Shown: piece by piece, positions 1-64,000 of the stretch
Layout of the letters: each line of letters starts with the position of its first letter
Position numbering within the stretch: the stretch's first letter is position 1
Assembly: GCF_036711975.1 (NCBI RefSeq)
Contig: NC_091970.1
Location: forward strand, 12,903,501-12,967,500
DNA length: 64,000 nt
DNA from: Onthophagus taurus
Lineage: Eukaryota > Arthropoda > Insecta > Coleoptera > Scarabaeidae
Direction: 5' to 3'
Made by a program: the position numbers and the translations under genes
The notes under the pieces: generated by a model
Told to the model about the DNA's origin: nothing
The model's database searches: none
What the model saw: only the letters and a program-made list of their open reading frames with translations

Positions 1-1704
1 TCAAAGAAATGAAGATATGTCAAATTGATCTCAGCATTATTTTATTTTTGTGATCAAATTAACAATTTGTTAGTTGTAAAATGTCAAGAGACAAGAAAGT
101 TGCAAATTTTTTCCTTAATTTTAGAGGGCTATAACTTGGAGGAGAAGGGGTTTTGAACAAAAAGTTATATGAATGACACCCCGTAATTTTCGCTGAAAAA
201 TCATCCGTTGAAATCTTTCACATACATTGAGAAACACTGGTATAATAAAATCAGAAATACTTCATTTTTATTTATTGAATTTATTGATTCTAATTAATAT
301 TTCTTAATTTTCGTATTTGTATTTTAACCAAAGAATTCTCAACGACGAAATAATAAAGAAGGAATTTGTATACGTGAAGTCGTTTATCCAAACTCGAGTA
401 GTTGCAGAAAAAATTTGTTTATACTACATGCTCGTTTGATATGTGTGATCCATTAAACTGTCGGTCGGCCAATTGCTCAAAGGAACGCTCGACGCTACCA
501 CGTCTGGAAGTCTGCAATAGCACGAACAAAAATCAAAACTGACTTTTTGAATTTCTACTACAATTTAAATCGAAAATAATTATTGGTTTTTTTTTTATTT
601 TATCCGAGAAAAGTACTAATCGATTTATTTAATTAGTAAGTTAATTTTTGGTTCTCTATTATAAAAAAAGGACAGATATTTTTTGAAATATTTAGATGTA
701 ATGCTTAAAGTAATTAAATATTTTATATGTTAAACAATTTCGTGTTCAATCACATAAATTCAATTAATCTCTTATTCTGAGTATGCAACTTCTACTACAA
801 GTTGGATTTCCAATTTTATTCAATTTATTCCTAATGATGTTTTTCTCGTTTGCTGTTAGAGGCAGCACGAGCTAGAGCAACCCAATTCAATCGGTTGGAT
901 AACTATGTATATCTATAAACAAGGTTTAAACCTTGTTTTCTAAAAAACCTAAAATAATGGAGATACAATGCTTTACCTCTAAGGTACAGATATATAGATA
1001 GCTATATACACCTAATGTTAAAAAGCCAAATGGGACACCAAAATAATAGCTGTGGGACAAAAAGAAAAAGTAGGCTTCGTTACAGCACTAAATACAATAG
1101 CTTCTGCTATTGAATACTACATGTCTCTGCCCAAAAATGCGGGCGTTTAAATGTCCATTTTTATATGTGCCGGTAGAGGTTAGTTTTTACCCAAAATACA
1201 ACTTAATGGCAAATTATTATGGAAAAGTGAATACACAGAATTGAAGTACACACATTTTTCTACACATTGAAGTGTTCCGCGTTGTAAAATTGCTGTATTT
1301 GTAACATAAAAAAATCCTAAAGTTTGTCATAAATAACACTTGATTTAAAGCTACTTTTACGAGAAATTAAACATTAAATTGAGATGCCAACTCTTCAAGG
1401 ATACTAGTAGAATGTAGGAAGAGGTTACGTAAGTAGACGTAAAATTGAATTGTTATTATCTCGAAATTTGGGTAAAACGAAAAATGTGCGATTTCATCAA
1501 AATGTTGAGAATTCGCAAAGAAATCTATATAAATCAATAAAATAAAGCTTTGCCATCCGCCTCATAGATGGCGCTAATTATTAAATTTTTTTTCAATGTA
1601 ATTTAGTAAGTGGTTTGCTGATATTATGCGTATACTAATTGTATCGATGTTTAAAAAACAATATTAATCCAAAATAAAAGACGAAACATAGTAACATAAA
1701 TAAA
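1..1704. other. AT-rich DNA, no gene recognised
   Basis: I see no open frame or RNA gene worth calling. The only clear structure is a perfect 20-bp palindrome at 918-937, inside a short region (about 900-1010) where imperfect inverted repeats suggest a worn foldback or MITE remnant. The rest is unannotated AT-rich intergenic or decayed repeat sequence. Confidence 0.5.
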
Positions 1705-1968
1705 CTTTATCTACAACTATTGAATTATCTATTCATTATACATTTGATTTTTGACGGGTAATGACACGCATGATTACTCATGATTGACAAAGTGTTGAAT
1801 AATGAAGCCATTATTCTACAGTTCTGACACGGCCTACTAATCAAAAAATAAAATATTAACAGAAATGACAGCTTTCTTATATTGAGGTTATGCCTGAAAT
1901 GTCTATCAAGTTTATTTTTTTTCCTTTTTTTGATATTTTTTTTCAAAATTAAATAGTTGTAGATAAAG
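1705..1968. mobile_element. MITE-like inverted-repeat element (~264 bp)
   Basis: About 22 bases at 1705-1726 (beginning CTTTATCTACAACTATT) return as an inverted copy at about 1947-1968 with one or two mismatches. The interior is AT-rich and has no coding capacity. Short similar motifs (GTAGATAAAGTATAG, GTCGTGGACAAAG) recur near 14,284 and 14,706, so this probably belongs to a dispersed family. Superfamily and target duplication are unclear. Confidence 0.5.
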
Positions 1969-3028
1969 TATAGTATTCAACTTGCGTATAATGGATGTTA
2001 CCCACTCAGATTACAAATATTTGTAATAATTTGTATTAAATATATATAAATTATAAATATTAACAGCATCCGATGCTGTAATGAGATTTTAGTAACATTT
2101 TATGGAACCAGTTCAAGTTGGTGACATTGGGTCATTAATTTTTCTAGTTGTCAATGTGACAATTTTTGTCTATGGATGTTTAAACACGTTCTTAGCATCG
2201 AATACAAGCTCCACAATAATGAGGACATTGAACACTGAGCAATTTCTCTTATTTTGGGAGGTGTACATGAAACATTTTTTCAGGTGAATACATTTTGTGT
2301 TTTGACAGTTTCTAATTGTCAATTAAAATTTCTATTTTCAAGTGTTACGGTGTTACCAACTGCTGCATACCTATTGCCCTACATTGTCAAAATTTATTTT
2401 ATTTTTGTTAAAAAAGAAGGATAAAAACGCGAATTACAAAAAATAGCATAAAAAACACGTTTCATAAGACTTAAAGCACTCATTCATTAAAAAACTCGTG
2501 GCTTCGCCACTCGTTTTTCAACTTGAATTCGTGCATTTCAAGCGTGTCATACGAAACTTGTTTTTTAATATACTATTATTATAAAGTAACCGATACAATA
2601 AGTTTTGAGAAGTTGTCGTTTGGCGTCTTTTAACAATTTCACCAAAGTTGGATGCAGTTAGTCAGCGTTTTTCTTCCTGGACATAAGTGTCACAAGCATA
2701 CTATCCAAGAGTTTGCTCCGCTATTTGATTGCGTTTCTCTGGTGAAACCTGATATTATTACAATTATTTTAATTTTAAAAACAACGTGCTAGATACATGC
2801 AGATTTACATATCCACTAATTTACAAATCACTTGTATATCAAAAAAAAATCTACATACTGTAAGTAAAATTATATTATAAGTACACAAACCCTGAACGTT
2901 GTCAATGTGCTAAAATAATGCTAGAACAATCAACACAAAAGAATACATGAACTATTAAAAAAAAAATGAAGAAAAGAATGCTACTATGCAATACTATTAC
3001 TATATATATTATAGTTGTACCCTACACA
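1969..3028. other. intergenic, nothing recognised
   Basis: This is AT-rich sequence with only short chance open frames (for example 61 codons at 2102). A small imperfect foldback near 2485-2570 resembles repeat debris. No RNA gene, promoter or protein motif could be supported. Confidence 0.4.
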
Positions 3029-3029
3029 C

Positions 3030-3846
3030 TAAATAACCTGTACTTCTGTAATGTCAGGAGTACGTCTGAAAAATATAATATTTATGAAATAAAAATGTAT
3101 ATTCTTTTTTAAAGCCCTTATTCGAAATTTGAAAATAACCTGCAGCGAGTGCAAAATTCTATCAGACTCGGAAGCAACCTCTGATGCCGACAGTTTCCCT
3201 TTGTTTTGATTCAAATTTAACCTTTTTCCGCAATTCAATTTTACCAACAACGACATATATAATTCTGCTTTATTGATAACTTCATTGTGAATCGATTTAT
3301 GAGCTTTTTTTAATAAATTCTCTATTGCGCCTATGTAGAAATAATTACAGTTAGCAATAGTATACAGGTGATCCAAAAGTAGGCAGCAAAATTTAAATCC
3401 CATGTACAGCAACCAGTTTCAAGTCGAAATGAGAGAATAAAGTTTTTCTAGTCGGCCTTTGGGTTCGAGATATTCGATATTAGTTTTATGTGGGTATGAC
3501 ATTTTAGTCATTCAGTTCAACTCGAAATTGGTTGTTCTACATGGGATTTCAATTTAGCTGCCTACTTTTCAATTAGTCTGTATCTCGTAATAATATATAT
3601 TAATACCATACCATTTATGTGATATAAAATTCCAGTTGATTTCAAGCGGTTCATCGTTTCTATGTTTACAACGCCACTCTCTTTGCAGAAATCAGCACTA
3701 CAAAACTGGTGATTTTTAAACACGTGATTTATCGTGTTCGGTATTTTTGCTTTGAGACATATAACATCTCCCTTGTCACGATTAATCGCCCTTTGTACGC
3801 TCTTTTGCAGTTCTTTTATAATTGGGACGGTAAGATATTTACGCAC
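3030..3846 (-). pseudogene. Mutator-like transposase-domain relic, interrupted by a MITE
   Basis: Two minus-strand fragments flank a MITE. The upstream piece (3846 to about 3588) has a Cys/His-containing segment ending in STGILYHINGM. The downstream piece (about 3357 to 3030) contains NKAELYMSLLVKLNCGKRLN. From memory, these resemble the segment of insect Mutator-like transposase-domain proteins in which a Cys-rich stretch is followed by a conserved motif ending GKR(L/I)N. The order and orientation of the two pieces fit one broken frame with the MITE inserted in it. No start, no full catalytic domain and no terminal repeats are visible, so this is a fragment. The family call is from motif memory only. 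Confidence 0.4.
3365..3580. mobile_element. MITE with ~70-bp inverted repeats, TA target site
   Basis: The left end (CAGGTGATCCAAAAGTAGGC) and the right end (reading CAGACTAATTGAAAAGTAGG on the minus strand) form imperfect inverted repeats of about 70 bp. TA dinucleotides at 3363-3364 and 3581-3582 look like the target duplication, pointing to the Tc1/mariner superfamily. It is 216 bp, noncoding, and lies inside the Mutator-like relic. Confidence 0.65.
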
Positions 3847-4447
3847 TTACAAATCGAAATTGCAATTGTTCACCAAGTCGGGGGTTCTCTGTACGCTTTT
3901 AAGTGTAGGTACTTACCAATAATAAAAATATAAGATTCACTAAAACTAACACAATACTAAACTTGCACAAAAAGTGTGTAAAGTATATAAATGTAACAAT
4001 ATAAAATAACTAAAATAAAAAACCATATATAATATAGACCACGAAAAAACACAAGAAATAGATTGCGACGTTAAAAAAAAATTGAAAACCAAAATTTTGT
4101 ATGTGGAATCAGGACTGATAAAACGTCACAAATAAAATAAACAATTCCCAGGAAGTGGGTTGGGCGCCACTTATTTGATAAGCTCAAATAAGAAAGCTTT
4201 GCCAATATTAGGGCAAGTCCCGGTTCCAAACACAAAAAAAAAATGAAAACAAAAAAAAAACCGTGTATTTAACGCTGTTGGACAGGGTAACAAAACAACA
4301 AAATTACTAAAGTTCAAAATAAAAATTAAATTTAATATTAAAACAAAAAAATATACAGGATTTAGGTCCTTTACAAAAAAAATGGATTAAACAAAAAAAA
4401 AGTTGAATACTTTAAAGCGTATCCGAAATCACTTTCTTTTTTTTATA
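3847..4447. other. A-rich intergenic sequence
   Basis: Long A runs and no supported gene. Nothing else recognised. Confidence 0.4.
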
Positions 4448-5540
4448 TACACGTTTGGACATATGTAATTCACGAGCACACCTTATATAATCTGAACGCG
4501 TGAAGATAAATCCATGATATTTGCGGAGCACAAAGGTTTACTGTAGACGAGTTTATTCATCGAGTTTCGAGTTGTTCCGTCGTGGCATTGTTGACTGAGC
4601 CGCTCTTCCAAATGGAACATTCCGTCGCTATGAAGACCGAAGTGGATGGAAAATACAGGTCGTTTTTGGTGTGGTGTAAGGAACCACATTGTTATCGTAC
4701 TCTGTGCGCAATGGATGGGCAATCGCGTTACTTAAGCGGGGGAAGGCGCACTCACTACGCGAACTGTATGGCGGTGTTTGGTAGATAGTGGACTGCGTGC
4801 GCGTCGTGCGATACAGCGGATTCCAGTAACACCCGAGCACCGCAGCATACGTCACGAGTGGGTCGACGCTAGGCATTAGTAGGTTGCCGAGTAGAGGGAC
4901 ATTTTGTTTTCCGACGAATCAAGATTCGAATTGAGCACCGGTGATGCTCGTCTACTCGAGCAGTGTCTGCAAAAACGCCCTATCCACCGACAACCGAGCA
5001 TTATGGTATGGGGTGCGATTACATATGGTGGACGTACACGTCTGCTGCGTGTATAGCAGACCATGATGGGTCAACGATACGTAGATGAGGTGCTACGGTC
5101 CGTAGTGCTTCCCTACGTTCGGCGGCGCCTAGGTCTCCTATACATGCACGACTACGTCCGAACGCACATCGGGCGTATTGTACAGACCTTTGTGGAAGAG
5201 CACCGTATACGAATGCTTCCTAGGCCAGCTCGTTTTCCGGATCTGAATCCAATCGAACATATTTGGGACATGACTGGTCAGAGACTTCTACGTTATCCGG
5301 CTTCCTTGGCTAACGTTGAGGAGCTATGGAGGCGAGTTGAGGTGGCATGGTTGGCCTCAATGGAAAGGTCACGGGGGATACTCTCGCTATCGATGTTTCT
5401 CCTCCCAGCAGAGTTGTGCCGCTCTCCTTGTGAGAGTAAGTTAGACTACTTTAGTACCACTTCCATACCAAATTTTATTGCGCTAGACATACGCGTTCAG
5501 ATTATACAGGGTGTGCTCGTGAATTATTTCCAACAGTGTA
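4448..5540. mobile_element. Tc1/mariner-type transposon, ~1.1 kb, decayed
   Basis: Imperfect inverted repeats of about 60 bp bound the unit. The block TAATTCACGAGCACACC near 4469 and its reverse complement near 5505-5520 are the clearest part, followed inward by a shared ATAATCTGAACGCGT. Flanking TA at 4446-4447 and 5541-5542 fits the usual TA target duplication. The interior carries a broken transposase on the plus strand. Confidence 0.75.
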
Positions 5541-5545
5541 TATAA
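4799..5545 (+). pseudogene. Tc1-like transposase, disrupted
   Basis: Separate plus-strand pieces in different frames read like one transposase. First comes an Arg-rich ARRAIQRIPVTPEHR segment near 4799. Next is FSDESRFELSTGDARLLEQC near 4910, followed by a SIMVWGAITYGG segment that stops at a TAG near 5054. The C-terminal part then runs from 5063 with PARFPDLNPIEHIWD, the SPDLNPIE block that carries the last catalytic acidic residue of the DDE/D family. Stops and frame changes between the pieces make it inactive. The N-terminal DNA-binding region is not recognisable. It lies between the inverted repeats of its own transposon. Confidence 0.75.
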
Positions 5546-6912
5546 TTACTTAAATTATTGGCTGCGCTAACTGTATGAATTGTGAATATTTTGCGATAAA
5601 ACGACTGATACTTAGATTTTAAAGTAACTCACAGTTTCTCTTTTTCTTTCTATTTCTTTCGTGGTCCAGATGTTTGACATATACGTCACCGTAATACAAA
5701 AATGACGGAGTTATACTGCAGAATTTGTCGTCAGTTCTTCGAATCCAAAATAATTAAATTTATATAATGATTATATAAAGTGGCCAATAAAATGTCCAAT
5801 ATTTTATTCCCAAAACTAAAAACCCTTAAAACGGAAAACGAAAAGAAAATAAAAATAATCTTTAAAACGAGAGAGACATACCTGTTACAGGATTTTTATA
5901 TCCCAACCAAAAAAAAAAAGAACCGTAAATGTCGATGCAAAACAAAATGTGTAATAAATCCCGGAATCTGGTGTAAATATAAGCGTAAACCAATTAAACG
6001 ACTTGCGTTTTCCAAAATACGCCCAATTTATGAATTTTCGAGAGAGATCCCCCAAAATTAGGATTAACAATTTCCTCGCCGAAAAATTCTCAAAAACACG
6101 TTCCTTTTGCCTCCAACGTTCACGACCGACTCTCTATACACGAGCGACAAATATCAAACGGGTTTTTCCCTACACCCCCGACCATTACCAAAATTTTAAA
6201 ACACGAAAATAAATTTCAAAAGGAAAAACAAAATATAGCATAATTAAACCGTGACAAAATATTATAATAACGACACGCTTTCATACGAGCTTCTGCAAAT
6301 ACGCTATGAACGTTTACGACTTCGAAATAATGAATAAATTTTTTATGAAATAAAAAAAAATTACGGTGCCAGTCGCACATTGAAAATCCGAACGCCGCGC
6401 GCGGCGCGACGGCACCAGCGCCCGAGTCTGAACCTAATCTGAATCGAACATCTAACGCCCTCTCTACATCAAGGTCGTAACTATATAAATTTTTTTTGCA
6501 CTTTTAACAACCTCAGCGAATTGAAACGCGTGTAAAGGAATCTACTTAGAATCGGTAAACTAAGACGTTTTAAAACTTTGGTAATAGTCACATAGAGGGT
6601 ACTTTTCAAAATTATATTTTTCTTAATTTCACTTTTAATGATAATAAAATAACTGATAATAAGAAGGGATAATAAGAAAAAGTTAAAGAAAAAAACTGTT
6701 ATTAGTTCTAGTTTTAGTTTAATTAACAAAGCTTTCGTACTTATAACTGTTATGTTTATATTCCATTTTATTAAATTTGTTAATTGTGGAAATCTGTAAA
6801 ACTCCTTAGTTTTACAGATTACCAGAGTACCTTTACTTAACACATAATAAATATCATTTGAAAATAAAACAAAACTAATACGGGGAAAGAAAGCGATGTA
6901 AATGCTATATAC
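5541..6912. other. intergenic; one perfect hairpin and a GC-rich patch
   Basis: No gene is supported. At 6791-6820 a perfect inverted repeat with 13-bp arms and a 4-nt loop could fold as a hairpin. At about 6385-6425 a short patch of CGCGCG-type sequence stands out from AT-rich surroundings. Lysine-rich and AT-driven open frames here (for example 5780-6061 and 6481-6843) show no motif and are probably chance. Confidence 0.4.
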
Positions 6913-7138
6913 TAACGGTGGGCAAATGCGGCTCTTTGAAAGATTATTTGTGGCTCTCGATAAATGTAGTCGGGGTCCTTTTTTTTTTTTTAGTATATAA
7001 AATATAATTTCTTAAAAAAAATTGTTTTTAATACCTTTTTTGCATACCTTTTTAATATATACGTATTTAATTGCGGCTCGCGAAAAATTTTGAATTTTCA
7101 AAAATGGCTCGGACTATCAAGGAGCTTGCCCACCCCTG
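6913..7138. mobile_element. hAT-type MITE with 8-bp target duplication
   Basis: The left terminus TAACGGTGGGCAAATG pairs with a right terminus that reads CAGGGGTGGGCAAGCT on the minus strand. Both fit the YARNG start common to hAT elements. The 8-bp sequence CTATATAC occurs immediately outside both ends (6905-6912 and 7139-7146), the length expected of hAT insertions. It is noncoding and 226 bp long. Confidence 0.75.
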
Positions 7139-7301
7139 CTATATACCTTGCGTTAATTTAAATTAATAATTGGATTAGCCCACCAACGGTCACTTTAAGT
7201 AAGTTTTAAAGGTTTCAGCATTGATTATATACAGAGGGGTTCAGTTTTTAATCGGGAAACTTTACTAAGATGTAGTACTTGCCAAAATAACACAAGCTTG
7301 T

Positions 7302-7602
7302 ATGTATGTAGTTTCATGTGAGGTTGGTTAAACCACAGGTGGTATAGCACTTAGGCCCCAACGGTCCCTTTGTACATCCTCACGGTTTACTTCGGCCATG
7401 TGTAGGTCTATTTGGAGGAGTGAAAGATGTTCGAAAGATGGCATGACAACCAGAGATGTTAGACTGGTTGCCGGAACCGACGGCTTAACGTCCCCTCCGA
7501 AGGACGGGGAGGCGACTCGGCGTGTATTCACTGGGAATCGAACCCAGGACGCCGGCGTGGTAGCCCGAGAGCTTACCACGGGGCCATTCGCCCCCCTTGG
7601 CG
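7302..7602 (-). mobile_element. tRNA-derived SINE with 13-bp target duplication
   Basis: On the minus strand the unit starts with a tRNA-like head: TGGTAAGCTCTCGGGC (A-box-like) and then GGTTCGATTCC, a perfect match to the pol III B box. A GC-rich body follows, containing GGGACGTTAAGCCGTCGG. The direct repeat AACACAAGCTTGT lies at both ends (7289-7301 and 7603-7615), which marks insertion by target-primed reverse transcription. The head is too diverged in its 3' half to be a functional tRNA. It would be moved by a LINE in trans, not seen here. Confidence 0.8.
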
Positions 7603-8344
7603 AACACAAGCTTGTTATATAAACGTGTTATAAACAATTTGTTTTCGAGCTATGAGCTGTCAAAGTTGAGCCAAAAATTTACCACCAGTTAGTTACCACT
7701 ACGTAGTTACTACTAGTTAAGACCTTATTTTCAAGCATACCTTAAACTTCCCTAGCGCCCTCTAAGGGGATGAAATTTACCACCCCATTGATTTTTTTTA
7801 TAAGAACTTTTTCACGCTATGGAATATTAACATAAAAAATATGGGTTATAGAGCACATTCTTTAGTGGTACTTTTTTGTTTCTTTAGTATTTTCCTTTAA
7901 GTTAATAGTTTCCGTGTAAAAGAATTAATTATCGTGCCATGTATCACTATGTGCCGCCATGTTTATCTAAAATTATTCTAAAAGTTGGCTCTGAGTAGTG
8001 ATGTTACGGATGTGAGTTTAGCGGATACGGATGCGGAATCGGATTTTTTTATTCTAATTTTGCGGATGCGGATGCGTAAGCGGATGCCGATTTTTGGATG
8101 CGATTTTAACGGATGCGGTTTATTGGAAAAAATTACGTACTAAAATTTTCATGAAAATAACATTTCTATTGTAATTAATAGTAATTAGTAAATTATTAAT
8201 TGGTAATCAGCAGGGCACGGAACTTTTGTAACAAAACGATACGATTTTCCCACTCCATTCGTTCTCAGCGGCGTTCGTTGAGAAAATCTTGATTAAAAGA
8301 ACAACATACTGTTCAGTGGGACATTAAAATTTCAAGTTAGAAAA

Positions 8345-8733
8345 AAATTGTGTTAACAAAAATTATTCCTGAAACAATTCTAAACAAACTTTATCAACAA
8401 TTTTTTTTGATTTAATCAGTAATTAAGGAGATAACCTCAAAATAATAATATTTCCGTTTTCACACATAATTACACTTAGATGTTTAATTAATAGAGATGT
8501 AAAAAATTTTTATTAACATAATTGATTCAAAATCGTGTCAAAATTGTGTTAACAAAAATTGTTCCTGAAACAATTCTAAACAAACTTTGTCAACAATTCT
8601 TTTTGATTTAATCAGTAATTAAGGAGATAACCTCAAAATAATAATTTTTCCGTTTTTACACATAATTACACTTAGATGCTTAATTAATAGAGATGTAAAA
8701 ATTTTTTATTAAGATAATTGATTCAAAATCGAA
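8345..8733. repeat. two tandem ~196-bp units inside the hAT-like element
   Basis: The block starting ATTGTGTTAACAAAAATT at 8347 recurs at 8543 with the same downstream order (CAATTCTAAACAAACTTT, then AAGGAGATAACCTCAAAATA). A third, weaker copy may start near 8850. Confidence 0.7.
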
Positions 8734-8960
8734 ATTGAAACAAATTTTATTTGAAACATTTTTTGATAAAAACAATAATTATCGAGATAATTAATTTTGA
8801 TAGCATACTATTCAAAGGGAAATTAAAATTTCAAGTTAGCAAAAAATTTTATTAACAAACACTGTTCCTGAAGTAATTCTAAATAAATATTGTTAATGAA
8901 AATTTTCGATTTGATCAATAATTAAGAACATAACCTCAAAAACGTTTTTATATATACAGG

Positions 8961-9220
8961 CAAGGTCTATAGAACATAAGGTTACCCAATACCGATTCTC
9001 CTCCTCTGAGAGGCAAGGTGGGTCAGTGACGTAGCTGGTTCTATGAACAACACAACACGATGCGAGGCTTAAATATTTTATATAGACTGTACCACAGGAT
9101 AGACACGTATAGGCTATCTTTTATTTTGACTGTATCGAACCAGTGACGTCAATTTGCGGGGTAATAATCGATACTACAGAGGCATAGGGAATGAGGTCAC
9201 CTTATGTTCTATAAACCTTG
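8961..9220. mobile_element. MITE with ~22-bp inverted repeats, ~9-bp target duplication
   Basis: CAAGGTCTATAGAACATAAG at the left end matches the reverse complement of the right end with one mismatch. ATATACAGG flanks both ends (8952-8960 and 9221-9229). A 9-bp duplication suggests a Mutator-like mobiliser, although an 8-bp reading (hAT-type) is possible. It is nested inside the hAT-like element. Confidence 0.7.
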
Positions 9221-10190
9221 ATATACAGGTGTATCTGAATGACTGCAACAAACTTCAAGGGTGATTCTTTAGTGAATTTTAAGGGTACTTTGATATATGA
9301 ACCATGGGCGACTTCGGCTCCCCTAAGGAGCTACACCCCTCCAAAAATGGAGGAAAATTTTGGCTTAATTTTTTTTTCTTAAAAACCATAAACGCTAGGA
9401 AAATGAAATTTGGGGAATATGTTTGACTCATAATAGGGCACGTTTTGACCCTATTTGTACTTTCAACCTACCCTACTTATTTATTGTAACGGAGCTCCGT
9501 TAAAATATATGCGGGTGCGGTTCCTCAAAACAATGCGGATTATCAGCAGTTGCGGATGCAGATGCGAATATCCGTTACATCACTAGCTCTGAGAACATTT
9601 ACGGTGAATCCTCATAATTGTTGATGAGTATTAATAATTTTTGACTGTTATTAAGCAAGATAAATTTTTTAATATTGTTTAAAACAACGTAATTTGTTCA
9701 GACAGACATTCATCTTATTTATGGTTTTTCTAATGAAAATCACAATTAATTGGTGTTATTTAGTTAGTACTAGATCCTAGTAAGTGCACAACTTCCATGG
9801 CCAGTATAAAGAAAAATTGTTTTTCAATAATAGCAGCGCTTTACAGTACAATGTAGCATATTTTATTTTTTTACGCTAAAACTATTATCTTTAAGGAAAA
9901 AACTAAAGAGACAAAAAAGTACCAATAATGAATAAACTTTATAACGCATATTTTTTTATGTTAATATTCCATGGCGTTAAAAAGTTGTTATAAAAAAATC
10001 AAAGGGGTTGTGAATTTCATCCACTTAGAAGGCGCTATGTAAGTTTCAGGTATGGTTGATAATAAGGTATTAACCAGTAGTACATACATACAAAATTTCA
10101 AATTTTACGGTTTATTTATACCTGAAATAAAAGATAAAATGTAAATTTTTGGTTCAACTTTGACAGATCATAGCTCAAAAACAACAGAGT

Positions 10191-11015
10191 TGCGACCCTA
10201 TATTTACTCGTTTTCAATCTCATAATTTGTTTTTAAAAGTTTTATTTTAAAATTTTCAAAACACAAAATGAAACAAATGTAAAAATTAATTGTAAGATTA
10301 TAAAATAATTCGTAATTCTAATGTTACGATGCGGACGTTGAGAAATTCATCAACGAACTGAACTCTTTGTTTTCTTCTAACGTTATTTTTCTAATTCTTA
10401 TCATTTCGGGTGTCATCATTTTTCTGGTGCACCTGCGAGCCGTAACTCTACACAGGAAAAAATATAGAGTAAAAATCAACTCTAAAACATGGTTCAGATC
10501 GTTCCAATATATTTAGAGTTATTTTTTTGCACTATATAGTGTAGGTGAATGGATTAAAATTTTACACTAAATAGTGAGAAGATGGTGTTTATTTAATAGT
10601 GTAAAATCGTTACTCTATAACAGTGTATTATATGTAATCTAACTAGATGTTGTCGTTACTCTAATTATATACATTTCTAATCTAATCAGCGTAAAATTAG
10701 CACTGTAAATTATTAAAGATTTGTCCTAATTTTACTCTATTAATTGACAAAATATCACTAAATAGTGTGTATCTTTCACTTATTAGTGTGAATTTTTAAT
10801 AGGACGTATAGAGTATTTTTAGGGTTGTAATAAAAATCAAAATTATAAAATATTTGTTTTTATTTTTACTTGTAATATATTGTTGTAACAGAAATTTAAA
10901 AAAATTTAATTATTTTTATATAACCATACTTAATCCATTTTAAAGTTTCCACCGAGTCGCCATGAAAACTGCATCTAATGAGTCTTCTATAAGTTTTGTG
11001 TATGTATAGTTGTAC
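10191..11015. other. intergenic with diffuse short motif repeats
   Basis: Between about 10,465 and 10,830 short variants of TAGTGTAAA, ATAGAGTA and ACTCTAAA recur on both strands. They lack a fixed period, so this may be a worn repeat. No gene is recognised. Confidence 0.35.
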
Positions 11016-11781
11016 TATCGCCCTAACCTTATTTACTACATGGCGTAAGGGACAGAAAACAAATCCCCCGCACGGTCGCTTTGCCGAGTACGGCCGAAGA
11101 ATCGGAGACTGGAGGGGCGTACTCATTTTCTCTCGAACCTTTCCTCTAGCCTTGTCGTCTCTTCAACCCTGAAGTGCCGGGCGCCCGACGCCAGCTTAAA
11201 GTCGAGCGCGCCTTGGATTCGAACAAAAATACACAATTTCGTTTTTACAATTCAAATAACTGGACCAATGTTATGACGTAGTCGATTTTAAAAATTCATA
11301 AAATAGTCAAATATATTCATTAAAATAAACTAATTGAACTTTAATAAGTGAAAAAAATTGTTTCTTAATTTTAAAATACGTTTCTGTACTGTATATCTTC
11401 GTAAAGTTAAAGAATTTAGTTAAAATTCGATGTAAAAATCGTCTCTTAATTTCCATTAGTAATATTTTTTTCTCTTGGCATTTTGACCGTTTAATATTAT
11501 AGAAAGTCTCAATAATTTCAAGCCATTTACGACCATTAATGCGTTTACGCACCATTTCTACACATTTTTTCCCCTTTTTTTGACATAAGGCTTTTGTGCA
11601 TTTTTTTTTTCTTGAGTTGATATATTTTTTTGTAATAAGTCTTAAAATTTTACAATAATTTCACACCTTCATGGTAAATGGGTTAACAATAAACTTTTTA
11701 TTTTTTGTACATTTTAGTAATGTTAAAAAATTTATTACCTTATTCATATAAGGTAATATAATAGTTATTTATATTACAAGT

Positions 11782-11890
11782 GGGCTAGAAACATAATTAC
11801 AGTACGAGTGTGGAGAATTGCACGACGAGGTCGTAGACCGAGTCGTGTAATCACACGAGTACTGTAATTATACTAATTATGCTCTAGCCC
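11782..11890. repeat. imperfect foldback
   Basis: GGGCTAGAAACATAATTACAG at 11782 is mirrored by an inverted copy ending CTAGCCC at 11890. The centre is a GTCGTG/CACGAC-rich stretch. It may be a small MITE or an internal hairpin of the larger element. Confidence 0.5.
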
Positions 11891-12616
11891 ACGTGTGATA
11901 TACAGCATTTTATCTACGACTGCTAAAAATTACTAAAAAAATCAATTTCTTTAAAAAAGTCTATTTGACATTTATAAAAATATTTTGAAATGATTGTTGA
12001 CAATTTTGAATTGTCAGTTTCAACAACATGTTTACTCATCTGGAATAAGTGTTTTGAAATGTAAAAGCATAACAATTAATGTTTATAATAAATAGTATTG
12101 TTTTTCTGTAAGTAGATAGCACTTTTTCTTTTGTATTGTTGCTCGTTTCAATAAATTAAGTCTGTTCTGATTAGGCTAAAAATGCGTTACGTAATGAAAC
12201 CAGTGCGGTAATGAACTTCATTACGTAACTCAAATCACCTCAAATGAGTGCGGTAATGATGACTTATCCACGCAGTCGTAGATAAAATTTCTGTGGAAAC
12301 TACCTTAATAAAAACAACCTTAATAAAATTAATAGAAACCATCAATTTTTTTTTTCTTGCAATTGAATCCTGGATATAATGGCGGCTCTACTATGAAACG
12401 TAAACAATAGAGTTGATTTCCGCAGAAATACCCTGAAGGGTGCTCCAGGAGAAGAGAGGGGGGGGGGTTTAGTGGGTAGCAGGGGCTAATTAATTGTAGT
12501 CCCACACTCCCGGCCGAAATACGATTTTTCCGACCCACGAACTATAGGCGTCATCAGTAGGCCGGGGTGCGTTAGGCATTTTCCCCTCCTCTGCGCAAAA
12601 AAAAGGAATATATATA

Positions 12617-14269
12617 CGAGCCCTAACAACTATATATTGGGACATAATAGAATTTATATGTAATTAACAACAATTAAACAGATTATATTGTTTTAATACA
12701 TTTTTTAAAATTAATATCATTTAATTATACAAGTAACAACAATTTTATCTAATGAACAACACAAAAACAAAATACATATCCTATTACTTCTAATTAAACT
12801 AGAAAAATGTAAATTTTGCCTGACAACTAAATATTGGGACATTGCACGATTTGTATTTCTAATATGGAATAACATCGCCCTTAGATTTTATAACCGCTTG
12901 AATTCGGTTGGGCATTGAATTCACTAAGGTTCTACACTGTTCAGGAGTAAATCCATCCCAAATTTGCTTTATTTTGGCTTTAATTATTATTATTTAAGTT
13001 CTGGCAATGTCCGTTGTGGGTTGTTCCTCAAAGTTTGTTTTATTTTGTGCCACACTGTTTCAATTACATTCAGATCTGGACTGTTGGTAGGCCAATACAG
13101 GACATTAATATTTTGATCGCCAACCACTTTTTTGTAGTTTTGGCCGTATGACAAGCCACGCCATCCTGCTAAAATATGTAATTTTCGCCAACATTTAACT
13201 GCACGATACTTGGTAGTATGCTGTTTTGTATTATTTGTTGATATTTTGCGGCGTTCACGGTGCTATCAATAAATTCAAAGCATCCTTATCCTGAAGCTGT
13301 CATACAGCCCCAAATGATTACTCCCTTCGGAAATTTTACACAACGTTTTAAACAATCTTTATGAAATGCGTCATGTTTATTGCAAATTTCGATTCATCGC
13401 TGAATATTATCTTGGAAAAGTCTTCTGCTGACCAAGACAGTTTAGATTTTGCCCATGTGAGCCTGGCTTTCTGTTGTTTTTCTGTTAACAGTGGTTTTTC
13501 TTTTGCTTATAAAACAACAATTTTCTAAAAGCGATATTTTTTAATTATTGCTTGTAAGTAAACCTCGTAAAATTTTAATTCACTTTTAAGAATCCATTTG
13601 CAACAGCATTCCCTTGATATATTTAATCCAGTTTCATTATTCCATTCAGCGGTAACTTGTCTTAAAATATTTCATCGTCCTTTTTTGCAGATTTTTACAA
13701 GTATTCTTTTATTTCTATCAGAAACTAACTTTGGACGACCTGAACTTTTACCCTTTTTTTCTAAAATTTGCCCAGTTTCTCCATAATGTTTAATTACTTT
13801 CCACGCTGTGCTTTTAGGAATATTAAGTTCGTCTGCCTTTTCACGTATTGTTTTATTGTGGCAATAATTTTTAATCACTAATTCACGGATTTTTGAATCT
13901 GTACAGATACCACGCACCATTTTAATTGATAAATACAGATTTACTCAACAGCAACAATGTTTAGAACAAGCTTTAGAACAAACCGACAATTTAACATTTT
14001 ATTTTACGTCACAGTTTACTTATCTTAATTTGTTCCATTTTTATGGAAGTTACTTTGCATTGTCCCAATATTAAGTTGTCAGGTAAAATACACATTTTTC
14101 TAGTTTAATTAGATGCAATAGGGTATGTATTTTGTTTTTTGTGTTGTTCATTAGATATAATTGTTGTTAATTATATAATCAAATGATATTAATCTGAAAA
14201 AATTATTAAAAGAATTTTATTTTTACACATTTTATTTTGTCCCAATATAACTATAGTTGTTAGGGCTCG
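12617..14269. mobile_element. Tc1-like transposon with IR/DR-type ends, 1,653 bp
   Basis: Inverted repeats of about 215 bp bound the element (CGAGCCCTAACAACTATA at the left tip). Each arm carries two similar direct repeats. The outer copy is near 12,623 (CTAACAACTATATATTGGGA) and the inner near 12,820 (CTGACAACTAAATATTGGGA), with counterparts near 14,050-14,090 and 14,245-14,265. This is the IR/DR layout known from a subset of Tc1 elements such as Sleeping Beauty. TA flanks both ends (12615-12616 and 14270-14271). Confidence 0.8.
12836..13920 (-). pseudogene. Tc1-like transposase, frameshifted
   Basis: On the minus strand the gene starts at 13920 with MVRGICTDSKIRELVIKNY and a helix-turn-helix segment (IPKSTAWKVIKHYGETG), the usual paired-like DNA-binding N terminus. 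That frame closes at 13672. Further down, in other frames, come WPTNSPDLNVIETVWHKIKQ (near 13,030-13,090, the last catalytic block, with V for the usual P) and the C-terminal IQAVIKSKGDVIPY near 12,870. Several frame breaks make it inactive. It lies inside its own inverted repeats. Confidence 0.75.
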
Positions 14270-14283
14270 TATAATAAAATATT

Positions 14284-14722
14284 TTGTCCACGACTACCTT
14301 ATAATATATACCTTATGAATGAGTTTTCTAAAACAAAATGGTAGTCATTTTTCACGGAGTGAATAATAGCGGTGAATAATAATCATTATCCACGGGTAGC
14401 CATCTTGACCAGACTAATAATAATTATTTGAAACGTTAAAAGTTCAAAAAACGTGAATTTAATTCAATTTTTTAGGAGTTTCTAAATGTTTGACATTAAA
14501 AAAACCTAAACAAATTCCTTTTTTCGTATGATTTAAGCATAAATTAATTAATTTTCCTAAAGAAAACGACGTTTTATAAAACTGACATTTAATTTTGACA
14601 AATTGTTGTGAAGTTGGTTACAGTTAGTAACATTGAATTTGTGTCACATTGACGTTTAACCTTTATTCAAAAATTTATTTAAAAAATAAATTTATGGAAT
14701 CAATTTCAATAGTCGTGGACAA
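14284..14722. repeat. inverted-repeat unit, possible MITE (~440 bp)
   Basis: TTTGTCCACGACTA at 14284 is the inverse of TAGTCGTGGACAAAG at about 14708. A similar terminus occurs near 1960. The interior is AT-rich and noncoding. No target duplication was resolved. Confidence 0.35.
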
Positions 14723-15293
14723 AGTATAGTATTCTACTCGTATATAATGAGCTATTATTCACTCAGGTTAATTATGCCACTCGCTACGCTCGTGACATAA
14801 ACTTAACCTTCGTGAATAATAGCCCTCATTATTATTAATAAAATTTTCTTTGTAAATAAATGAATTATATACTCAAAATCAAATGGTTTTTCATTATAAT
14901 ATGGAATATTATCATGCTCATAAATAACAATCTATAAAATTCAGTTTACAGGTAGTTTCCACAGAAATTTTATACTACCTTATGTGAATAAGGTAAAAAA
15001 AAATTCGCAAAAGCCTTATGTCAAAAAAAAGGCAAAAAATGTGAAGAAATGGTGCGTAAATGGCTTGAAATTATTGAGACATTCTATAATACTAAACAGT
15101 GAAAAACCCATTTTAAATGAGATTAGAAAAAAATATTACTAATGGAAATTAAGAGACGATTTTTACATCGAATTTTAACTAAATTCTTTAACGAAGATAT
15201 AGAGTACAGAAACGTATTTTAAAATCAAGAAACAATTTTTTTCACTTGTTAAAGTTCAATTATTTTATTTTAATGAATATATTTGACTATTCG

Positions 15294-15578
15294 CACTGCG
15301 TTTATGAATTGGAGTGGTTTCAAGACAATAATAACGTAGAACGATTAAAATGGCCTCCACGCTCGCCCGATTTAAATCCCATTGAAGAGGTGTGGGGCTA
15401 TATGGTACGCGGGTGGGAATTTGACGAACGATTTCGGGACCGAGCTATTTTAGAAGAATACGTTATGCGGAAATGGGATAGTCTTCGTGGCGGGGATTTA
15501 TGTCAGCGATTGGTCGGCTCAATGACATCCCGATTAGAAGAATGTCAAAATAATAACGGGTTATACACCCATTATTAA
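15294..15578 (+). pseudogene. Tc1-like transposase C-terminal fragment
   Basis: The frame from about 15,300 to the stop at 15,578 contains LKWPPRSPDLNPIEEVWGYM, the conserved block around the third catalytic acidic residue of Tc1/mariner transposases, then a typical C-terminal tail. Everything upstream is missing: at 15293 the sequence changes abruptly to the terminal-repeat-derived block. It is a different, more diverged lineage from the element at 12,617-14,269. Confidence 0.75.
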
Positions 15579-15747
15579 ATTTTGACATAACAAATTTTAT
15601 TCATTATTAAGTAGGTATAATTTTTATTATTATACTGTTCTTAATATTTGATGAAATCTTTTTAATTTTTTCAATGCTGACCGACAAAACCAAGTGAGAA
15701 ACAATAAGCGCATACCTGGCTGTGGTCCTCAAGACGAAAAAGATAAA

Positions 15748-15773
15748 ACTCTTCATCCCGCGGGATGAAGAGT
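15748..15773. repeat. 26-bp perfect palindrome
   Basis: ACTCTTCATCCCG is followed directly by its exact reverse complement with no spacer. It could be a cruciform or a dimeric binding site; function unknown. Confidence 0.8.
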
Positions 15774-16941
15774 CCCTTCCAAAGCCGGTAAGTTGAGACA
15801 ACCTTAATAAAATTAATATTAACCATCAATATTTTTTTTCTTGCAATTGAATCCTGGATATAACGACTTCCGCAGAAATCCGGGTGGTCCGGGAGAAGAG
15901 TTGAAGAATTGTAGTCCCACACTCCCAGCCGAAATACGATTTTTCCGACCCACGAACTATAGGCGCCATCAGTAGGCCGGGGTGCGTAAAGCATTTTCCC
16001 CTCCTCTGCGCAAAAAAAAATATATATATATAATAAAATGTTTTATTATTAATAAAATTTTCTTTGTAAATAAATGAATTATATACTCAAAATCAAATGG
16101 TTTTTCATTATAATATGGAATATTATCATGCTCATAAATAACAATCTATAAAATTCAGTTTACAGGTAGTTTCAACAGAAATTTTATATTACCTTATGTG
16201 AATAAGGTAATAAATTTTTTAACATTACTAAAGTGTACAAAAAATAAAAAGTTTATTGTTTACCCATTTACGATGAAGGTGAGAAATTATTGTAAAATTT
16301 TAAAACTTATTACAAAAAAAATATATCAACTCAAGAAAAAAAAATTCGCAAAAGCCTTATGTCAAAAATACGCAAAAAAATGTGAAGAAACGGTGCGTAA
16401 ACGCATTAATGGTCGTAAATGGCTTGAAATTATTGAGACTTTCTATAATATTAAACGGTTAAAATGCCATTTTAAATGAGATTAGAAAAAAAATATTACT
16501 AATGGAAATTAAGAGACGATTTTTACATCGAATTTTAACTAAATTCTTTAACTTTACGAAGATATACAGTACAGAAACGTATTTAAAATTAAGAAACAAT
16601 TTTTGTCACTTATTAAAGTTCAATTATTTTATTTTAATGAATATATTTGACTATTTTATGAATTTTTAAAATCGACTACGTCATAACATTGGTACAGTTA
16701 TTTGAATTGTAAAAACGAAATTGTGTATTTTTGTTCGAATCCAAGGCGCGCTCGACTTTAAGCTGGCATCGGGCGCCCGGCACTTCAGGGTTGAAGAGAC
16801 GACAAGGCTAGAGCAAAGGTTCGAGAGAAAATGAGTACGCCCCTCCAGTCTTCGATTCTTCGACCGTACTCGGCAAAGCGACCGTGCGGGGGATTTGTTT
16901 TCTGTCCCTTACGCCATGTAGTAAATAAGGTTTGGCCGATA

Positions 16942-17235
16942 GTACCTGCCAGCCTTTTTTCAAATGCAATGTGTGCAGCAGTAGAAACAACCAAAGAGGA
17001 GATTTTGACCGAAATTAATATTTTGTATCAAAATTTTTATAAAGACCTTCATGCAAAGGTACTTCAATTGCAGACCTCTTTGAGAGAACTTGCACAGTTT
17101 AGGGAAGGGCTGGCGTCGAGTTCTAACCACTCTTTAACAACGTCACTCGACATCACCGTTGGAACATTAACCGTTGAAATGAAAAAAGCAGAATTCATTT
17201 TGTCTTCTTTACATACTAATAACTTCCCTTCCTAG
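16942..17235 (+). pseudogene. C-terminal fragment of the Polinton 330-aa protein gene
   Basis: This matches the last ~97 codons of the gene at 31492-32484 (from VPASLFSNAMCAAVETTKEE to the C terminus NNFPS) with a few substitutions, such as A for V in KDLHAKVLQ. Upstream of 16942 the sequence is the terminal repeat of the neighbouring composite element. The longer open frame that starts at 16831 is therefore an accidental fusion. Confidence 0.85.
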
Positions 17236-17242
17236 CTAAAAG

Positions 17243-17554
17243 ATGTCCGGTGGCAACAACTTCGGGAGGGTGCTCACGTTGGAGCGAAGAGTTGCGTCAT
17301 TGGAGGTAAAAGTAGATACCCTGTTTCAGCTGGTAGGCTATATCTATAATCTTTTTTGCACGTTTTTAATTTCATAATCTTCTTAGGTAAACAGTATTGT
17401 CTCAGAGTCGGCAGTGGTGAGAGGGCAGGTGCATGTTCAAAACATGCACATACACCATTGTTCGACTGGGATAGAACCTCCGACACCGACACCTGCAGCG
17501 CTTCCGCCCCCGTATGAAGTGCGGGATGAGCAGGAAGAGGAGGAGGAGTGGTAA
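17243..17554 (+). CDS. small two-exon PPPY protein (Polinton A copy)
   Basis: The first exon, 17243-17332 (30 codons from ATG), ends at CTG before GTAGGC. The intron is 17333-17386 (54 nt, ending TTCTTAG). The second exon, 17387-17554, continues in frame to TAA. The product is about 85 aa: a short heptad-like segment (VLTLERRVASLEVKVDTL), a His-rich middle, a PPPY motif and an acidic end. It lies 7 nt after the stop of the preceding gene. Intron boundaries and frame are preserved in both Polinton copies, which supports the splice model. Function unknown. Confidence 0.6.
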
Positions 17555-17571
17555 CCATTTTTCCTCCTCTT

Positions 17572-17605
17572 CCTTAGGTTAGGTTAGGTTATGTTAGGTT
17601 AAATG
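17572..17605 (+). repeat. short TTAGG run (Polinton A)
   Basis: Four to five TTAGG units, one mutated, stand between the PPPY gene and the ATPase gene. The same run is present in Polinton B (31113-31150), so it belongs to the element. An (ATT)n microsatellite follows at 17622-17645. Confidence 0.8.
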
Positions 17606-17733
17606 GTTAAGGTGTTATACTTATTATTATTATTATTATTATTATTCTTAAATATATGTATATATAGTTTCTTTTGCTATATTTTCATTCAGTCTTATCC
17701 TGTTAATGTTATAATTCATTTAATACGAGAATC

Positions 17734-17990
17734 ATGATCGACGAAAAATTAAAGTGTTTACCGCAACTTCTAACACTGCCTATAGTAAATTTTAGTAAAG
17801 GTTCGGTCGAAGAACACTTTACAAGACACAGCAATTTATTTGGTGGAAAATGTAAGCGAGGTTTAATTGTAGGACCCTCAGGTGTCGGAAAAACAAATGC
17901 TATGTTATCGCTTTTAGTTGCATGTAATGGGTTGCGCTTCCTAAACTTGTACTTATGTTCTAATTCGTTATACCAAAATAAGTCGATTTA
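17734..17990 (+). pseudogene. packaging ATPase, N-terminal fragment
   Basis: It starts at the same ATG as the Polinton B ATPase (MIDEKLKCL) and keeps the Walker A motif GPSGVGKTN. The homology ends just after LYLCSNSLYQNK, where the ~3.1-kb deletion joins it to the 3' flank of POLB and a stop follows within three codons. Walker B and the rest are missing, so it cannot work. The TATA/TCAGTC promoter upstream (about 17,665-17,695) is retained. Confidence 0.9.
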
Positions 17991-18083
17991 AGTAAAAGTT
18001 CACAAGACTTTATTAACAATCGAACATTACAAATACATTATTATTATTATTATTATTCTTTACAATTTTTTCTAAAATTAAAT

Positions 18084-21000
18084 TCATTTATTCGCATTCA
18101 ATCTTTTTATCAACCAATGACCCCACGCCAAAGTATTACATCCGTTCGGTAATATGTATCGTTTATCATCGCACGATGAAAGAGCAATTTTATTCTTTAA
18201 TTCGGTATACATAGTATGAAATTCTGACTTAAAAATGTACATTTTTTTATGAACCGATCCGCCACATTCAACCACACGTTTATAATCGGTCACGCTTAAA
18301 TGTTTATCTATAACATATTTCTTTACTCCTTTAGCCTTTTTTACATTATCATTCAACAAGGTGATGCAGTACGCCTTAGCTCCTGTTCCAACAAATGACG
18401 TTATGCACCTGTTTGGATATTCATCTTTCATTCTTCCCAACACAGATCGACCGCGAGGTATATTGTGTATATTCTCTAACGGATAATTGGACGTGTCAAG
18501 AAATTCAATATTTTCTTTTATATCGTCATATACATTGGGAGTAGTAATTTCTAGGATTAGGGAGTCAGTATCGGTGTATAAAAGTGTTATGTTATTTCCA
18601 TATTTAACTTTTAAGTAATCATAGAAGAAGCTGTAATCAAATCAAATTATCGCAAAATATTTTCGAAGATTTAAAATTTGGTTTAGCTATTAGGGCTTCC
18701 ACGCCCGGTTTCTTATGGCGACATTCCCAGTGGGTAACTAGTCTTATATCCACTCGCTTTTCCACATTTTCCACTGTCTTACCGTATACGATGTTATTCA
18801 TTGCTTTGTAATGATTTTTTTCAAATTCATTCTTAGCTTTCGCACGTTTATCGGAATTGAAATCGATGTAGCTCCGCATCCAGTTGGATTGTTTAAATTC
18901 TAATACTCTGTAAATCTTCGTTAGTTTCAATCCGAACTTGATACACTGCTTTAGATTCACGTAATGAATGATGTATTTTGTTTTATTTTCCAAATTTGCT
19001 ATTAACTTTGCATTTTTTGAACCTGGGGGTACAATCCGTTCTGGACAAAATGGCAAATCGTTGTGTTCATCATGTATTGCTTCCGGATACTCTAAATCTA
19101 CCTCGAACACGTAACCCTTTTCGGAATCGTCTTCCGTATTGTAAATATCTAACTTTTGAATCTCTTCATCTGATAGCCATCGAAATCCCCCCGTCGGTAA
19201 TTTTCGTCTCATTGCGTGTCCATACAAATTCGTAGCGTCGAGATACAAAATATAAGATGGGTCTTTGGTTTCATCAAATTCCATCATTAATTTATTGTTA
19301 GCCTTCGCACTGCGTTTAGTGCACATACTTAATCCACCGCGAATACCATTTTTAAAGAAGCGTAACATGTCTATGTCCGTTAATAATTCTAATTTTACCC
19401 CTGTCATTCGTAATAATGCATCCCAAGCGAAGCCCGGCGCTGTGAAGTAATGACATGGATCTAAAGAGTAATACTTCATCGAGATGGTTCGGAAATTCTC
19501 AAATACGTCCGCCAAAAGTAAAACGTCAGACGTTAAATAAATGTCGCTATATTCGCCTAAAGTGCGACAGTTAAATAAGTTCCACACCGTTTGTGCACGA
19601 CAATAATTTTCTTCGGTTATACTATCGTCGCATAAAGTATTGTAAAAACTACTTCGATCTGGCAGAGCGGTAAGATTCAGCTTTTCGAATGAATCCACAA
19701 AGGAATACGGAAAAACTCCTTTCTGATGTATAAGTCGAAACTGTTCTTCGTTCCTAAAATATTTTCTGATTTGAACGCATTGGTTGTCTTCCAAAAATGA
19801 ACCCAACTTCTCTAGCGATAAAGCCATAAACCTAAATGAATCCACAAATCTCAATTTCATATGAACCAGCCTTAGCTTTCCCTTGCTGTCAATGTTTTCT
19901 CCTACGATAATTTTTTTCGAAAATGATATATACTTTTCTTTATTCTGTGCTATAACGTCCACGTCTTCTTCTTTTAATGCCATATCGTTCACAAACATAT
20001 GACAATCGTAGTTCGAAAGATTGTGAAAGAATATCGGTATGAACTTTGGTAATTGATAATTGATGTTACATACAGCATGTGCGGGTCCTCTATACAACCC
20101 AGTTAGGTGATCATGATCGCACACTTTATTACCTTCTTTTATTTTGTGCGAACAAATGTGACAGATATCCTGCATCTCATGTATTAATCTATCTATAGGT
20201 GGTAATGGGAGCATTTCTTTTGGTTGGCTTAAATAATTTTTGTATATATTCAGAACGTCATGTTCCAACTTGCTCATGAAAATTTGAGCAGCATTACATC
20301 CGCGATATATTTCAAACTTCGACAATGATTCGTCATATGAACATTTTATATAATATGCAAATGCATAAGGTTCGTGTTTGAAACATTTGACGGAGTATGA
20401 ATTATCATCGTTAAGTTCTGTTGCTTCCGCATCGGCGATCGGTTTCTGTAATGCTTCAAAATCTGCATACACCACGAACGGTATTTTTAATTGTCGTTCA
20501 AAATTTTCGAACTGTAGCATATTTTCCTTTTCTTCATTTCCATATTTATTTATTTTCAAATTTGTTGTTGGTAAAATTGCCCTTACCTTGCTGCAATCGT
20601 CACTTTGATGACGGATAAGTTTATTTTCTGACGTAAAGAATACCAAGCATCCGTCGCAAATATGCTTTTCATGACCATTCTGCGATGCTTGCGATGATAG
20701 TAATCGAGACAGATTTTTTATCCAACAATAGTGACTATTCCCGGAATCATTTGTAACCAATAATAAATTTATATGTCTTTCTTCTTTTTGTCGACATATA
20801 TACATTGTAATTATGTCATAATTCATAACACCGTCTTTAAAATACTCATTTATTCCATATACATTAATAGATAGTTTGTTCTGCTTTTCAAATACAGGTA
20901 TATCTCGTAATTTAACTGGAAAAACAATATTTGAATAGTCTAAGCCGCAGTCTAGGTACTTCGGATACGAAGATGTCCTCTGTGGTAAACCGTTCGGTTC

Positions 21001-21744
21001 ATGTAGTGCGGATGTTACAGCCCATACAAAACATGCATCATCCGCGTTTTGTATATTTATCACAGCACGCTTTGCTTTTATTTGCGATGGTAGATCGATG
21101 TAATTAGATGCTCTGATAGGATTATATTTGTTTAAATTTAACTCCATATAGAGAATTTGCATTAAAGTCCATCCTAAATAAAATATTGAAACATTTATTT
21201 TTTAATATATAGACATTTTTGATGAAATTTCATCAATAAATTCCTTATATATTTTATACAGATCCGACGCTAATGATACTACCTTATTTTTCGTATTGAA
21301 TGATTTTATTTCACAGTCTTCCTTTGATTGTAAAAAATACAAACCAAAACATTCCATATTTAATTTTACATTTCGGTGAATATCGATTGCGCTTTGTATT
21401 AGATTTAGTATTTTTTCTCGAATTCTATGAGAAAATTCATCCAAATCCACAAAAAAACCTTCTTCACTTATTCGATAACTGACAATTTTGTCACCGAATG
21501 CTCCAGCTATTCTCTCCACTCCGTCATCGATTATAACAAAAGCGTTACGCTTGTGTGCGTTGCTTCGTAAATGTGCAGAGTAACATTGTCTATTTACATA
21601 ATCATCGCAAGCCTCACATTTTACTGCTTTTGGAATTTGCGGTGCGTCAAGCTTGATTCTCTTGCCAATACAAGATAATCGTTGATGTCTTTTTAAATTG
21701 TCAACTCGAGTAAAACTTTTTCCACAATCCTCACACACGACCAT
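18084..21744 (-). pseudogene. POLB: zinc-finger/DNA polymerase B, disrupted (Polinton A copy)
   Basis: Same gene as at 23747-27538. The zinc-finger first exon (21744-21202) is intact, but ~47 nt spanning its 3' end and the splice donor are deleted, so it runs into a stop. The second-exon frame is open from 21162 to 18637 with exonuclease and polymerase motifs A and B. It has no frameshift at the site where Polinton B has one. At about 18,632-18,637 roughly 88 nt (equivalent to 26899-26986 of the other copy) are replaced by 5 nt, which breaks the frame between motifs B and C. The C-terminal remainder (18,625-18,084) still carries the DTDS motif. Not functional as it stands. Confidence 0.9.
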
Positions 21745-21920
21745 TTTACAATTTAATGTTGTACACTTCTACTTGTTATGAAAGAACTACGTCAATACCA
21801 CATTTCGCAGGCGTTTATAAACCCTCACCGCTCCTGAAACTTATTGGGGAGGAGGAGGATGCATCGAGTGCGTTTGTATACATGTATATTTATAACTCCG
21901 TATACCTCTGCATAATAAAT

Positions 21921-22522
21921 TAAAAAAATATCTCGCAGGTAGATCATGACTCACTTACTAGTATTAAGTTAATTGACCTCCTCCTCGAACGTATCCCCCC
22001 AAAAAATTTGCCGATTCAAGAACCTCCTCGCATATTTTAAAGCTCCGTATACCTTTACACAATAAATTTTAAAAAATATCCCGCAGGTAGATCATGACTC
22101 ACTTATTTGTATACCTACATGTCCCAAAACCGTATACCTTTGTGTACAATAAGTTAAGAGATATATCGAAAACATTACCAGTTCATTGAGAAGCGTCGAA
22201 GGATAAACATAGTAATTGTTTTCATCTAGGTAAACAGGTTACATATAAAGATAAATTTTTAATAACATAACCTAAATAAAGATACATTTTTAATAAAGAT
22301 AAATTTTTAATAATTTCGTCAAAATAACATGACCTTCTCAAGTTAATTGACCTCCTCCTCTCTTCATCGAATCTCCTCCGACCCTCAAAAGAATCGCCGA
22401 TTCAAGAACCTCCTCTCCTCATCGAACCTCCTCTGACCCCCAAAAAATTTGCCGATTCAAGAACCTCCTCCTAGAACGCAGGTTCGAGGAGGAGGTTCTT
22501 GAATCGGCGAATCTATACTACT
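21921..22522. repeat. Polinton A terminal inverted repeat (only surviving end)
   Basis: About 600 bp, nearly identical to the right terminal repeat of Polinton B (39917-40520), including its extra ~35-bp AAAGATACATTTTTAATA block. It ends CTATACTACT. Sub-repeats of GATTCAAGAACCTCCTC and CGCAGGTAGATCATGACTCA occur inside. Confidence 0.9.
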
Positions 22523-23003
22523 GATATTCAGGCGCCAAATGATATCTTGGAGCATGTTGGAGATAAAAAAACAAAATGTGACCAAAACGTGATATTATGA
22601 CGTTATACGCCGTTCTGAGCCATGTTTGAACTTTCTATCACTTTTGGTTCCGATAATTCTGTTGACCATATTTGTGATATTCAGGCGCCAAATGACATCT
22701 TGGAGCGTGTTGGAGATAAAAAACAAAATGTGCCCAAAACATGATATTATGACGTTATACGCCGTTCTGAGCCACGTTTGAACTTTCTATCACTTTTGGT
22801 TCCGATAATTCTGTTGGCCATATTTGTGATATTCAGGGGCCAAATGACATCTTGGAGCATGTTGGAGATAAAAAACAAAATGTGCCCAAAGCGTGATATT
22901 ATGACGTTATACGCCGTTCTGAGCCATGTTTGAACTTTCTATCACTTTTGGTTCCGACAATTCTGTTGGCCATATTTGTGATATTCAGGGGCCAAATGAC
23001 ATC
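22523..23003. repeat. satellite remnant between the two Polintons (~3.2 monomers)
   Basis: 481 bp of the same 152-bp satellite that fills 40521-64000. It runs from GATATTCAGGCGCC after Polinton A to CAAATGACATC, the left target duplication of Polinton B (GACATC at 22998-23003). Confidence 0.95.
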
Positions 23004-23570
23004 AGTAGTATAGATTCGCCGATTCAAGAACCTCCTCCTCGAACCTGCGTTCTAGGAGGAGGTTCTTGAATCGGCAAATTTTTTTTGGGGGTCAGAGGAG
23101 GTTCGATGAGGAGAGGAGGTTCTTGAATCGGCGATTCTTTTGAGGGTCGGAGGAGGTCAATTAACTTGAGAAGGTCATGTTATTTTGACGAAATTATTAA
23201 AAATTTATCTTTATTTAGGTTATGTTATTAAAAATTTATCTTTATATGTAACCTGTTTACCTAGATGAAAACAATTACTATGTTTATCCTTCGACGCTTC
23301 TCAATGAACTGTTAATGTTTTCGATATATCTCTTAACTTATTGTACACAAAGGTATACGGTTTTGGGACATGTAGGTATACAAATAAGTGAGTCATGATC
23401 TACCTGCGGGATATTTTTTAAAATTTATTGTGTAAAGGTATACGGGGCTTTAAAATATGCGAGGAGGTTCTTGAATCGGCAAATTTTTTTGGGGGGATAC
23501 GTTCGAGGAGGAGGTCAATTAACTTAATACTAGTAAGTGAGTCATGATCTACCTGCGAGATATTTTTTTA
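23004..23570. repeat. Polinton B left terminal inverted repeat
   Basis: It matches the inverse of 39917-40520, minus a ~35-bp block. Near the tip, CCGATTCAAGAACCTCCTCC (from 23018) and its reverse complement, ending near 23,074, form a hairpin with 21-bp arms and a short loop. CGATTCAAGAACCTCCTC-type blocks recur further in. Confidence 0.9.
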
Positions 23571-23671
23571 ATTTATTATGCAGAGGTATACGGAGTTATA
23601 AATATACATGTATACAAACGCACTCGATGCATCCTCCTCCTCCCCAATAAGTTTCAGGAGCGGTGAGGGTT

Positions 23672-23704
23672 TATAAACGCCTGCGAAATGTGGTATTGAC
23701 GTAG
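23672..23704 (+). promoter_or_regulatory. TATA promoter of the zinc-finger/POLB gene
   Basis: TATAAA at 23672-23677 lies in GGTTTATAAACGCC. A start about 31 nt downstream (near 23703) would give a ~44-nt leader with no ATG before 23747. The same sequence is kept in Polinton A. Confidence 0.6.
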
Positions 23705-23746
23705 TTCTTTCATAACAAGTAGAAGTGTACAACATTAAATTGTAAA

Positions 23747-26700
23747 ATGGTCGTGTGTGAGGATTGTGGAAAAAGTTTTACTCGAGTTGACAATTTAAAA
23801 AGACATCAACGATTATCTTGTATTGGCAAGAGAATCAAGCTTGACGCACCGCAAATTCCAAAAGCAGTAAAATGTGAGGCTTGCGATGATTATGTAAATA
23901 GACAATGTTACTCTGCACATTTACGAAGCAACGCACACAAGCGTAACGCTTTTGTTATAATCGATGACGGAGTGGAGAGAATAGCTGGAGCATTCGGTGA
24001 CAAAATCGTCAGTTATCGAATAAGTGAAGAAGGTTTTTTTGTGGATTTGGATGAATTTTCTCATAGAATTCGAGAAAAAATACTAAATCTAATACAAAGC
24101 GCAATCGATATTCACCGAAATGTAAAATTAAATATGGAATGTTTTGGTTTGTATTTTTTACAATCAAAGGAAGACTGTGAAATAAAATCATTCAATACGA
24201 AAAATAAGGTAGTATCATTAGCGTCGGATCTGTATAAAATATATAAGGAATTTATTGATGAAATTTCATCAAAAATGTCAGAATTCCAGGAACGAGATTC
24301 AGGTAAGCTTAATGTGACATAATATACCTATATATTAAAAAATAAATGTTTCAATATTTTATTTAGGATGGACTTTAATGCAAATTCTCTATATGGAGTT
24401 AAATTTAAACAAATATAATCCTATCAGAGCATCTAATTACATCGATCTACCATCGCAAATAAAAGCAAAGCGTGCTGTGATAAATATACAAAACGCGGAT
24501 GATGCATGTTTTGCATGGGCTGTAACATCCGCACTACATGAACCGAACGGTTTACCACAGAGGACATCTTCGTATCCGAATTACCTAGACTGCGGCTTAG
24601 ACTATTCAAATATTGTTTTTCCAGTTAAATTACGAGATATACCTGTATTTGAAAAGCAGAACAAACTATCTATTAATGTATATGGAATAAATGAGTATTT
24701 TAAAGACGGTGTTATGAATTATGACATAATTACAATGTATATATGTCGACAAAAAGAAGAAAGACATATAAATTTATTATTGGTTACAAATGATTCCGGG
24801 AATAGTCACTATTGTTGGATAAAAAATCTGTCTCGATTACTATCATCGCAAGCATCGCAGAATGGTCATGAAAAGTATATTTGCGACGGATGCTTGGTAT
24901 TCTTTACGTCAGAAAATAAACTTATCCGTCATCAAAGTGACATTGCAGCAAGGTAAGGGCAATTTTACCAACAACAAATTTGAAAATAAATAAATATGGA
25001 AATGAAGAAAAGGAAAATATACTACAGTTCGAAAATTTTGAACGACAATTAAAAATACCGTTCGTGGTGTATGCAGATTTTGAAGCATTACAGAAACCGA
25101 TCGCCGATGCGGAAGCAACAGAACTTAACGATGATAATTCATACTCCGTCAAATGTTTCAAACACGAACCTTATGCATTTGCATATTATATAAAATGTTC
25201 ATATGACGAATCATTGTCGAAGTTTGAAATATATCGCGGATGTAATGCTGCTCAAATTTTCATGAGCAAGTTGGAACATGACGTTCTGAATATATACAAA
25301 AATTATTTAAGCCAACCAAAAGAAATGCTCCCATTACCACCTATTGATAGATTAATACACGAGATGCAGGATATCTGTCACATTTGTTCGCACAAAATAA
25401 AAGAAGGTAATAAAGTGTGCGATCATGATCACCTAACTGGGTTGTATAGAGGACCCGCACATGCTGTATGTAACATCAATTATCAATTACCAAAGTTCAT
25501 ACCGATATTCTTTCACAATCTTTCGAACTACGATTGTCATATGTTTGTGAAAGATATGGCATTAAAAGAAGAAGACGTGGACGTTATAGCACAGAATAAA
25601 GAAAAGTATATATCATTTTCGAAAAAAATTATCGTAGGAGAAAACATTGACAGCAAGGGAAAGCTAAGGCGGGTTCATATGAAATTGAGATTTGTGGATT
25701 CATTTAGGTTTATGGCTTTATCGCTAGAGAAGTTGGGTTCATTTTTGGAAGACAACCAATGCGTTCAAATCAGAAAATATTTTAGGAACGAAGAACAGTT
25801 TCGACTTATACGTCAGAAAGGAGTTTTTCCGTATTCCTTTGTGGATTCATTCGAAAAGCTGAATCTTACCGCTCTGCCAGATCGAAGTAGTTTTTACAAT
25901 ACTTTATGCGACGATAGTATAACCGAAGAAAATTATTGTCGTGCACAAACGGTGTGGAACTTATTTAACTGTCGCACTTTAGGCGAATATAGCGACATTT
26001 ATTTAACGTCTGACGTTTTACTTTTGGCGGACGTATTTGAGAATTTCCGAACCATCTCGATGAAGTATTACTCTTTAGATCCATGTCATTACTTCACAGC
26101 GCCGGGCTTCGGTTGGGATGCATTATTACGAATGACAGGGGTAAAATTAGAATTATTAACGGACATAGACATGTTACACTTCTTTAAAAATGGTATTCGC
26201 GGTGGATTAAGTATGTGCACTAAACGCAGTGCGAAGGCTAACAATAAATTAATGATGGAATTTGATGAAACCAAAGACCCATCTTATATTTTGTATCTCG
26301 ACGCTACGAATTTGTATGGACACGCAATGAGACGAAAATTACCGACGGGGGGATTTCGATGGCTATCAGATGAAGAGATTCAAAAGTTAGATATTTACAA
26401 TACGGAAGACGATTCCGAAAAGGGTTACGTGTTCGAGGTAGATTTAGAGTATCCGGAAGCAATACATGATGAACACAACGATTTGCCATTTTGTCCAGAA
26501 CGGATTGTACCCCCAGGTTCAAAAAATGCAAAGTTAATAGCAAATTTGGAAAATAAAACAAAATACATCATTCATTACGTGAATCTAAAGCAGTGTATCA
26601 AGTTCGGATTGAAACTAACGAAGATTTACAGAGTATTAGAATTTAAACAATCCAACTGGATGCGGAGCTACATCGATTTCAATTCCGATAAACGTGCGAA

Positions 26701-27538
26701 AGCTAAGAATGAATTTGAAAAAAATCATTACAAAGCAATGAATAACATCGTATACGGTAAGACAATGGAAAATGTGGAAAAGCGAGTGGATATAAGACTA
26801 GTTACCCACTGGGAATGTCGTCATAAGAAACCGGGCGTGGAAGCCCTAATAGCTAAACCAAATTTTAAATCTTCGAAAATATTTTGCGATAATTTGATAG
26901 CCGTTCAATTGAATGTCGCGGAAGTTCGTTATTGCAAACCGCTGTATGTGGGTTTCAGTATATTAGAGCTTTCGAAAACCGTAATGTACAGCTTCTTCTA
27001 CGATTACTTAAAAGTTAAATATGGAAATAACATAACACTTTTATACACCGATACTGATTCCCTAATCCTAGAAATTACTACTCCCAATGTATATGAGGAT
27101 ATAAAAGAAAATATTGAATTTTTTGACACGTCCAATTATCCGTTAGAGAATATACACAATATACCTCGCGGTCGATCTGTGTTGGGAAGAATGAAAGATG
27201 AATATCCAAACAGGTGCATAACGTCATTTGTTGGAACAGGAGCTAAGGCGTACTGCATCACCTTGTTGAATGATAATGTAAAAAAGGCTAAAGGAGTAAA
27301 GAAATATGTTATAGATAAATATTTAAGCGTGACCGATTATAAACGTGTGGTTGAATGTGGCGGATCGGTTCATAAAAAAATGTACATTTTTAAGTCAGAA
27401 TTTCATACTATGTATACCGAATTAAAGAATAAAATTGCTCTTTCATCGTGCGATGATAAACGATACATATTACCGAACGGATGTAATACTTTGGCGTGGG
27501 GTCATTGGTTGATAAAAAGATTGAATGCGAATAAATGA
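23747..27538 (+). pseudogene. POLB: C2HC/C2H2 zinc-finger plus protein-primed DNA polymerase B, two exons, one frameshift
   Basis: Replicates the element by protein-primed synthesis. Exon 1 (23747-24302) encodes two zinc fingers: C4-x2-C7-x12-H20-x4-C25, and a CEAC...H...H finger. After a 64-nt intron, exon 2 (24367-27538) encodes a conserved Polinton N-terminal domain (CFAWAVTSALHEP), an endonuclease-VII-like zinc motif (CHIC...CDHDHLTGLYRG), 3'-5' exonuclease motifs (YADFEA; HNLSNYD; YLTSDVLLLAD) and polymerase motifs A (LDATNLYG, ~26,298), B (NNIVYGKT, ~26,740) and C (YTDTDS, ~27,045). Total length is about 1,240 codons. Relative to the Polinton A copy, one G is missing at 24941/24942, which shifts the frame to an early stop at 24956. 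All catalytic motifs lie downstream in one long open frame. Confidence 0.92.
24303..24366 (+). other. 64-nt intron in POLB
   Basis: The donor GTAAGC follows ...GATTCAG and the acceptor is TTTTATTTAG. It is a phase 1 intron: the split codon is Gly and the frame then runs into the long POLB frame without a stop. Unspliced, exon 1 ends 18 nt after the donor. In Polinton A the donor is deleted but the acceptor remains. Confidence 0.75.
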
Positions 27539-27593
27539 ATTTAATTTAAAAAAATTGTAAAGAATAATAATGTATTTGTAATGTTCGATTGTT

Positions 27594-27599
27594 AATAAA
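27594..27599 (+). terminator. AATAAA poly(A) signal of POLB
   Basis: AATAAA lies 56 nt after the POLB stop in the ~100-bp gap before the convergent integrase gene. Confidence 0.6.
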
Positions 27600-27635
27600 G
27601 TCTTGTAAACTTTTAAATATAGGTCTTTATACGTT

Positions 27636-28571
27636 TTAAAGAACGTTAGTTTTTGAGATCCAAGAATTATGAGACGGACCTAATCCTAACCATTTCACAA
27701 ACACTTGATTTCCTTTTCGCCGTAGCACTTTTTCCACCAAGTAGACGTCAGGATATTTAACTTTTTGTAATTCCTCTCGATAAAAACCACCCATAATTTT
27801 TTCATTGGATGCATCTTTGAGCAGATATGTTGTTGGGAAAGTATTACGAACAGAATGTATTGTAAACACTTCGTTAGACCAATTGGGAGTATAGTTTTTG
27901 GTGAAGGCGTGTCGATGCTTGCTCACTCTGACGTGATCACCGACATTAAATTTTTTGGTATAAGGATCGGCAATTTTTATGTAATTATATACAGTTTTTA
28001 ACAGTGTCGATGCGTTTCTGTTATTTACCTCGCTAGGTTTCATTCCTATCGTCCTGTGAACTTGGTTGTTATAATCCAGAATTAATTTGGGAAGCAATTC
28101 CAACCAACGATAGTTACCTTGCATACTAAATTCTTTCCACATTTTTTCTTTTATTGTTCTATTAAACCGTTCAACAATAGAACTCTTTAAATTGGAAAAT
28201 GAACTGTAGTGATTGATGTGATATCGTGACATGAGCTTTTTAAAATCCTCATTGTAAAATTCTTTTCCGTTATCCGTTTGCAGATTCTTCGGTATGTTTT
28301 TCCGCTTTTCCGATAGAATTGTTTCCATAGCTCGCGTAACTTCTTTGCCAGTTTTGTTTTTTAGTGGTACAGCCAATCCATACTTTGAGAAAGCATTAAT
28401 AACTGTTAGAATATATTTAAAATTACCATTTGCTTTTGAATAAGGTATCATCTCCACTAAATCAGCTTGAAATAAGTCCGTTAAACCTTTTATAATAACA
28501 CGTCTGCGTTTATACTTTTTCCTCGCGGACGCGTGCAACTCGTTTACGACGGACCTTTTAATATCGCTCAT
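27636..28571 (-). CDS. INT: retroviral-type integrase with C-terminal chromodomain
   Basis: 311 aa. It catalyses strand transfer of element ends into target DNA, producing the 6-bp duplication. The rve-type core has D37 (FQADLVEM), D100 (LQTDNGKEF) and E134 (SIVERFNRTIKEKMW), spaced as in a DDE integrase. The N terminus (ARKKYKRRRVIIKGL) is the basic lead-in usual in Polinton and adintovirus integrases. The last ~45 residues (VYLVEKVLRRKGNQVFVKWLGLGPSHNSW) form a chromodomain, which in other integrases binds modified histone tails and steers insertion. Its ATG overlaps the TGA of the upstream gene (ATGA, 28568-28571). It converges on POLB. The frame is intact. Confidence 0.95.
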   Translation of the reverse strand: MSDIKRSVVNELHASARKKYKRRRVIIKGLTDLFQADLVEMIPYSKANGNFKYILTVINAFSKYGLAVPLKNKTGKEVTRAMETILSEKRKNIPKNLQTDNGKEFYNEDFKKLMSRYHINHYSSFSNLKSSIVERFNRTIKEKMWKEFSMQGNYRWLELLPKLILDYNNQVHRTIGMKPSEVNNRNASTLLKTVYNYIKIADPYTKKFNVGDHVRVSKHRHAFTKNYTPNWSNEVFTIHSVRNTFPTTYLLKDASNEKIMGGFYREELQKVKYPDVYLVEKVLRRKGNQVFVKWLGLGPSHNSWISKTNVL

Positions 28572-28993
28572 TTTCTGGATATTTCAATGAGCAGTTCTAC
28601 CATAAATGGTTTCTTGAGTAAAGTGGTCTTCGTTGTGGGTTTGCAAACTATTTTATCTCCAAAGAAGAGAACATTTAACTTTTTATTTGGATCGAAGATA
28701 CTCCCGTTAATAATCATTTCAACGTCTCCTTCAAATCGGTATTTCACTATTTCACCAATATATAAAAAGTTTATATATTTACTTACGTAACCTAAATTTT
28801 GAATAATGTAATAATTATCCGTTGTATCCGTAGTTCCATCTCCGCTAAACGTAAGTATTGTTGGTTGTTTGAAATATCGTTGTAAGTTTTCACGTTTATT
28901 AAAATGAGCAGCAATGTTGTGTCCGTGTACGTGTTTACCAAACTTATCGATCGTCATACTAGACGAATGTTTTCCGAACTTGCTTAAACTCAT
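28568..28993 (-). CDS. conserved Polinton protein of unknown function, 141 aa
   Basis: The ATG at 28993 starts MSLSKFGKHSSSMTIDKFGK, with a repeated (D/S)KFGKH motif. The rest looks mixed alpha/beta with aromatic and Lys-rich strands (YIIQNLGYVSKYINFLYIGE). I recall similar small proteins next to integrase in insect Polintons and adintoviruses but no assigned function. The two SKFGKH-like repeats and high beta propensity would fit a surface or fibre-like virion part, which is only a guess. Its stop overlaps the INT start by 4 nt, so the two probably share an mRNA. Confidence 0.75.
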   Translation of the reverse strand: MSLSKFGKHSSSMTIDKFGKHVHGHNIAAHFNKRENLQRYFKQPTILTFSGDGTTDTTDNYYIIQNLGYVSKYINFLYIGEIVKYRFEGDVEMIINGSIFDPNKKLNVLFFGDKIVCKPTTKTTLLKKPFMVELLIEISRK

Positions 28994-29062
28994 CTGCTCT
29001 AGTTCACAAACGTCGGTGTTTTAAAACAAAAAATGTGAGAGTCGTATATTTATGATAATATT

Positions 29063-29698
29063 TTAACGTATAATCTCCGCCTCTGTTAGCTCCGATATTA
29101 TTGATGATATTTCATTGACATGTGCAGAATGACCTGCAGTTTGCGAGGCCATCAACAAACGCAGTCTGTCGACAAGTTCGTTGGGATCGTCCCAATACTC
29201 GTATTCGATAAGAGCCCCAGGAACGACTTGTTTTTGTAATGCACCACCGACTTTTTTCTTCGGATTCGGCCAGTATTTAGCCCAATGCACCTTGGGTTTG
29301 TTACCTTCAACGATAGGCTTGATAATATTCTGAAATTTCCCACTGTCGTCCTCAGTAGTCATACCTGCCTCTGGAATGTAATTAATGTACGGAGCATTTG
29401 AACGTAGTAAGATATCTTTGTAGTTGCGCATGTCCTGAATTGTAAATTTGCCCGGTTCGTTTTTAAATAGTAAATCATATAAACCAACGGTTCCCGTATA
29501 TTTGAAGTTTCCAACGTGAATATCCTGATCCTCAAAGTGAACAGGACTGACTCCAATGTAGAAACCTTCGGGAGTTTCGCGAACACCGTATAAACGATCA
29601 TAATCATCTTTTAAATCAGTTGTTAAACCAACAATATACGTTCTGGGCAAAGGATGAAACTGACTCAAAGCGGCTTGTACCTCTGGATTGTTCCTCAT
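29063..29698 (-). CDS. DUF8207-like protein, 211 aa
   Basis: Key blocks are DYDRLYGVRETPEGFYIG, the following GNFKYTGTVGLYDLLFKNEP and WDDPNELVDRLRLLMASQTAG. I recall these from proteins encoded by Polinton-like elements in many invertebrates and from a Pfam domain of unknown function (DUF8207); this is memory, not a search. Its ATG overlaps the stop of the 177-aa coiled-coil gene upstream as ATGA. In homologues I remember, coiled-coil and DUF parts tend to occur together, so the pair may be one split protein, two coupled cistrons, or a single-nucleotide break. No catalytic motif is seen; a structural or assembly role is possible. Confidence 0.7.
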   Translation of the reverse strand: MRNNPEVQAALSQFHPLPRTYIVGLTTDLKDDYDRLYGVRETPEGFYIGVSPVHFEDQDIHVGNFKYTGTVGLYDLLFKNEPGKFTIQDMRNYKDILLRSNAPYINYIPEAGMTTEDDSGKFQNIIKPIVEGNKPKVHWAKYWPNPKKKVGGALQKQVVPGALIEYEYWDDPNELVDRLRLLMASQTAGHSAHVNEISSIISELTEAEIIR

Positions 29699-30228
29699 CT
29701 TTCTTCTATTTCATCTTTAAGTCGTTCTATTCGATTATGTGCGTCCGAAATAAGAGCTCCGGTATCCTCGCTAGAATCGAGGAGTTCTTCTTCTTCGCCC
29801 GGCGGAACTTCATATACTTCTTCTTCTGCATGAGCTAATGGACCAAGAGGAGAAGACGTGGGAGAAGATACCAACCTTTTTTCAGGAGTCGATGTAGCAA
29901 ATTTTCGTCGTTGTTCTTTTAATGGAACTTTCGGTTTTCGAATAAAATATTCGGTCTCGGTTTTAGCTGGTACGTCAGAAATATCCGGCGAGTAGCGTTG
30001 TATCTTAGATATCAATTTTTCTTCTTTTGGAGATAAACTTCGTTTTGGAATGGATAGTAAAGGCGCAGTGTCAAGTTTTGCGACAATATCCTGTAAGGGT
30101 CTTGCGATGGGTGCATATGCGGTTTCCGACCGAATCCTTGACTCCTCTAAGTCTTCTTTTAAAGAATGAATTTTGTCTCTCACGACTTCTCGTGCCGCGA
30201 TAAGTTCTGCAGCTATCGTCTTGTTCAT
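29695..30228 (-). CDS. coiled-coil, Ser/Pro-rich protein, 177 aa
   Basis: The first ~60 residues (AAREVVRDKIHSLKEDLEES) look like a coiled coil. The middle is Ser/Pro/Lys-rich with SP and TP dipeptides (SLSPKEEK, ATSTPEKRL), followed by an acidic stretch (EEEVYEVPPGEEEELLDSSE) and a final helix. It probably forms one functional unit with the DUF8207-like gene that starts within its stop codon. It is of the kind found at this place in insect Polintons; function unknown. The ATG at 30228 is the only reasonable start and lies 51 nt from the ATPase stop. Confidence 0.65.
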   Translation of the reverse strand: MNKTIAAELIAAREVVRDKIHSLKEDLEESRIRSETAYAPIARPLQDIVAKLDTAPLLSIPKRSLSPKEEKLISKIQRYSPDISDVPAKTETEYFIRKPKVPLKEQRRKFATSTPEKRLVSSPTSSPLGPLAHAEEEVYEVPPGEEEELLDSSEDTGALISDAHNRIERLKDEIEER

Positions 30229-30279
30229 TGTATGATGTATGTGAAGTTACTACGAACTGTACAGCTGAAGTCGTTAGTT

Positions 30280-30984
30280 TTAAACTTCAATGAATTTATC
30301 AAAACCCTTACGGTAACGTCCCTTAGATACACTACAATCTAAATCAATAACTAGGATGCCGTGTCTATTCTCCCAACAAGCATCGCTAATTTCCTTTAGC
30401 CGATGAAACTCCATATCGCTCATTATGTGATCTTCAAATACGTGTTTTAAATTTGTTAAGTCTTGTTTAAATAACACCAAAAAGTTACAATTATCGCGAA
30501 CTAATTGTTTTGGAATTGCACTATAACTTTGACAAATTAGAAAACAATCAATGTTTTTATGTCGACCATACGAAAAAAATTCCTTAATGACATTTTGACC
30601 TGTACAGGAAACATCGTCAAATACGACTACCGAATATTCTTTCGCATCTTCCGGTCGAATGAACTCGTCTATATTAGAAAATTCATAGTAACCGCAATCT
30701 TTTATAGGTTCAATTAAACGTCTTAAAAAATCGTACTTATTTTGGTATAACGAATTAGAGCATAAGTACAAGTTTAGGAAGCGCAACCCATTACGTGCAA
30801 CTAAAAGCGATAACATAGCATTTGTTTTTCCGACACCTGAGGGTCCTACAATTAAACCTCGCTTACATTTTCCACCAAATAAATTGCTGTGTCTTGTAAA
30901 GTGTTCTTCGACCGAACCATTACTAAAATTTACTATAGGCAGTGTTAGAAGTTGCGGTAAACATTTTAATTTCTCGTCGATCAT
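30280..30984 (-). CDS. ATP: FtsK/HerA-type genome packaging ATPase
   Basis: 234 aa. It powers DNA translocation into the capsid in related viruses. Walker A is GPSGVGKT at residues 47-54, Walker B is VVVFDD at about 119-124, and a sensor-like CQSYS block follows. This is the A32-like arrangement. I start it at the ATG at 30984 because translation from there gives the conserved MIDEKLKCL and the promoter lies just upstream. The longer frame to 31032 would need a non-ATG start inside the promoter. Polinton A has the same start but lost everything after about residue 83. Confidence 0.95.
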   Translation of the reverse strand: MIDEKLKCLPQLLTLPIVNFSNGSVEEHFTRHSNLFGGKCKRGLIVGPSGVGKTNAMLSLLVARNGLRFLNLYLCSNSLYQNKYDFLRRLIEPIKDCGYYEFSNIDEFIRPEDAKEYSVVVFDDVSCTGQNVIKEFFSYGRHKNIDCFLICQSYSAIPKQLVRDNCNFLVLFKQDLTNLKHVFEDHIMSDMEFHRLKEISDACWENRHGILVIDLDCSVSKGRYRKGFDKFIEV

Positions 30985-31011
30985 GATTCTCGTACTAAAT
31001 GAATTGGATAA

Positions 31012-31047
31012 GACTGAATGAAAATATAGCAAAAGAAACTATATATA
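31012..31047 (-). promoter_or_regulatory. TATA + initiator promoter of the ATPase gene
   Basis: On the minus strand TATATATA begins at 31047, and TCAGTC, a perfect match to the arthropod initiator, has its A at 31015. This is 32 nt downstream, the canonical spacing. The leader to the ATG at 30984 would be about 30 nt. Confidence 0.7.
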
Positions 31048-31055
31048 CATATATT

Positions 31056-31061
31056 TAAGAA

Positions 31062-31100
<39 letters not shown>

Positions 31101-31171
31101 GTATAATACCTTAACCATTTAACCTAACATAACCTAACCTAACCTAACCTAAGGAAGAGGAGGAAAAATGG
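31056..31171. repeat. (AAT)n microsatellite and TTAGG-type run (Polinton B)
   Basis: An (AAT)n tract at about 31060-31100 is longer than its counterpart in Polinton A. It is followed by CCTAA-type units (31113-31150; TTAGG on the minus strand) with one CATAA variant. The tract lies in the promoter-distal gap between the PPPY gene and the ATPase. Confidence 0.8.
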
Positions 31172-31483
31172 TTACCACTCCTCCTCCTCTTCCTGCTCAT
31201 CCCGCACTTCATACGGGGGCGGAGGCGCTGCAGGTGTCGGTGTCGGAGGTTCTATCCCAGTCGAACAATGGTGTATGTGCATGTTTTGAACATGCACCTG
31301 CCCTCTCACCACTGCCGACTCTGAGACAATACTGTTTACCTAAGAAGATTATGAAATTAAAAACGTGCAAAAAAGATTATAGATATAGCCTACCAGCTGA
31401 AACAGGGTATCTACTTTGACCTCCAATGACGCAACTCTTCGCTCCAACGTGAGCACCCTCCCGAAGTTGTTGCTACCGGACAT
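31172..31483 (-). CDS. small two-exon PPPY-motif protein, ~85 aa
   Basis: Exon 1 is 31483-31394 (30 codons). The intron is 31393-31340 (54 nt, GTAGGC...TTCTTAG, phase 0). Exon 2 is 31339-31172. Without splicing the product would be 44 aa with a hydrophobic tail. Spliced, it has a heptad-like helix (LTLERRVASLEVKVDTLF), a region with HIHHC, a Pro/Thr stretch, the motif PPPYEV and an acidic C terminus ending in Trp. PPxY motifs recruit Nedd4-type WW-domain ubiquitin ligases and act as late or entry motifs in several viruses; whether that applies here is inference. Its ATG is 8 nt after the stop of the 330-aa gene, implying a shared transcript. No homologue recognised. Confidence 0.6.
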
Positions 31484-31491
31484 CTTTTTAG

Positions 31492-32484
31492 CTAGGAAGG
31501 GAAGTTATTAGTATGTAAAGAAGACAAAATGAATTCTGCTTTTTTCATTTCAACGGTTAATGTTGCAACGGTGATGTCGAGTGACGTTGTTAAAGAGTGG
31601 TTAGAACTCGACGCCAGCCCTTCCCTAAACTGTGCAAGTTCTCTCAAAGAGGTCTGCAATTGAAGTACCTTTACATGGAGGTCTTTATAAAAATTTTGAT
31701 ACAAAATATTAATTTCGGTCAAAATCTCCTCTTTGGTTGTTTCTACTGCTGCACACATTGCATTTGAAAAAAGGCTGGCAGGTACATCGGAAATGACTGA
31801 AGTAGCGGGAATTGTGTCCACCCTTAAGATTTGTACTTTCGGGCTTAATGAGGGAATTTCTATGGTAGGAATGTTTATGTTAGTAGGGGGAGTGGGAATC
31901 GACGAAGCTTTAGAAGAAGAAGCCTTAGAAGAAGAAGCCTTAGAAACAAAAGCTGCATTAATAGCTTTAAGGTATGTCCGGTTTTCGGTGCAGTGTTGGG
32001 ATACCGCCATTAAAGAAAGAGAGTCGTTGGACTCATCGCCGCTAGCCATTTCCGAGTGTGTCACTTCAACCTTTGACAGAGTCGCAGGTTCAACTGACAC
32101 ACGCTTGTGTTTGGTACTTCGCGAACGAGCACGGGTCTCCCGTCGAAGCTCTCTATACTTATCTGGCGGTAACCACACACCTGCACCCTTCTTCCGGTGT
32201 TCACGGTTCCCCGACTTTCGACGAAGTGAAAGTGAAAGGTGTTTCACATTCTTATCGTCGACTTTCGAGGAACCTGCGATGTTTGGAAGCGCCGTAGCTT
32301 GCTGCACATTAGATTCAACGTTTGGATCCATCGGCTGCTCATTAGGCTGCACGTTTGGATCCAGAGCCTTCTCAACAGTCGACATGTTCAACAGGTTTAT
32401 GTCAAAACTGTTTAACAGAAAGGATTCCTGGCTGGCGAAACCCGGAGCAGTTAAATCAATTTGACTAAAACCGTCTTGAGACAT
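31492..32484 (-). CDS. 330-aa Polinton protein of unknown function
   Basis: The ATG at 32484 follows a splice-acceptor-like TTATCAAG directly. The N-terminal 90 residues are Asn/Pro-rich and disordered, with repeated (D)PNVQ/PNVE units. A basic segment follows (LRRKSGNREHRKKGAGVWLP and RRETRARSRSTKHKR; nuclear-localisation-like or nucleic-acid-binding). A Ser/Ala repeat (SKASSSKASSSKASS) and a Pro-rich linker come next, and the C-terminal ~90 residues are helical (ETTKEEILTEINILYQNF), probably a coiled coil. I recognise no family. The position behind a dedicated TATA promoter and a multi-exon leader suggests a strongly or specially expressed product. The C-terminal third also survives in Polinton A. 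Confidence 0.7.
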   Translation of the reverse strand: MSQDGFSQIDLTAPGFASQESFLLNSFDINLLNMSTVEKALDPNVQPNEQPMDPNVESNVQQATALPNIAGSSKVDDKNVKHLSLSLRRKSGNREHRKKGAGVWLPPDKYRELRRETRARSRSTKHKRVSVEPATLSKVEVTHSEMASGDESNDSLSLMAVSQHCTENRTYLKAINAAFVSKASSSKASSSKASSIPTPPTNINIPTIEIPSLSPKVQILRVDTIPATSVISDVPASLFSNAMCAAVETTKEEILTEINILYQNFYKDLHVKVLQLQTSLRELAQFREGLASSSNHSLTTSLDITVATLTVEMKKAEFILSSLHTNNFPS

Positions 32485-33207
32485 CTTGATAAGAAAAGAA
32501 AAGAAAATTAATTAATTTTATTTTAATAAAAAAAACATGTATACTTACATCGCTTGATGAAAAATACAGTTGCACGTTAAAATCTAACTGCAGAGGGTGC
32601 TTGTCAACAAAGTGCTGAATGATAGGATATGAATGATAAAACGTTCGAAAAAATAAAGTTATGCTTACCAATAAAAGTTAACTTGAAAAAATAGAAGGAG
32701 CTATAGGAATGAAAAACACAACCTTAAAAACAATATATGTCAAGAAAGGAGACTATACTTACCAGAAAAAAGTTGCTGAAATTACGATGTTAAAAACTGA
32801 TCGGTCTAATCGAACTGATCAGCAGTAAGCTCCTGTAGGAATTGGGAAAAAAATATCAATTTAACATAACAAACAAATAAACAAGTTGTACTCACAAAAA
32901 CAAAGTAGAACGAGCTGTCATGATGAAATAAAGCAAGAATATATTATATAAACATGGAAGTAGAAAAGGTCACTTACCAAATAAAACACAGCAAAAAAAG
33001 AGAAAGCTGAATGAGCAAGGATGTCTAGGAGTGGAAAAAACAATTTTAAATATTATATAAACATGCAAAACAAATATAGTTTTACTCACCAAAAAAGAGA
33101 AAGTTGTAGAAAGAGCTGTAGTGATGGAGAGAAAATGAACGTTATATAAACATGATAATAAAGAAGGTTGTACTTACCAAAAAACTGAAGAACACAAACA
33201 CTTAAGT
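32485..33207 (-). other. leader of ~7 micro-exons with introns of ~54-65 nt
   Basis: Downstream of a TATA box, minus-strand splice signals alternate regularly. Inferred exons: 33207-33178, 33115-33090, 33024-32978, 32914-32896, 32832-32763, 32700-32669 and 32614-32549, then the coding exon at 32484. Donors are GTAAGT, GTGAGT, GTAAGT, GTGAGT, GTAAGT, GTAAGC, GTAAGT. Acceptors are CTACAG, CTCCTAG, TGACAG, CTACAG, CTATAG, TTCAG, TCAAG. Intron lengths are 62, 65, 63, 63, 62, 54 and 64 nt. None of the exons contains ATG while several introns do, so the first ATG of the spliced mRNA would be 32484. The exons are pyrimidine-rich and similar (CTCTTTCTACAACTT, CTCGTTCTACTTTG, CTCCTTCTATTTTT). Three introns share CATGTTTATATAA. 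This reads as a tandemly duplicated exon/intron cassette. Confidence 0.65.
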
Positions 33208-33239
33208 GACTTTCAAAGGCTGGGAGGTGCCTTCTTATA
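33201..33239 (-). promoter_or_regulatory. TATA promoter of the leader/330-aa transcript
   Basis: TATAAG begins at 33239 on the minus strand. An initiator-like TCACTT has its A at 33207, exactly 32 nt downstream, the same spacing as in the ATPase promoter. Confidence 0.6.
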
Positions 33240-33745
33240 GTAGAGTAATGAAGGGGGGCGTGGGGTGGGGCGTGACAAGGGGGAGGAGTGGGGAATGGGC
33301 GGAGTTAGAGTGGGGGTACTTTTTTTCTGGCTCTACTTTCCTGGCAACCGGGGGGGGGGGGGAATTTTAAATTTCCCCCACTCCCATCCCCACTCTTCCA
33401 TCTCCACTTTGGGAGGAGCCTGAGGAGGAGCATGGGAGGAGCATAGGAGGAGCTTCAATAAACAATCCTTTTCCCTTTTTCTTTTTTTTTTTTTTTTTTC
33501 TTCCTTTTTTCCCCTTTCTTTCTTCCTTTCTTTCTTCCTTTTTTTCTTCCTTTTTTTCTTCCTTTTTTTCTTCCAATTTAATACTTTTTCAATGTACAAC
33601 CCAAGTCATACCAACCCAACCCAATGTATACATACCATGTATTCATTTAGGTTAACTATTTTTTCTTTTAAATTAAAACAACTTTTTACACTTTTTACAA
33701 TCTTTTATTATTATTATTATTAATTTACAATCTATAACTGACAAT
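33240..33745. other. G-rich tract and oligopurine/oligopyrimidine tract upstream of the leader promoter
   Basis: 33247-33420 is dominated by G runs (GGGGGGCGTGGGG, GGGAGGAG, a 14-G run near 33349), with a GGGCGGAG GC-box-like site. 33425-33470 repeats GGAGGAGCAT-type units. 33478-33575 is TTTCTTCC repeats (GGAAGAAA on the minus strand), a candidate triplex or nucleosome-free region. The 3' end of the neighbouring leftward gene and an AATAAA (minus strand, near 33,705) lie beyond. Open frames in the purine tract are low-complexity artefacts. Confidence 0.5.
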
Positions 33746-33754
33746 GTTTATATA

Positions 33755-34087
33755 CTAAACCATACATAAAGAACAATCCTTTCTTGCCGATGGTGGACCA
33801 TCAATATGCGTTTCCCAATGAGGCAAATTATAATGTTCAAAACAGGGCAGCTTGCTTTGTAATCGCTCATCGTTTCTATACTTCAACGGTAATTTAAACC
33901 AAACCGCCGCCAAATCTAATGGCTTTACTTTAATGATATAATAATCGATTGGTAAATAACATAATTCGTAGTTTTTAATATTCGCAAAAGATAAATCAGA
34001 TTCGTATCTTTCCATAATATCCCACACTTTATTAATTATAAAAGTTGAAAGTCCCAATCTGGTAACTAACCGCCAAAGACGTTCCAT
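33755..34087 (-). CDS. unknown Polinton protein, 110 aa
   Basis: I start it at the ATG at 34087 (MERLWRLVTRLGLSTF), although the frame is open for 37 more codons upstream without an ATG. It is helical with a Leu/Pro-rich middle (YELCYLPIDYYIIKVKPLDL) and ends in a short Cys-containing tail (DCSLCMV). The upstream extension overlaps the 3' end of the 159-aa gene. I tested two possible splice joins to that gene and neither keeps the frame. I recognise no domain. Confidence 0.5.
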   Translation of the reverse strand: MERLWRLVTRLGLSTFIINKVWDIMERYESDLSFANIKNYELCYLPIDYYIIKVKPLDLAAVWFKLPLKYRNDERLQSKLPCFEHYNLPHWETHIDGPPSARKDCSLCMV

Positions 34088-34143
34088 CTTGAACTGCTCT
34101 ACCGCTACTACCCGTCTGCCTTTCTCAATTCGTTTACATATAG

Positions 34144-34623
34144 TTATAGATGTCTGAATACGTATGAAAATAAATAAAAAACATTCGATAAGGAGCACAT
34201 ACTTGGTCTCTTTTTATGATAGGGACACATCGGCGCACCAACCTCCAATTTGCATTCATTTTCCGGCAATTCTTTTACCGGTATTGTTAAAATTCTTCTT
34301 AAAAATGTAGCTTTCTCACGTCCTTTTACGTACGCTACTTTTGTCGAACGACACAAATAATAAACGATCTCATCGAAACGAGACGCAGGAACAAACCCGT
34401 CGTTCCAATCAATACAATGATGATGACTCATTAACCAATTCGCCGTATTGCGAAATTTGGTAGATAGTGAAGAAAAGCTTCGACTAGGTTGAAACACGTA
34501 ATGACTTATACAATGATTACTGTCGTAAGAAGCCAGTTCCTTTGGGATAAATTCTTCATCGTTTATCGTGAAACCTTGAATGTCCAAAATAATAAAATCC
34601 CTTTGAAAAACCATAATATCCAT
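34144..34623 (-). CDS. conserved Polinton protein of unknown function, 159 aa
   Basis: The sequence starts MDIMVFQRDFIILDIQGF. It contains an HHHCIDWNDG block, and the C-terminal part has CPYHKKRPSMCSLSNVFYLF, a Cys/His arrangement (C-x2-H...C) that could bind zinc. I recall proteins of this shape (N-terminal DIQGF, C-terminal CxxH...C(S/A)xxNV) as frequent in Polinton-like loci of insects and cnidarians, always without known function. It follows the capsid gene by 73 nt in the same direction, so it probably belongs to the virion or late gene set. Confidence 0.65.
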   Translation of the reverse strand: MDIMVFQRDFIILDIQGFTINDEEFIPKELASYDSNHCISHYVFQPSRSFSSLSTKFRNTANWLMSHHHCIDWNDGFVPASRFDEIVYYLCRSTKVAYVKGREKATFLRRILTIPVKELPENECKLEVGAPMCPYHKKRPSMCSLSNVFYLFSYVFRHL

Positions 34624-34696
34624 AACATACCACTATATGCAAACGTTTCCTTCGATGTTTAGAGATACACTAAATGACGTTGCTTCAACAGTACCA

Positions 34697-35956
34697 CTAT
34701 ATTAATTGCTTAACCATTTTCGTAAGAGGCGAATACACAAATGCTCTGTCATGCAGAATTAATGCGTAAGCTGTCGTACCTTCCGGAATTGGATTTTTCG
34801 TTGAATACTCGATTTTTATTTCTACTCCGCTTTTATGTATTGCTTCCTGTTGATACGTGCAATCGATTCCAATTAACGGCGCGTAAGTTTTAAATTCTTC
34901 CGGTGAAAACAAAGGTTCGCTTTCTTGATAGTAGTATGCTTGCTGAAATCTTGAATACATATCATACAAAATCGCATAGTGATTGTTATCAAAATCCACA
35001 TTCAAATTATCGTACGGAAAACGTTCTCCATTCAAGAAAACGGTTACGTTCGTTAAGTTTATATTATCAAATAATGCCATGTTTCCTTTAAATATACCCT
35101 TTCGATTTGTTTGAAATCCGATGATTATAAATCTAGGCGTTTCCAATTGTGGAGCAGTTTTGACGGCCCAAGATTGCTTAGTAGTTTGAGGTAATTGAGG
35201 GTACTCGTGTATTTCCCACGATCGAAAAGGAACGTGAATGTCTACGTTTCTTTCTGATAGTTTTGTTAATGCCAACTGTTCGCGTAATCCCACCGCCACG
35301 TGAGGAACTCTCCATATAATTTTATTAATGATCAATTTCAATTTTTCGTCGTTCGGAGCGGCTGCTGGTTGAAAGATGACGTCCGTATCATCGTGTCCGC
35401 GAATTAGCACAAGTTCCTGTCGAACGTTCATCATGATCTTTCTGAAATCTTCTGCGAATCCTAGCAACGTTTTTAGCGGAACGCTAAGACCGAAATTTCC
35501 ATTTTTATCTAAAGCCTTTGAAACACCCGCTATATCATCTTTCCAAGGTTTTATGTGCCAACCGGCATTCTCTAATTTCACCACCTCGTTCTGCGTAGAT
35601 GAGAAATAACCCTTCATGCATGAGCTTATACCGACGTTCCGCACACCATCAACATGTACTCCGTTAATAAGATATCGAATATCGCTAAACATAAATGCAA
35701 CGGGATTGTTAACCAATTGCCCCGTTGCGCTGGCATCTTTTGTTATACTTCCGTCCGCGGCTAACTTACGAACGCTACCCTCGACGTATAGATAACTCTC
35801 GCTCGGTAAAGTATAATTATCTATTTCCGGAATTGAAATTCTAATTTCGTCATTGTTATCGAACGTGGTCGATCCAAACGGTTGATGCGAATGGAATTCA
35901 TAACTTACGATAGAGTGATCTGTTTTTATCTTATCCGTTACTTTTAAAATGTCCAT
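34697..35956 (-). CDS. MCP: major capsid protein, double jelly-roll (hexon-like)
   Basis: 419 aa. It forms the trimeric capsomers of the icosahedral shell predicted for Polintons. The second half carries the most telling blocks: TPRFIIIGFQTNRKGIFKGN and FPYDNLNVDFDNNHYAILYD, which I recognise from Polinton major capsid proteins. It is rich in predicted beta strands, and its length is within the usual range for hexon-like Polinton capsid proteins. The ATG overlaps the stop of the preceding Arg-rich gene as TAATG. The frame is intact. Confidence 0.9.
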   Translation of the reverse strand: MDILKVTDKIKTDHSIVSYEFHSHQPFGSTTFDNNDEIRISIPEIDNYTLPSESYLYVEGSVRKLAADGSITKDASATGQLVNNPVAFMFSDIRYLINGVHVDGVRNVGISSCMKGYFSSTQNEVVKLENAGWHIKPWKDDIAGVSKALDKNGNFGLSVPLKTLLGFAEDFRKIMMNVRQELVLIRGHDDTDVIFQPAAAPNDEKLKLIINKIIWRVPHVAVGLREQLALTKLSERNVDIHVPFRSWEIHEYPQLPQTTKQSWAVKTAPQLETPRFIIIGFQTNRKGIFKGNMALFDNINLTNVTVFLNGERFPYDNLNVDFDNNHYAILYDMYSRFQQAYYYQESEPLFSPEEFKTYAPLIGIDCTYQQEAIHKSGVEIKIEYSTKNPIPEGTTAYALILHDRAFVYSPLTKMVKQLI

Positions 35957-36147
35957 TACTTTAACACTTCGTATCCTAACTGAACTAAATACCTTCGATT
36001 GACTGGTGATAATCGATGAATGGATCGTCTTCTACTGCCGCTACGTTGACTGATGACGCGCGCTTTATAGTTTTCTCCATTAAACAATTTTCTCGCTCTG
36101 TCTCTTCTTGACCACCGCATTCTTTTGTTTTGATATAACACTGTCAT
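35956..36147 (-). CDS. Arg-rich 63-aa protein, core-protein-like
   Basis: I choose the ATG at 36147 because the longer frame would need a TTG start. About one residue in four is Arg or Lys, with clusters such as RMRWSRRDRARKL and RSGSRRRSIHRL, and an aliphatic C terminus (YLVQLGYEVLK). It sits between the penton-like and major capsid genes, 23 nt after the former and overlapping the latter by one base. Size, charge and position recall the small basic DNA-condensing core proteins of adenoviruses, but that is analogy; no sequence family was recognised. Confidence 0.6.
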   Translation of the reverse strand: MTVLYQNKRMRWSRRDRARKLFNGENYKARVISQRSGSRRRSIHRLSPVNRRYLVQLGYEVLK

Positions 36148-36170
36148 AACGTTAGTCAAATTTAAATAAT

Positions 36171-36902
36171 TCAATTTATCGATCTCAGGTGAACTCTCAC
36201 TGTTATTTCTTCTTCTCTGAAGTCTACCAAGTTTCCGTCCTGATCAAGTATACGTACTGTTAAGCTACTAATCACGTTCGTTAAAACCGGTAAATAAATA
36301 GGTAGTTGTGGTGATTCGATTATTTTAAAACCTGCCGGAACGTTTGGGAAAAAATGATATAAAACGTGCACGGGAACTCCGTTATTATACGATCCCGTCA
36401 CTAAATTACAATAAATTTGTAAGGCGTTCGTTTTATTTATGTTTACTACGAAATCGGATTCCACTTCCGTATCTCTAGGTAATATTTGAGGCTTGAAGCC
36501 AAGTAACGGCCCTATAGAATTATCGCATGCAAAATTAATTCGACGGGTACTTTTTATTAAAGAATGTTGTGTGTTATTATTCCCCTTAATCCTTATTACG
36601 ACACTTTTAGCGTGTCTTTTGTCTAGCTGTTCATTCACGAACTCGGCAATATCATCAATATCGTACGTTCCAACAGGTACTATTATATTGTTTTTAAAAT
36701 GTCCTGTCTTATCTTCGTATTGGATTACGTTGTTGTTTTTATTAACGTTTGCTAAACTATTAAACGTTTCGAAATTCAAAAGAGCCAACTCGTAACTACC
36801 AAATTCGTTCAAATAGATCGGAGGATTAAAATTACAAGTCAATTCAGATGACTTTCCAGTCAACGTAAATGTATATGTCGTGTGTATTGCTTCTTTCTCC
36901 AT
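36171..36902 (-). CDS. minor capsid protein, penton-like single jelly-roll
   Basis: 243 aa, expected at the five-fold vertices. The N-terminal half has the pattern I know from Polinton minor capsid proteins: TFTLTGKSSELTCNFNPPIY, then GSYELALLNFETFNSLANV, then VPVGTYDIDDIAEFVNEQL. The C-terminal half is strand-rich. It lies between the protease and the major capsid gene, all leftward with short gaps. The frame is intact from ATG to TGA. Confidence 0.85.
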   Translation of the reverse strand: MEKEAIHTTYTFTLTGKSSELTCNFNPPIYLNEFGSYELALLNFETFNSLANVNKNNNVIQYEDKTGHFKNNIIVPVGTYDIDDIAEFVNEQLDKRHAKSVVIRIKGNNNTQHSLIKSTRRINFACDNSIGPLLGFKPQILPRDTEVESDFVVNINKTNALQIYCNLVTGSYNNGVPVHVLYHFFPNVPAGFKIIESPQLPIYLPVLTNVISSLTVRILDQDGNLVDFREEEITVRVHLRSIN

Positions 36903-36932
36903 TACTTCTGAACGTCTAAACGTCTCTAGACT

Positions 36933-37313
36933 CTAATAGGTTCTTTTATTACTTAGAAACTTCAGACACAACTGTCCGCAATTTTGATCTATTTCTCTTT
37001 GATATCGACAGTAATTATACTTTACTTGACCACCCCTACCGTCTGACAGCAAATATTGTTCAATTTCTAACGGCGGTCTTAAATCACCGTAACTGTCGAA
37101 ATAGTATATGTCCTTGTCGTCTTTCTTATAGGCGACCCAATGAGTCCCTCGTCCTTTCAAGTTATCCAAGTTAACAATACCTCTTTCCTTCTTTTTAATC
37201 TTACTCGGGAGATTGTCTCTCATAAATATACCCCGAAAATGTGGAATTTTTAGTACTTTCGCAAACTTTTCCAACTCGACGTTAGTTAACGCACGACGAG
37301 GTATTCGAACTAG
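36933..37313 (-). CDS. PRO: adenain-like cysteine protease, probably expressed by -1 frameshift
   Basis: This is the virion maturation protease. His is in GTHWVAYKKD, the acidic partner in YYFDSYGDL, Gln in REIDQN and the nucleophile Cys in NCGQLCLKFL. The conserved FRGIFMRDNLP block precedes the His. The frame is open from 37313 (reading LVRIPRRALTN...) but has no ATG before the internal MRDN, which lies inside the conserved N-terminal region. The upstream gene ends at 37310 exactly on a slippery A AAA AAC, and the -1 frame from there is this one. A non-AUG start (TTG at 37274) or a missing splice site are alternatives. About 127 residues after the shift. Confidence 0.85.
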   Translation of the reverse strand, partial: LVRIPRRALTNVELEKFAKVLKIPHFRGIFMRDNLPSKIKKKERGIVNLDNLKGRGTHWVAYKKDDKDIYYFDSYGDLRPPLEIEQYLLSDGRGGQVKYNYCRYQREIDQNCGQLCLKFLSNKRTY

Positions 37314-37319
37314 TTTTTT
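37275..37319 (-). promoter_or_regulatory. candidate -1 ribosomal frameshift site
   Basis: Heptamer A AAA AAC (37319-37313, minus strand) is in the 0 frame as ..A AAA AAC followed at once by TAG. A -1 slip continues into the protease frame. A weak imperfect stem-loop (CTCG at 37300-37297 with CGAG at 37278-37275, inner CGTT/AACG) starts 12 nt after the heptamer. CTAGTTC repeats on both sides of the A run. Confidence 0.55.
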
Positions 37320-38227
37320 GAACTAGTGGTTATACCGCAACCTTTCTTATAGGGCTTATTGAAGTAACCTGTGCCGCCAACATTATTCCCCTTTCCTTCA
37401 ATAAACAAACCGCAACCTTTCTTATATGGTTTTATATAAAATCCGCTACCTACGGCCTTTGCTTCCATAGCCTTGTTATGTCTTCGTTCTTCATCTAATT
37501 GCTCTCTAGCTGTTTTCGCGTTGTTTATAGTTCTTGCAATAGCGGCAGCACCACCGCCGATACTACCTAGGGCACCTAAAGCTGCGAACAGGGGAATTAA
37601 AGGTAAAAATCCTCCCGTTTTCGGAATTCGAATAACTCGACCTCTAGGTTCGGAAATTCTTTTTCTTATCTTTTTCAAAGCTCCGTACGCCGCTTTAACG
37701 TTTGTCAACAAATTCTTAGCACCTGATCTCGATATTGCGTTGCGAGCGAATCGAAGTGCATCTACAAAAGATATAGCTCCACCACGCTTTACACGCGTTC
37801 GGACTTTTTTTAAAGGTCGTCGACCCGTACGATTTCTTTTTCTACCTACGCCCATACCGACCGCTACTTTTGCTTTCATTAAGGCGGCAACTGCGGACGA
37901 TGCCACTTTTTCTCCAAGAGTAGACTCTTTATTTCGTATTCGTTCTTTCGCTGCTGTATACAATGCTCTGTCTGCGTCGTGTCTAAATTTTAAATTTGAA
38001 CTGACCGTATATGCTATATCGTGTTTCTTACACGCTTCGTCTAATGGATTCACGCCTCGATCTCCTCTCGATAATCTCTTTTCCAACTTGGTACCCGGTC
38101 CACAAAAATTATATCCTGGCAAATGAAGTTCTATCGGAAGTTTATCTATCAACTTGTTAAAAAATCCTCGACCAATTCGTTTGCCTGTCAAACGATAACT
38201 GTTACGATTAGGTTCTAACAAATTCAT
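37310..38227 (-). CDS. phospholipase-A2-like minor virion protein, 305 aa
   Basis: Residues 36-73 (LPGYNFCGPGTKL ... PLDEACKKHDIAY) carry a Ca-loop-like YNFCGPGT (39-46) and the catalytic pair H69-D70. This is the arrangement of parvovirus VP1-type PLA2 domains, used there to breach endosomes. A basic stretch follows (GRKRNRTGRRPLKKVRTRVK). Next is a hydrophobic Ala/Gly-rich segment (LPLIPLFAALGALGSIGGGA) that could insert in membrane. Near the C terminus are two copies of Y-x-KPYKKGCG. Between them IEGK-G fits the adenain cleavage consensus (M/I/L)-x-G-x/G, as in adenovirus protein VI. It ends at a TAG directly after a slippery heptamer leading into the protease frame. Its role is probably membrane penetration during entry. 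Confidence 0.85.
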   Translation of the reverse strand: MNLLEPNRNSYRLTGKRIGRGFFNKLIDKLPIELHLPGYNFCGPGTKLEKRLSRGDRGVNPLDEACKKHDIAYTVSSNLKFRHDADRALYTAAKERIRNKESTLGEKVASSAVAALMKAKVAVGMGVGRKRNRTGRRPLKKVRTRVKRGGAISFVDALRFARNAISRSGAKNLLTNVKAAYGALKKIRKRISEPRGRVIRIPKTGGFLPLIPLFAALGALGSIGGGAAAIARTINNAKTAREQLDEERRHNKAMEAKAVGSGFYIKPYKKGCGLFIEGKGNNVGGTGYFNKPYKKGCGITTSSKN

Positions 38228-38448
38228 TTTATAATTTCACTCCTTCTTCCTTTTCTTCACAGTTAAAAACTAGAAATGAAGCTCTGCTGTTGTGCTTTAA
38301 GCTTTTATTCCTTTTAAATATTTTACAAAAACAATTTTGCTCTTAATTTATACTTAAATCTATTAATATTATTATTATTATTATTCAGCTACACTTAAAT
38401 CTACTAATATCCTAAAAATTAATTGTTACTCAGTTAAAAACATTTCGA

Positions 38449-38673
38449 TTACTCTACAATGCTAAAACGTTCTTGATATATATTTAATCTATAATCTACA
38501 TCTAAATATTTTTCTAATAACTTATTTACGTTTCTTATCCTAGTCTTAAATCTAATTCCGTCCAACATCTTTTCTTCCCAGTCACTTATCCTTGATTGTC
38601 TGTAAGCAAACGTCCAAGTGTGCATTCGGTACACTCTATTTTTCGATTCGCAAAACGTCACTTTTTTTTCCAT
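38449..38673 (-). CDS. conserved small Polinton protein, 74 aa
   Basis: I start it at the ATG at 38673 (MEKKVTFCESKNRVYRMHTW). The pattern KNRVYRMHTWTFAYRQSR, then W at 54 residues from the C terminus and a helical Arg-rich second half (DGIRFKTRIRNVNKLLEKYL), resembles small proteins I remember from Polinton loci of other invertebrates. Function unknown. It follows the 299-aa gene by 10 nt and precedes the PLA2-like gene by 221 bp of AT-rich sequence with a possible TATTTAAA box near 38,318. Confidence 0.6.
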   Translation of the reverse strand: MEKKVTFCESKNRVYRMHTWTFAYRQSRISDWEEKMLDGIRFKTRIRNVNKLLEKYLDVDYRLNIYQERFSIVE

Positions 38674-38683
38674 TTTATTCACT

Positions 38684-39648
38684 TCACATCTTCATTAATG
38701 CGTGCAAATCTAAATCCAGTAATATCTTATCCATACCGTATACGAGCAGTTCTTTAGTTACGCACAAATGTTCACTTGGTGCACCGTTTGAAGCAACCAA
38801 TATATTCGATTTTATATCACCTTGCATTGTTGATACCACATCGATCACGCTATCGTAATAATTTTTATATTCCATACACTTTAATACTTCTACCCTACTC
38901 GAAACTAAATCGCTAAGTTTCCACAATTCGTGTAACGAGTCGTAAGCCAGGTAAAATATTTCTGACCCCCTTTCCATTTTCAACACTTTTCGTACATTTT
39001 CTATCCATTGGCTGCTGCAGGTCACGCCGCTTACAACGAAATGTGGTGGTGTCGATAAATCACCAACAAAACTATTCATAATCAATTGTCTGCTATTAAT
39101 CACATTTTTCCATTCGTCTTCGGTAAAAGTTATGCATTGTCCTTTTCCCATTAATCTTATAACCGGATCAAAATGTAGATTGGCAGACATGCCAACCGAT
39201 ATCCATTTCGTTCGACTTTTATTTAAATAATATGTACTCTCGGAGAATAATGGCGCTTGATTACCTTTTTGGAGATTATTTTTCACTGCTTCATTTAATA
39301 CTACGTTACTTGTGAAAGGTAACTTTCCACAATTTTCTACATAATGTTGTTGATTGCTAGGAAATACGTACTCCGCTAAGTCGGAAGCCAACAAATTAAT
39401 TCCATCGAATACCACATCCTTTTTTCTTTGATTATCACTTCCTAGCGACACATTTGTTGCAGTTGTCTCATTACAATTACCCTCCATTTTGATGTTTCGG
39501 GCAGGTTTTTTATTTTCACCCTTTTCAAATGAATTTACAGCAGCTCTCTTAGTTGGACATTTGGGGTTCGGTCTGGTTGCCACTAAACATCAATATTATT
39601 GTTTACATTAGTACATTATTTACTTGTATTACATTTGAATTACTTACT
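38684..39648 (-). CDS. rightmost Polinton gene, 299 aa, two exons with split start codon
   Basis: The open frame begins at a GTG (39583) with no ATG until codon 33. An intron 39647-39583 (65 nt; donor GTAAGT, acceptor TGTTTAG) would join a final A of exon 1 (39648) to TG of exon 2 and create an ATG exactly in frame (MATRPNP...). Exon 1 from the TATA-directed start contains no ATG. The protein has a basic, disordered N terminus and a central block MGKGQCITFTEDEWKNVI that loosely recalls the DNA-binding strand/helix of PC4-type single-stranded DNA-binding proteins; that likeness is weak. Otherwise unknown. A start at the ATG at 39487 (267 aa) is the alternative. Confidence 0.6.
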
Positions 39649-39749
39649 CGTTACGTTAAAAATCCTCTGTACTAAATGCACCAAAAATCTACACGATATT
39701 TTTAATATGTACTAAATACACAAAAACCTTACTCTGAAGCACAACACTC

Positions 39750-39783
39750 TGCGGTACAACTTCGACCAACGTTTGTATTTATA
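39750..39783 (-). promoter_or_regulatory. TATA promoter of the rightmost gene
   Basis: TATAAATA begins at 39783 on the minus strand. A start about 33 nt downstream (A at 39750, in CGCAGAGT) would give a ~103-nt first exon without ATG up to the donor at 39647. Confidence 0.6.
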
Positions 39784-39916
39784 GCAATACATAAGGTTGC
39801 TGGTGGGGGGAGTAATATTTCACATCATTACCGAATATATCTATTATACATGTTCTAACATGTCATTATATCGTGAGACGTCAGACAAAACGCATGACAA
39901 ATTTATTAAGAAGCTC

Positions 39917-40520
39917 TTAAAAAATATCTCGCAGGTGGATCATGACTCATCTACTACTAACAAGTTAGTTGACCTCCTCCTCAAACCTGTCCTCCCAAAA
40001 AATTTGCCGATTCAAGAACCTCCTCGCATATTCTTAAATACCCGTACACCTTTACATAATAAAATAAAAAATATCTCGCAGGTAAGTTATGACTCACTTA
40101 TTTGTATACCTACATATCTCAAAACCGTATACCTTTGTGTATAATAATAAATTAAGAGATATATCGAAAACATTAACAGTTCATTGAGAAGCGTCGAAGG
40201 ATAAACATAGTAATTGTTTTCATCTAGGTAAACAGGTTACATATAAAGATAAATTTTTAATAACATAACCTAAATAAAGATACATTTTTAATAAAGATAA
40301 ATTTTTAATAATTTCGTCAAAATAACATGACCTTCTCAAGTTAATTGACCTCCTCCTCTCTTCATCGAATCTCCTCCGACCCTCAAAAGAATCGCCGATT
40401 CAAGAACCTCCTCTCCTCATCGAACCTCCTCTGACCCCCAAAAAATTTGCCGATTCAAGAACCTCCTCCTAGAACGCAGGTTCGAGGAGGAGGTTCTTGA
40501 ATCGGCGAATCTATACTACT
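39917..40520. repeat. Polinton B right terminal inverted repeat
   Basis: 604 bp, the inverse of 23004-23570 with a few indels (the right copy has ~35 bp more). The terminal ~200 bp are practically identical to the end of Polinton A. It carries the same tip hairpin and CTATACTACT terminus. The 115-codon open frame across this repeat is chance. Confidence 0.9.
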
Positions 40521-42048
40521 GACATCTTGGAGCATGTTGGAGATAAAAATCCAAATGTGCCCAAAACGTGATATTATGACGTTATACGCCGTTCTGAGCC
40601 ATGTTTGAACTTTCTATCACTTTTGGTTCCGATAATTCTGTTGACCATATTTGTGATATTCAGGCGCCAAATGACATCTTGGAGCCTGTTGGAGATAAAA
40701 AACAAAATGTGCCCAAAACGTGATATTATGACGTTATACGCCGTTCTGAGCCATGTTTGAACTTTCTATCACTTTTGGTTCCGATAATTCTGTTGGCCAT
40801 ATTTGTGATATTCAGGCGCCAAATGACATCTTGAAGCGTGTTGGAGATAAAAAACAAAATGTGCCCAAAACGTGATATTATGACGTTATACGCCGTTCTG
40901 AGCCATGTTTGAACTTTCTATCACTTTTGGTTCCGATAATTCTGTTGACCATATTTGTGATATTCAGGCGCCAAATGACACCTTGGAGCGTGTTGGAGAT
41001 AAAAAACAAAATGTGCCCAAAACGTGATATTATGACGTTATACGCCGTTCTGAGCCATGTTTGAACTTTCTATCACTTTTGGTTCCGATAATTCTGTTGA
41101 CCATATTTGTGATATTCAGGCGCCAAATGACATCTTGAAGCGTGTTGGAGATAAAAAACAAAATGTGCCCAAAACGTGATATTATGACGTTATACGCCGT
41201 TCTGAGCCATGTTTGAACTTTCTATCACTTTTGGTTCCGATAATTCTGTTGACCATATTTGTGATATTCAGGCGCCAAATGACATCTTGGAGCGTGTTGG
41301 AGATAAAAAACAAAATGTGCCCAAAACGTGATATTATGACGTTATACGCCGTTCTGAGCCATGTTTGAACTTTCTATCACTTTTGGTTCCGATAATTCTG
41401 TTGACCATATTTGTGATATTCAGGCGCCAAATGACATCTTGGAGCGTGTTGGAGATAAAAAACAAAATGTGCCCAAAACGTGATATTATGACGTTATACG
41501 CCGTTCTGAGCCATGTTTGAACTTTCTATCACTTTTGGTTCCGGTAATTCTGTTGACCATATTTGTGATATTCAGGGGCCAAATGACATATTGGAGCATG
41601 TTTTAGATAAAAAACAAAATGCGCCCAAAACGTGATATTATGACGTTATACGCCGTTCTGAGCCATGTTTGAATTTTCTATCACTTTTGGTTCCGATAAT
41701 TCTGTTGACCATATTTGTGATATTCAGGCGCCAAATGACATCTTGGAGCATGTTGGAGATAAAAAACAAAATGTGCCCAAAACGTGATATTATGACGTTA
41801 TACGCCGTTCTGAGCCATGTTTGAATTTTCTATCACTTTTGGTTCCGATAATTCTGGTGACCATATTTGTGATATTCAGGGGAAAAATGACATCTTGGAG
41901 CATGTTGGTGATAAAAAACAAAATGTGCCCAAAACGTGATATTATGTCGTTATACGCCGTTCTGAGACATGTTTGAACTTTCTATCACTTTTGGTTCCGA
42001 TAATTCTGTTGGCCATATTTGCGATATTCAGGGGCCAAATGACATCTT

Positions 42049-43866
42049 GGAGCATGTTGGAGATAAAAAACAAAATGTGCCCAAAACGTGATATTATGTT
42101 GTTATACGCCGTTCTGAGACATGTTTGAACTTTCTATCACTTTTGGTTCCGATAATTCTGTTGGCCATATGTGTGATATTCAGGGGCCAAATGACATCTT
42201 GGAGCATGTTGGAGATAAAAATCCAAATGTGCCCAAAACGTGATATTATGACGTTATACGCCGTTCTGAGCAATGTTTGAACTTTCTATCACTTTTGGTT
42301 CCGATAATTCTGGTGACCATATTTGTGATATTCAGGTGCCAAATGACATCTTGGAGCATGTTGGAGATAAAAAACAAAATGTGCCCAAAACGTGATATTA
42401 CGACGTTATACGCCGTTCTGAGATATGTTGGAACTTTCTATCACTTTTGGTTCCGATAATTCTGTTGGCCATATTTGCGATATTCAGGGGCCAAATGTCA
42501 CATTGGAGCATGTTGGAGATAAAAAACAAAATGTGCCCAAAACGTGATATTATGACGTTATACGCCGTTCTGAGCCATGTTTGAACTTTCTATCACTTTT
42601 GGTTCCGGTAATTCTGTTGACCATATTTGTGATATTCAGGCGCCAAATGACATCTTGGAGCCTGTTGGAGATAAAAATCCAAATGTGCCCAAAACGTGAT
42701 ATTATGACGTTATACGCCGTTCTGAGCCATGTTCGAACTTTCTATCACTTTTAGTTCCGATAATTCTGTTGACCATATTTGTGATATTCAGGCGCCAAAT
42801 GACATCTTGGAGCGTGTTGGAGATAAAAAACAAAATGTGCCCAAAACATGATATTATGACGTTATACGCCGTTCTGAGCCATGTTTGAAATTTCTATCAC
42901 TTTTGGTTCCGATAATGTTGACCATATTTGTGATATTCAGGCGCCAAATGACATCTTGGAGCATGTTGGAGATAAAAAACAAAATGTGCCCAAAACGTGA
43001 TATTATGTTGTTATACGCCGTTCTGAGACATGTTTGAACTTTCTATCACTTTTGGTTCCGATAATTCTGTTGGCCATATGTGTGATATTCAGGGGCCAAA
43101 TGACATCTTGGAGCATGTTGGAGATAAAAATCCAAATGTGCCCAAAACGTGATATTATGACGTTATACGCCGTTCTGAGCAATGTTTGAACTTTCTATCA
43201 CTTTTGGTTCCGATAATTCTGGTGACCATATTTGTGATATTCAGGTGCCAAATGACATCTTGGAGCATGTTGGAGATAAAAAACAAAATGTGCCCAAAAC
43301 GTGATATTACGACGTTATACGCCGTTCTGAGATATGTTGGAACTTTCTATCACTTTTGGTTCCGATAATTCTGTTGGCCATATTTGCGATATTCAGGGGC
43401 CAAATGTCACATTGGAGCATGTTGGAGATAAAAAACAAAATGTGCCCAAAACGTGATATTATGACGTTATACGCCGTTCTGAGCCATGTTTGAACTTTCT
43501 ATCACTTTTGGTTCCGGTAATTCTGTTGACCATATTTGTGATATTCAGGCGCCAAATGACATCTTGGAGCCTGTTGGAGATAAAAATCCAAATGTGCCCA
43601 AAACGTGATATTATGACGTTATACGCCGTTCTGAGCCATGTTTGAACTTTCTATCACTTTTAGTTCCGATAATTCTGTTGACCATATTTGTGATATTCAG
43701 GCGCCAAATGACATCTTGGAGCGTGTTGGAGATAAAAAACAAAATGTGCCCAAAACATGATATTATGACGTTATACGCCGTTCTGAGCCATGTTTGAAAT
43801 TTCTATCACTTTTGGTTCCGATAATGTTGACCATATTTGTGATATTCAGGCGCCAAATGACATCTT
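42049..43866. repeat. two tandem copies of a 909-bp higher-order unit (6 monomers)
   Basis: Variant combinations repeat exactly 909 bp apart. One example is the ATTATGTTGTTATACG monomer followed by the GAGCAATG and GAGATATGTTGG monomers and the 149-bp monomer. 909 = 5 x 152 + 149, so the hexamer contains one short monomer. Confidence 0.85.
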
Positions 43867-46800
43867 GGAGCATGTTGGAGATAAAAAACAAAATGTGCCC
43901 AAAACGTGATATTATGACGTTATACGCCGTTCTGAGCAATGTTTGAACTTTCTATCACTTTTGGTTCCGATAATTCTGTTGGCCATATTTGTGATATCCA
44001 GGCGCCAAATGACATCTTGGAGCATGTTGGAGATAAAAATCCAAATGTGCCCAAAACGTGATATTATGACGTTATACGCCGTTCTGAGCCATGTTTGAAC
44101 TTTCTATCACTTTTGGTTCCGATAATTCTGTTGGCCATATTTGTGATATTCAGGGGCCAAATGACATCTTGGAGCATGTTGGAGATAAAAATCCAAATGT
44201 GCCCAAAACGTGATATTATGACGTTATACGCCGTTCTGAGCCATGTTTGAACTTTCTATCACTTTTGGTTCCGATAATTCTGTTGACCATATTTGTGATA
44301 TTCAGGCGCCAAATGACATCTTGGAGCGTGTTGGAGATAAAAAACAAAATGTGCCCAAAACGTGATATTATGACGTTATACGCCGTTCTGAGCCATGTTT
44401 GAACTTTCTATCACTTTTGGTTCCGATAATTCTGTTGACCATATTTGTGATATTCAGGCGCCAAATGACATCTTGGAGCGTGTTGGAGATAAAAAACAAA
44501 ATGTGCCCAAAACGTGATATTATGACGTTATACGCCGTTCTGAGCCATGTTTGAACTTTCTATCACTTTTGGTTCCGATAATTCTGTTGACCATATTTGT
44601 GATATTCAGGCGCCAAATGACATCTTGAAGCGTGTTGGAGATAAAAAACAAAATGTGCCCAAAACGTGATATTATGACGTTATACGCCGTTCTGAGCCAT
44701 GTTTGAACTTTCTATCACTTTTGGTTCCGATAATTCTGTTGACCATATTTGTGATATTCAGGCGCCAAATGACATCTTGGAGCGTGTTGGAGATAAAAAA
44801 CAAAATGTGCCCAAAACGTGATATTATGACGTTATACGCCGTTCTGAGCCATGTTTGAACTTTCTATCACTTTTGGTTAAGATAATTCTGTTGGCCATAT
44901 TTGTGATATCCAGGCGCCAAATGACATCTTGGAGCATGTTGGAGATAAAAATCCAAATGTGCCCAAAACGTGATATTATGACGTTATACGCCGTTCTGAG
45001 CCATGTTTGAACTTTCTATCACTTTTGGTTCCGATAATTCTGTTGACCATATTTGTGATATTCAGGCGCCAAATGACATCTTGGAGCGTGTTCTAGATAA
45101 AAAACAAAATGTGCCCAAAACGTGATATTATGACGTTATACGCCGTTCTGAGCCATGTTTGAACTTTCTATCACTTTTGGTTCCGATAATTCTGTTGGCC
45201 ATATTTGTGATATTCAGGGGCCAAATGACATCTTGGAGCATGTTGGAGATAAAAATCCAAATGTGCCCAAAACGTGATATTATGACGTTATACGCCGTTC
45301 TGAGCCATGTTTGAACTTTCTATCACTTTTGGTTCCGATAATTCTGTTGGCCATATTTGTGATATCCAGGCGCCAAATGACATCTTGGAGCATGTTGGAG
45401 ATAAAAATCCAAATGTGCCCAAAACGTGATATTATGACGTTATACGCCGTTCTGAGCCATGTTTGAACTTTCTATCACTTTTGGTTCCGATAATTCTGTT
45501 GACCATATTTGTGATATTCAGGCGCCAAATGACATCTTGGAGCGTGTTGGAGATAAAAAACAAAATGTGCCCAAAACGTGATATTATGACGTTATACGCC
45601 GTTCTGAGCTATGTTTGAACTTTCTATCACTTTTGGTTCCGATAATTCTGTTGACCATATTTGTGATATTCAGGCGCCAAATGACATCTTGAAGCGTGTT
45701 GGAGATAAAAAACAAAATGTGCCCAAAACGTGATATTATGACGTTATACGCCGTTCTGAGCCATGTTTGAACTTTCTATCACTTTTGGTTCCGATAATTC
45801 TGTTGACCATATTTGTGATATTCAGGCGACAAATGACATCTTGGAGCGTGTTGGAGATAAAAAACAAAATGTGCCCAAAACGTGATATTATGACGTTATA
45901 CGCCGTTCTGAGCCATGTTTGAACTTTCTATCACTTTTGGTTCCGATAATTCTGTTGGCCATATTTGTGATATCCAGGCGCCAAATGACATCTTGGAGCA
46001 TGTTGGAGATAAAAATCCAAATGTGCCCAAAACGTGATATTATGACGTTATACGCCGTTCTGAGCCATGTTTGAACTTTCTATCACTTTTGGTTCCGATA
46101 ATTTTGGTGACCACATTTGTGATTTTCAGGGGCCAAATAACATCTTGGAGCATGTTGGAGATAAAAATCCAAATGTGCCCAAAACCTGATATAATGACGT
46201 TATACGCCGTTCTGAGCCATGTTTGAACTTTCTATCACTTTTGGTTCCGATAATTTTGGTGACCATATTTGTGATTTTCTGGGGCCAAATGACATCTTGG
46301 AGCATGTTGGAGATAAAAATCCAAATGTGCCCAAAACGTGATATTATGACGTTATACGCCGTTCTGAGCCATGTTTGAACTTTCTATCACTTTTAGTTCC
46401 GATAATTCTGTTGACCATATTTGTGATATTCAGGCGCCAAATGACATCTTGGAGCGTGTTGGAGATAAAAAACAAAATGTGCCCAAAACATGATATTATG
46501 ACGTTATACGCCGTTCTGAGCCATGTTTGAAATTTCTATCACTTTTGGTTCCGATAATGTTGACCATATTTGTGATATTCAGGCGCCAAATGACATCTTG
46601 GAGCATGTTGGAGATAAAAAACAAAATGTGCCCAAAACGTGATATTATGACGTTATACGCCGTTCTGAGCAATGTTTGAACTTTCTATCACTTTTGGTTC
46701 CGATAATTCTGTTGGCCATATTTGTGATATCCAGGCGCCAAATGACATCTTGGAGCATGTTGGAGATAAAAATCCAAATGTGCCCAAAACGTGATATTAT

Positions 46801-49800
46801 GACGTTATACGCCGTTCTGAGCCATGTTTGAACTTTCTATCACTTTTGGTTCCGATAATTCTGTTGGCCATATTTGTGATATTCAGGGGCCAAATGACAT
46901 CTTGGAGCATGTTGGAGATAAAAATCCAAATGTGCCCAAAACGTGATATTATGACGTTATACGCCGTTCTGAGCCATGTTTGAACTTTCTATCACTTTTG
47001 GTTCCGATAATTCTGTTGACCATATTTGTGATATTCAGGCGCCAAATGACATCTTGGAGCGTGTTGGAGATAAAAAACAAAATGTGCCCAAAACGTGATA
47101 TTATGACGTTATACGCCGTTCTGAGCCATGTTTGAACTTTCTATAACTTTTGGTTCCGATAATTCTGTTGACCATATTTGTGATATTCAGGCGCCAAATG
47201 ACATCTTGGAGCGTGTTGGAGATAAAAAACAAAATGTGCCCAAAACGTGATATTATGGCGTTATACGCCGTTCTGAGCCATGTTTGAACTTTCTATCACT
47301 TTTGGTTCCGATAATTCTGTTGGCCATATTTGTGATATTCAGGGGCCAAATGACATCTTGGAGCATGTTGGAGATAAAAATCCAAATGTGCCCAAAACGT
47401 GATATTATGACGTTATACGCCGTTCTGAGCCATGTTTGAACTTTCTATCACTTTTGGTTCCGATAATTCTGTTGACCATATTTGTGATATTCAGGCGACA
47501 AATGACAGCTTGGAGCGTGTTGGAGATAAAAAACAAAATGTGCCCAAAACGTGATATTATGACGTTATACGCCGTTCTGAGCCATGTTTGAACTTTCTAT
47601 AACTTTTGGTTCCGATAATTCTGTTGACCATATTTGTGATATTCAGGCGCCAAATGACATCTTGGAGCGTGTTGGAGATAAAAAACAAAATGTGCCCAAA
47701 ACGTGATATTATGGCGTTATACGCCGTTCTGAGCCATGTTTGAACTTTCTATCACTTTTGGTTCCGATAATTCTGTTGGCCATATTTGTGATATTCAGGG
47801 GCCAAATGACATCTTGGAGCATGTTGGAGATAAAAAACAAAATGTGCCCAAAACATGATATTATGACGTTATACGCCGTTCTGAGCCATGTTTGAACTTT
47901 CTATCACTTTTGGTTCCGATAATTCTGTTGGCCATATCTGTGATATTCAGGGGCCAAATGACATCTTGGAGCATGTTGGAGATAAAAAACAAAATGTGCC
48001 CAAAGCGTGATATTATGACGTTATACGCCGTTCTGAGCCATGTTTGAACTTTCTATCACTTTTGGTTCCGATAATGTTGACCATATTTGTGATATTCAGG
48101 GGCCAAATGACATCTTGGAGCATGTTGGAGATAAAAAACAAAATGTGCCCAAAACGTGATATTATGACGTTATACGCCGTTCTGAGCCATGTTTGAACTT
48201 TCTATCACTTTTGGTTCCGATAATTCTGTTGGCCATATTTGTGATATTCAGGGGCCAAATGACATCTTGGAACGTGTTGGAGATAAAAAACAAAATGTGC
48301 CCAAAACGTGATATTATGACGTTATACGCCGTTCTGAGCCATGTTTGAACTTTCTATCACTTTTGGTTCCGATAATTCTGTTGGCCATATTTGTGATATT
48401 CAGGGGCCAAATGACATCTTGGAGCATGTTGGAGATAAAAATCCAAATGTGCCCAAAACGTGATATTATGACGTTATACGCCGTTCTGAGCCATGTTTGA
48501 ACTTTCTATCACTTTTGGTTCCGATAATTCTGTTGACCATATTTGTGATATTCAGGCGCCAAATGACATCTTGGAGCATGTTGGAGATAAAAAACAAAAT
48601 GTGCCCAAAACGTGATATTATGACGTTATACGCCGTTCTGAGCCATGTTTGAACTTTCTATCACTTTTGGTTCCGATAATTCTGTTGGCCATATTTGTGA
48701 TATTCAAGCGCCAAATGATATCTTGAAGCGTGTTGGAGATAAAAAACAAAATGTGCCCAAAACGTGATATTATGACGTTATAGGCCGTTCTGAGCCATGT
48801 TTGAACTTTCTATCACTTTTGGTTCCGATAATTCTGTTGACCATATTTGTGATATTCAGGCGCCAAATGACATCTTGGAACGTGTAAGAGATAAAAAACA
48901 AAATGTGCCCAAAACGTGATATTATGACGTTATACGCCGTTCTGAGCCATGTTTGAACTTTCTATCACTTTTGGTTCCGATAATTCTGTTGACCATATTT
49001 GTGATATTCAGGCGCCCAATGACATCTTGGAACGTGTTGGAGATAAAAAACAAAATGTGCCCAAAACGTGATATTATGACGTTATATGCCGTTCTGAGCC
49101 ATGTTTGAACTTTCTATCACTTTTGGTTCCGATAATTCTGTTGACCATATTTGTGATATTCAGGCGCCAAATGACATCTTTAAGCGTGTTGGAGATAAAA
49201 AACAAAATGTGCCCAAAACGTGATATTATGACGTTATACGCCGTTCTGAGCCATGTTTGAACTTTCTATAACTTTTGGTTCCGATAATTCTGTTGACCAT
49301 ATTTGTGATATTCAGGCGCCAAATGACATCTTGGAGCGTGTTGGAGATAAAAAACAAAATGTGCCCAAAACGTGATATTATGACGTTATACGCCGTTCTG
49401 AGCCATGTTTGAACTTTCTATCACTTTTGGTTCCGATAATCTGTTGGCCATATTTGTGATATTCAGGGGCCAAATGACATCTTGGAGCATGTTGGAGATA
49501 AAAATCCAAATGTGCCCAAAACGTGATATTATGACGTTATACGCCGTTCTGAGCCATGTTTGAACTTTCTATCACTTTTGGTTCCGATAATTCTGTTGAC
49601 CATATTTGTGATATTCAGGGGCCAAATGACATCTTGGAGCATGTTGGAGATAAAAAACAAAATGTGCCCAAAACGTGATATTATGACGTTATACGCCGTT
49701 CTGAGCCATGTTTGAACTTTCTATCACTTTTGGTTCCGATAATTCTGTTGGCCATATTTGTGATATTCAGGGGCCAAATGACATCTTGGAGCATGTTGGA

Positions 49801-50199
49801 GATAAAAATCCAAATGTGCCCAAAACGTGATATTATGACGTTATACGCCGTTCTGAGCCATGTTTGAATTTTCTATCACTTTTGGTTCCGATAATTTTGG
49901 TGACCATATATGTGATATTCAGGGGCCAAATGACATATTGGAGCATGTTTTAGATAAAAAACAAAATGTGCCCAAAACATGATATTATGACGTTATACGC
50001 CGTTCTGAGCCATGTTTGAACTTTCTATCACTTTTGGTTCCGATAATTCTGTTGACCATATTTGTGATATTCAGGCGCCAAATGACATCTTGGAGCGTGT
50101 TGGAGATAAAAAACAAAATGTGCCCAAAACGTGATATTATGACGTTATACGCCGTTCTGAGCCATGTTTGAACTTTCTATCACTTTTGGTTCCGATAAT

Positions 50200-52010
50200 T
50201 CTGTTGACCATATTTGTGATATTCAGGCGCCAAATGACATCTTGAAGCGTGTTGGAGATAAAAAACAAAATGTGCCCAAAACGTGATATTATGGCGTTAT
50301 ACGCCGTTCTGAGCCATGTTTGAACTTTCTATCACTTTTGGTTCCGATAATTCTGTTGGCCATATTTGTGATATTCAGGGGCCAAATGACATCTTGGAGC
50401 ATGTTGGAGATAAAAATCCAAATGTGCCCAAAACGTGATATTATGACGTTATACGCCGTTCTGAGCCATGTTTGAACTTTCTATCACTTTTGGTTCCGAT
50501 AATTCTGTTGACCATATTTGTGATATTCAGGGGCCAAATGACATCTTGGAGCATGTTGGAGATAAAAAACAAAATGTGCCCAAAACATGATATTATGACG
50601 TTATACGCCGTTCTGAGCCATGTTTGAACTTTCTATCACTTTTGGTTCCGATAATTCTGTTGGCCATATTTGTGATATTCAGGGGCCAAATGACATCTTG
50701 GAGCATGTTGGAGATAAAAAACAAAATGTGCCCAAAGCGTGATATTATGACGTTATACGCCGTTCTGAGCCATGTTTGAACTTTCTATCACTTTTGGTTC
50801 CGATAATGTTGACCATATTTGTGATATTCAGGCGCCAAATGACATCTTGGAGCATGTTGGAGATAAAAAACAAAATGTGCCCAAAACGTGATATTATGAC
50901 GTTATACGCCGTTCTGAGCCATGTTTGAACTTTCTATCACTTTTGGTTCCGATAATTCTGTTGGCCATATTTGTGATATTCAGGGGCCAAATGACATCTT
51001 GGAACGTGTTGGAGATAAAAAACAAAATGTGCCCAAAACGTGATATTATGACGTTATACGCCGTTCTGAGCCATGTTTGAACTTTCTATCACTTTTGGTT
51101 CCGATAATTCTGTTGACCATATTTGTGATATTCAGGCGCCAAATGACATCTTGAAGCGTGTTGGAGATAAAAAACAAAATGTGCCCAAAACGTGATATTA
51201 TGGCGTTATACGCCGTTCTGAGCCATGTTTGAACTTTCTATCACTTTTGGTTCCGATAATTCTGTTGGCCATGTTTGTGATATTCAGGGGCCAAATGACA
51301 TCTTGGAGCATGTTGGAGATAAAAATCCAAATGTGCCCAAAACGTGATATTATGACGTTATACGCCGTTCTGAGCCATGTTTGAACTTTCTATCACTTTT
51401 GGTTCCGATAATTCTGTTGACCATATTTGTGATATTCAGGGGCCAAATGACATCTTGGAGCATGTTGGAGATAAAAAACAAAATGTGCCCAAAACATGAT
51501 ATTATGACGTTATACGCCGTTCTGAGCCATGTTTGAACTTTTTATCACTTTTGGTTCCGATAATTCTGTTGGCCATATTTGTGATATTCAGGGGCCAAAT
51601 GACATCTTGGAGCATGTTGGAGATAAAAAACAAAATGTGCCCAAAGCGTGATATTATGACGTTATACGCCGTTCTGAGCCATGTTTGAACTTTCTATCAC
51701 TTTTGGTTCCGATAATGTTGACCATATTTGTGATATTCAGGCGCCAAATGACATCTTGGAGCATGTTGGAGATAAAAAACAAAATGTGCCCAAAACGTGA
51801 TATTATGACGTTATACGCCGTTCTGAGCCATGTTTGAACTTTCTATCACTTTTGGTTCCGATAATTCTGTTGGCCATATTTGTGATATTCAGGGGCCAAA
51901 TGACATCTTGGAACGTGTTGGAGATAAAAAACAAAATGTGCCCAAAACGTGATATTATGACGTTATACGCCGTTCTGAGCCATGTTTGAACTTTCTATCA
52001 CTTTTGGTTC
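50200..52010. repeat. second 909-bp tandem higher-order duplication
   Basis: Diagnostic variants ATTATGGCGTTATACG (50291 and 51199) and CCCAAAGCGTGATATT (50732 and 51641) recur about 909 bp apart with the same neighbours. A wider copy is also visible: ATTCAAGCGCCAAATGATAT occurs near 48,702 and again 3,641 bp later near 52,343. Confidence 0.8.
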
Positions 52011-55000
52011 CGATAATTCTGTTGGCCATATTTGTGATATTCAGGGGCCAAATGACATCTTGGAGCATGTTGGAGATAAAAATCCAAATGTGCCCAAAAC
52101 GTGATATTATGACGTTATACGCCGTTCTGAGCCATGTTTGAACTTTCTATCACTTTTGGTTCCGATAATTCTGTTGACCATATTTGTGATATTCAGGCGC
52201 CAAATGACATCTTGGAGCATGTTGGAGATAAAAAACAAAATGTGCCCAAAACGTGATATTATGACGTTATACGCCGTTCTGAGCCATGTTTGAACTTTCT
52301 ATCACTTTTGGTTCCGATAATTCTGTTGGCCATATTTGTGATATTCAAGCGCCAAATGATATCTTGAAGCGTGTTGGAGATAAAAAACAAAATGTGCCCA
52401 AAACGTGATATTATGACGTTATACGCCGTTCTGAGCCATGTTTGAACTTTCTATCACTTTTGGTTCCGATAATTCTGTTGACCATATTTGTGATATTCAG
52501 GCGCCAAATGACATCTTGGAACGTGTAAGAGATAAAAAACAAAATGTGCCCAAAACGTGATATTATGACGTTATACGCCGTTCTGAGCCATGTTTGAACT
52601 TTCTATCACTTTTGGTTCCGATAATTCTGTTGACCATATTTGTGATATTCAGGCGCCAAATGACATCTTGGAGCGTGTTGGAGATAAAAAACAAAATGTG
52701 CCCAAAACGTGATATTATGACGTTATACGCCGTTCTGAGCCATGTTTGAACTTTCTATCACTTTTGGTTCCGATAATCTGTTGGCCATATTTGTGATATT
52801 CAGGGGCCAAATGACATCTTGGAACATGTTGGAGATAAAAATCCAAATGTGCCCAAAACGTGATATTATGACGTTATACGCCGTTCTGAGCCATGTTTGA
52901 ACTTTCTATCACTTTTGGTTCCGATAATTCTGTTGACCATATTTGTGATATTCAGGCGCCAAATGACATCTTGGAACGTGTAAGAGATAAAAAACAAAAT
53001 GTGCCCAAAACGTGATATTATGACGTTATACGCCGTTCTGAGCCATGTTTGAACTTTCTATCACTTTTGGTTCCGATAATTCTGTTGACCATATTTGTGA
53101 TATTCAGGCGCCAAATGACATCTTGGAGCGTGTTGGAGATAAAAAACAAAATGTGCCCAAAACGTGATATTATGACGTTATACGCCGTTCTGAGCCATGT
53201 TTGAACTTTCTATCACTTTTGGTTCCGATAATCTGTTGGCCATATTTGTGATATTCAGGGGCCAAATGACATCTTGGAACATGTTGGAGATAAAAATCCA
53301 AATGTGCCCAAAACGTGATATTATGACGTTATACGCCGTTCTGAGCCATGTTTGAACTTTCTATCACTTTTGGTTCCGATAATTCTGTTGACCATATTTG
53401 TGATATTCAGGGGCCAAATGACATCTTGGAGCATGTTGGAGATAAAAAACAAAATGTGCCCAAAACGTGATATTATGACGTTATACGCCGTTCTGAGCCA
53501 TGTTTGAACTTTCTATCACTTTTGGTTCCGATAATTCTGTTGACCATATACGTGATATTCAGGGGCCAAATGACATCTTGGAGCATGTTGGAGATAAAAA
53601 ACAAAATGTGCCAAAACGTGATATTATGACGTTATACGTCGTTCTGAGCCATGTTTGAACTTTCTATCACTTTTGGTTCCGATAATTCTGGTGACCATAT
53701 TTGTGATATTCAGGGGCCAAATGACATCTTGGAGCATGTTGGAGATAAAAAACAAAATGTGCCCAAAACGTGATATTATGTTGTTATACGCCGTTCTGAG
53801 ACATGTTTGAACTTCCTATCACTTTTGGTTCCGATAATTCTGGTGACCATATGTGTGATATTCAGGGGCCAAATGACATCTTGGAGCATGTTGGAGATAA
53901 AAATCCAAATGTGCCCAAAACGTGATATTATGACGTTATACGCCGTTCTGAGCCATGTTTGAACTTTCTATCACTTTTGGTTCCGATAATTCTGGTGACC
54001 ATATTTGTGATATTCAGGTGCCAAATGACATCTTGGAGCATGTTGGAGATAAAAAACAAAATGTGCCCAAAACGTGATATTATGACGTTATACGCCGTTC
54101 TGAGATATGTTGGAACTTTCTATCACTTTTGGTTCCGATAATTCTGTTGGCCATATTTGCGATATTCAGGGGCCAAATGTCACATTGGAGCATGTTGGAG
54201 ATAAAAAACAAAATGTGCCCAAAACGTGATATTATGACGTTATACGCCGTTCTGAGCCATGTTTGAACTTTCTATCACTTTTGGTTCCGGTAATTCTGTT
54301 GACCATATTTGTGATATTCAGGCGCCAAATGACATCTTGGAGCATGTTGGAGATAAAAATCCAAATGTGCCCAAAACGTGATATTATGACGTTATACGCC
54401 GTTCTGAGCCATGCTTGAACTTTCTATCACTTTTCGTTCCGGTAATTCTGTTGACCATATTTGTGATATTCAGGCGCCAAATGACATCTTGGAGCATGTT
54501 GGAGATAAAAAACAAAATGTGCCCAAAACGTGATATTATGACGTTATACGCCGTTCTGAGCAATGTTTGAACTTTCTATCACTTTTGGTTCCGATAATTC
54601 TGGTGACCATATTTGTGATATTCAGGGGCCAAATGACATCTTGGAGCATGTTGGAGATAAAAAACAAAATGTGCCCAAAACGTGATATTATGACGTTATA
54701 CGCCGTTCTGAGCCATGTTTGAACTTTCTATCACTTTTGGTTCCGATAATTCTGTTGGCCATATTTGTGATATTCAGGGGCCAAATGACATCTTGGAGCA
54801 TGTTGGAGATAAAAATCCAAATGTGCCCAAAACGTGATATTATGACGTTATACGCCGTTCTGAGCCATGTTTGAACTTTCTATCACTTTTGGTTCCGATA
54901 ATTCTGTTGACCATATTTGTGATATTCAGCGGCCAAATGACATCTTGGAGCATGTTGGAGATAAGAAACAAAATGTGCCCAAAACGTGATATTATGACGT

Positions 55001-58000
55001 TATACGCCGTTCTGAGCCATGTTTTAATTTTCTATCACTTTTGGTTCCGATAATTTTGGTGACCATATTTGTGATTTTCAGGGGCCAAATGACATCTTGG
55101 AGCATGTTGGAGATAAAAATCCAAATGTGCCCAAAACGTGATATTATGACGTTATACGCCGTTCTGAGCCATGTTTGAACTTTCTATCACTTTTGGTTCC
55201 GATAATTTTGGTGACCATATTTGTGATTTTCAGGGGCCAAATGACATCTTGGAACATGTTGGAGATAAAAAACAAAATGTGCCCAAAACGTGATATTATG
55301 AGGTTATACGCCGTTCTGAGCCATGTTTGAATTTTCTATCACTTTTGGTTCCGATAATTTTGGTGACCATATTTGTGATTTTCAGGGGCCAAATGACATA
55401 TTGGAGCATGTTCGAGATAAAAAACAAAATGCGCCCAAAACGTGATATTATGACGTTATACGCCGTTCTGAGCCATGTTTGAACTTTCTGTCACCTTTGG
55501 TTCCGATAATTCTGTTGACCATATTTGTGATATTCAGGCGCCAAATGACATCTTGAAGCGTGTTGGAGATAAAAAATAAAATGTGCCCAAAACGTGATAT
55601 TATGACGTTATACGCCGTTCTGAGCCATGTTTGAACTTTCTATCACTTTTGGTTCCGATAATTCTGTTGGCCATATTTGTGATTTTTAGGGGCCAAATGA
55701 CATCTTGGAGCATGTTGGAGATAAAAAACAAAATGTGCCCAAAACGTGATATTATGACGTTATACGCCGTTCTGAGCCATGTTTGAACTTTCTATCACTT
55801 TTGGTTCCGGTAATTCTGGTGACCATATTTGTGATATTCAGGGGCCAAATGACATCTTGGAGCATGTTCGAGATAAAAATCCAAATGTGCCCAAAACGTG
55901 ATATTATGACGTTATACGCCGTTCTGAGCCATGTTTGAATTTTCTATCACTTTTGGTTCCGATAATTTTGGTGACCATATTTGTGATTTTCAGGGGCCAA
56001 ATGACATCTTGGAGCATGTTGGAGATAAAAATCCAAATGTGCTCAAAACGTGATATTATGACGTTATACGCCGTTCTGAGCCATGTTTGAACTTTCTATC
56101 ACTTTTGGTTCCGATAATTCTGTTGACCATATATGTGATATTCAGGGGCCAAATGACATCTTGGAGCATGTTGGAGATAAAAAACAAAATGTGCCCAAAA
56201 CGTGATATTATGAGGTTATACGCCGTTCTGAGCCATGTTTGAACTTTCTATCACTTTTGGTTCCGGTAATTCTGTTGACCATATTTGTGATATTCAGGGG
56301 CCAAATGACATCTTGGAGCGTGTTGAAGATAAAAAACAAAATGTGCCCAAAACGTGATATTATGACGTTATACGCCGTTCTGAGCCATGTTTGAACTTTC
56401 TATCACTTTTGGTTCCGATAATGTTGACCATATTTGTGATATTCAGGCGCCAAATGACATCTTGGAGCATGTTGGAGATAAAAAACAAAATGTGCCCAAA
56501 ACGTGATATTATGACGTTATACGCCGTTCTGAGCCATGTTTGAACTTTCTATCACTTTTGGTTCCGATAATTCTGTTGGCCATATTTGTGATATTCAGGG
56601 GCCAAATGACATCTTGGAGCATGTTGGAGATAAAAATCCAAATGTGCCCAAAACGTGATATTATGACGTTATCGCCGTTCTGAGCCATGTTTGAACTTTC
56701 TATCACTTTTGGTTCCGATAATTCTGTTGACCATATTTGTGATATTCAGGCGCCAAATGACATCTTGGAGCGTGTTGGAGATAAAAAACAAAATGTGCCC
56801 AAAACGTGATATTATGACGTTATACGCCGTTCTGAGCCATGTTTGAACTTTCTATCACTTTTGGTTCCGATAATTCTGTTGACCATATTTGTGATATTCA
56901 GGCGCCAAATGACATCTTGGAGCGTGTTCTAGATAAAAAACAAAATGTGCCCAAAACGTGATATTATGACGTTATACGCCGTTCTGAGCCATGTTTGAAC
57001 TTTCTATCACTTTTGGTTCCGATAATTCTGTTGACCATATTTGTGATATTCAGGCGCCAAATGACATCTTGGAGCGTGTTGGAGATAAAAAACAAAATGT
57101 GCCCAAAACGTGATATTATGACGTTATACGCCGTTCTGAGCCATGTTTGAACTTTCTATCACTTTTGGTTCCGATAATTCTGTTGACCATATTTGTGATA
57201 TTCAGGCGCCAAATGACATCTTGGAGCGTGTTGGAGATAAAAAACAAAATGTGCCCAAAACGTGATATTATGACGTTATACGCCGTTCTGAGCCATGTTT
57301 GAACTTTCTATCACTTTTGGTTCCGATAATTCTGTTGGCCATATTTGTGATATCCAGGCGCCAAATGACATCTTGGAGCATGTTGGAGATAAAAATCCAA
57401 ATGTGCCCAAAACGTGATATTATGACGTTATACGCCGTTCTGAGCCATGTTTGAACTTTCTATCACTTTTGGTTCCGATAATTCTGTTGACCATATTTGT
57501 GATATTCAAGGGCCAAATGACATCTTGGAGCATGTTGGAGATAAAAATCCAAATGTGCCCAAAACGTGATATTATGACGTTATACGCCGTTCTGAGCCAT
57601 GTTTGAACTTTCTATCACTTTTGGTTCCGATAATTCTGTTGACCATATTTGTGATATTCAGGCGCCAAATGACATCTTGGAGCGTGTTCTAGATAAAAAA
57701 GAAAATGTGCCCAAAACGTGATATTATGACGTTATACGCCGTTCTGAGCCATGTTTGAACTTTCTATCACTTTTGGTTCCGATAATTCTGTTGGCCATAT
57801 TTGTGATATTCAGGGGCCAAATGACATCTTGGAGCATGTTGGAGATAAAAATTCAAATGTGCCCAAAACGTGATATTATGACGTTATACGCCGTTCTGAG
57901 ACATGTTTGAATTTTCTATCACTTTTGGTTCCGATAATTTTGGTGACCACATTTGTGATTTTCAGGGGCCAAATGACATCTTGGAGCATGTTGGAGATAA

Positions 58001-61000
58001 AAAACAAAATGTGCCCAAAACGTGATATTATGACGTTATACGCCGTTCTGAGCCATGTTTGAACTTTCTATCACTTTTGGTTCCGATAATTCTGTTGGCC
58101 ATATTTGTGATATTCAGGGGCCAAATGACATCTTGGAGCATGTTGGAGATAAAAATCTAAATGTGCCCAAAACGTGATATTGTGACGTTATACGCCGTTC
58201 TGAGCCATGTTTGAACTTTCTATCACTTTTGGTTCCGATAATTCTGTTGACCATATTTGTGATATTCAGGCGCCAAATGACATCTTGGAGCGTGTTGGAG
58301 ATAAAAAACAAAATGTGCCCAAAACGTGATATTATGACGTTATACGCCGTTCTGAGCCATGTTTGAACTTTCTATCACTTTTGGTTCCGATAATTCTGTT
58401 GGCCATATTTGTGATATTCAGGGGCCAAATGACATCTTGGAGCATGTTGGAGATAAAAATTCAAATGTGCCCAAAACGTGATATTATGACGTTATACGCC
58501 GTTCTGAGCCATGTTTGAATTTTCTATCACTTTTGGTTCCGATAATTTTGGTGACCACATTAGTGATTTTCAGGGGCCAAATGACATCTTGGAGCATGTT
58601 GGAGATAAAAAACAAAATGTGCCCAAAACGTGATATTATGACGTTATACGCCGTTCTGAGCCATGTTTGAACTTTCTATCACTTTTGGTTCCGATAATTC
58701 TGTTGGCCATATTTGTGATATTCAGGGGCCAAATGACATCTTGGAGCATGTTGGAGATAAAAATCTAAATGTGCCCAAAACGTGATATTGTGACGTTATA
58801 CGCCGTTCTGAGCCATGTTTGAATTTTCTATCACTTTTGGTTCCGATAATTTTGGTGACCACATTTGTGATTTTCAGGGGCCAAATGACATCTTGGAGCA
58901 TGTTGGAGATAAAAAACAAAATGTGCCCAAAACGTGATATTATGACGTTATACGCCGTTCTGAGCCATGATTGAACTTTCTATCACTTTTGGTTCCGGTA
59001 ATTCTGGTGACCATATTTGTGATATTCAGGGGCCAAATGACATCTTGGAGCATGTTCGAGATAAAAATCCAAATGTGCCCAAAACGTGATATTATGACGT
59101 TATACGCCGTTCTGAGCCATGTTTGAATTTCCTATCACTTTTGGCTCCGATAATTCTGTTGACCATATATGTGATATTCAGGGGCCAAATGACATCTTGG
59201 AGCATGTTGGAGATAAAAAATAAAATGTGCCCAAAACGTGATATTATGACGTTATACGCCGTTCTGAGCCATGTTTGAATTTTCTATCACTTTTGGTTCC
59301 GATAATTTTGGTGACCACATTTGTGATTTTCAGGGGCCAAATGACATCTTGGAGCATGTTGGAGATAAAAAACAAAATGTGCCCAAAACGTGATATTATG
59401 ACGTTATACGCCGTTCTGAGCCATGTTTGAACTTTCTATCACTTTTGGTTCCGGTAATTCTGGTGACCATATTTGTGATATTCAGGGGCCAAATGACATC
59501 TTGGAGCATGTTCAAGATAAAAATCCAAATGTGCCCAAAACGTGATATTATGACGTTATACGCCGTTCTGAGCCATGTTTGAATTTTCTATCATTTTTGG
59601 TTCCGATAATTTTGGTGACCATATTTGTGATTTTCAGGGGCCAAATGACATCTTGGAGCATGTTGGAGATAAAAATCCAAATGTGCCCAAAACGTGATAT
59701 TATGACGTTATACGCCGTTCTGAGCCATGTTTGAACTTTCTATCACTTTTAGTTCCGATAATTCAGTTGACCATATATGTGATATTCAGGGGCCAAATGA
59801 CATATTGGAGCATGTTTTAGATAAAAAACAAAATGCGCCCAAAACGTGATATTATGACGTTATACGCCGTTCTGAGCCATGTTTGAACTTTCTATCACTT
59901 TTGGTTCCGATAATTCTGTTGACCATATTTGTGATTTTCAGGGGCCAAATGACATCTTGGAGCATGTTGGAGATAAAAAACAAAATGTGCCCAAAACGTG
60001 ATATTATGACGTTATACGCCGTTCTGAGCCATGTTTGAACTTTCTATCACTTTTGGTTCCGGTAATTCTGGTGACCATATTTGTGATATTCAGGGGCCAA
60101 ATGACATCTTGGAGCATGTTCGAGATAAAAATCCAAATGTGCCCAAAACGTGATATTATGACGTTATACGCCGTTCTGAGCCATGTTTGAACTTTCTATC
60201 ACTTTTGGTTCCGGTAATTCTGGTGACCATATTTGTGATATTCAGGGGCCAAATGACATCTTGGAGCATGTTGGAGATAAAAAACAAAATGTGCCCAAAA
60301 CGTGATATTATGACGTTATACGCCGTTCTGAGCCATGTTTGAACTTTCTATCACTTTTGGTTCCGGTAATTCTGGTGACCATATTTGTGATATTCAGGGG
60401 CCAAATGACATCTTGGAGCATGTTGGAGATAAAAAACAAAATGTGCCCAAAACGTGATATTATGACGTTATACGCCGTTCTGAGCCATGTTTGAACTTTC
60501 TATCACTTTTGGTTCCGATAATGTTGACCATATTTGTGATTTTCAGGCGCCAAATGACATCTTGGAGCATGTTGGAGATAAAAAACAAAATGTGCCCAAA
60601 ACGTGATATTATGACGTTATACGCCGTTCTGAGCCATGTTTGAACTTTCTATCACTTTTGGTTCCGATAATTCTGTTGGCCATATTTGTGATATTCAGGG
60701 GCCAAATGACATCTTGGAGCATGTTGGAGATGAAAAACAAAATGTGCCCAAAACGTGATATTATGACGTTATACGCCGTTCTGAGCCATGTTTGAACTTT
60801 CTATCACTTTTGGTTCCGATAATGTTGAGCATATTTGTGATTTTCAGGCGCCAAATGACATCTTGGAGCATGTTGGAGATAAAAAACAAAATGTGCCCAA
60901 AACGTGATATTATGACGTTATACGCCGTTCTGAGCCATGTTTGAACTTTCTATCACTTTTGGTTCCGGTAATTCTGGTGACCATATTTGTGATATTCAGG

Positions 61001-64000
61001 GGCCAAATGACATCTTGGAGCATGTTGGAGATAAAAAACAAAATGTGCCCAAAACGTGATATTATGACGTTATACGCCGTTCTGAGCCATGTTTGAACTT
61101 TCTATCACTTTTGGTTCCGATAATGTTGACCATATTTGTGATTTTCAGGCGCCAAATGACATCTTGGAGCATGTTGGAGATAAAAAACAAAATGTGCCCA
61201 AAACGTGATATTATGACGTTATACGCCGTTCTGAGCCATGTTTGAACTTTCTATCACTTTTGGTTCCGATAATTCTGTTGGCCATATTTGTGATATTCAG
61301 GGGCCAAATGACATCTTGGAGCATGTTGGAGATAAAAATCCAAATGTGCCCAAAACGAGATATTATGACGTTATACGCCGTTCTGAGCCATGTTTGAACT
61401 TTCTATCACTTTTGGTTCCGATAATTCTGTTGACCACATTTGTGATTTTCAGGGGCCAAATGACATCTTGGAGCATGTTTTAGATAAAAAACAAAATGCG
61501 CCCAAAACGTGATATTATGACGTTATACGCCGTTCTGAGCCATGTTTGAACTTTCTATCACTTTTGGTTCCGATAATTCTGTTGACCACATTTGTGATTT
61601 TCAGGGGCCAAATGACATCTTGGAGCATGTTGGAGATAAAAAACAAAATGTGCCCAAAACGTGATATTATGACGTTATACGCCGTTCTGAGCCATGTTTG
61701 AACTTTCTATCACTTTTGGTTCCGATAATGTTGACCATATTTGTGATTTTCAGGCGCCAAATGACATCTTGGAGCATGTTGGAGATAAAAAACAAAATGT
61801 GCCCAAAACGTGATATTATGACGTTATAGGCCGTTCTGAGCCATGTTTGAACTTTCTATCACTTTTGGTTCCGGTAATTCTGGTGACCATATTTGTGATA
61901 TTCAGGGGCCAAATGACATCTTGGAGCATGTTGGAGACAAAAAACAAAATGTGCCCAAAACGTGATATTATGACGTTATACGCCGTTCTGAGCCATGTTT
62001 GAACTTTCTATCACTTTTGGTTCCGATAATTCTGTTGGCCATATTTGTGATATTCAGGGGCCAAATGACATCTTGGAGCATGTTGGAGATAAAAATCCAA
62101 ATGTGCCCAAAACGTGATATTATGACGTTATACGCCGTTCTGAGCCATGTTTGAACTTTCTATCACTTTTGGTTCCGATAATTCTGTTGGCCATATTTGT
62201 GATATTCAGGGGCCAAATGACATCTTGGAGCATGTTCGAGATAAAAATCCAAATGTGCCCAAAACGTGATATTATGACGTTATACGCCGTTCTGAGCCAT
62301 GTTTGAACTTTCTATCACTTTTGGTTCCGATAATTCTGTTGACCATATTTGTGATATTCAGGCGCCAAATGACATCTTGGAGCGTGTTGGAGATAAAAAA
62401 CAAAATGTGCCCAAAACGTGATATTATGACGTTATACGCCGTTCTGAGCCATGTTTGAACTTTCTATCACTTTTGGTTCCGATAATTCTGTTGGCCATAT
62501 TTGTGATATTCAGGGGCCAAATGACATCTTGGAGGATGTTGGAGATAAAAATCCAAATGTGCCCAAAACGTGATATTATGACGTTATACGCCGTTCTGAG
62601 CCATGTTTGAATTTTCTATCACTTTTGGTTCCGATAATTTTGGTGACCACATTTGTGATTTTCAGGGGCCAAATGACATCTTGGAGCATGTTGGAGATAA
62701 AAAACAAAATGTACCCAAAACGTGATATTATGACGTTATACGCCGTTCTGAGCCATGTTTGAACTTTCTATCACTTTTGGTTCCGGTAATTCTGGTGACC
62801 ATATTTGTGATATTCAGGGGCCAAATGACATCTTGGAGCATGTTCGAGATAAAAATCCAAATGTGCCCAAAACGTGATATTATGACGTTATACGCCGTTC
62901 TGAGCCATGTTTGAATTTTCTATCACTTTTGGTTCAGATAATTTTGGTGACCATATTTGTGATTTTCAGGGGCCAAATGACATCTTGGAGCATGTTGGAG
63001 ATAAAAATCCAAATGTGCCCAAAACGTGATATTATGAGGTTATACGCCGTTCTGAGCCATGTTTGAACTTTCTATCACTTTTGGTTCCGATAATGTTGAC
63101 CATATTTGTGATATTCAGGCGCCAAATGACATCTTGGAGCATGTTGGAGATAAAAAACAAAATGTGCCCAAAACGTGATATTATGACGTTATACGCCGTT
63201 CTGAGCCATGTTTGAACTTTCTATCACTTTTGGTTCCGATAATTCTGTTGACCATATTTGTGATATTCAGGCGCCAAATGACATCTTGGAGCGTGTTGGA
63301 GATAAAAAACAAAATGTGCCGAAAACGTGATATTATGACGTTATACGCCGTTCTGAGCCATGTTTGAACTTTCTATCACTTTTGGTTCCGATAATTCTGT
63401 TGGCCATATTTGTGATATTCAGGGGCCAAATGACATCTTGGAGAATGTTGGAGTTAAAAATCCAAATGTGCCCAAAACGTGATATTATGACGTTATACGC
63501 CGTTCTGAGCCATGTTTGAATTTTCTATCACTTTTGGTTCCGATAATTTTGGTGACCACATTTGTGATTTTCAGGGGCCAAATGACATCTTGGAGCATGT
63601 TGGAGATAAAAAACAAAATGTACCCAAAACGTGATATTATGACGTTATACGCCGTTCTGAGCCATGTTTGAACTTTCTATCACTTTTGGTTCCGGTAATT
63701 CTGGTGACCATATTTGTGATATTCAGGGGCCAAATGACATCTTGGAGCATGTTCGAGATAAAAATCCAAATGTGCCCAAAACGTGATATTATGACGTTAT
63801 ACGCCGTTCTGAGCCATGTTTGAACTTTCTATCACTTTTGGTTCCGGTAATTCTGGTGACCATATTTGTGATATTCAGGGGCCAAATGACATCTTGGAGC
63901 ATGTTGGATATAAAAAACAAAATGTGCCCAAAACGTGATATTATGACGTTATACGCCGTTCTGAGCCATGTTTGAACTTTCTATCACTTTTGGTTCCGAT

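What the first reader, a model, noticed from the sequence alone, without database searches (positions are those of the whole stretch)
36933..38227. Slippery A AAA AAC at the PLA2-like/protease junction suggests programmed -1 frameshifting in a Polinton
Seen: the PLA2-like gene ends in ..A AAA AAC TAG. The heptamer is in the correct 0-frame phase for tandem slippage, and the -1 frame entered is the adenain-like protease, which is open from that point and has no ATG before its conserved core. Known: A AAA AAC is among the most efficient -1 slippery sites in animal viruses and retroelements, for example at retroviral gag-pro junctions. Inference: the protease is made as a minor C-terminal extension of a virion protein, which would deliver it into particles at low stoichiometry. 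I know of no description of this for Polintons. Caveats: the downstream stem-loop is weak and 12 nt away, and an A6 run is a mutation hot spot (one more A would fuse the frames).
Basis: partly seen in the sequence, partly recalled or inferred. Interest (0 to 1): 0.88.

Follow-up and report, generated by a model that had tools for sequence, protein, structure and literature searches.

The report
Conserved frameshift site making Polinton protease
In virus-like DNA elements (Polintons) of a dung beetle, the gene for the particle-maturing protease has no evident start codon of its own and seems to be made when ribosomes slip back one letter at the end of the preceding gene, a trick well known from retroviruses that recurs here across many element families.

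Summary
On the - strand the PLA2-like gene (37310-38227) ends TCA AAA AAC TAG; the adenain-like protease (36933-37322) lies in the -1 frame, open from a stop 10 nt before that TAG, its first ATG being codon 34. Of 81 in-phase slippery heptamers in long frames of the window, only this one leads into a long -1 extension (125 codons; next 5). The host genome (Onthophagus taurus) holds nine sampled protease clusters under 80% identity; eight carry A AAA AAC and one T TTT TTA at the junction, in phase. No ATG precedes the protease's L-T/S segment in 13 of 13 representatives. Of 185 listed PLA2-like homologues (named ones mostly beetles), 157 end in K-N plus 0-2 residues; the residue before never lacks an NNA codon (0 of 157); none is fused to the protease. 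Best explanation: programmed -1 ribosomal frameshifting makes a minor PLA2-protease fusion, like retroviral gag-pro. Caveats: no expression data; the downstream RNA stem is strong in some families, weak in others; L093 has an ATG instead of a heptamer, and other relatives may use ATGs. A preprint hints at a Hexon-adenain analogue; my searches found no description of this junction.

The parts
37313..37319 (-). slippery heptamer A AAA AAC (0-frame codons AAA AAC; -1-frame codons AAA AAA)
   Evidence: sequence; phase; uniqueness in window
37310..37312 (-). 0-frame stop TAG of the PLA2-like gene, directly after the heptamer
37323..37325 (-). -1-frame stop TAG that bounds the protease frame upstream; overlap window is 10 nt
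37310..38227 (-). PLA2-like virion-type protein, 305 aa (PF08398, E 4e-12), ending ...GITTSSKN; upstream product of the slip site
36933..37322 (-). protease frame without evident own start, 129 codons stop to stop; adenain/C5-like (model pLDDT 90.5; best solved match human adenovirus 2 proteinase 1nln, E 3.9e-7)
37297..37304 (-). 5' arm of predicted downstream stem, 8 nt after the heptamer (AUACCUCG)
   Evidence: prediction, z not significant in this family
37228..37235 (-). 3' arm of the same predicted stem (CGGGGUAU)
   Evidence: prediction
36171..36911 (-). next gene downstream; penton-like by position only (no Pfam family above cut-off), context
34697..36001 (-). double jelly-roll major capsid protein (PF21738, E 3.7e-101), context
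23001..40522 (.). approximate extent of the Polinton, between terminal inverted repeat pieces 23001-23568 and 39919-40522

Best explanation
The junction is a programmed -1 ribosomal frameshift site. Most ribosomes decode AAA AAC and stop at TAG, giving the PLA2-like protein. A minority slip back one base on A AAA AAC (T TTT TTA in one cluster) and continue into the -1 frame, giving a minor fusion of the PLA2-like protein with the adenain-like protease, which has no other evident start. By analogy with retroviral gag-pro, the fusion would bring a small amount of protease into the assembling particle, where it would cut capsid proteins and perhaps free itself. Shown: sequence arrangement, phase, recurrence across families, lack of an upstream ATG, protease identity. 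Inferred: that slippage happens, its rate, incorporation into particles, self-release.
For: 1) Unique in the window: 1 of 81 in-phase heptamers in long frames extends by more than 5 codons. 2) Nine sampled protease clusters under 80% identity in one genome: eight with A AAA AAC and one with T TTT TTA, in the ribosomal phase; overlap windows of 10, 16 and 19 nt in families A, B and D/E, up to 127 nt in others. 3) 116 of 130 fetched loci keep an in-phase heptamer in the overlap window. 4) No ATG between the slip site and the L-T/S segment in 13 of 13 heptamer representatives, and none before the FRG motif in 10 of 13; L093, without a heptamer, has an ATG. 5) Protein level: 157 of 185 listed PLA2-like homologues have K-N in the last six residues, followed by 0-2 residues; the preceding residue lacks an NNA codon in 0 of 157, against 80 and 29 of 157 one and two places further up. 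6) Given a K-N end, codon usage in five genes predicts A AAA AAC with chance 0.085 per family, yet eight clusters have it; the one K-N end without it is L144, a sibling of cluster F carrying a stop. 7) 0 of 185 PLA2-like proteins hold the protease motif, though the length filter admits fusions. 8) 31 of 86 predicted protease homologues are called from the first helix or later, as expected if no upstream start exists (my sum of its two lists, 18 and 13). 9) Family G has a strong hairpin 9 nt after the heptamer (z -5.5); family B a structure at 8 nt (z -3.6; -3.8 and lowest of 41 windows).
Against: No translation or mass-spectrometric data. Downstream structure is not constant: weak in C, E, F and H, ordinary in A (rank 11 of 41 windows) and D (z -2.5 but rank 7 of 41). 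DNA-level evidence comes from one genome; other species are seen as proteins only, most unnamed, and only the best 120 of 942 and of 1350 hits were listed. Clusters C and G have an ATG inside the first helix, before FRG. L093 carries an ATG at CAATGA and no heptamer; several relatives have protease ORFs starting MKLP.., compatible with an ATG overlapping the 0-frame stop. 28 of 185 PLA2-like proteins lack the K-N end; 16 of these have a GxFL motif that could be T TTT TTA, unverified at DNA level, and 12 have neither. Fused copies exist (L055, L140, P0017). The clusters share ancestry, so they are not fully independent.
Confidence: 0.87

Rival explanations
1. Termination-coupled reinitiation or internal initiation: the protease is translated from its own start (AUG overlapping the stop or within the first helix, or a near-cognate codon), and the heptamer is incidental.
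For: L093 has ATG overlapping the 0-frame stop. Clusters C and G have an ATG in the first helix. Many protease homologues are predicted to start at M(K)LP just before the core, and some PLA2-like tails (KNxQ) fit a CAATGA junction.
Against: No ATG before the L-T/S segment in 13 of 13 heptamer representatives; near-cognate codons share no common position. It does not explain the conserved phase, the A-ending codon before K-N, or the change to T TTT TTA. Predicted-protein databases tend to list ORFs with a start, so M-started homologues are probably over-represented.
Confidence: 0.06
2. Transcriptional slippage on the A or T run makes some mRNAs with shifted frame.
For: Homopolymer runs of 6 to 10 lie at the junction of all 12 representatives measured.
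Against: Runs of 6-7, as in most of them, are short for slippage (recalled). Slippage needs no codon phase, yet the phase is the ribosomal one in all nine clusters.
Confidence: 0.04
3. Splicing: a short intron removes the stop and joins the frames.
For: Related genes bear isoform names in the sources (P0087 isoform X1; P0057 isoform X2). AG dinucleotides lie near the junction.
Against: The 30 nt upstream of the -1 frame have only 10-13 pyrimidines in the 13 representatives. I saw no acceptor position common to families; in family B no AG lies between the heptamer and the L-T segment (sequence). It does not explain the heptamer.
Confidence: 0.02
4. Decay or assembly error: the protease is simply out of frame in dead copies.
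For: Some copies here carry stops, and the polymerase-like gene of this copy is split.
Against: 31 copies, the window's included, encode an identical 129-aa protease; nine divergent clusters share the same out-of-frame arrangement; 0 of 185 listed relatives are in frame.
Confidence: 0.01

Closest known systems
Retroviral gag-pro / gag-pol -1 frameshifting (A AAA AAC, T TTT TTA types; recalled)
   Same: Same heptamers and phase; a structural-type protein is extended at low rate by a protease that lacks its own start.
   Different: Host element is a dsDNA Polinton; the upstream protein is PLA2-like and the protease is an adenain-like cysteine protease, not an aspartic protease; no constant downstream structure.
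Adintovirus Hexon-Adenain ('Hexain') and Penton slippery sites, hypothetical (PMC11071296, section 16 read)
   Same: Adenain proposed as part of a fusion with a capsid protein in a related virus group, in a passage on KnotInFrame predictions.
   Different: Partner there is the major capsid protein, in one sentence of the section read, without sequences. Here the partner is the PLA2-like protein, with family-wide recurrence.
Spodoptera Maverick CAP (PLA2) and PRO genes (PMC5803895, passages and section 16 read)
   Same: The same pair of genes described in insect Mavericks, as separate ORFs of about 258 and 133 aa in one tandem series.
   Different: No frameshift link was proposed in the passages read; the two mentions of 'frameshift' concern errantiviruses.
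Adenovirus protease with pVI-derived cofactor (1avp, 1nln)
   Same: Same protease fold.
   Different: Adenovirus makes the protease as its own gene product (recalled); here it would be born attached to a putative membrane-active capsid protein.

Membership tests
Programmed -1 ribosomal frameshift site | X XXY YYZ heptamer in the 0-frame phase | tested here: met
Programmed -1 ribosomal frameshift site | long -1 frame entered only at that point, no own start upstream of the conserved part | tested here: met
   (met for the window; clusters C and G have an ATG inside the first helix)
Programmed -1 ribosomal frameshift site | conservation of the site across divergent relatives | tested here: met
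   DNA level in one genome only
Programmed -1 ribosomal frameshift site | stimulatory RNA structure 5-9 nt downstream | tested here: inconclusive
   strong in families G and B, ordinary in A and D, weak in C, E, F and H
Programmed -1 ribosomal frameshift site | measured frameshift product | not testable with these tools
   needs reporter assay, ribosome profiling or mass spectrometry
Polinton/Maverick | rve integrase, A32-like ATPase, DJR capsid protein, terminal inverted repeats | tested here: met
   three Pfam matches above cut-off and repeats; the integrase's chromodomain is just under its cut-off (23.9 against 25.1 bits)
Polinton/Maverick | protein-primed DNA polymerase B | tested here: inconclusive
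   long ORFs at 24339-27538 sit where PolB is expected; not run against a family library
Adenain (Peptidase C5) | profile and fold match to adenovirus protease, catalytic His and Cys motifs aligned | tested here: met
   1avp E 1.2e-5 with HW and CG motifs aligned; 1nln E 3.9e-7 by fold; Pfam C5 matched by 5 of 22 aligned members, not by the window protein itself
Phospholipase A2-like (PF08398) | domain match above curated cut-off | tested here: met
   46.6 bits against 23.9

The most novel reading that the evidence does not exclude
An ancient, insect-wide gag-pro-like system in a dsDNA virus lineage: Polintons keep their maturation protease permanently without a start codon and dose it by -1 frameshifting off the PLA2-like minor virion protein, switching between A AAA AAC and T TTT TTA while keeping function. 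The covalent tether would replace the adenovirus route in which a minor-protein peptide (pVIc) activates the protease.
Probability: 0.5. Interest if true: 0.87.

Novelty: new variant of a known kind. Interest (0 to 1): 0.77.

Why it matters
It would show that a dsDNA, adenovirus-related lineage doses its maturation protease in the retroviral way, and explain why Polinton protease genes in insects look truncated or start-less. It bears on whether Polintons assemble particles: selection to keep a low-rate capsid-protein/protease fusion makes sense mainly if virions form. It also gives a practical annotation rule (a PLA2-like ORF ending in K-N, or perhaps GxFL, followed by a -1 protease).

Tried and rejected
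Relatives in viral contigs: scans with the protease and PLA2-like alignments found none. The genome-contig scan found only 18 bacterial PLA2-like loci, not used. A conserved long-range stem between families A and B was considered; the 3' arms are 2 nt out of register in the coding frame and CC/GG pairs follow from conserved Pro and Gly, so I do not claim covariation (my reading). Pairing PLA2-like and protease proteins by equal contig length gave 8 pairs against 1-5 for six shifted controls, too close to chance to use. Splice and near-cognate-start models were set aside.

Ten paper searches listed no paper that I recognised as describing a PLA2-protease frameshift in Polintons; the founding adintovirus paper was not held. 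Seen as found passages only: PMC8363768, PMC10675110, PMC10120064, PMC4028283, PMC12567637, PMC11071308, PMC3671162, PMC8097293, PMC6431247, PMC12721341, PMC11089739, PMC12945077, PMC6784016; passages plus one section: PMC5803895, PMC11071296. Listed with a frameshift term but not opened: PMC9683012, PMC11702301, PMC8547959.

Full report
What is there. The window holds a Polinton between inverted-repeat pieces at about 23001 and 40522, with an rve integrase (its chromodomain just under Pfam's cut-off), an A32-like ATPase, a double jelly-roll capsid protein and a PLA2-like protein. The genome is 290.8 Mb in 33 contigs. The window's PLA2-like protein is recorded from Onthophagus taurus at 100% identity (P0087), and a 56% relative of that species (P0093) lies on a contig of the same length as C11 here, so the host is that dung beetle.

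The junction. On the - strand the PLA2-like frame reads TCA AAA AAC TAG and the protease frame, one base back, reads TTC AAA AAA CTA GTT CGA. The protease frame is closed by a TAG 10 nt before the 0-frame TAG, so the slip can only occur on TTCAAAAAAC. In the window, both strands, 81 slippery heptamers lie in frames of at least 100 codons; this one extends by 125 codons in -1, the next by 5.

The protease. The window protein itself has no significant Pfam match, but 5 of 22 aligned relatives match Peptidase_C5, the profile matches adenain 1avp at 1.2e-5 with the His and Cys motifs aligned (ASFV S273R scores slightly better at 6.9e-6), and a confident model (pLDDT 90.5) has adenovirus protease as its six best solved matches. 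The first ATG is codon 34. Starting there would remove helix 14-23 and nearly all of strand 29-34, which correspond to the amino end of adenain.

Copies and families. The search of the host genome scored 150 protease matches, and two further queries showed more families. I fetched 110 of the 150 (30, 80) and 20 short pieces chosen by eye as representatives of other score groups. By automatic phase analysis 116 of these 130 have an in-phase A AAA AAC (96) or T TTT TTA (20) inside the overlap window. The other 14 are L046, L055, L060, L064, L066, L067-L069, L091-L093, L136, L140 and L144. Of these, L064, L067-L069, L091 and L092 still show the junction word in the printed sequence and were mis-phased; L055 and L140 are natural fusions, L046 has a deletion at the site, L144 has lost the heptamer (GAG AAA AAC), and L093 has none. 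The 13 representatives with downstream sequence fall into nine clusters under 80% protease identity over about 52 residues: A, B, D, E, E3, F, G and H with A AAA AAC, and C with T TTT TTA. The codon before AAA is TCA, GCA or ACA, CAA or AGA: the amino acid changes, the third base A does not. No Met precedes the L-T/S segment in 13 of 13; C, its sister C2 and G have one inside the first helix.

Other insects. Two protein searches (942 and 1350 hits, only the best 120 listed each) gave 185 distinct PLA2-like proteins. Most are unnamed; those named are eleven beetle entries, the hoverfly Episyrphus and three bacterial labels that look like contamination. K-N within the last six residues: 157 of 185; none holds the protease motif. 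Since A AAA AAC needs A before AAA, the residue before K-N should not be F, Y, H, N, D, C, M or W. It is never one of these in 157, while they make up 80 and 29 of 157 at the next two positions. Of the 28 without K-N, 16 carry G[LIVMF]FL near the end, against 27 of the 157 with K-N. Family C shows at DNA level that such an end can be T TTT TTA. This reading of the 16 is inference.

Evidence that does not fit neatly. Downstream structure: family G has a strong hairpin 9 nt on (z -5.5), B a long structure from 8 nt on (z -3.6; -3.8 and lowest of 41 windows), A the same layout with ordinary stability (z -1.1 and -0.5, rank 11 of 41), D -2.5 but rank 7 of 41, C and E rank 3 and 4 with z -1.4, F and H none. 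So a stimulator may vary by family or act through something else. Some protease relatives begin at an ATG next to the core, so start-codon use may coexist with or replace slippage in some lineages, as L093 suggests.

Mechanism. The best-supported account is programmed -1 frameshifting giving a minor PLA2-like/protease fusion. That slippage happens is inferred from conservation; delivery to particles and self-release are analogies with gag-pro. The PLA2-like protein ends in one or more repeats of the type KPYKKG(C/L)G; whether these serve as protease cofactor or cleavage site, as the pVI tail does in adenovirus (recalled), is open.

Prior work. Insect Maverick work lists PLA2-domain CAP and PRO as separate ORFs (PMC5803895). 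One preprint suggests slippery sites in Penton and a potential Hexon-Adenain fusion in adintoviruses (PMC11071296, section 16). None of the ten searches listed a paper that I recognised as showing the PLA2-protease junction. I rate it a new variant of a known kind.

Noticed in passing
window 18068-22525: Part of a second Polinton copy in opposite orientation lies beside the first; its arms are 99-100% complementary to stretches of 23194-27554.
   Followed up: partly
window 24339-27538: The DNA-polymerase-like gene of the studied copy is split into two overlapping ORFs in different frames, so this copy may be defective, whereas the neighbour copy's counterpart reads on through that point.
   Followed up: no
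L093: A divergent Polinton with no slippery heptamer has an ATG overlapping the PLA2-like stop (CAATGA), a possible switch from frameshifting to reinitiation.
   Followed up: partly
L055, L140: Natural copies in which the PLA2-like and protease frames run on as one.
   Followed up: partly
L137 (downstream in L153): Family G carries a predicted 15-bp hairpin 9 nt after A AAA AAC, the strongest stimulator candidate seen.
   Followed up: partly
window 37330-37480: The PLA2-like tail holds two copies of a KPYKKGCG motif; similar motifs end most homologues printed; function unknown.
   Followed up: no
L111-L128: Bacterial (Bacillota) genomes encode short PLA2-like matches to the same domain.
   Followed up: no
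window 33333-33723: Low-complexity stretch giving Lys-rich and Phe/Ser-rich open frames on the two strands inside the element.
   Followed up: no
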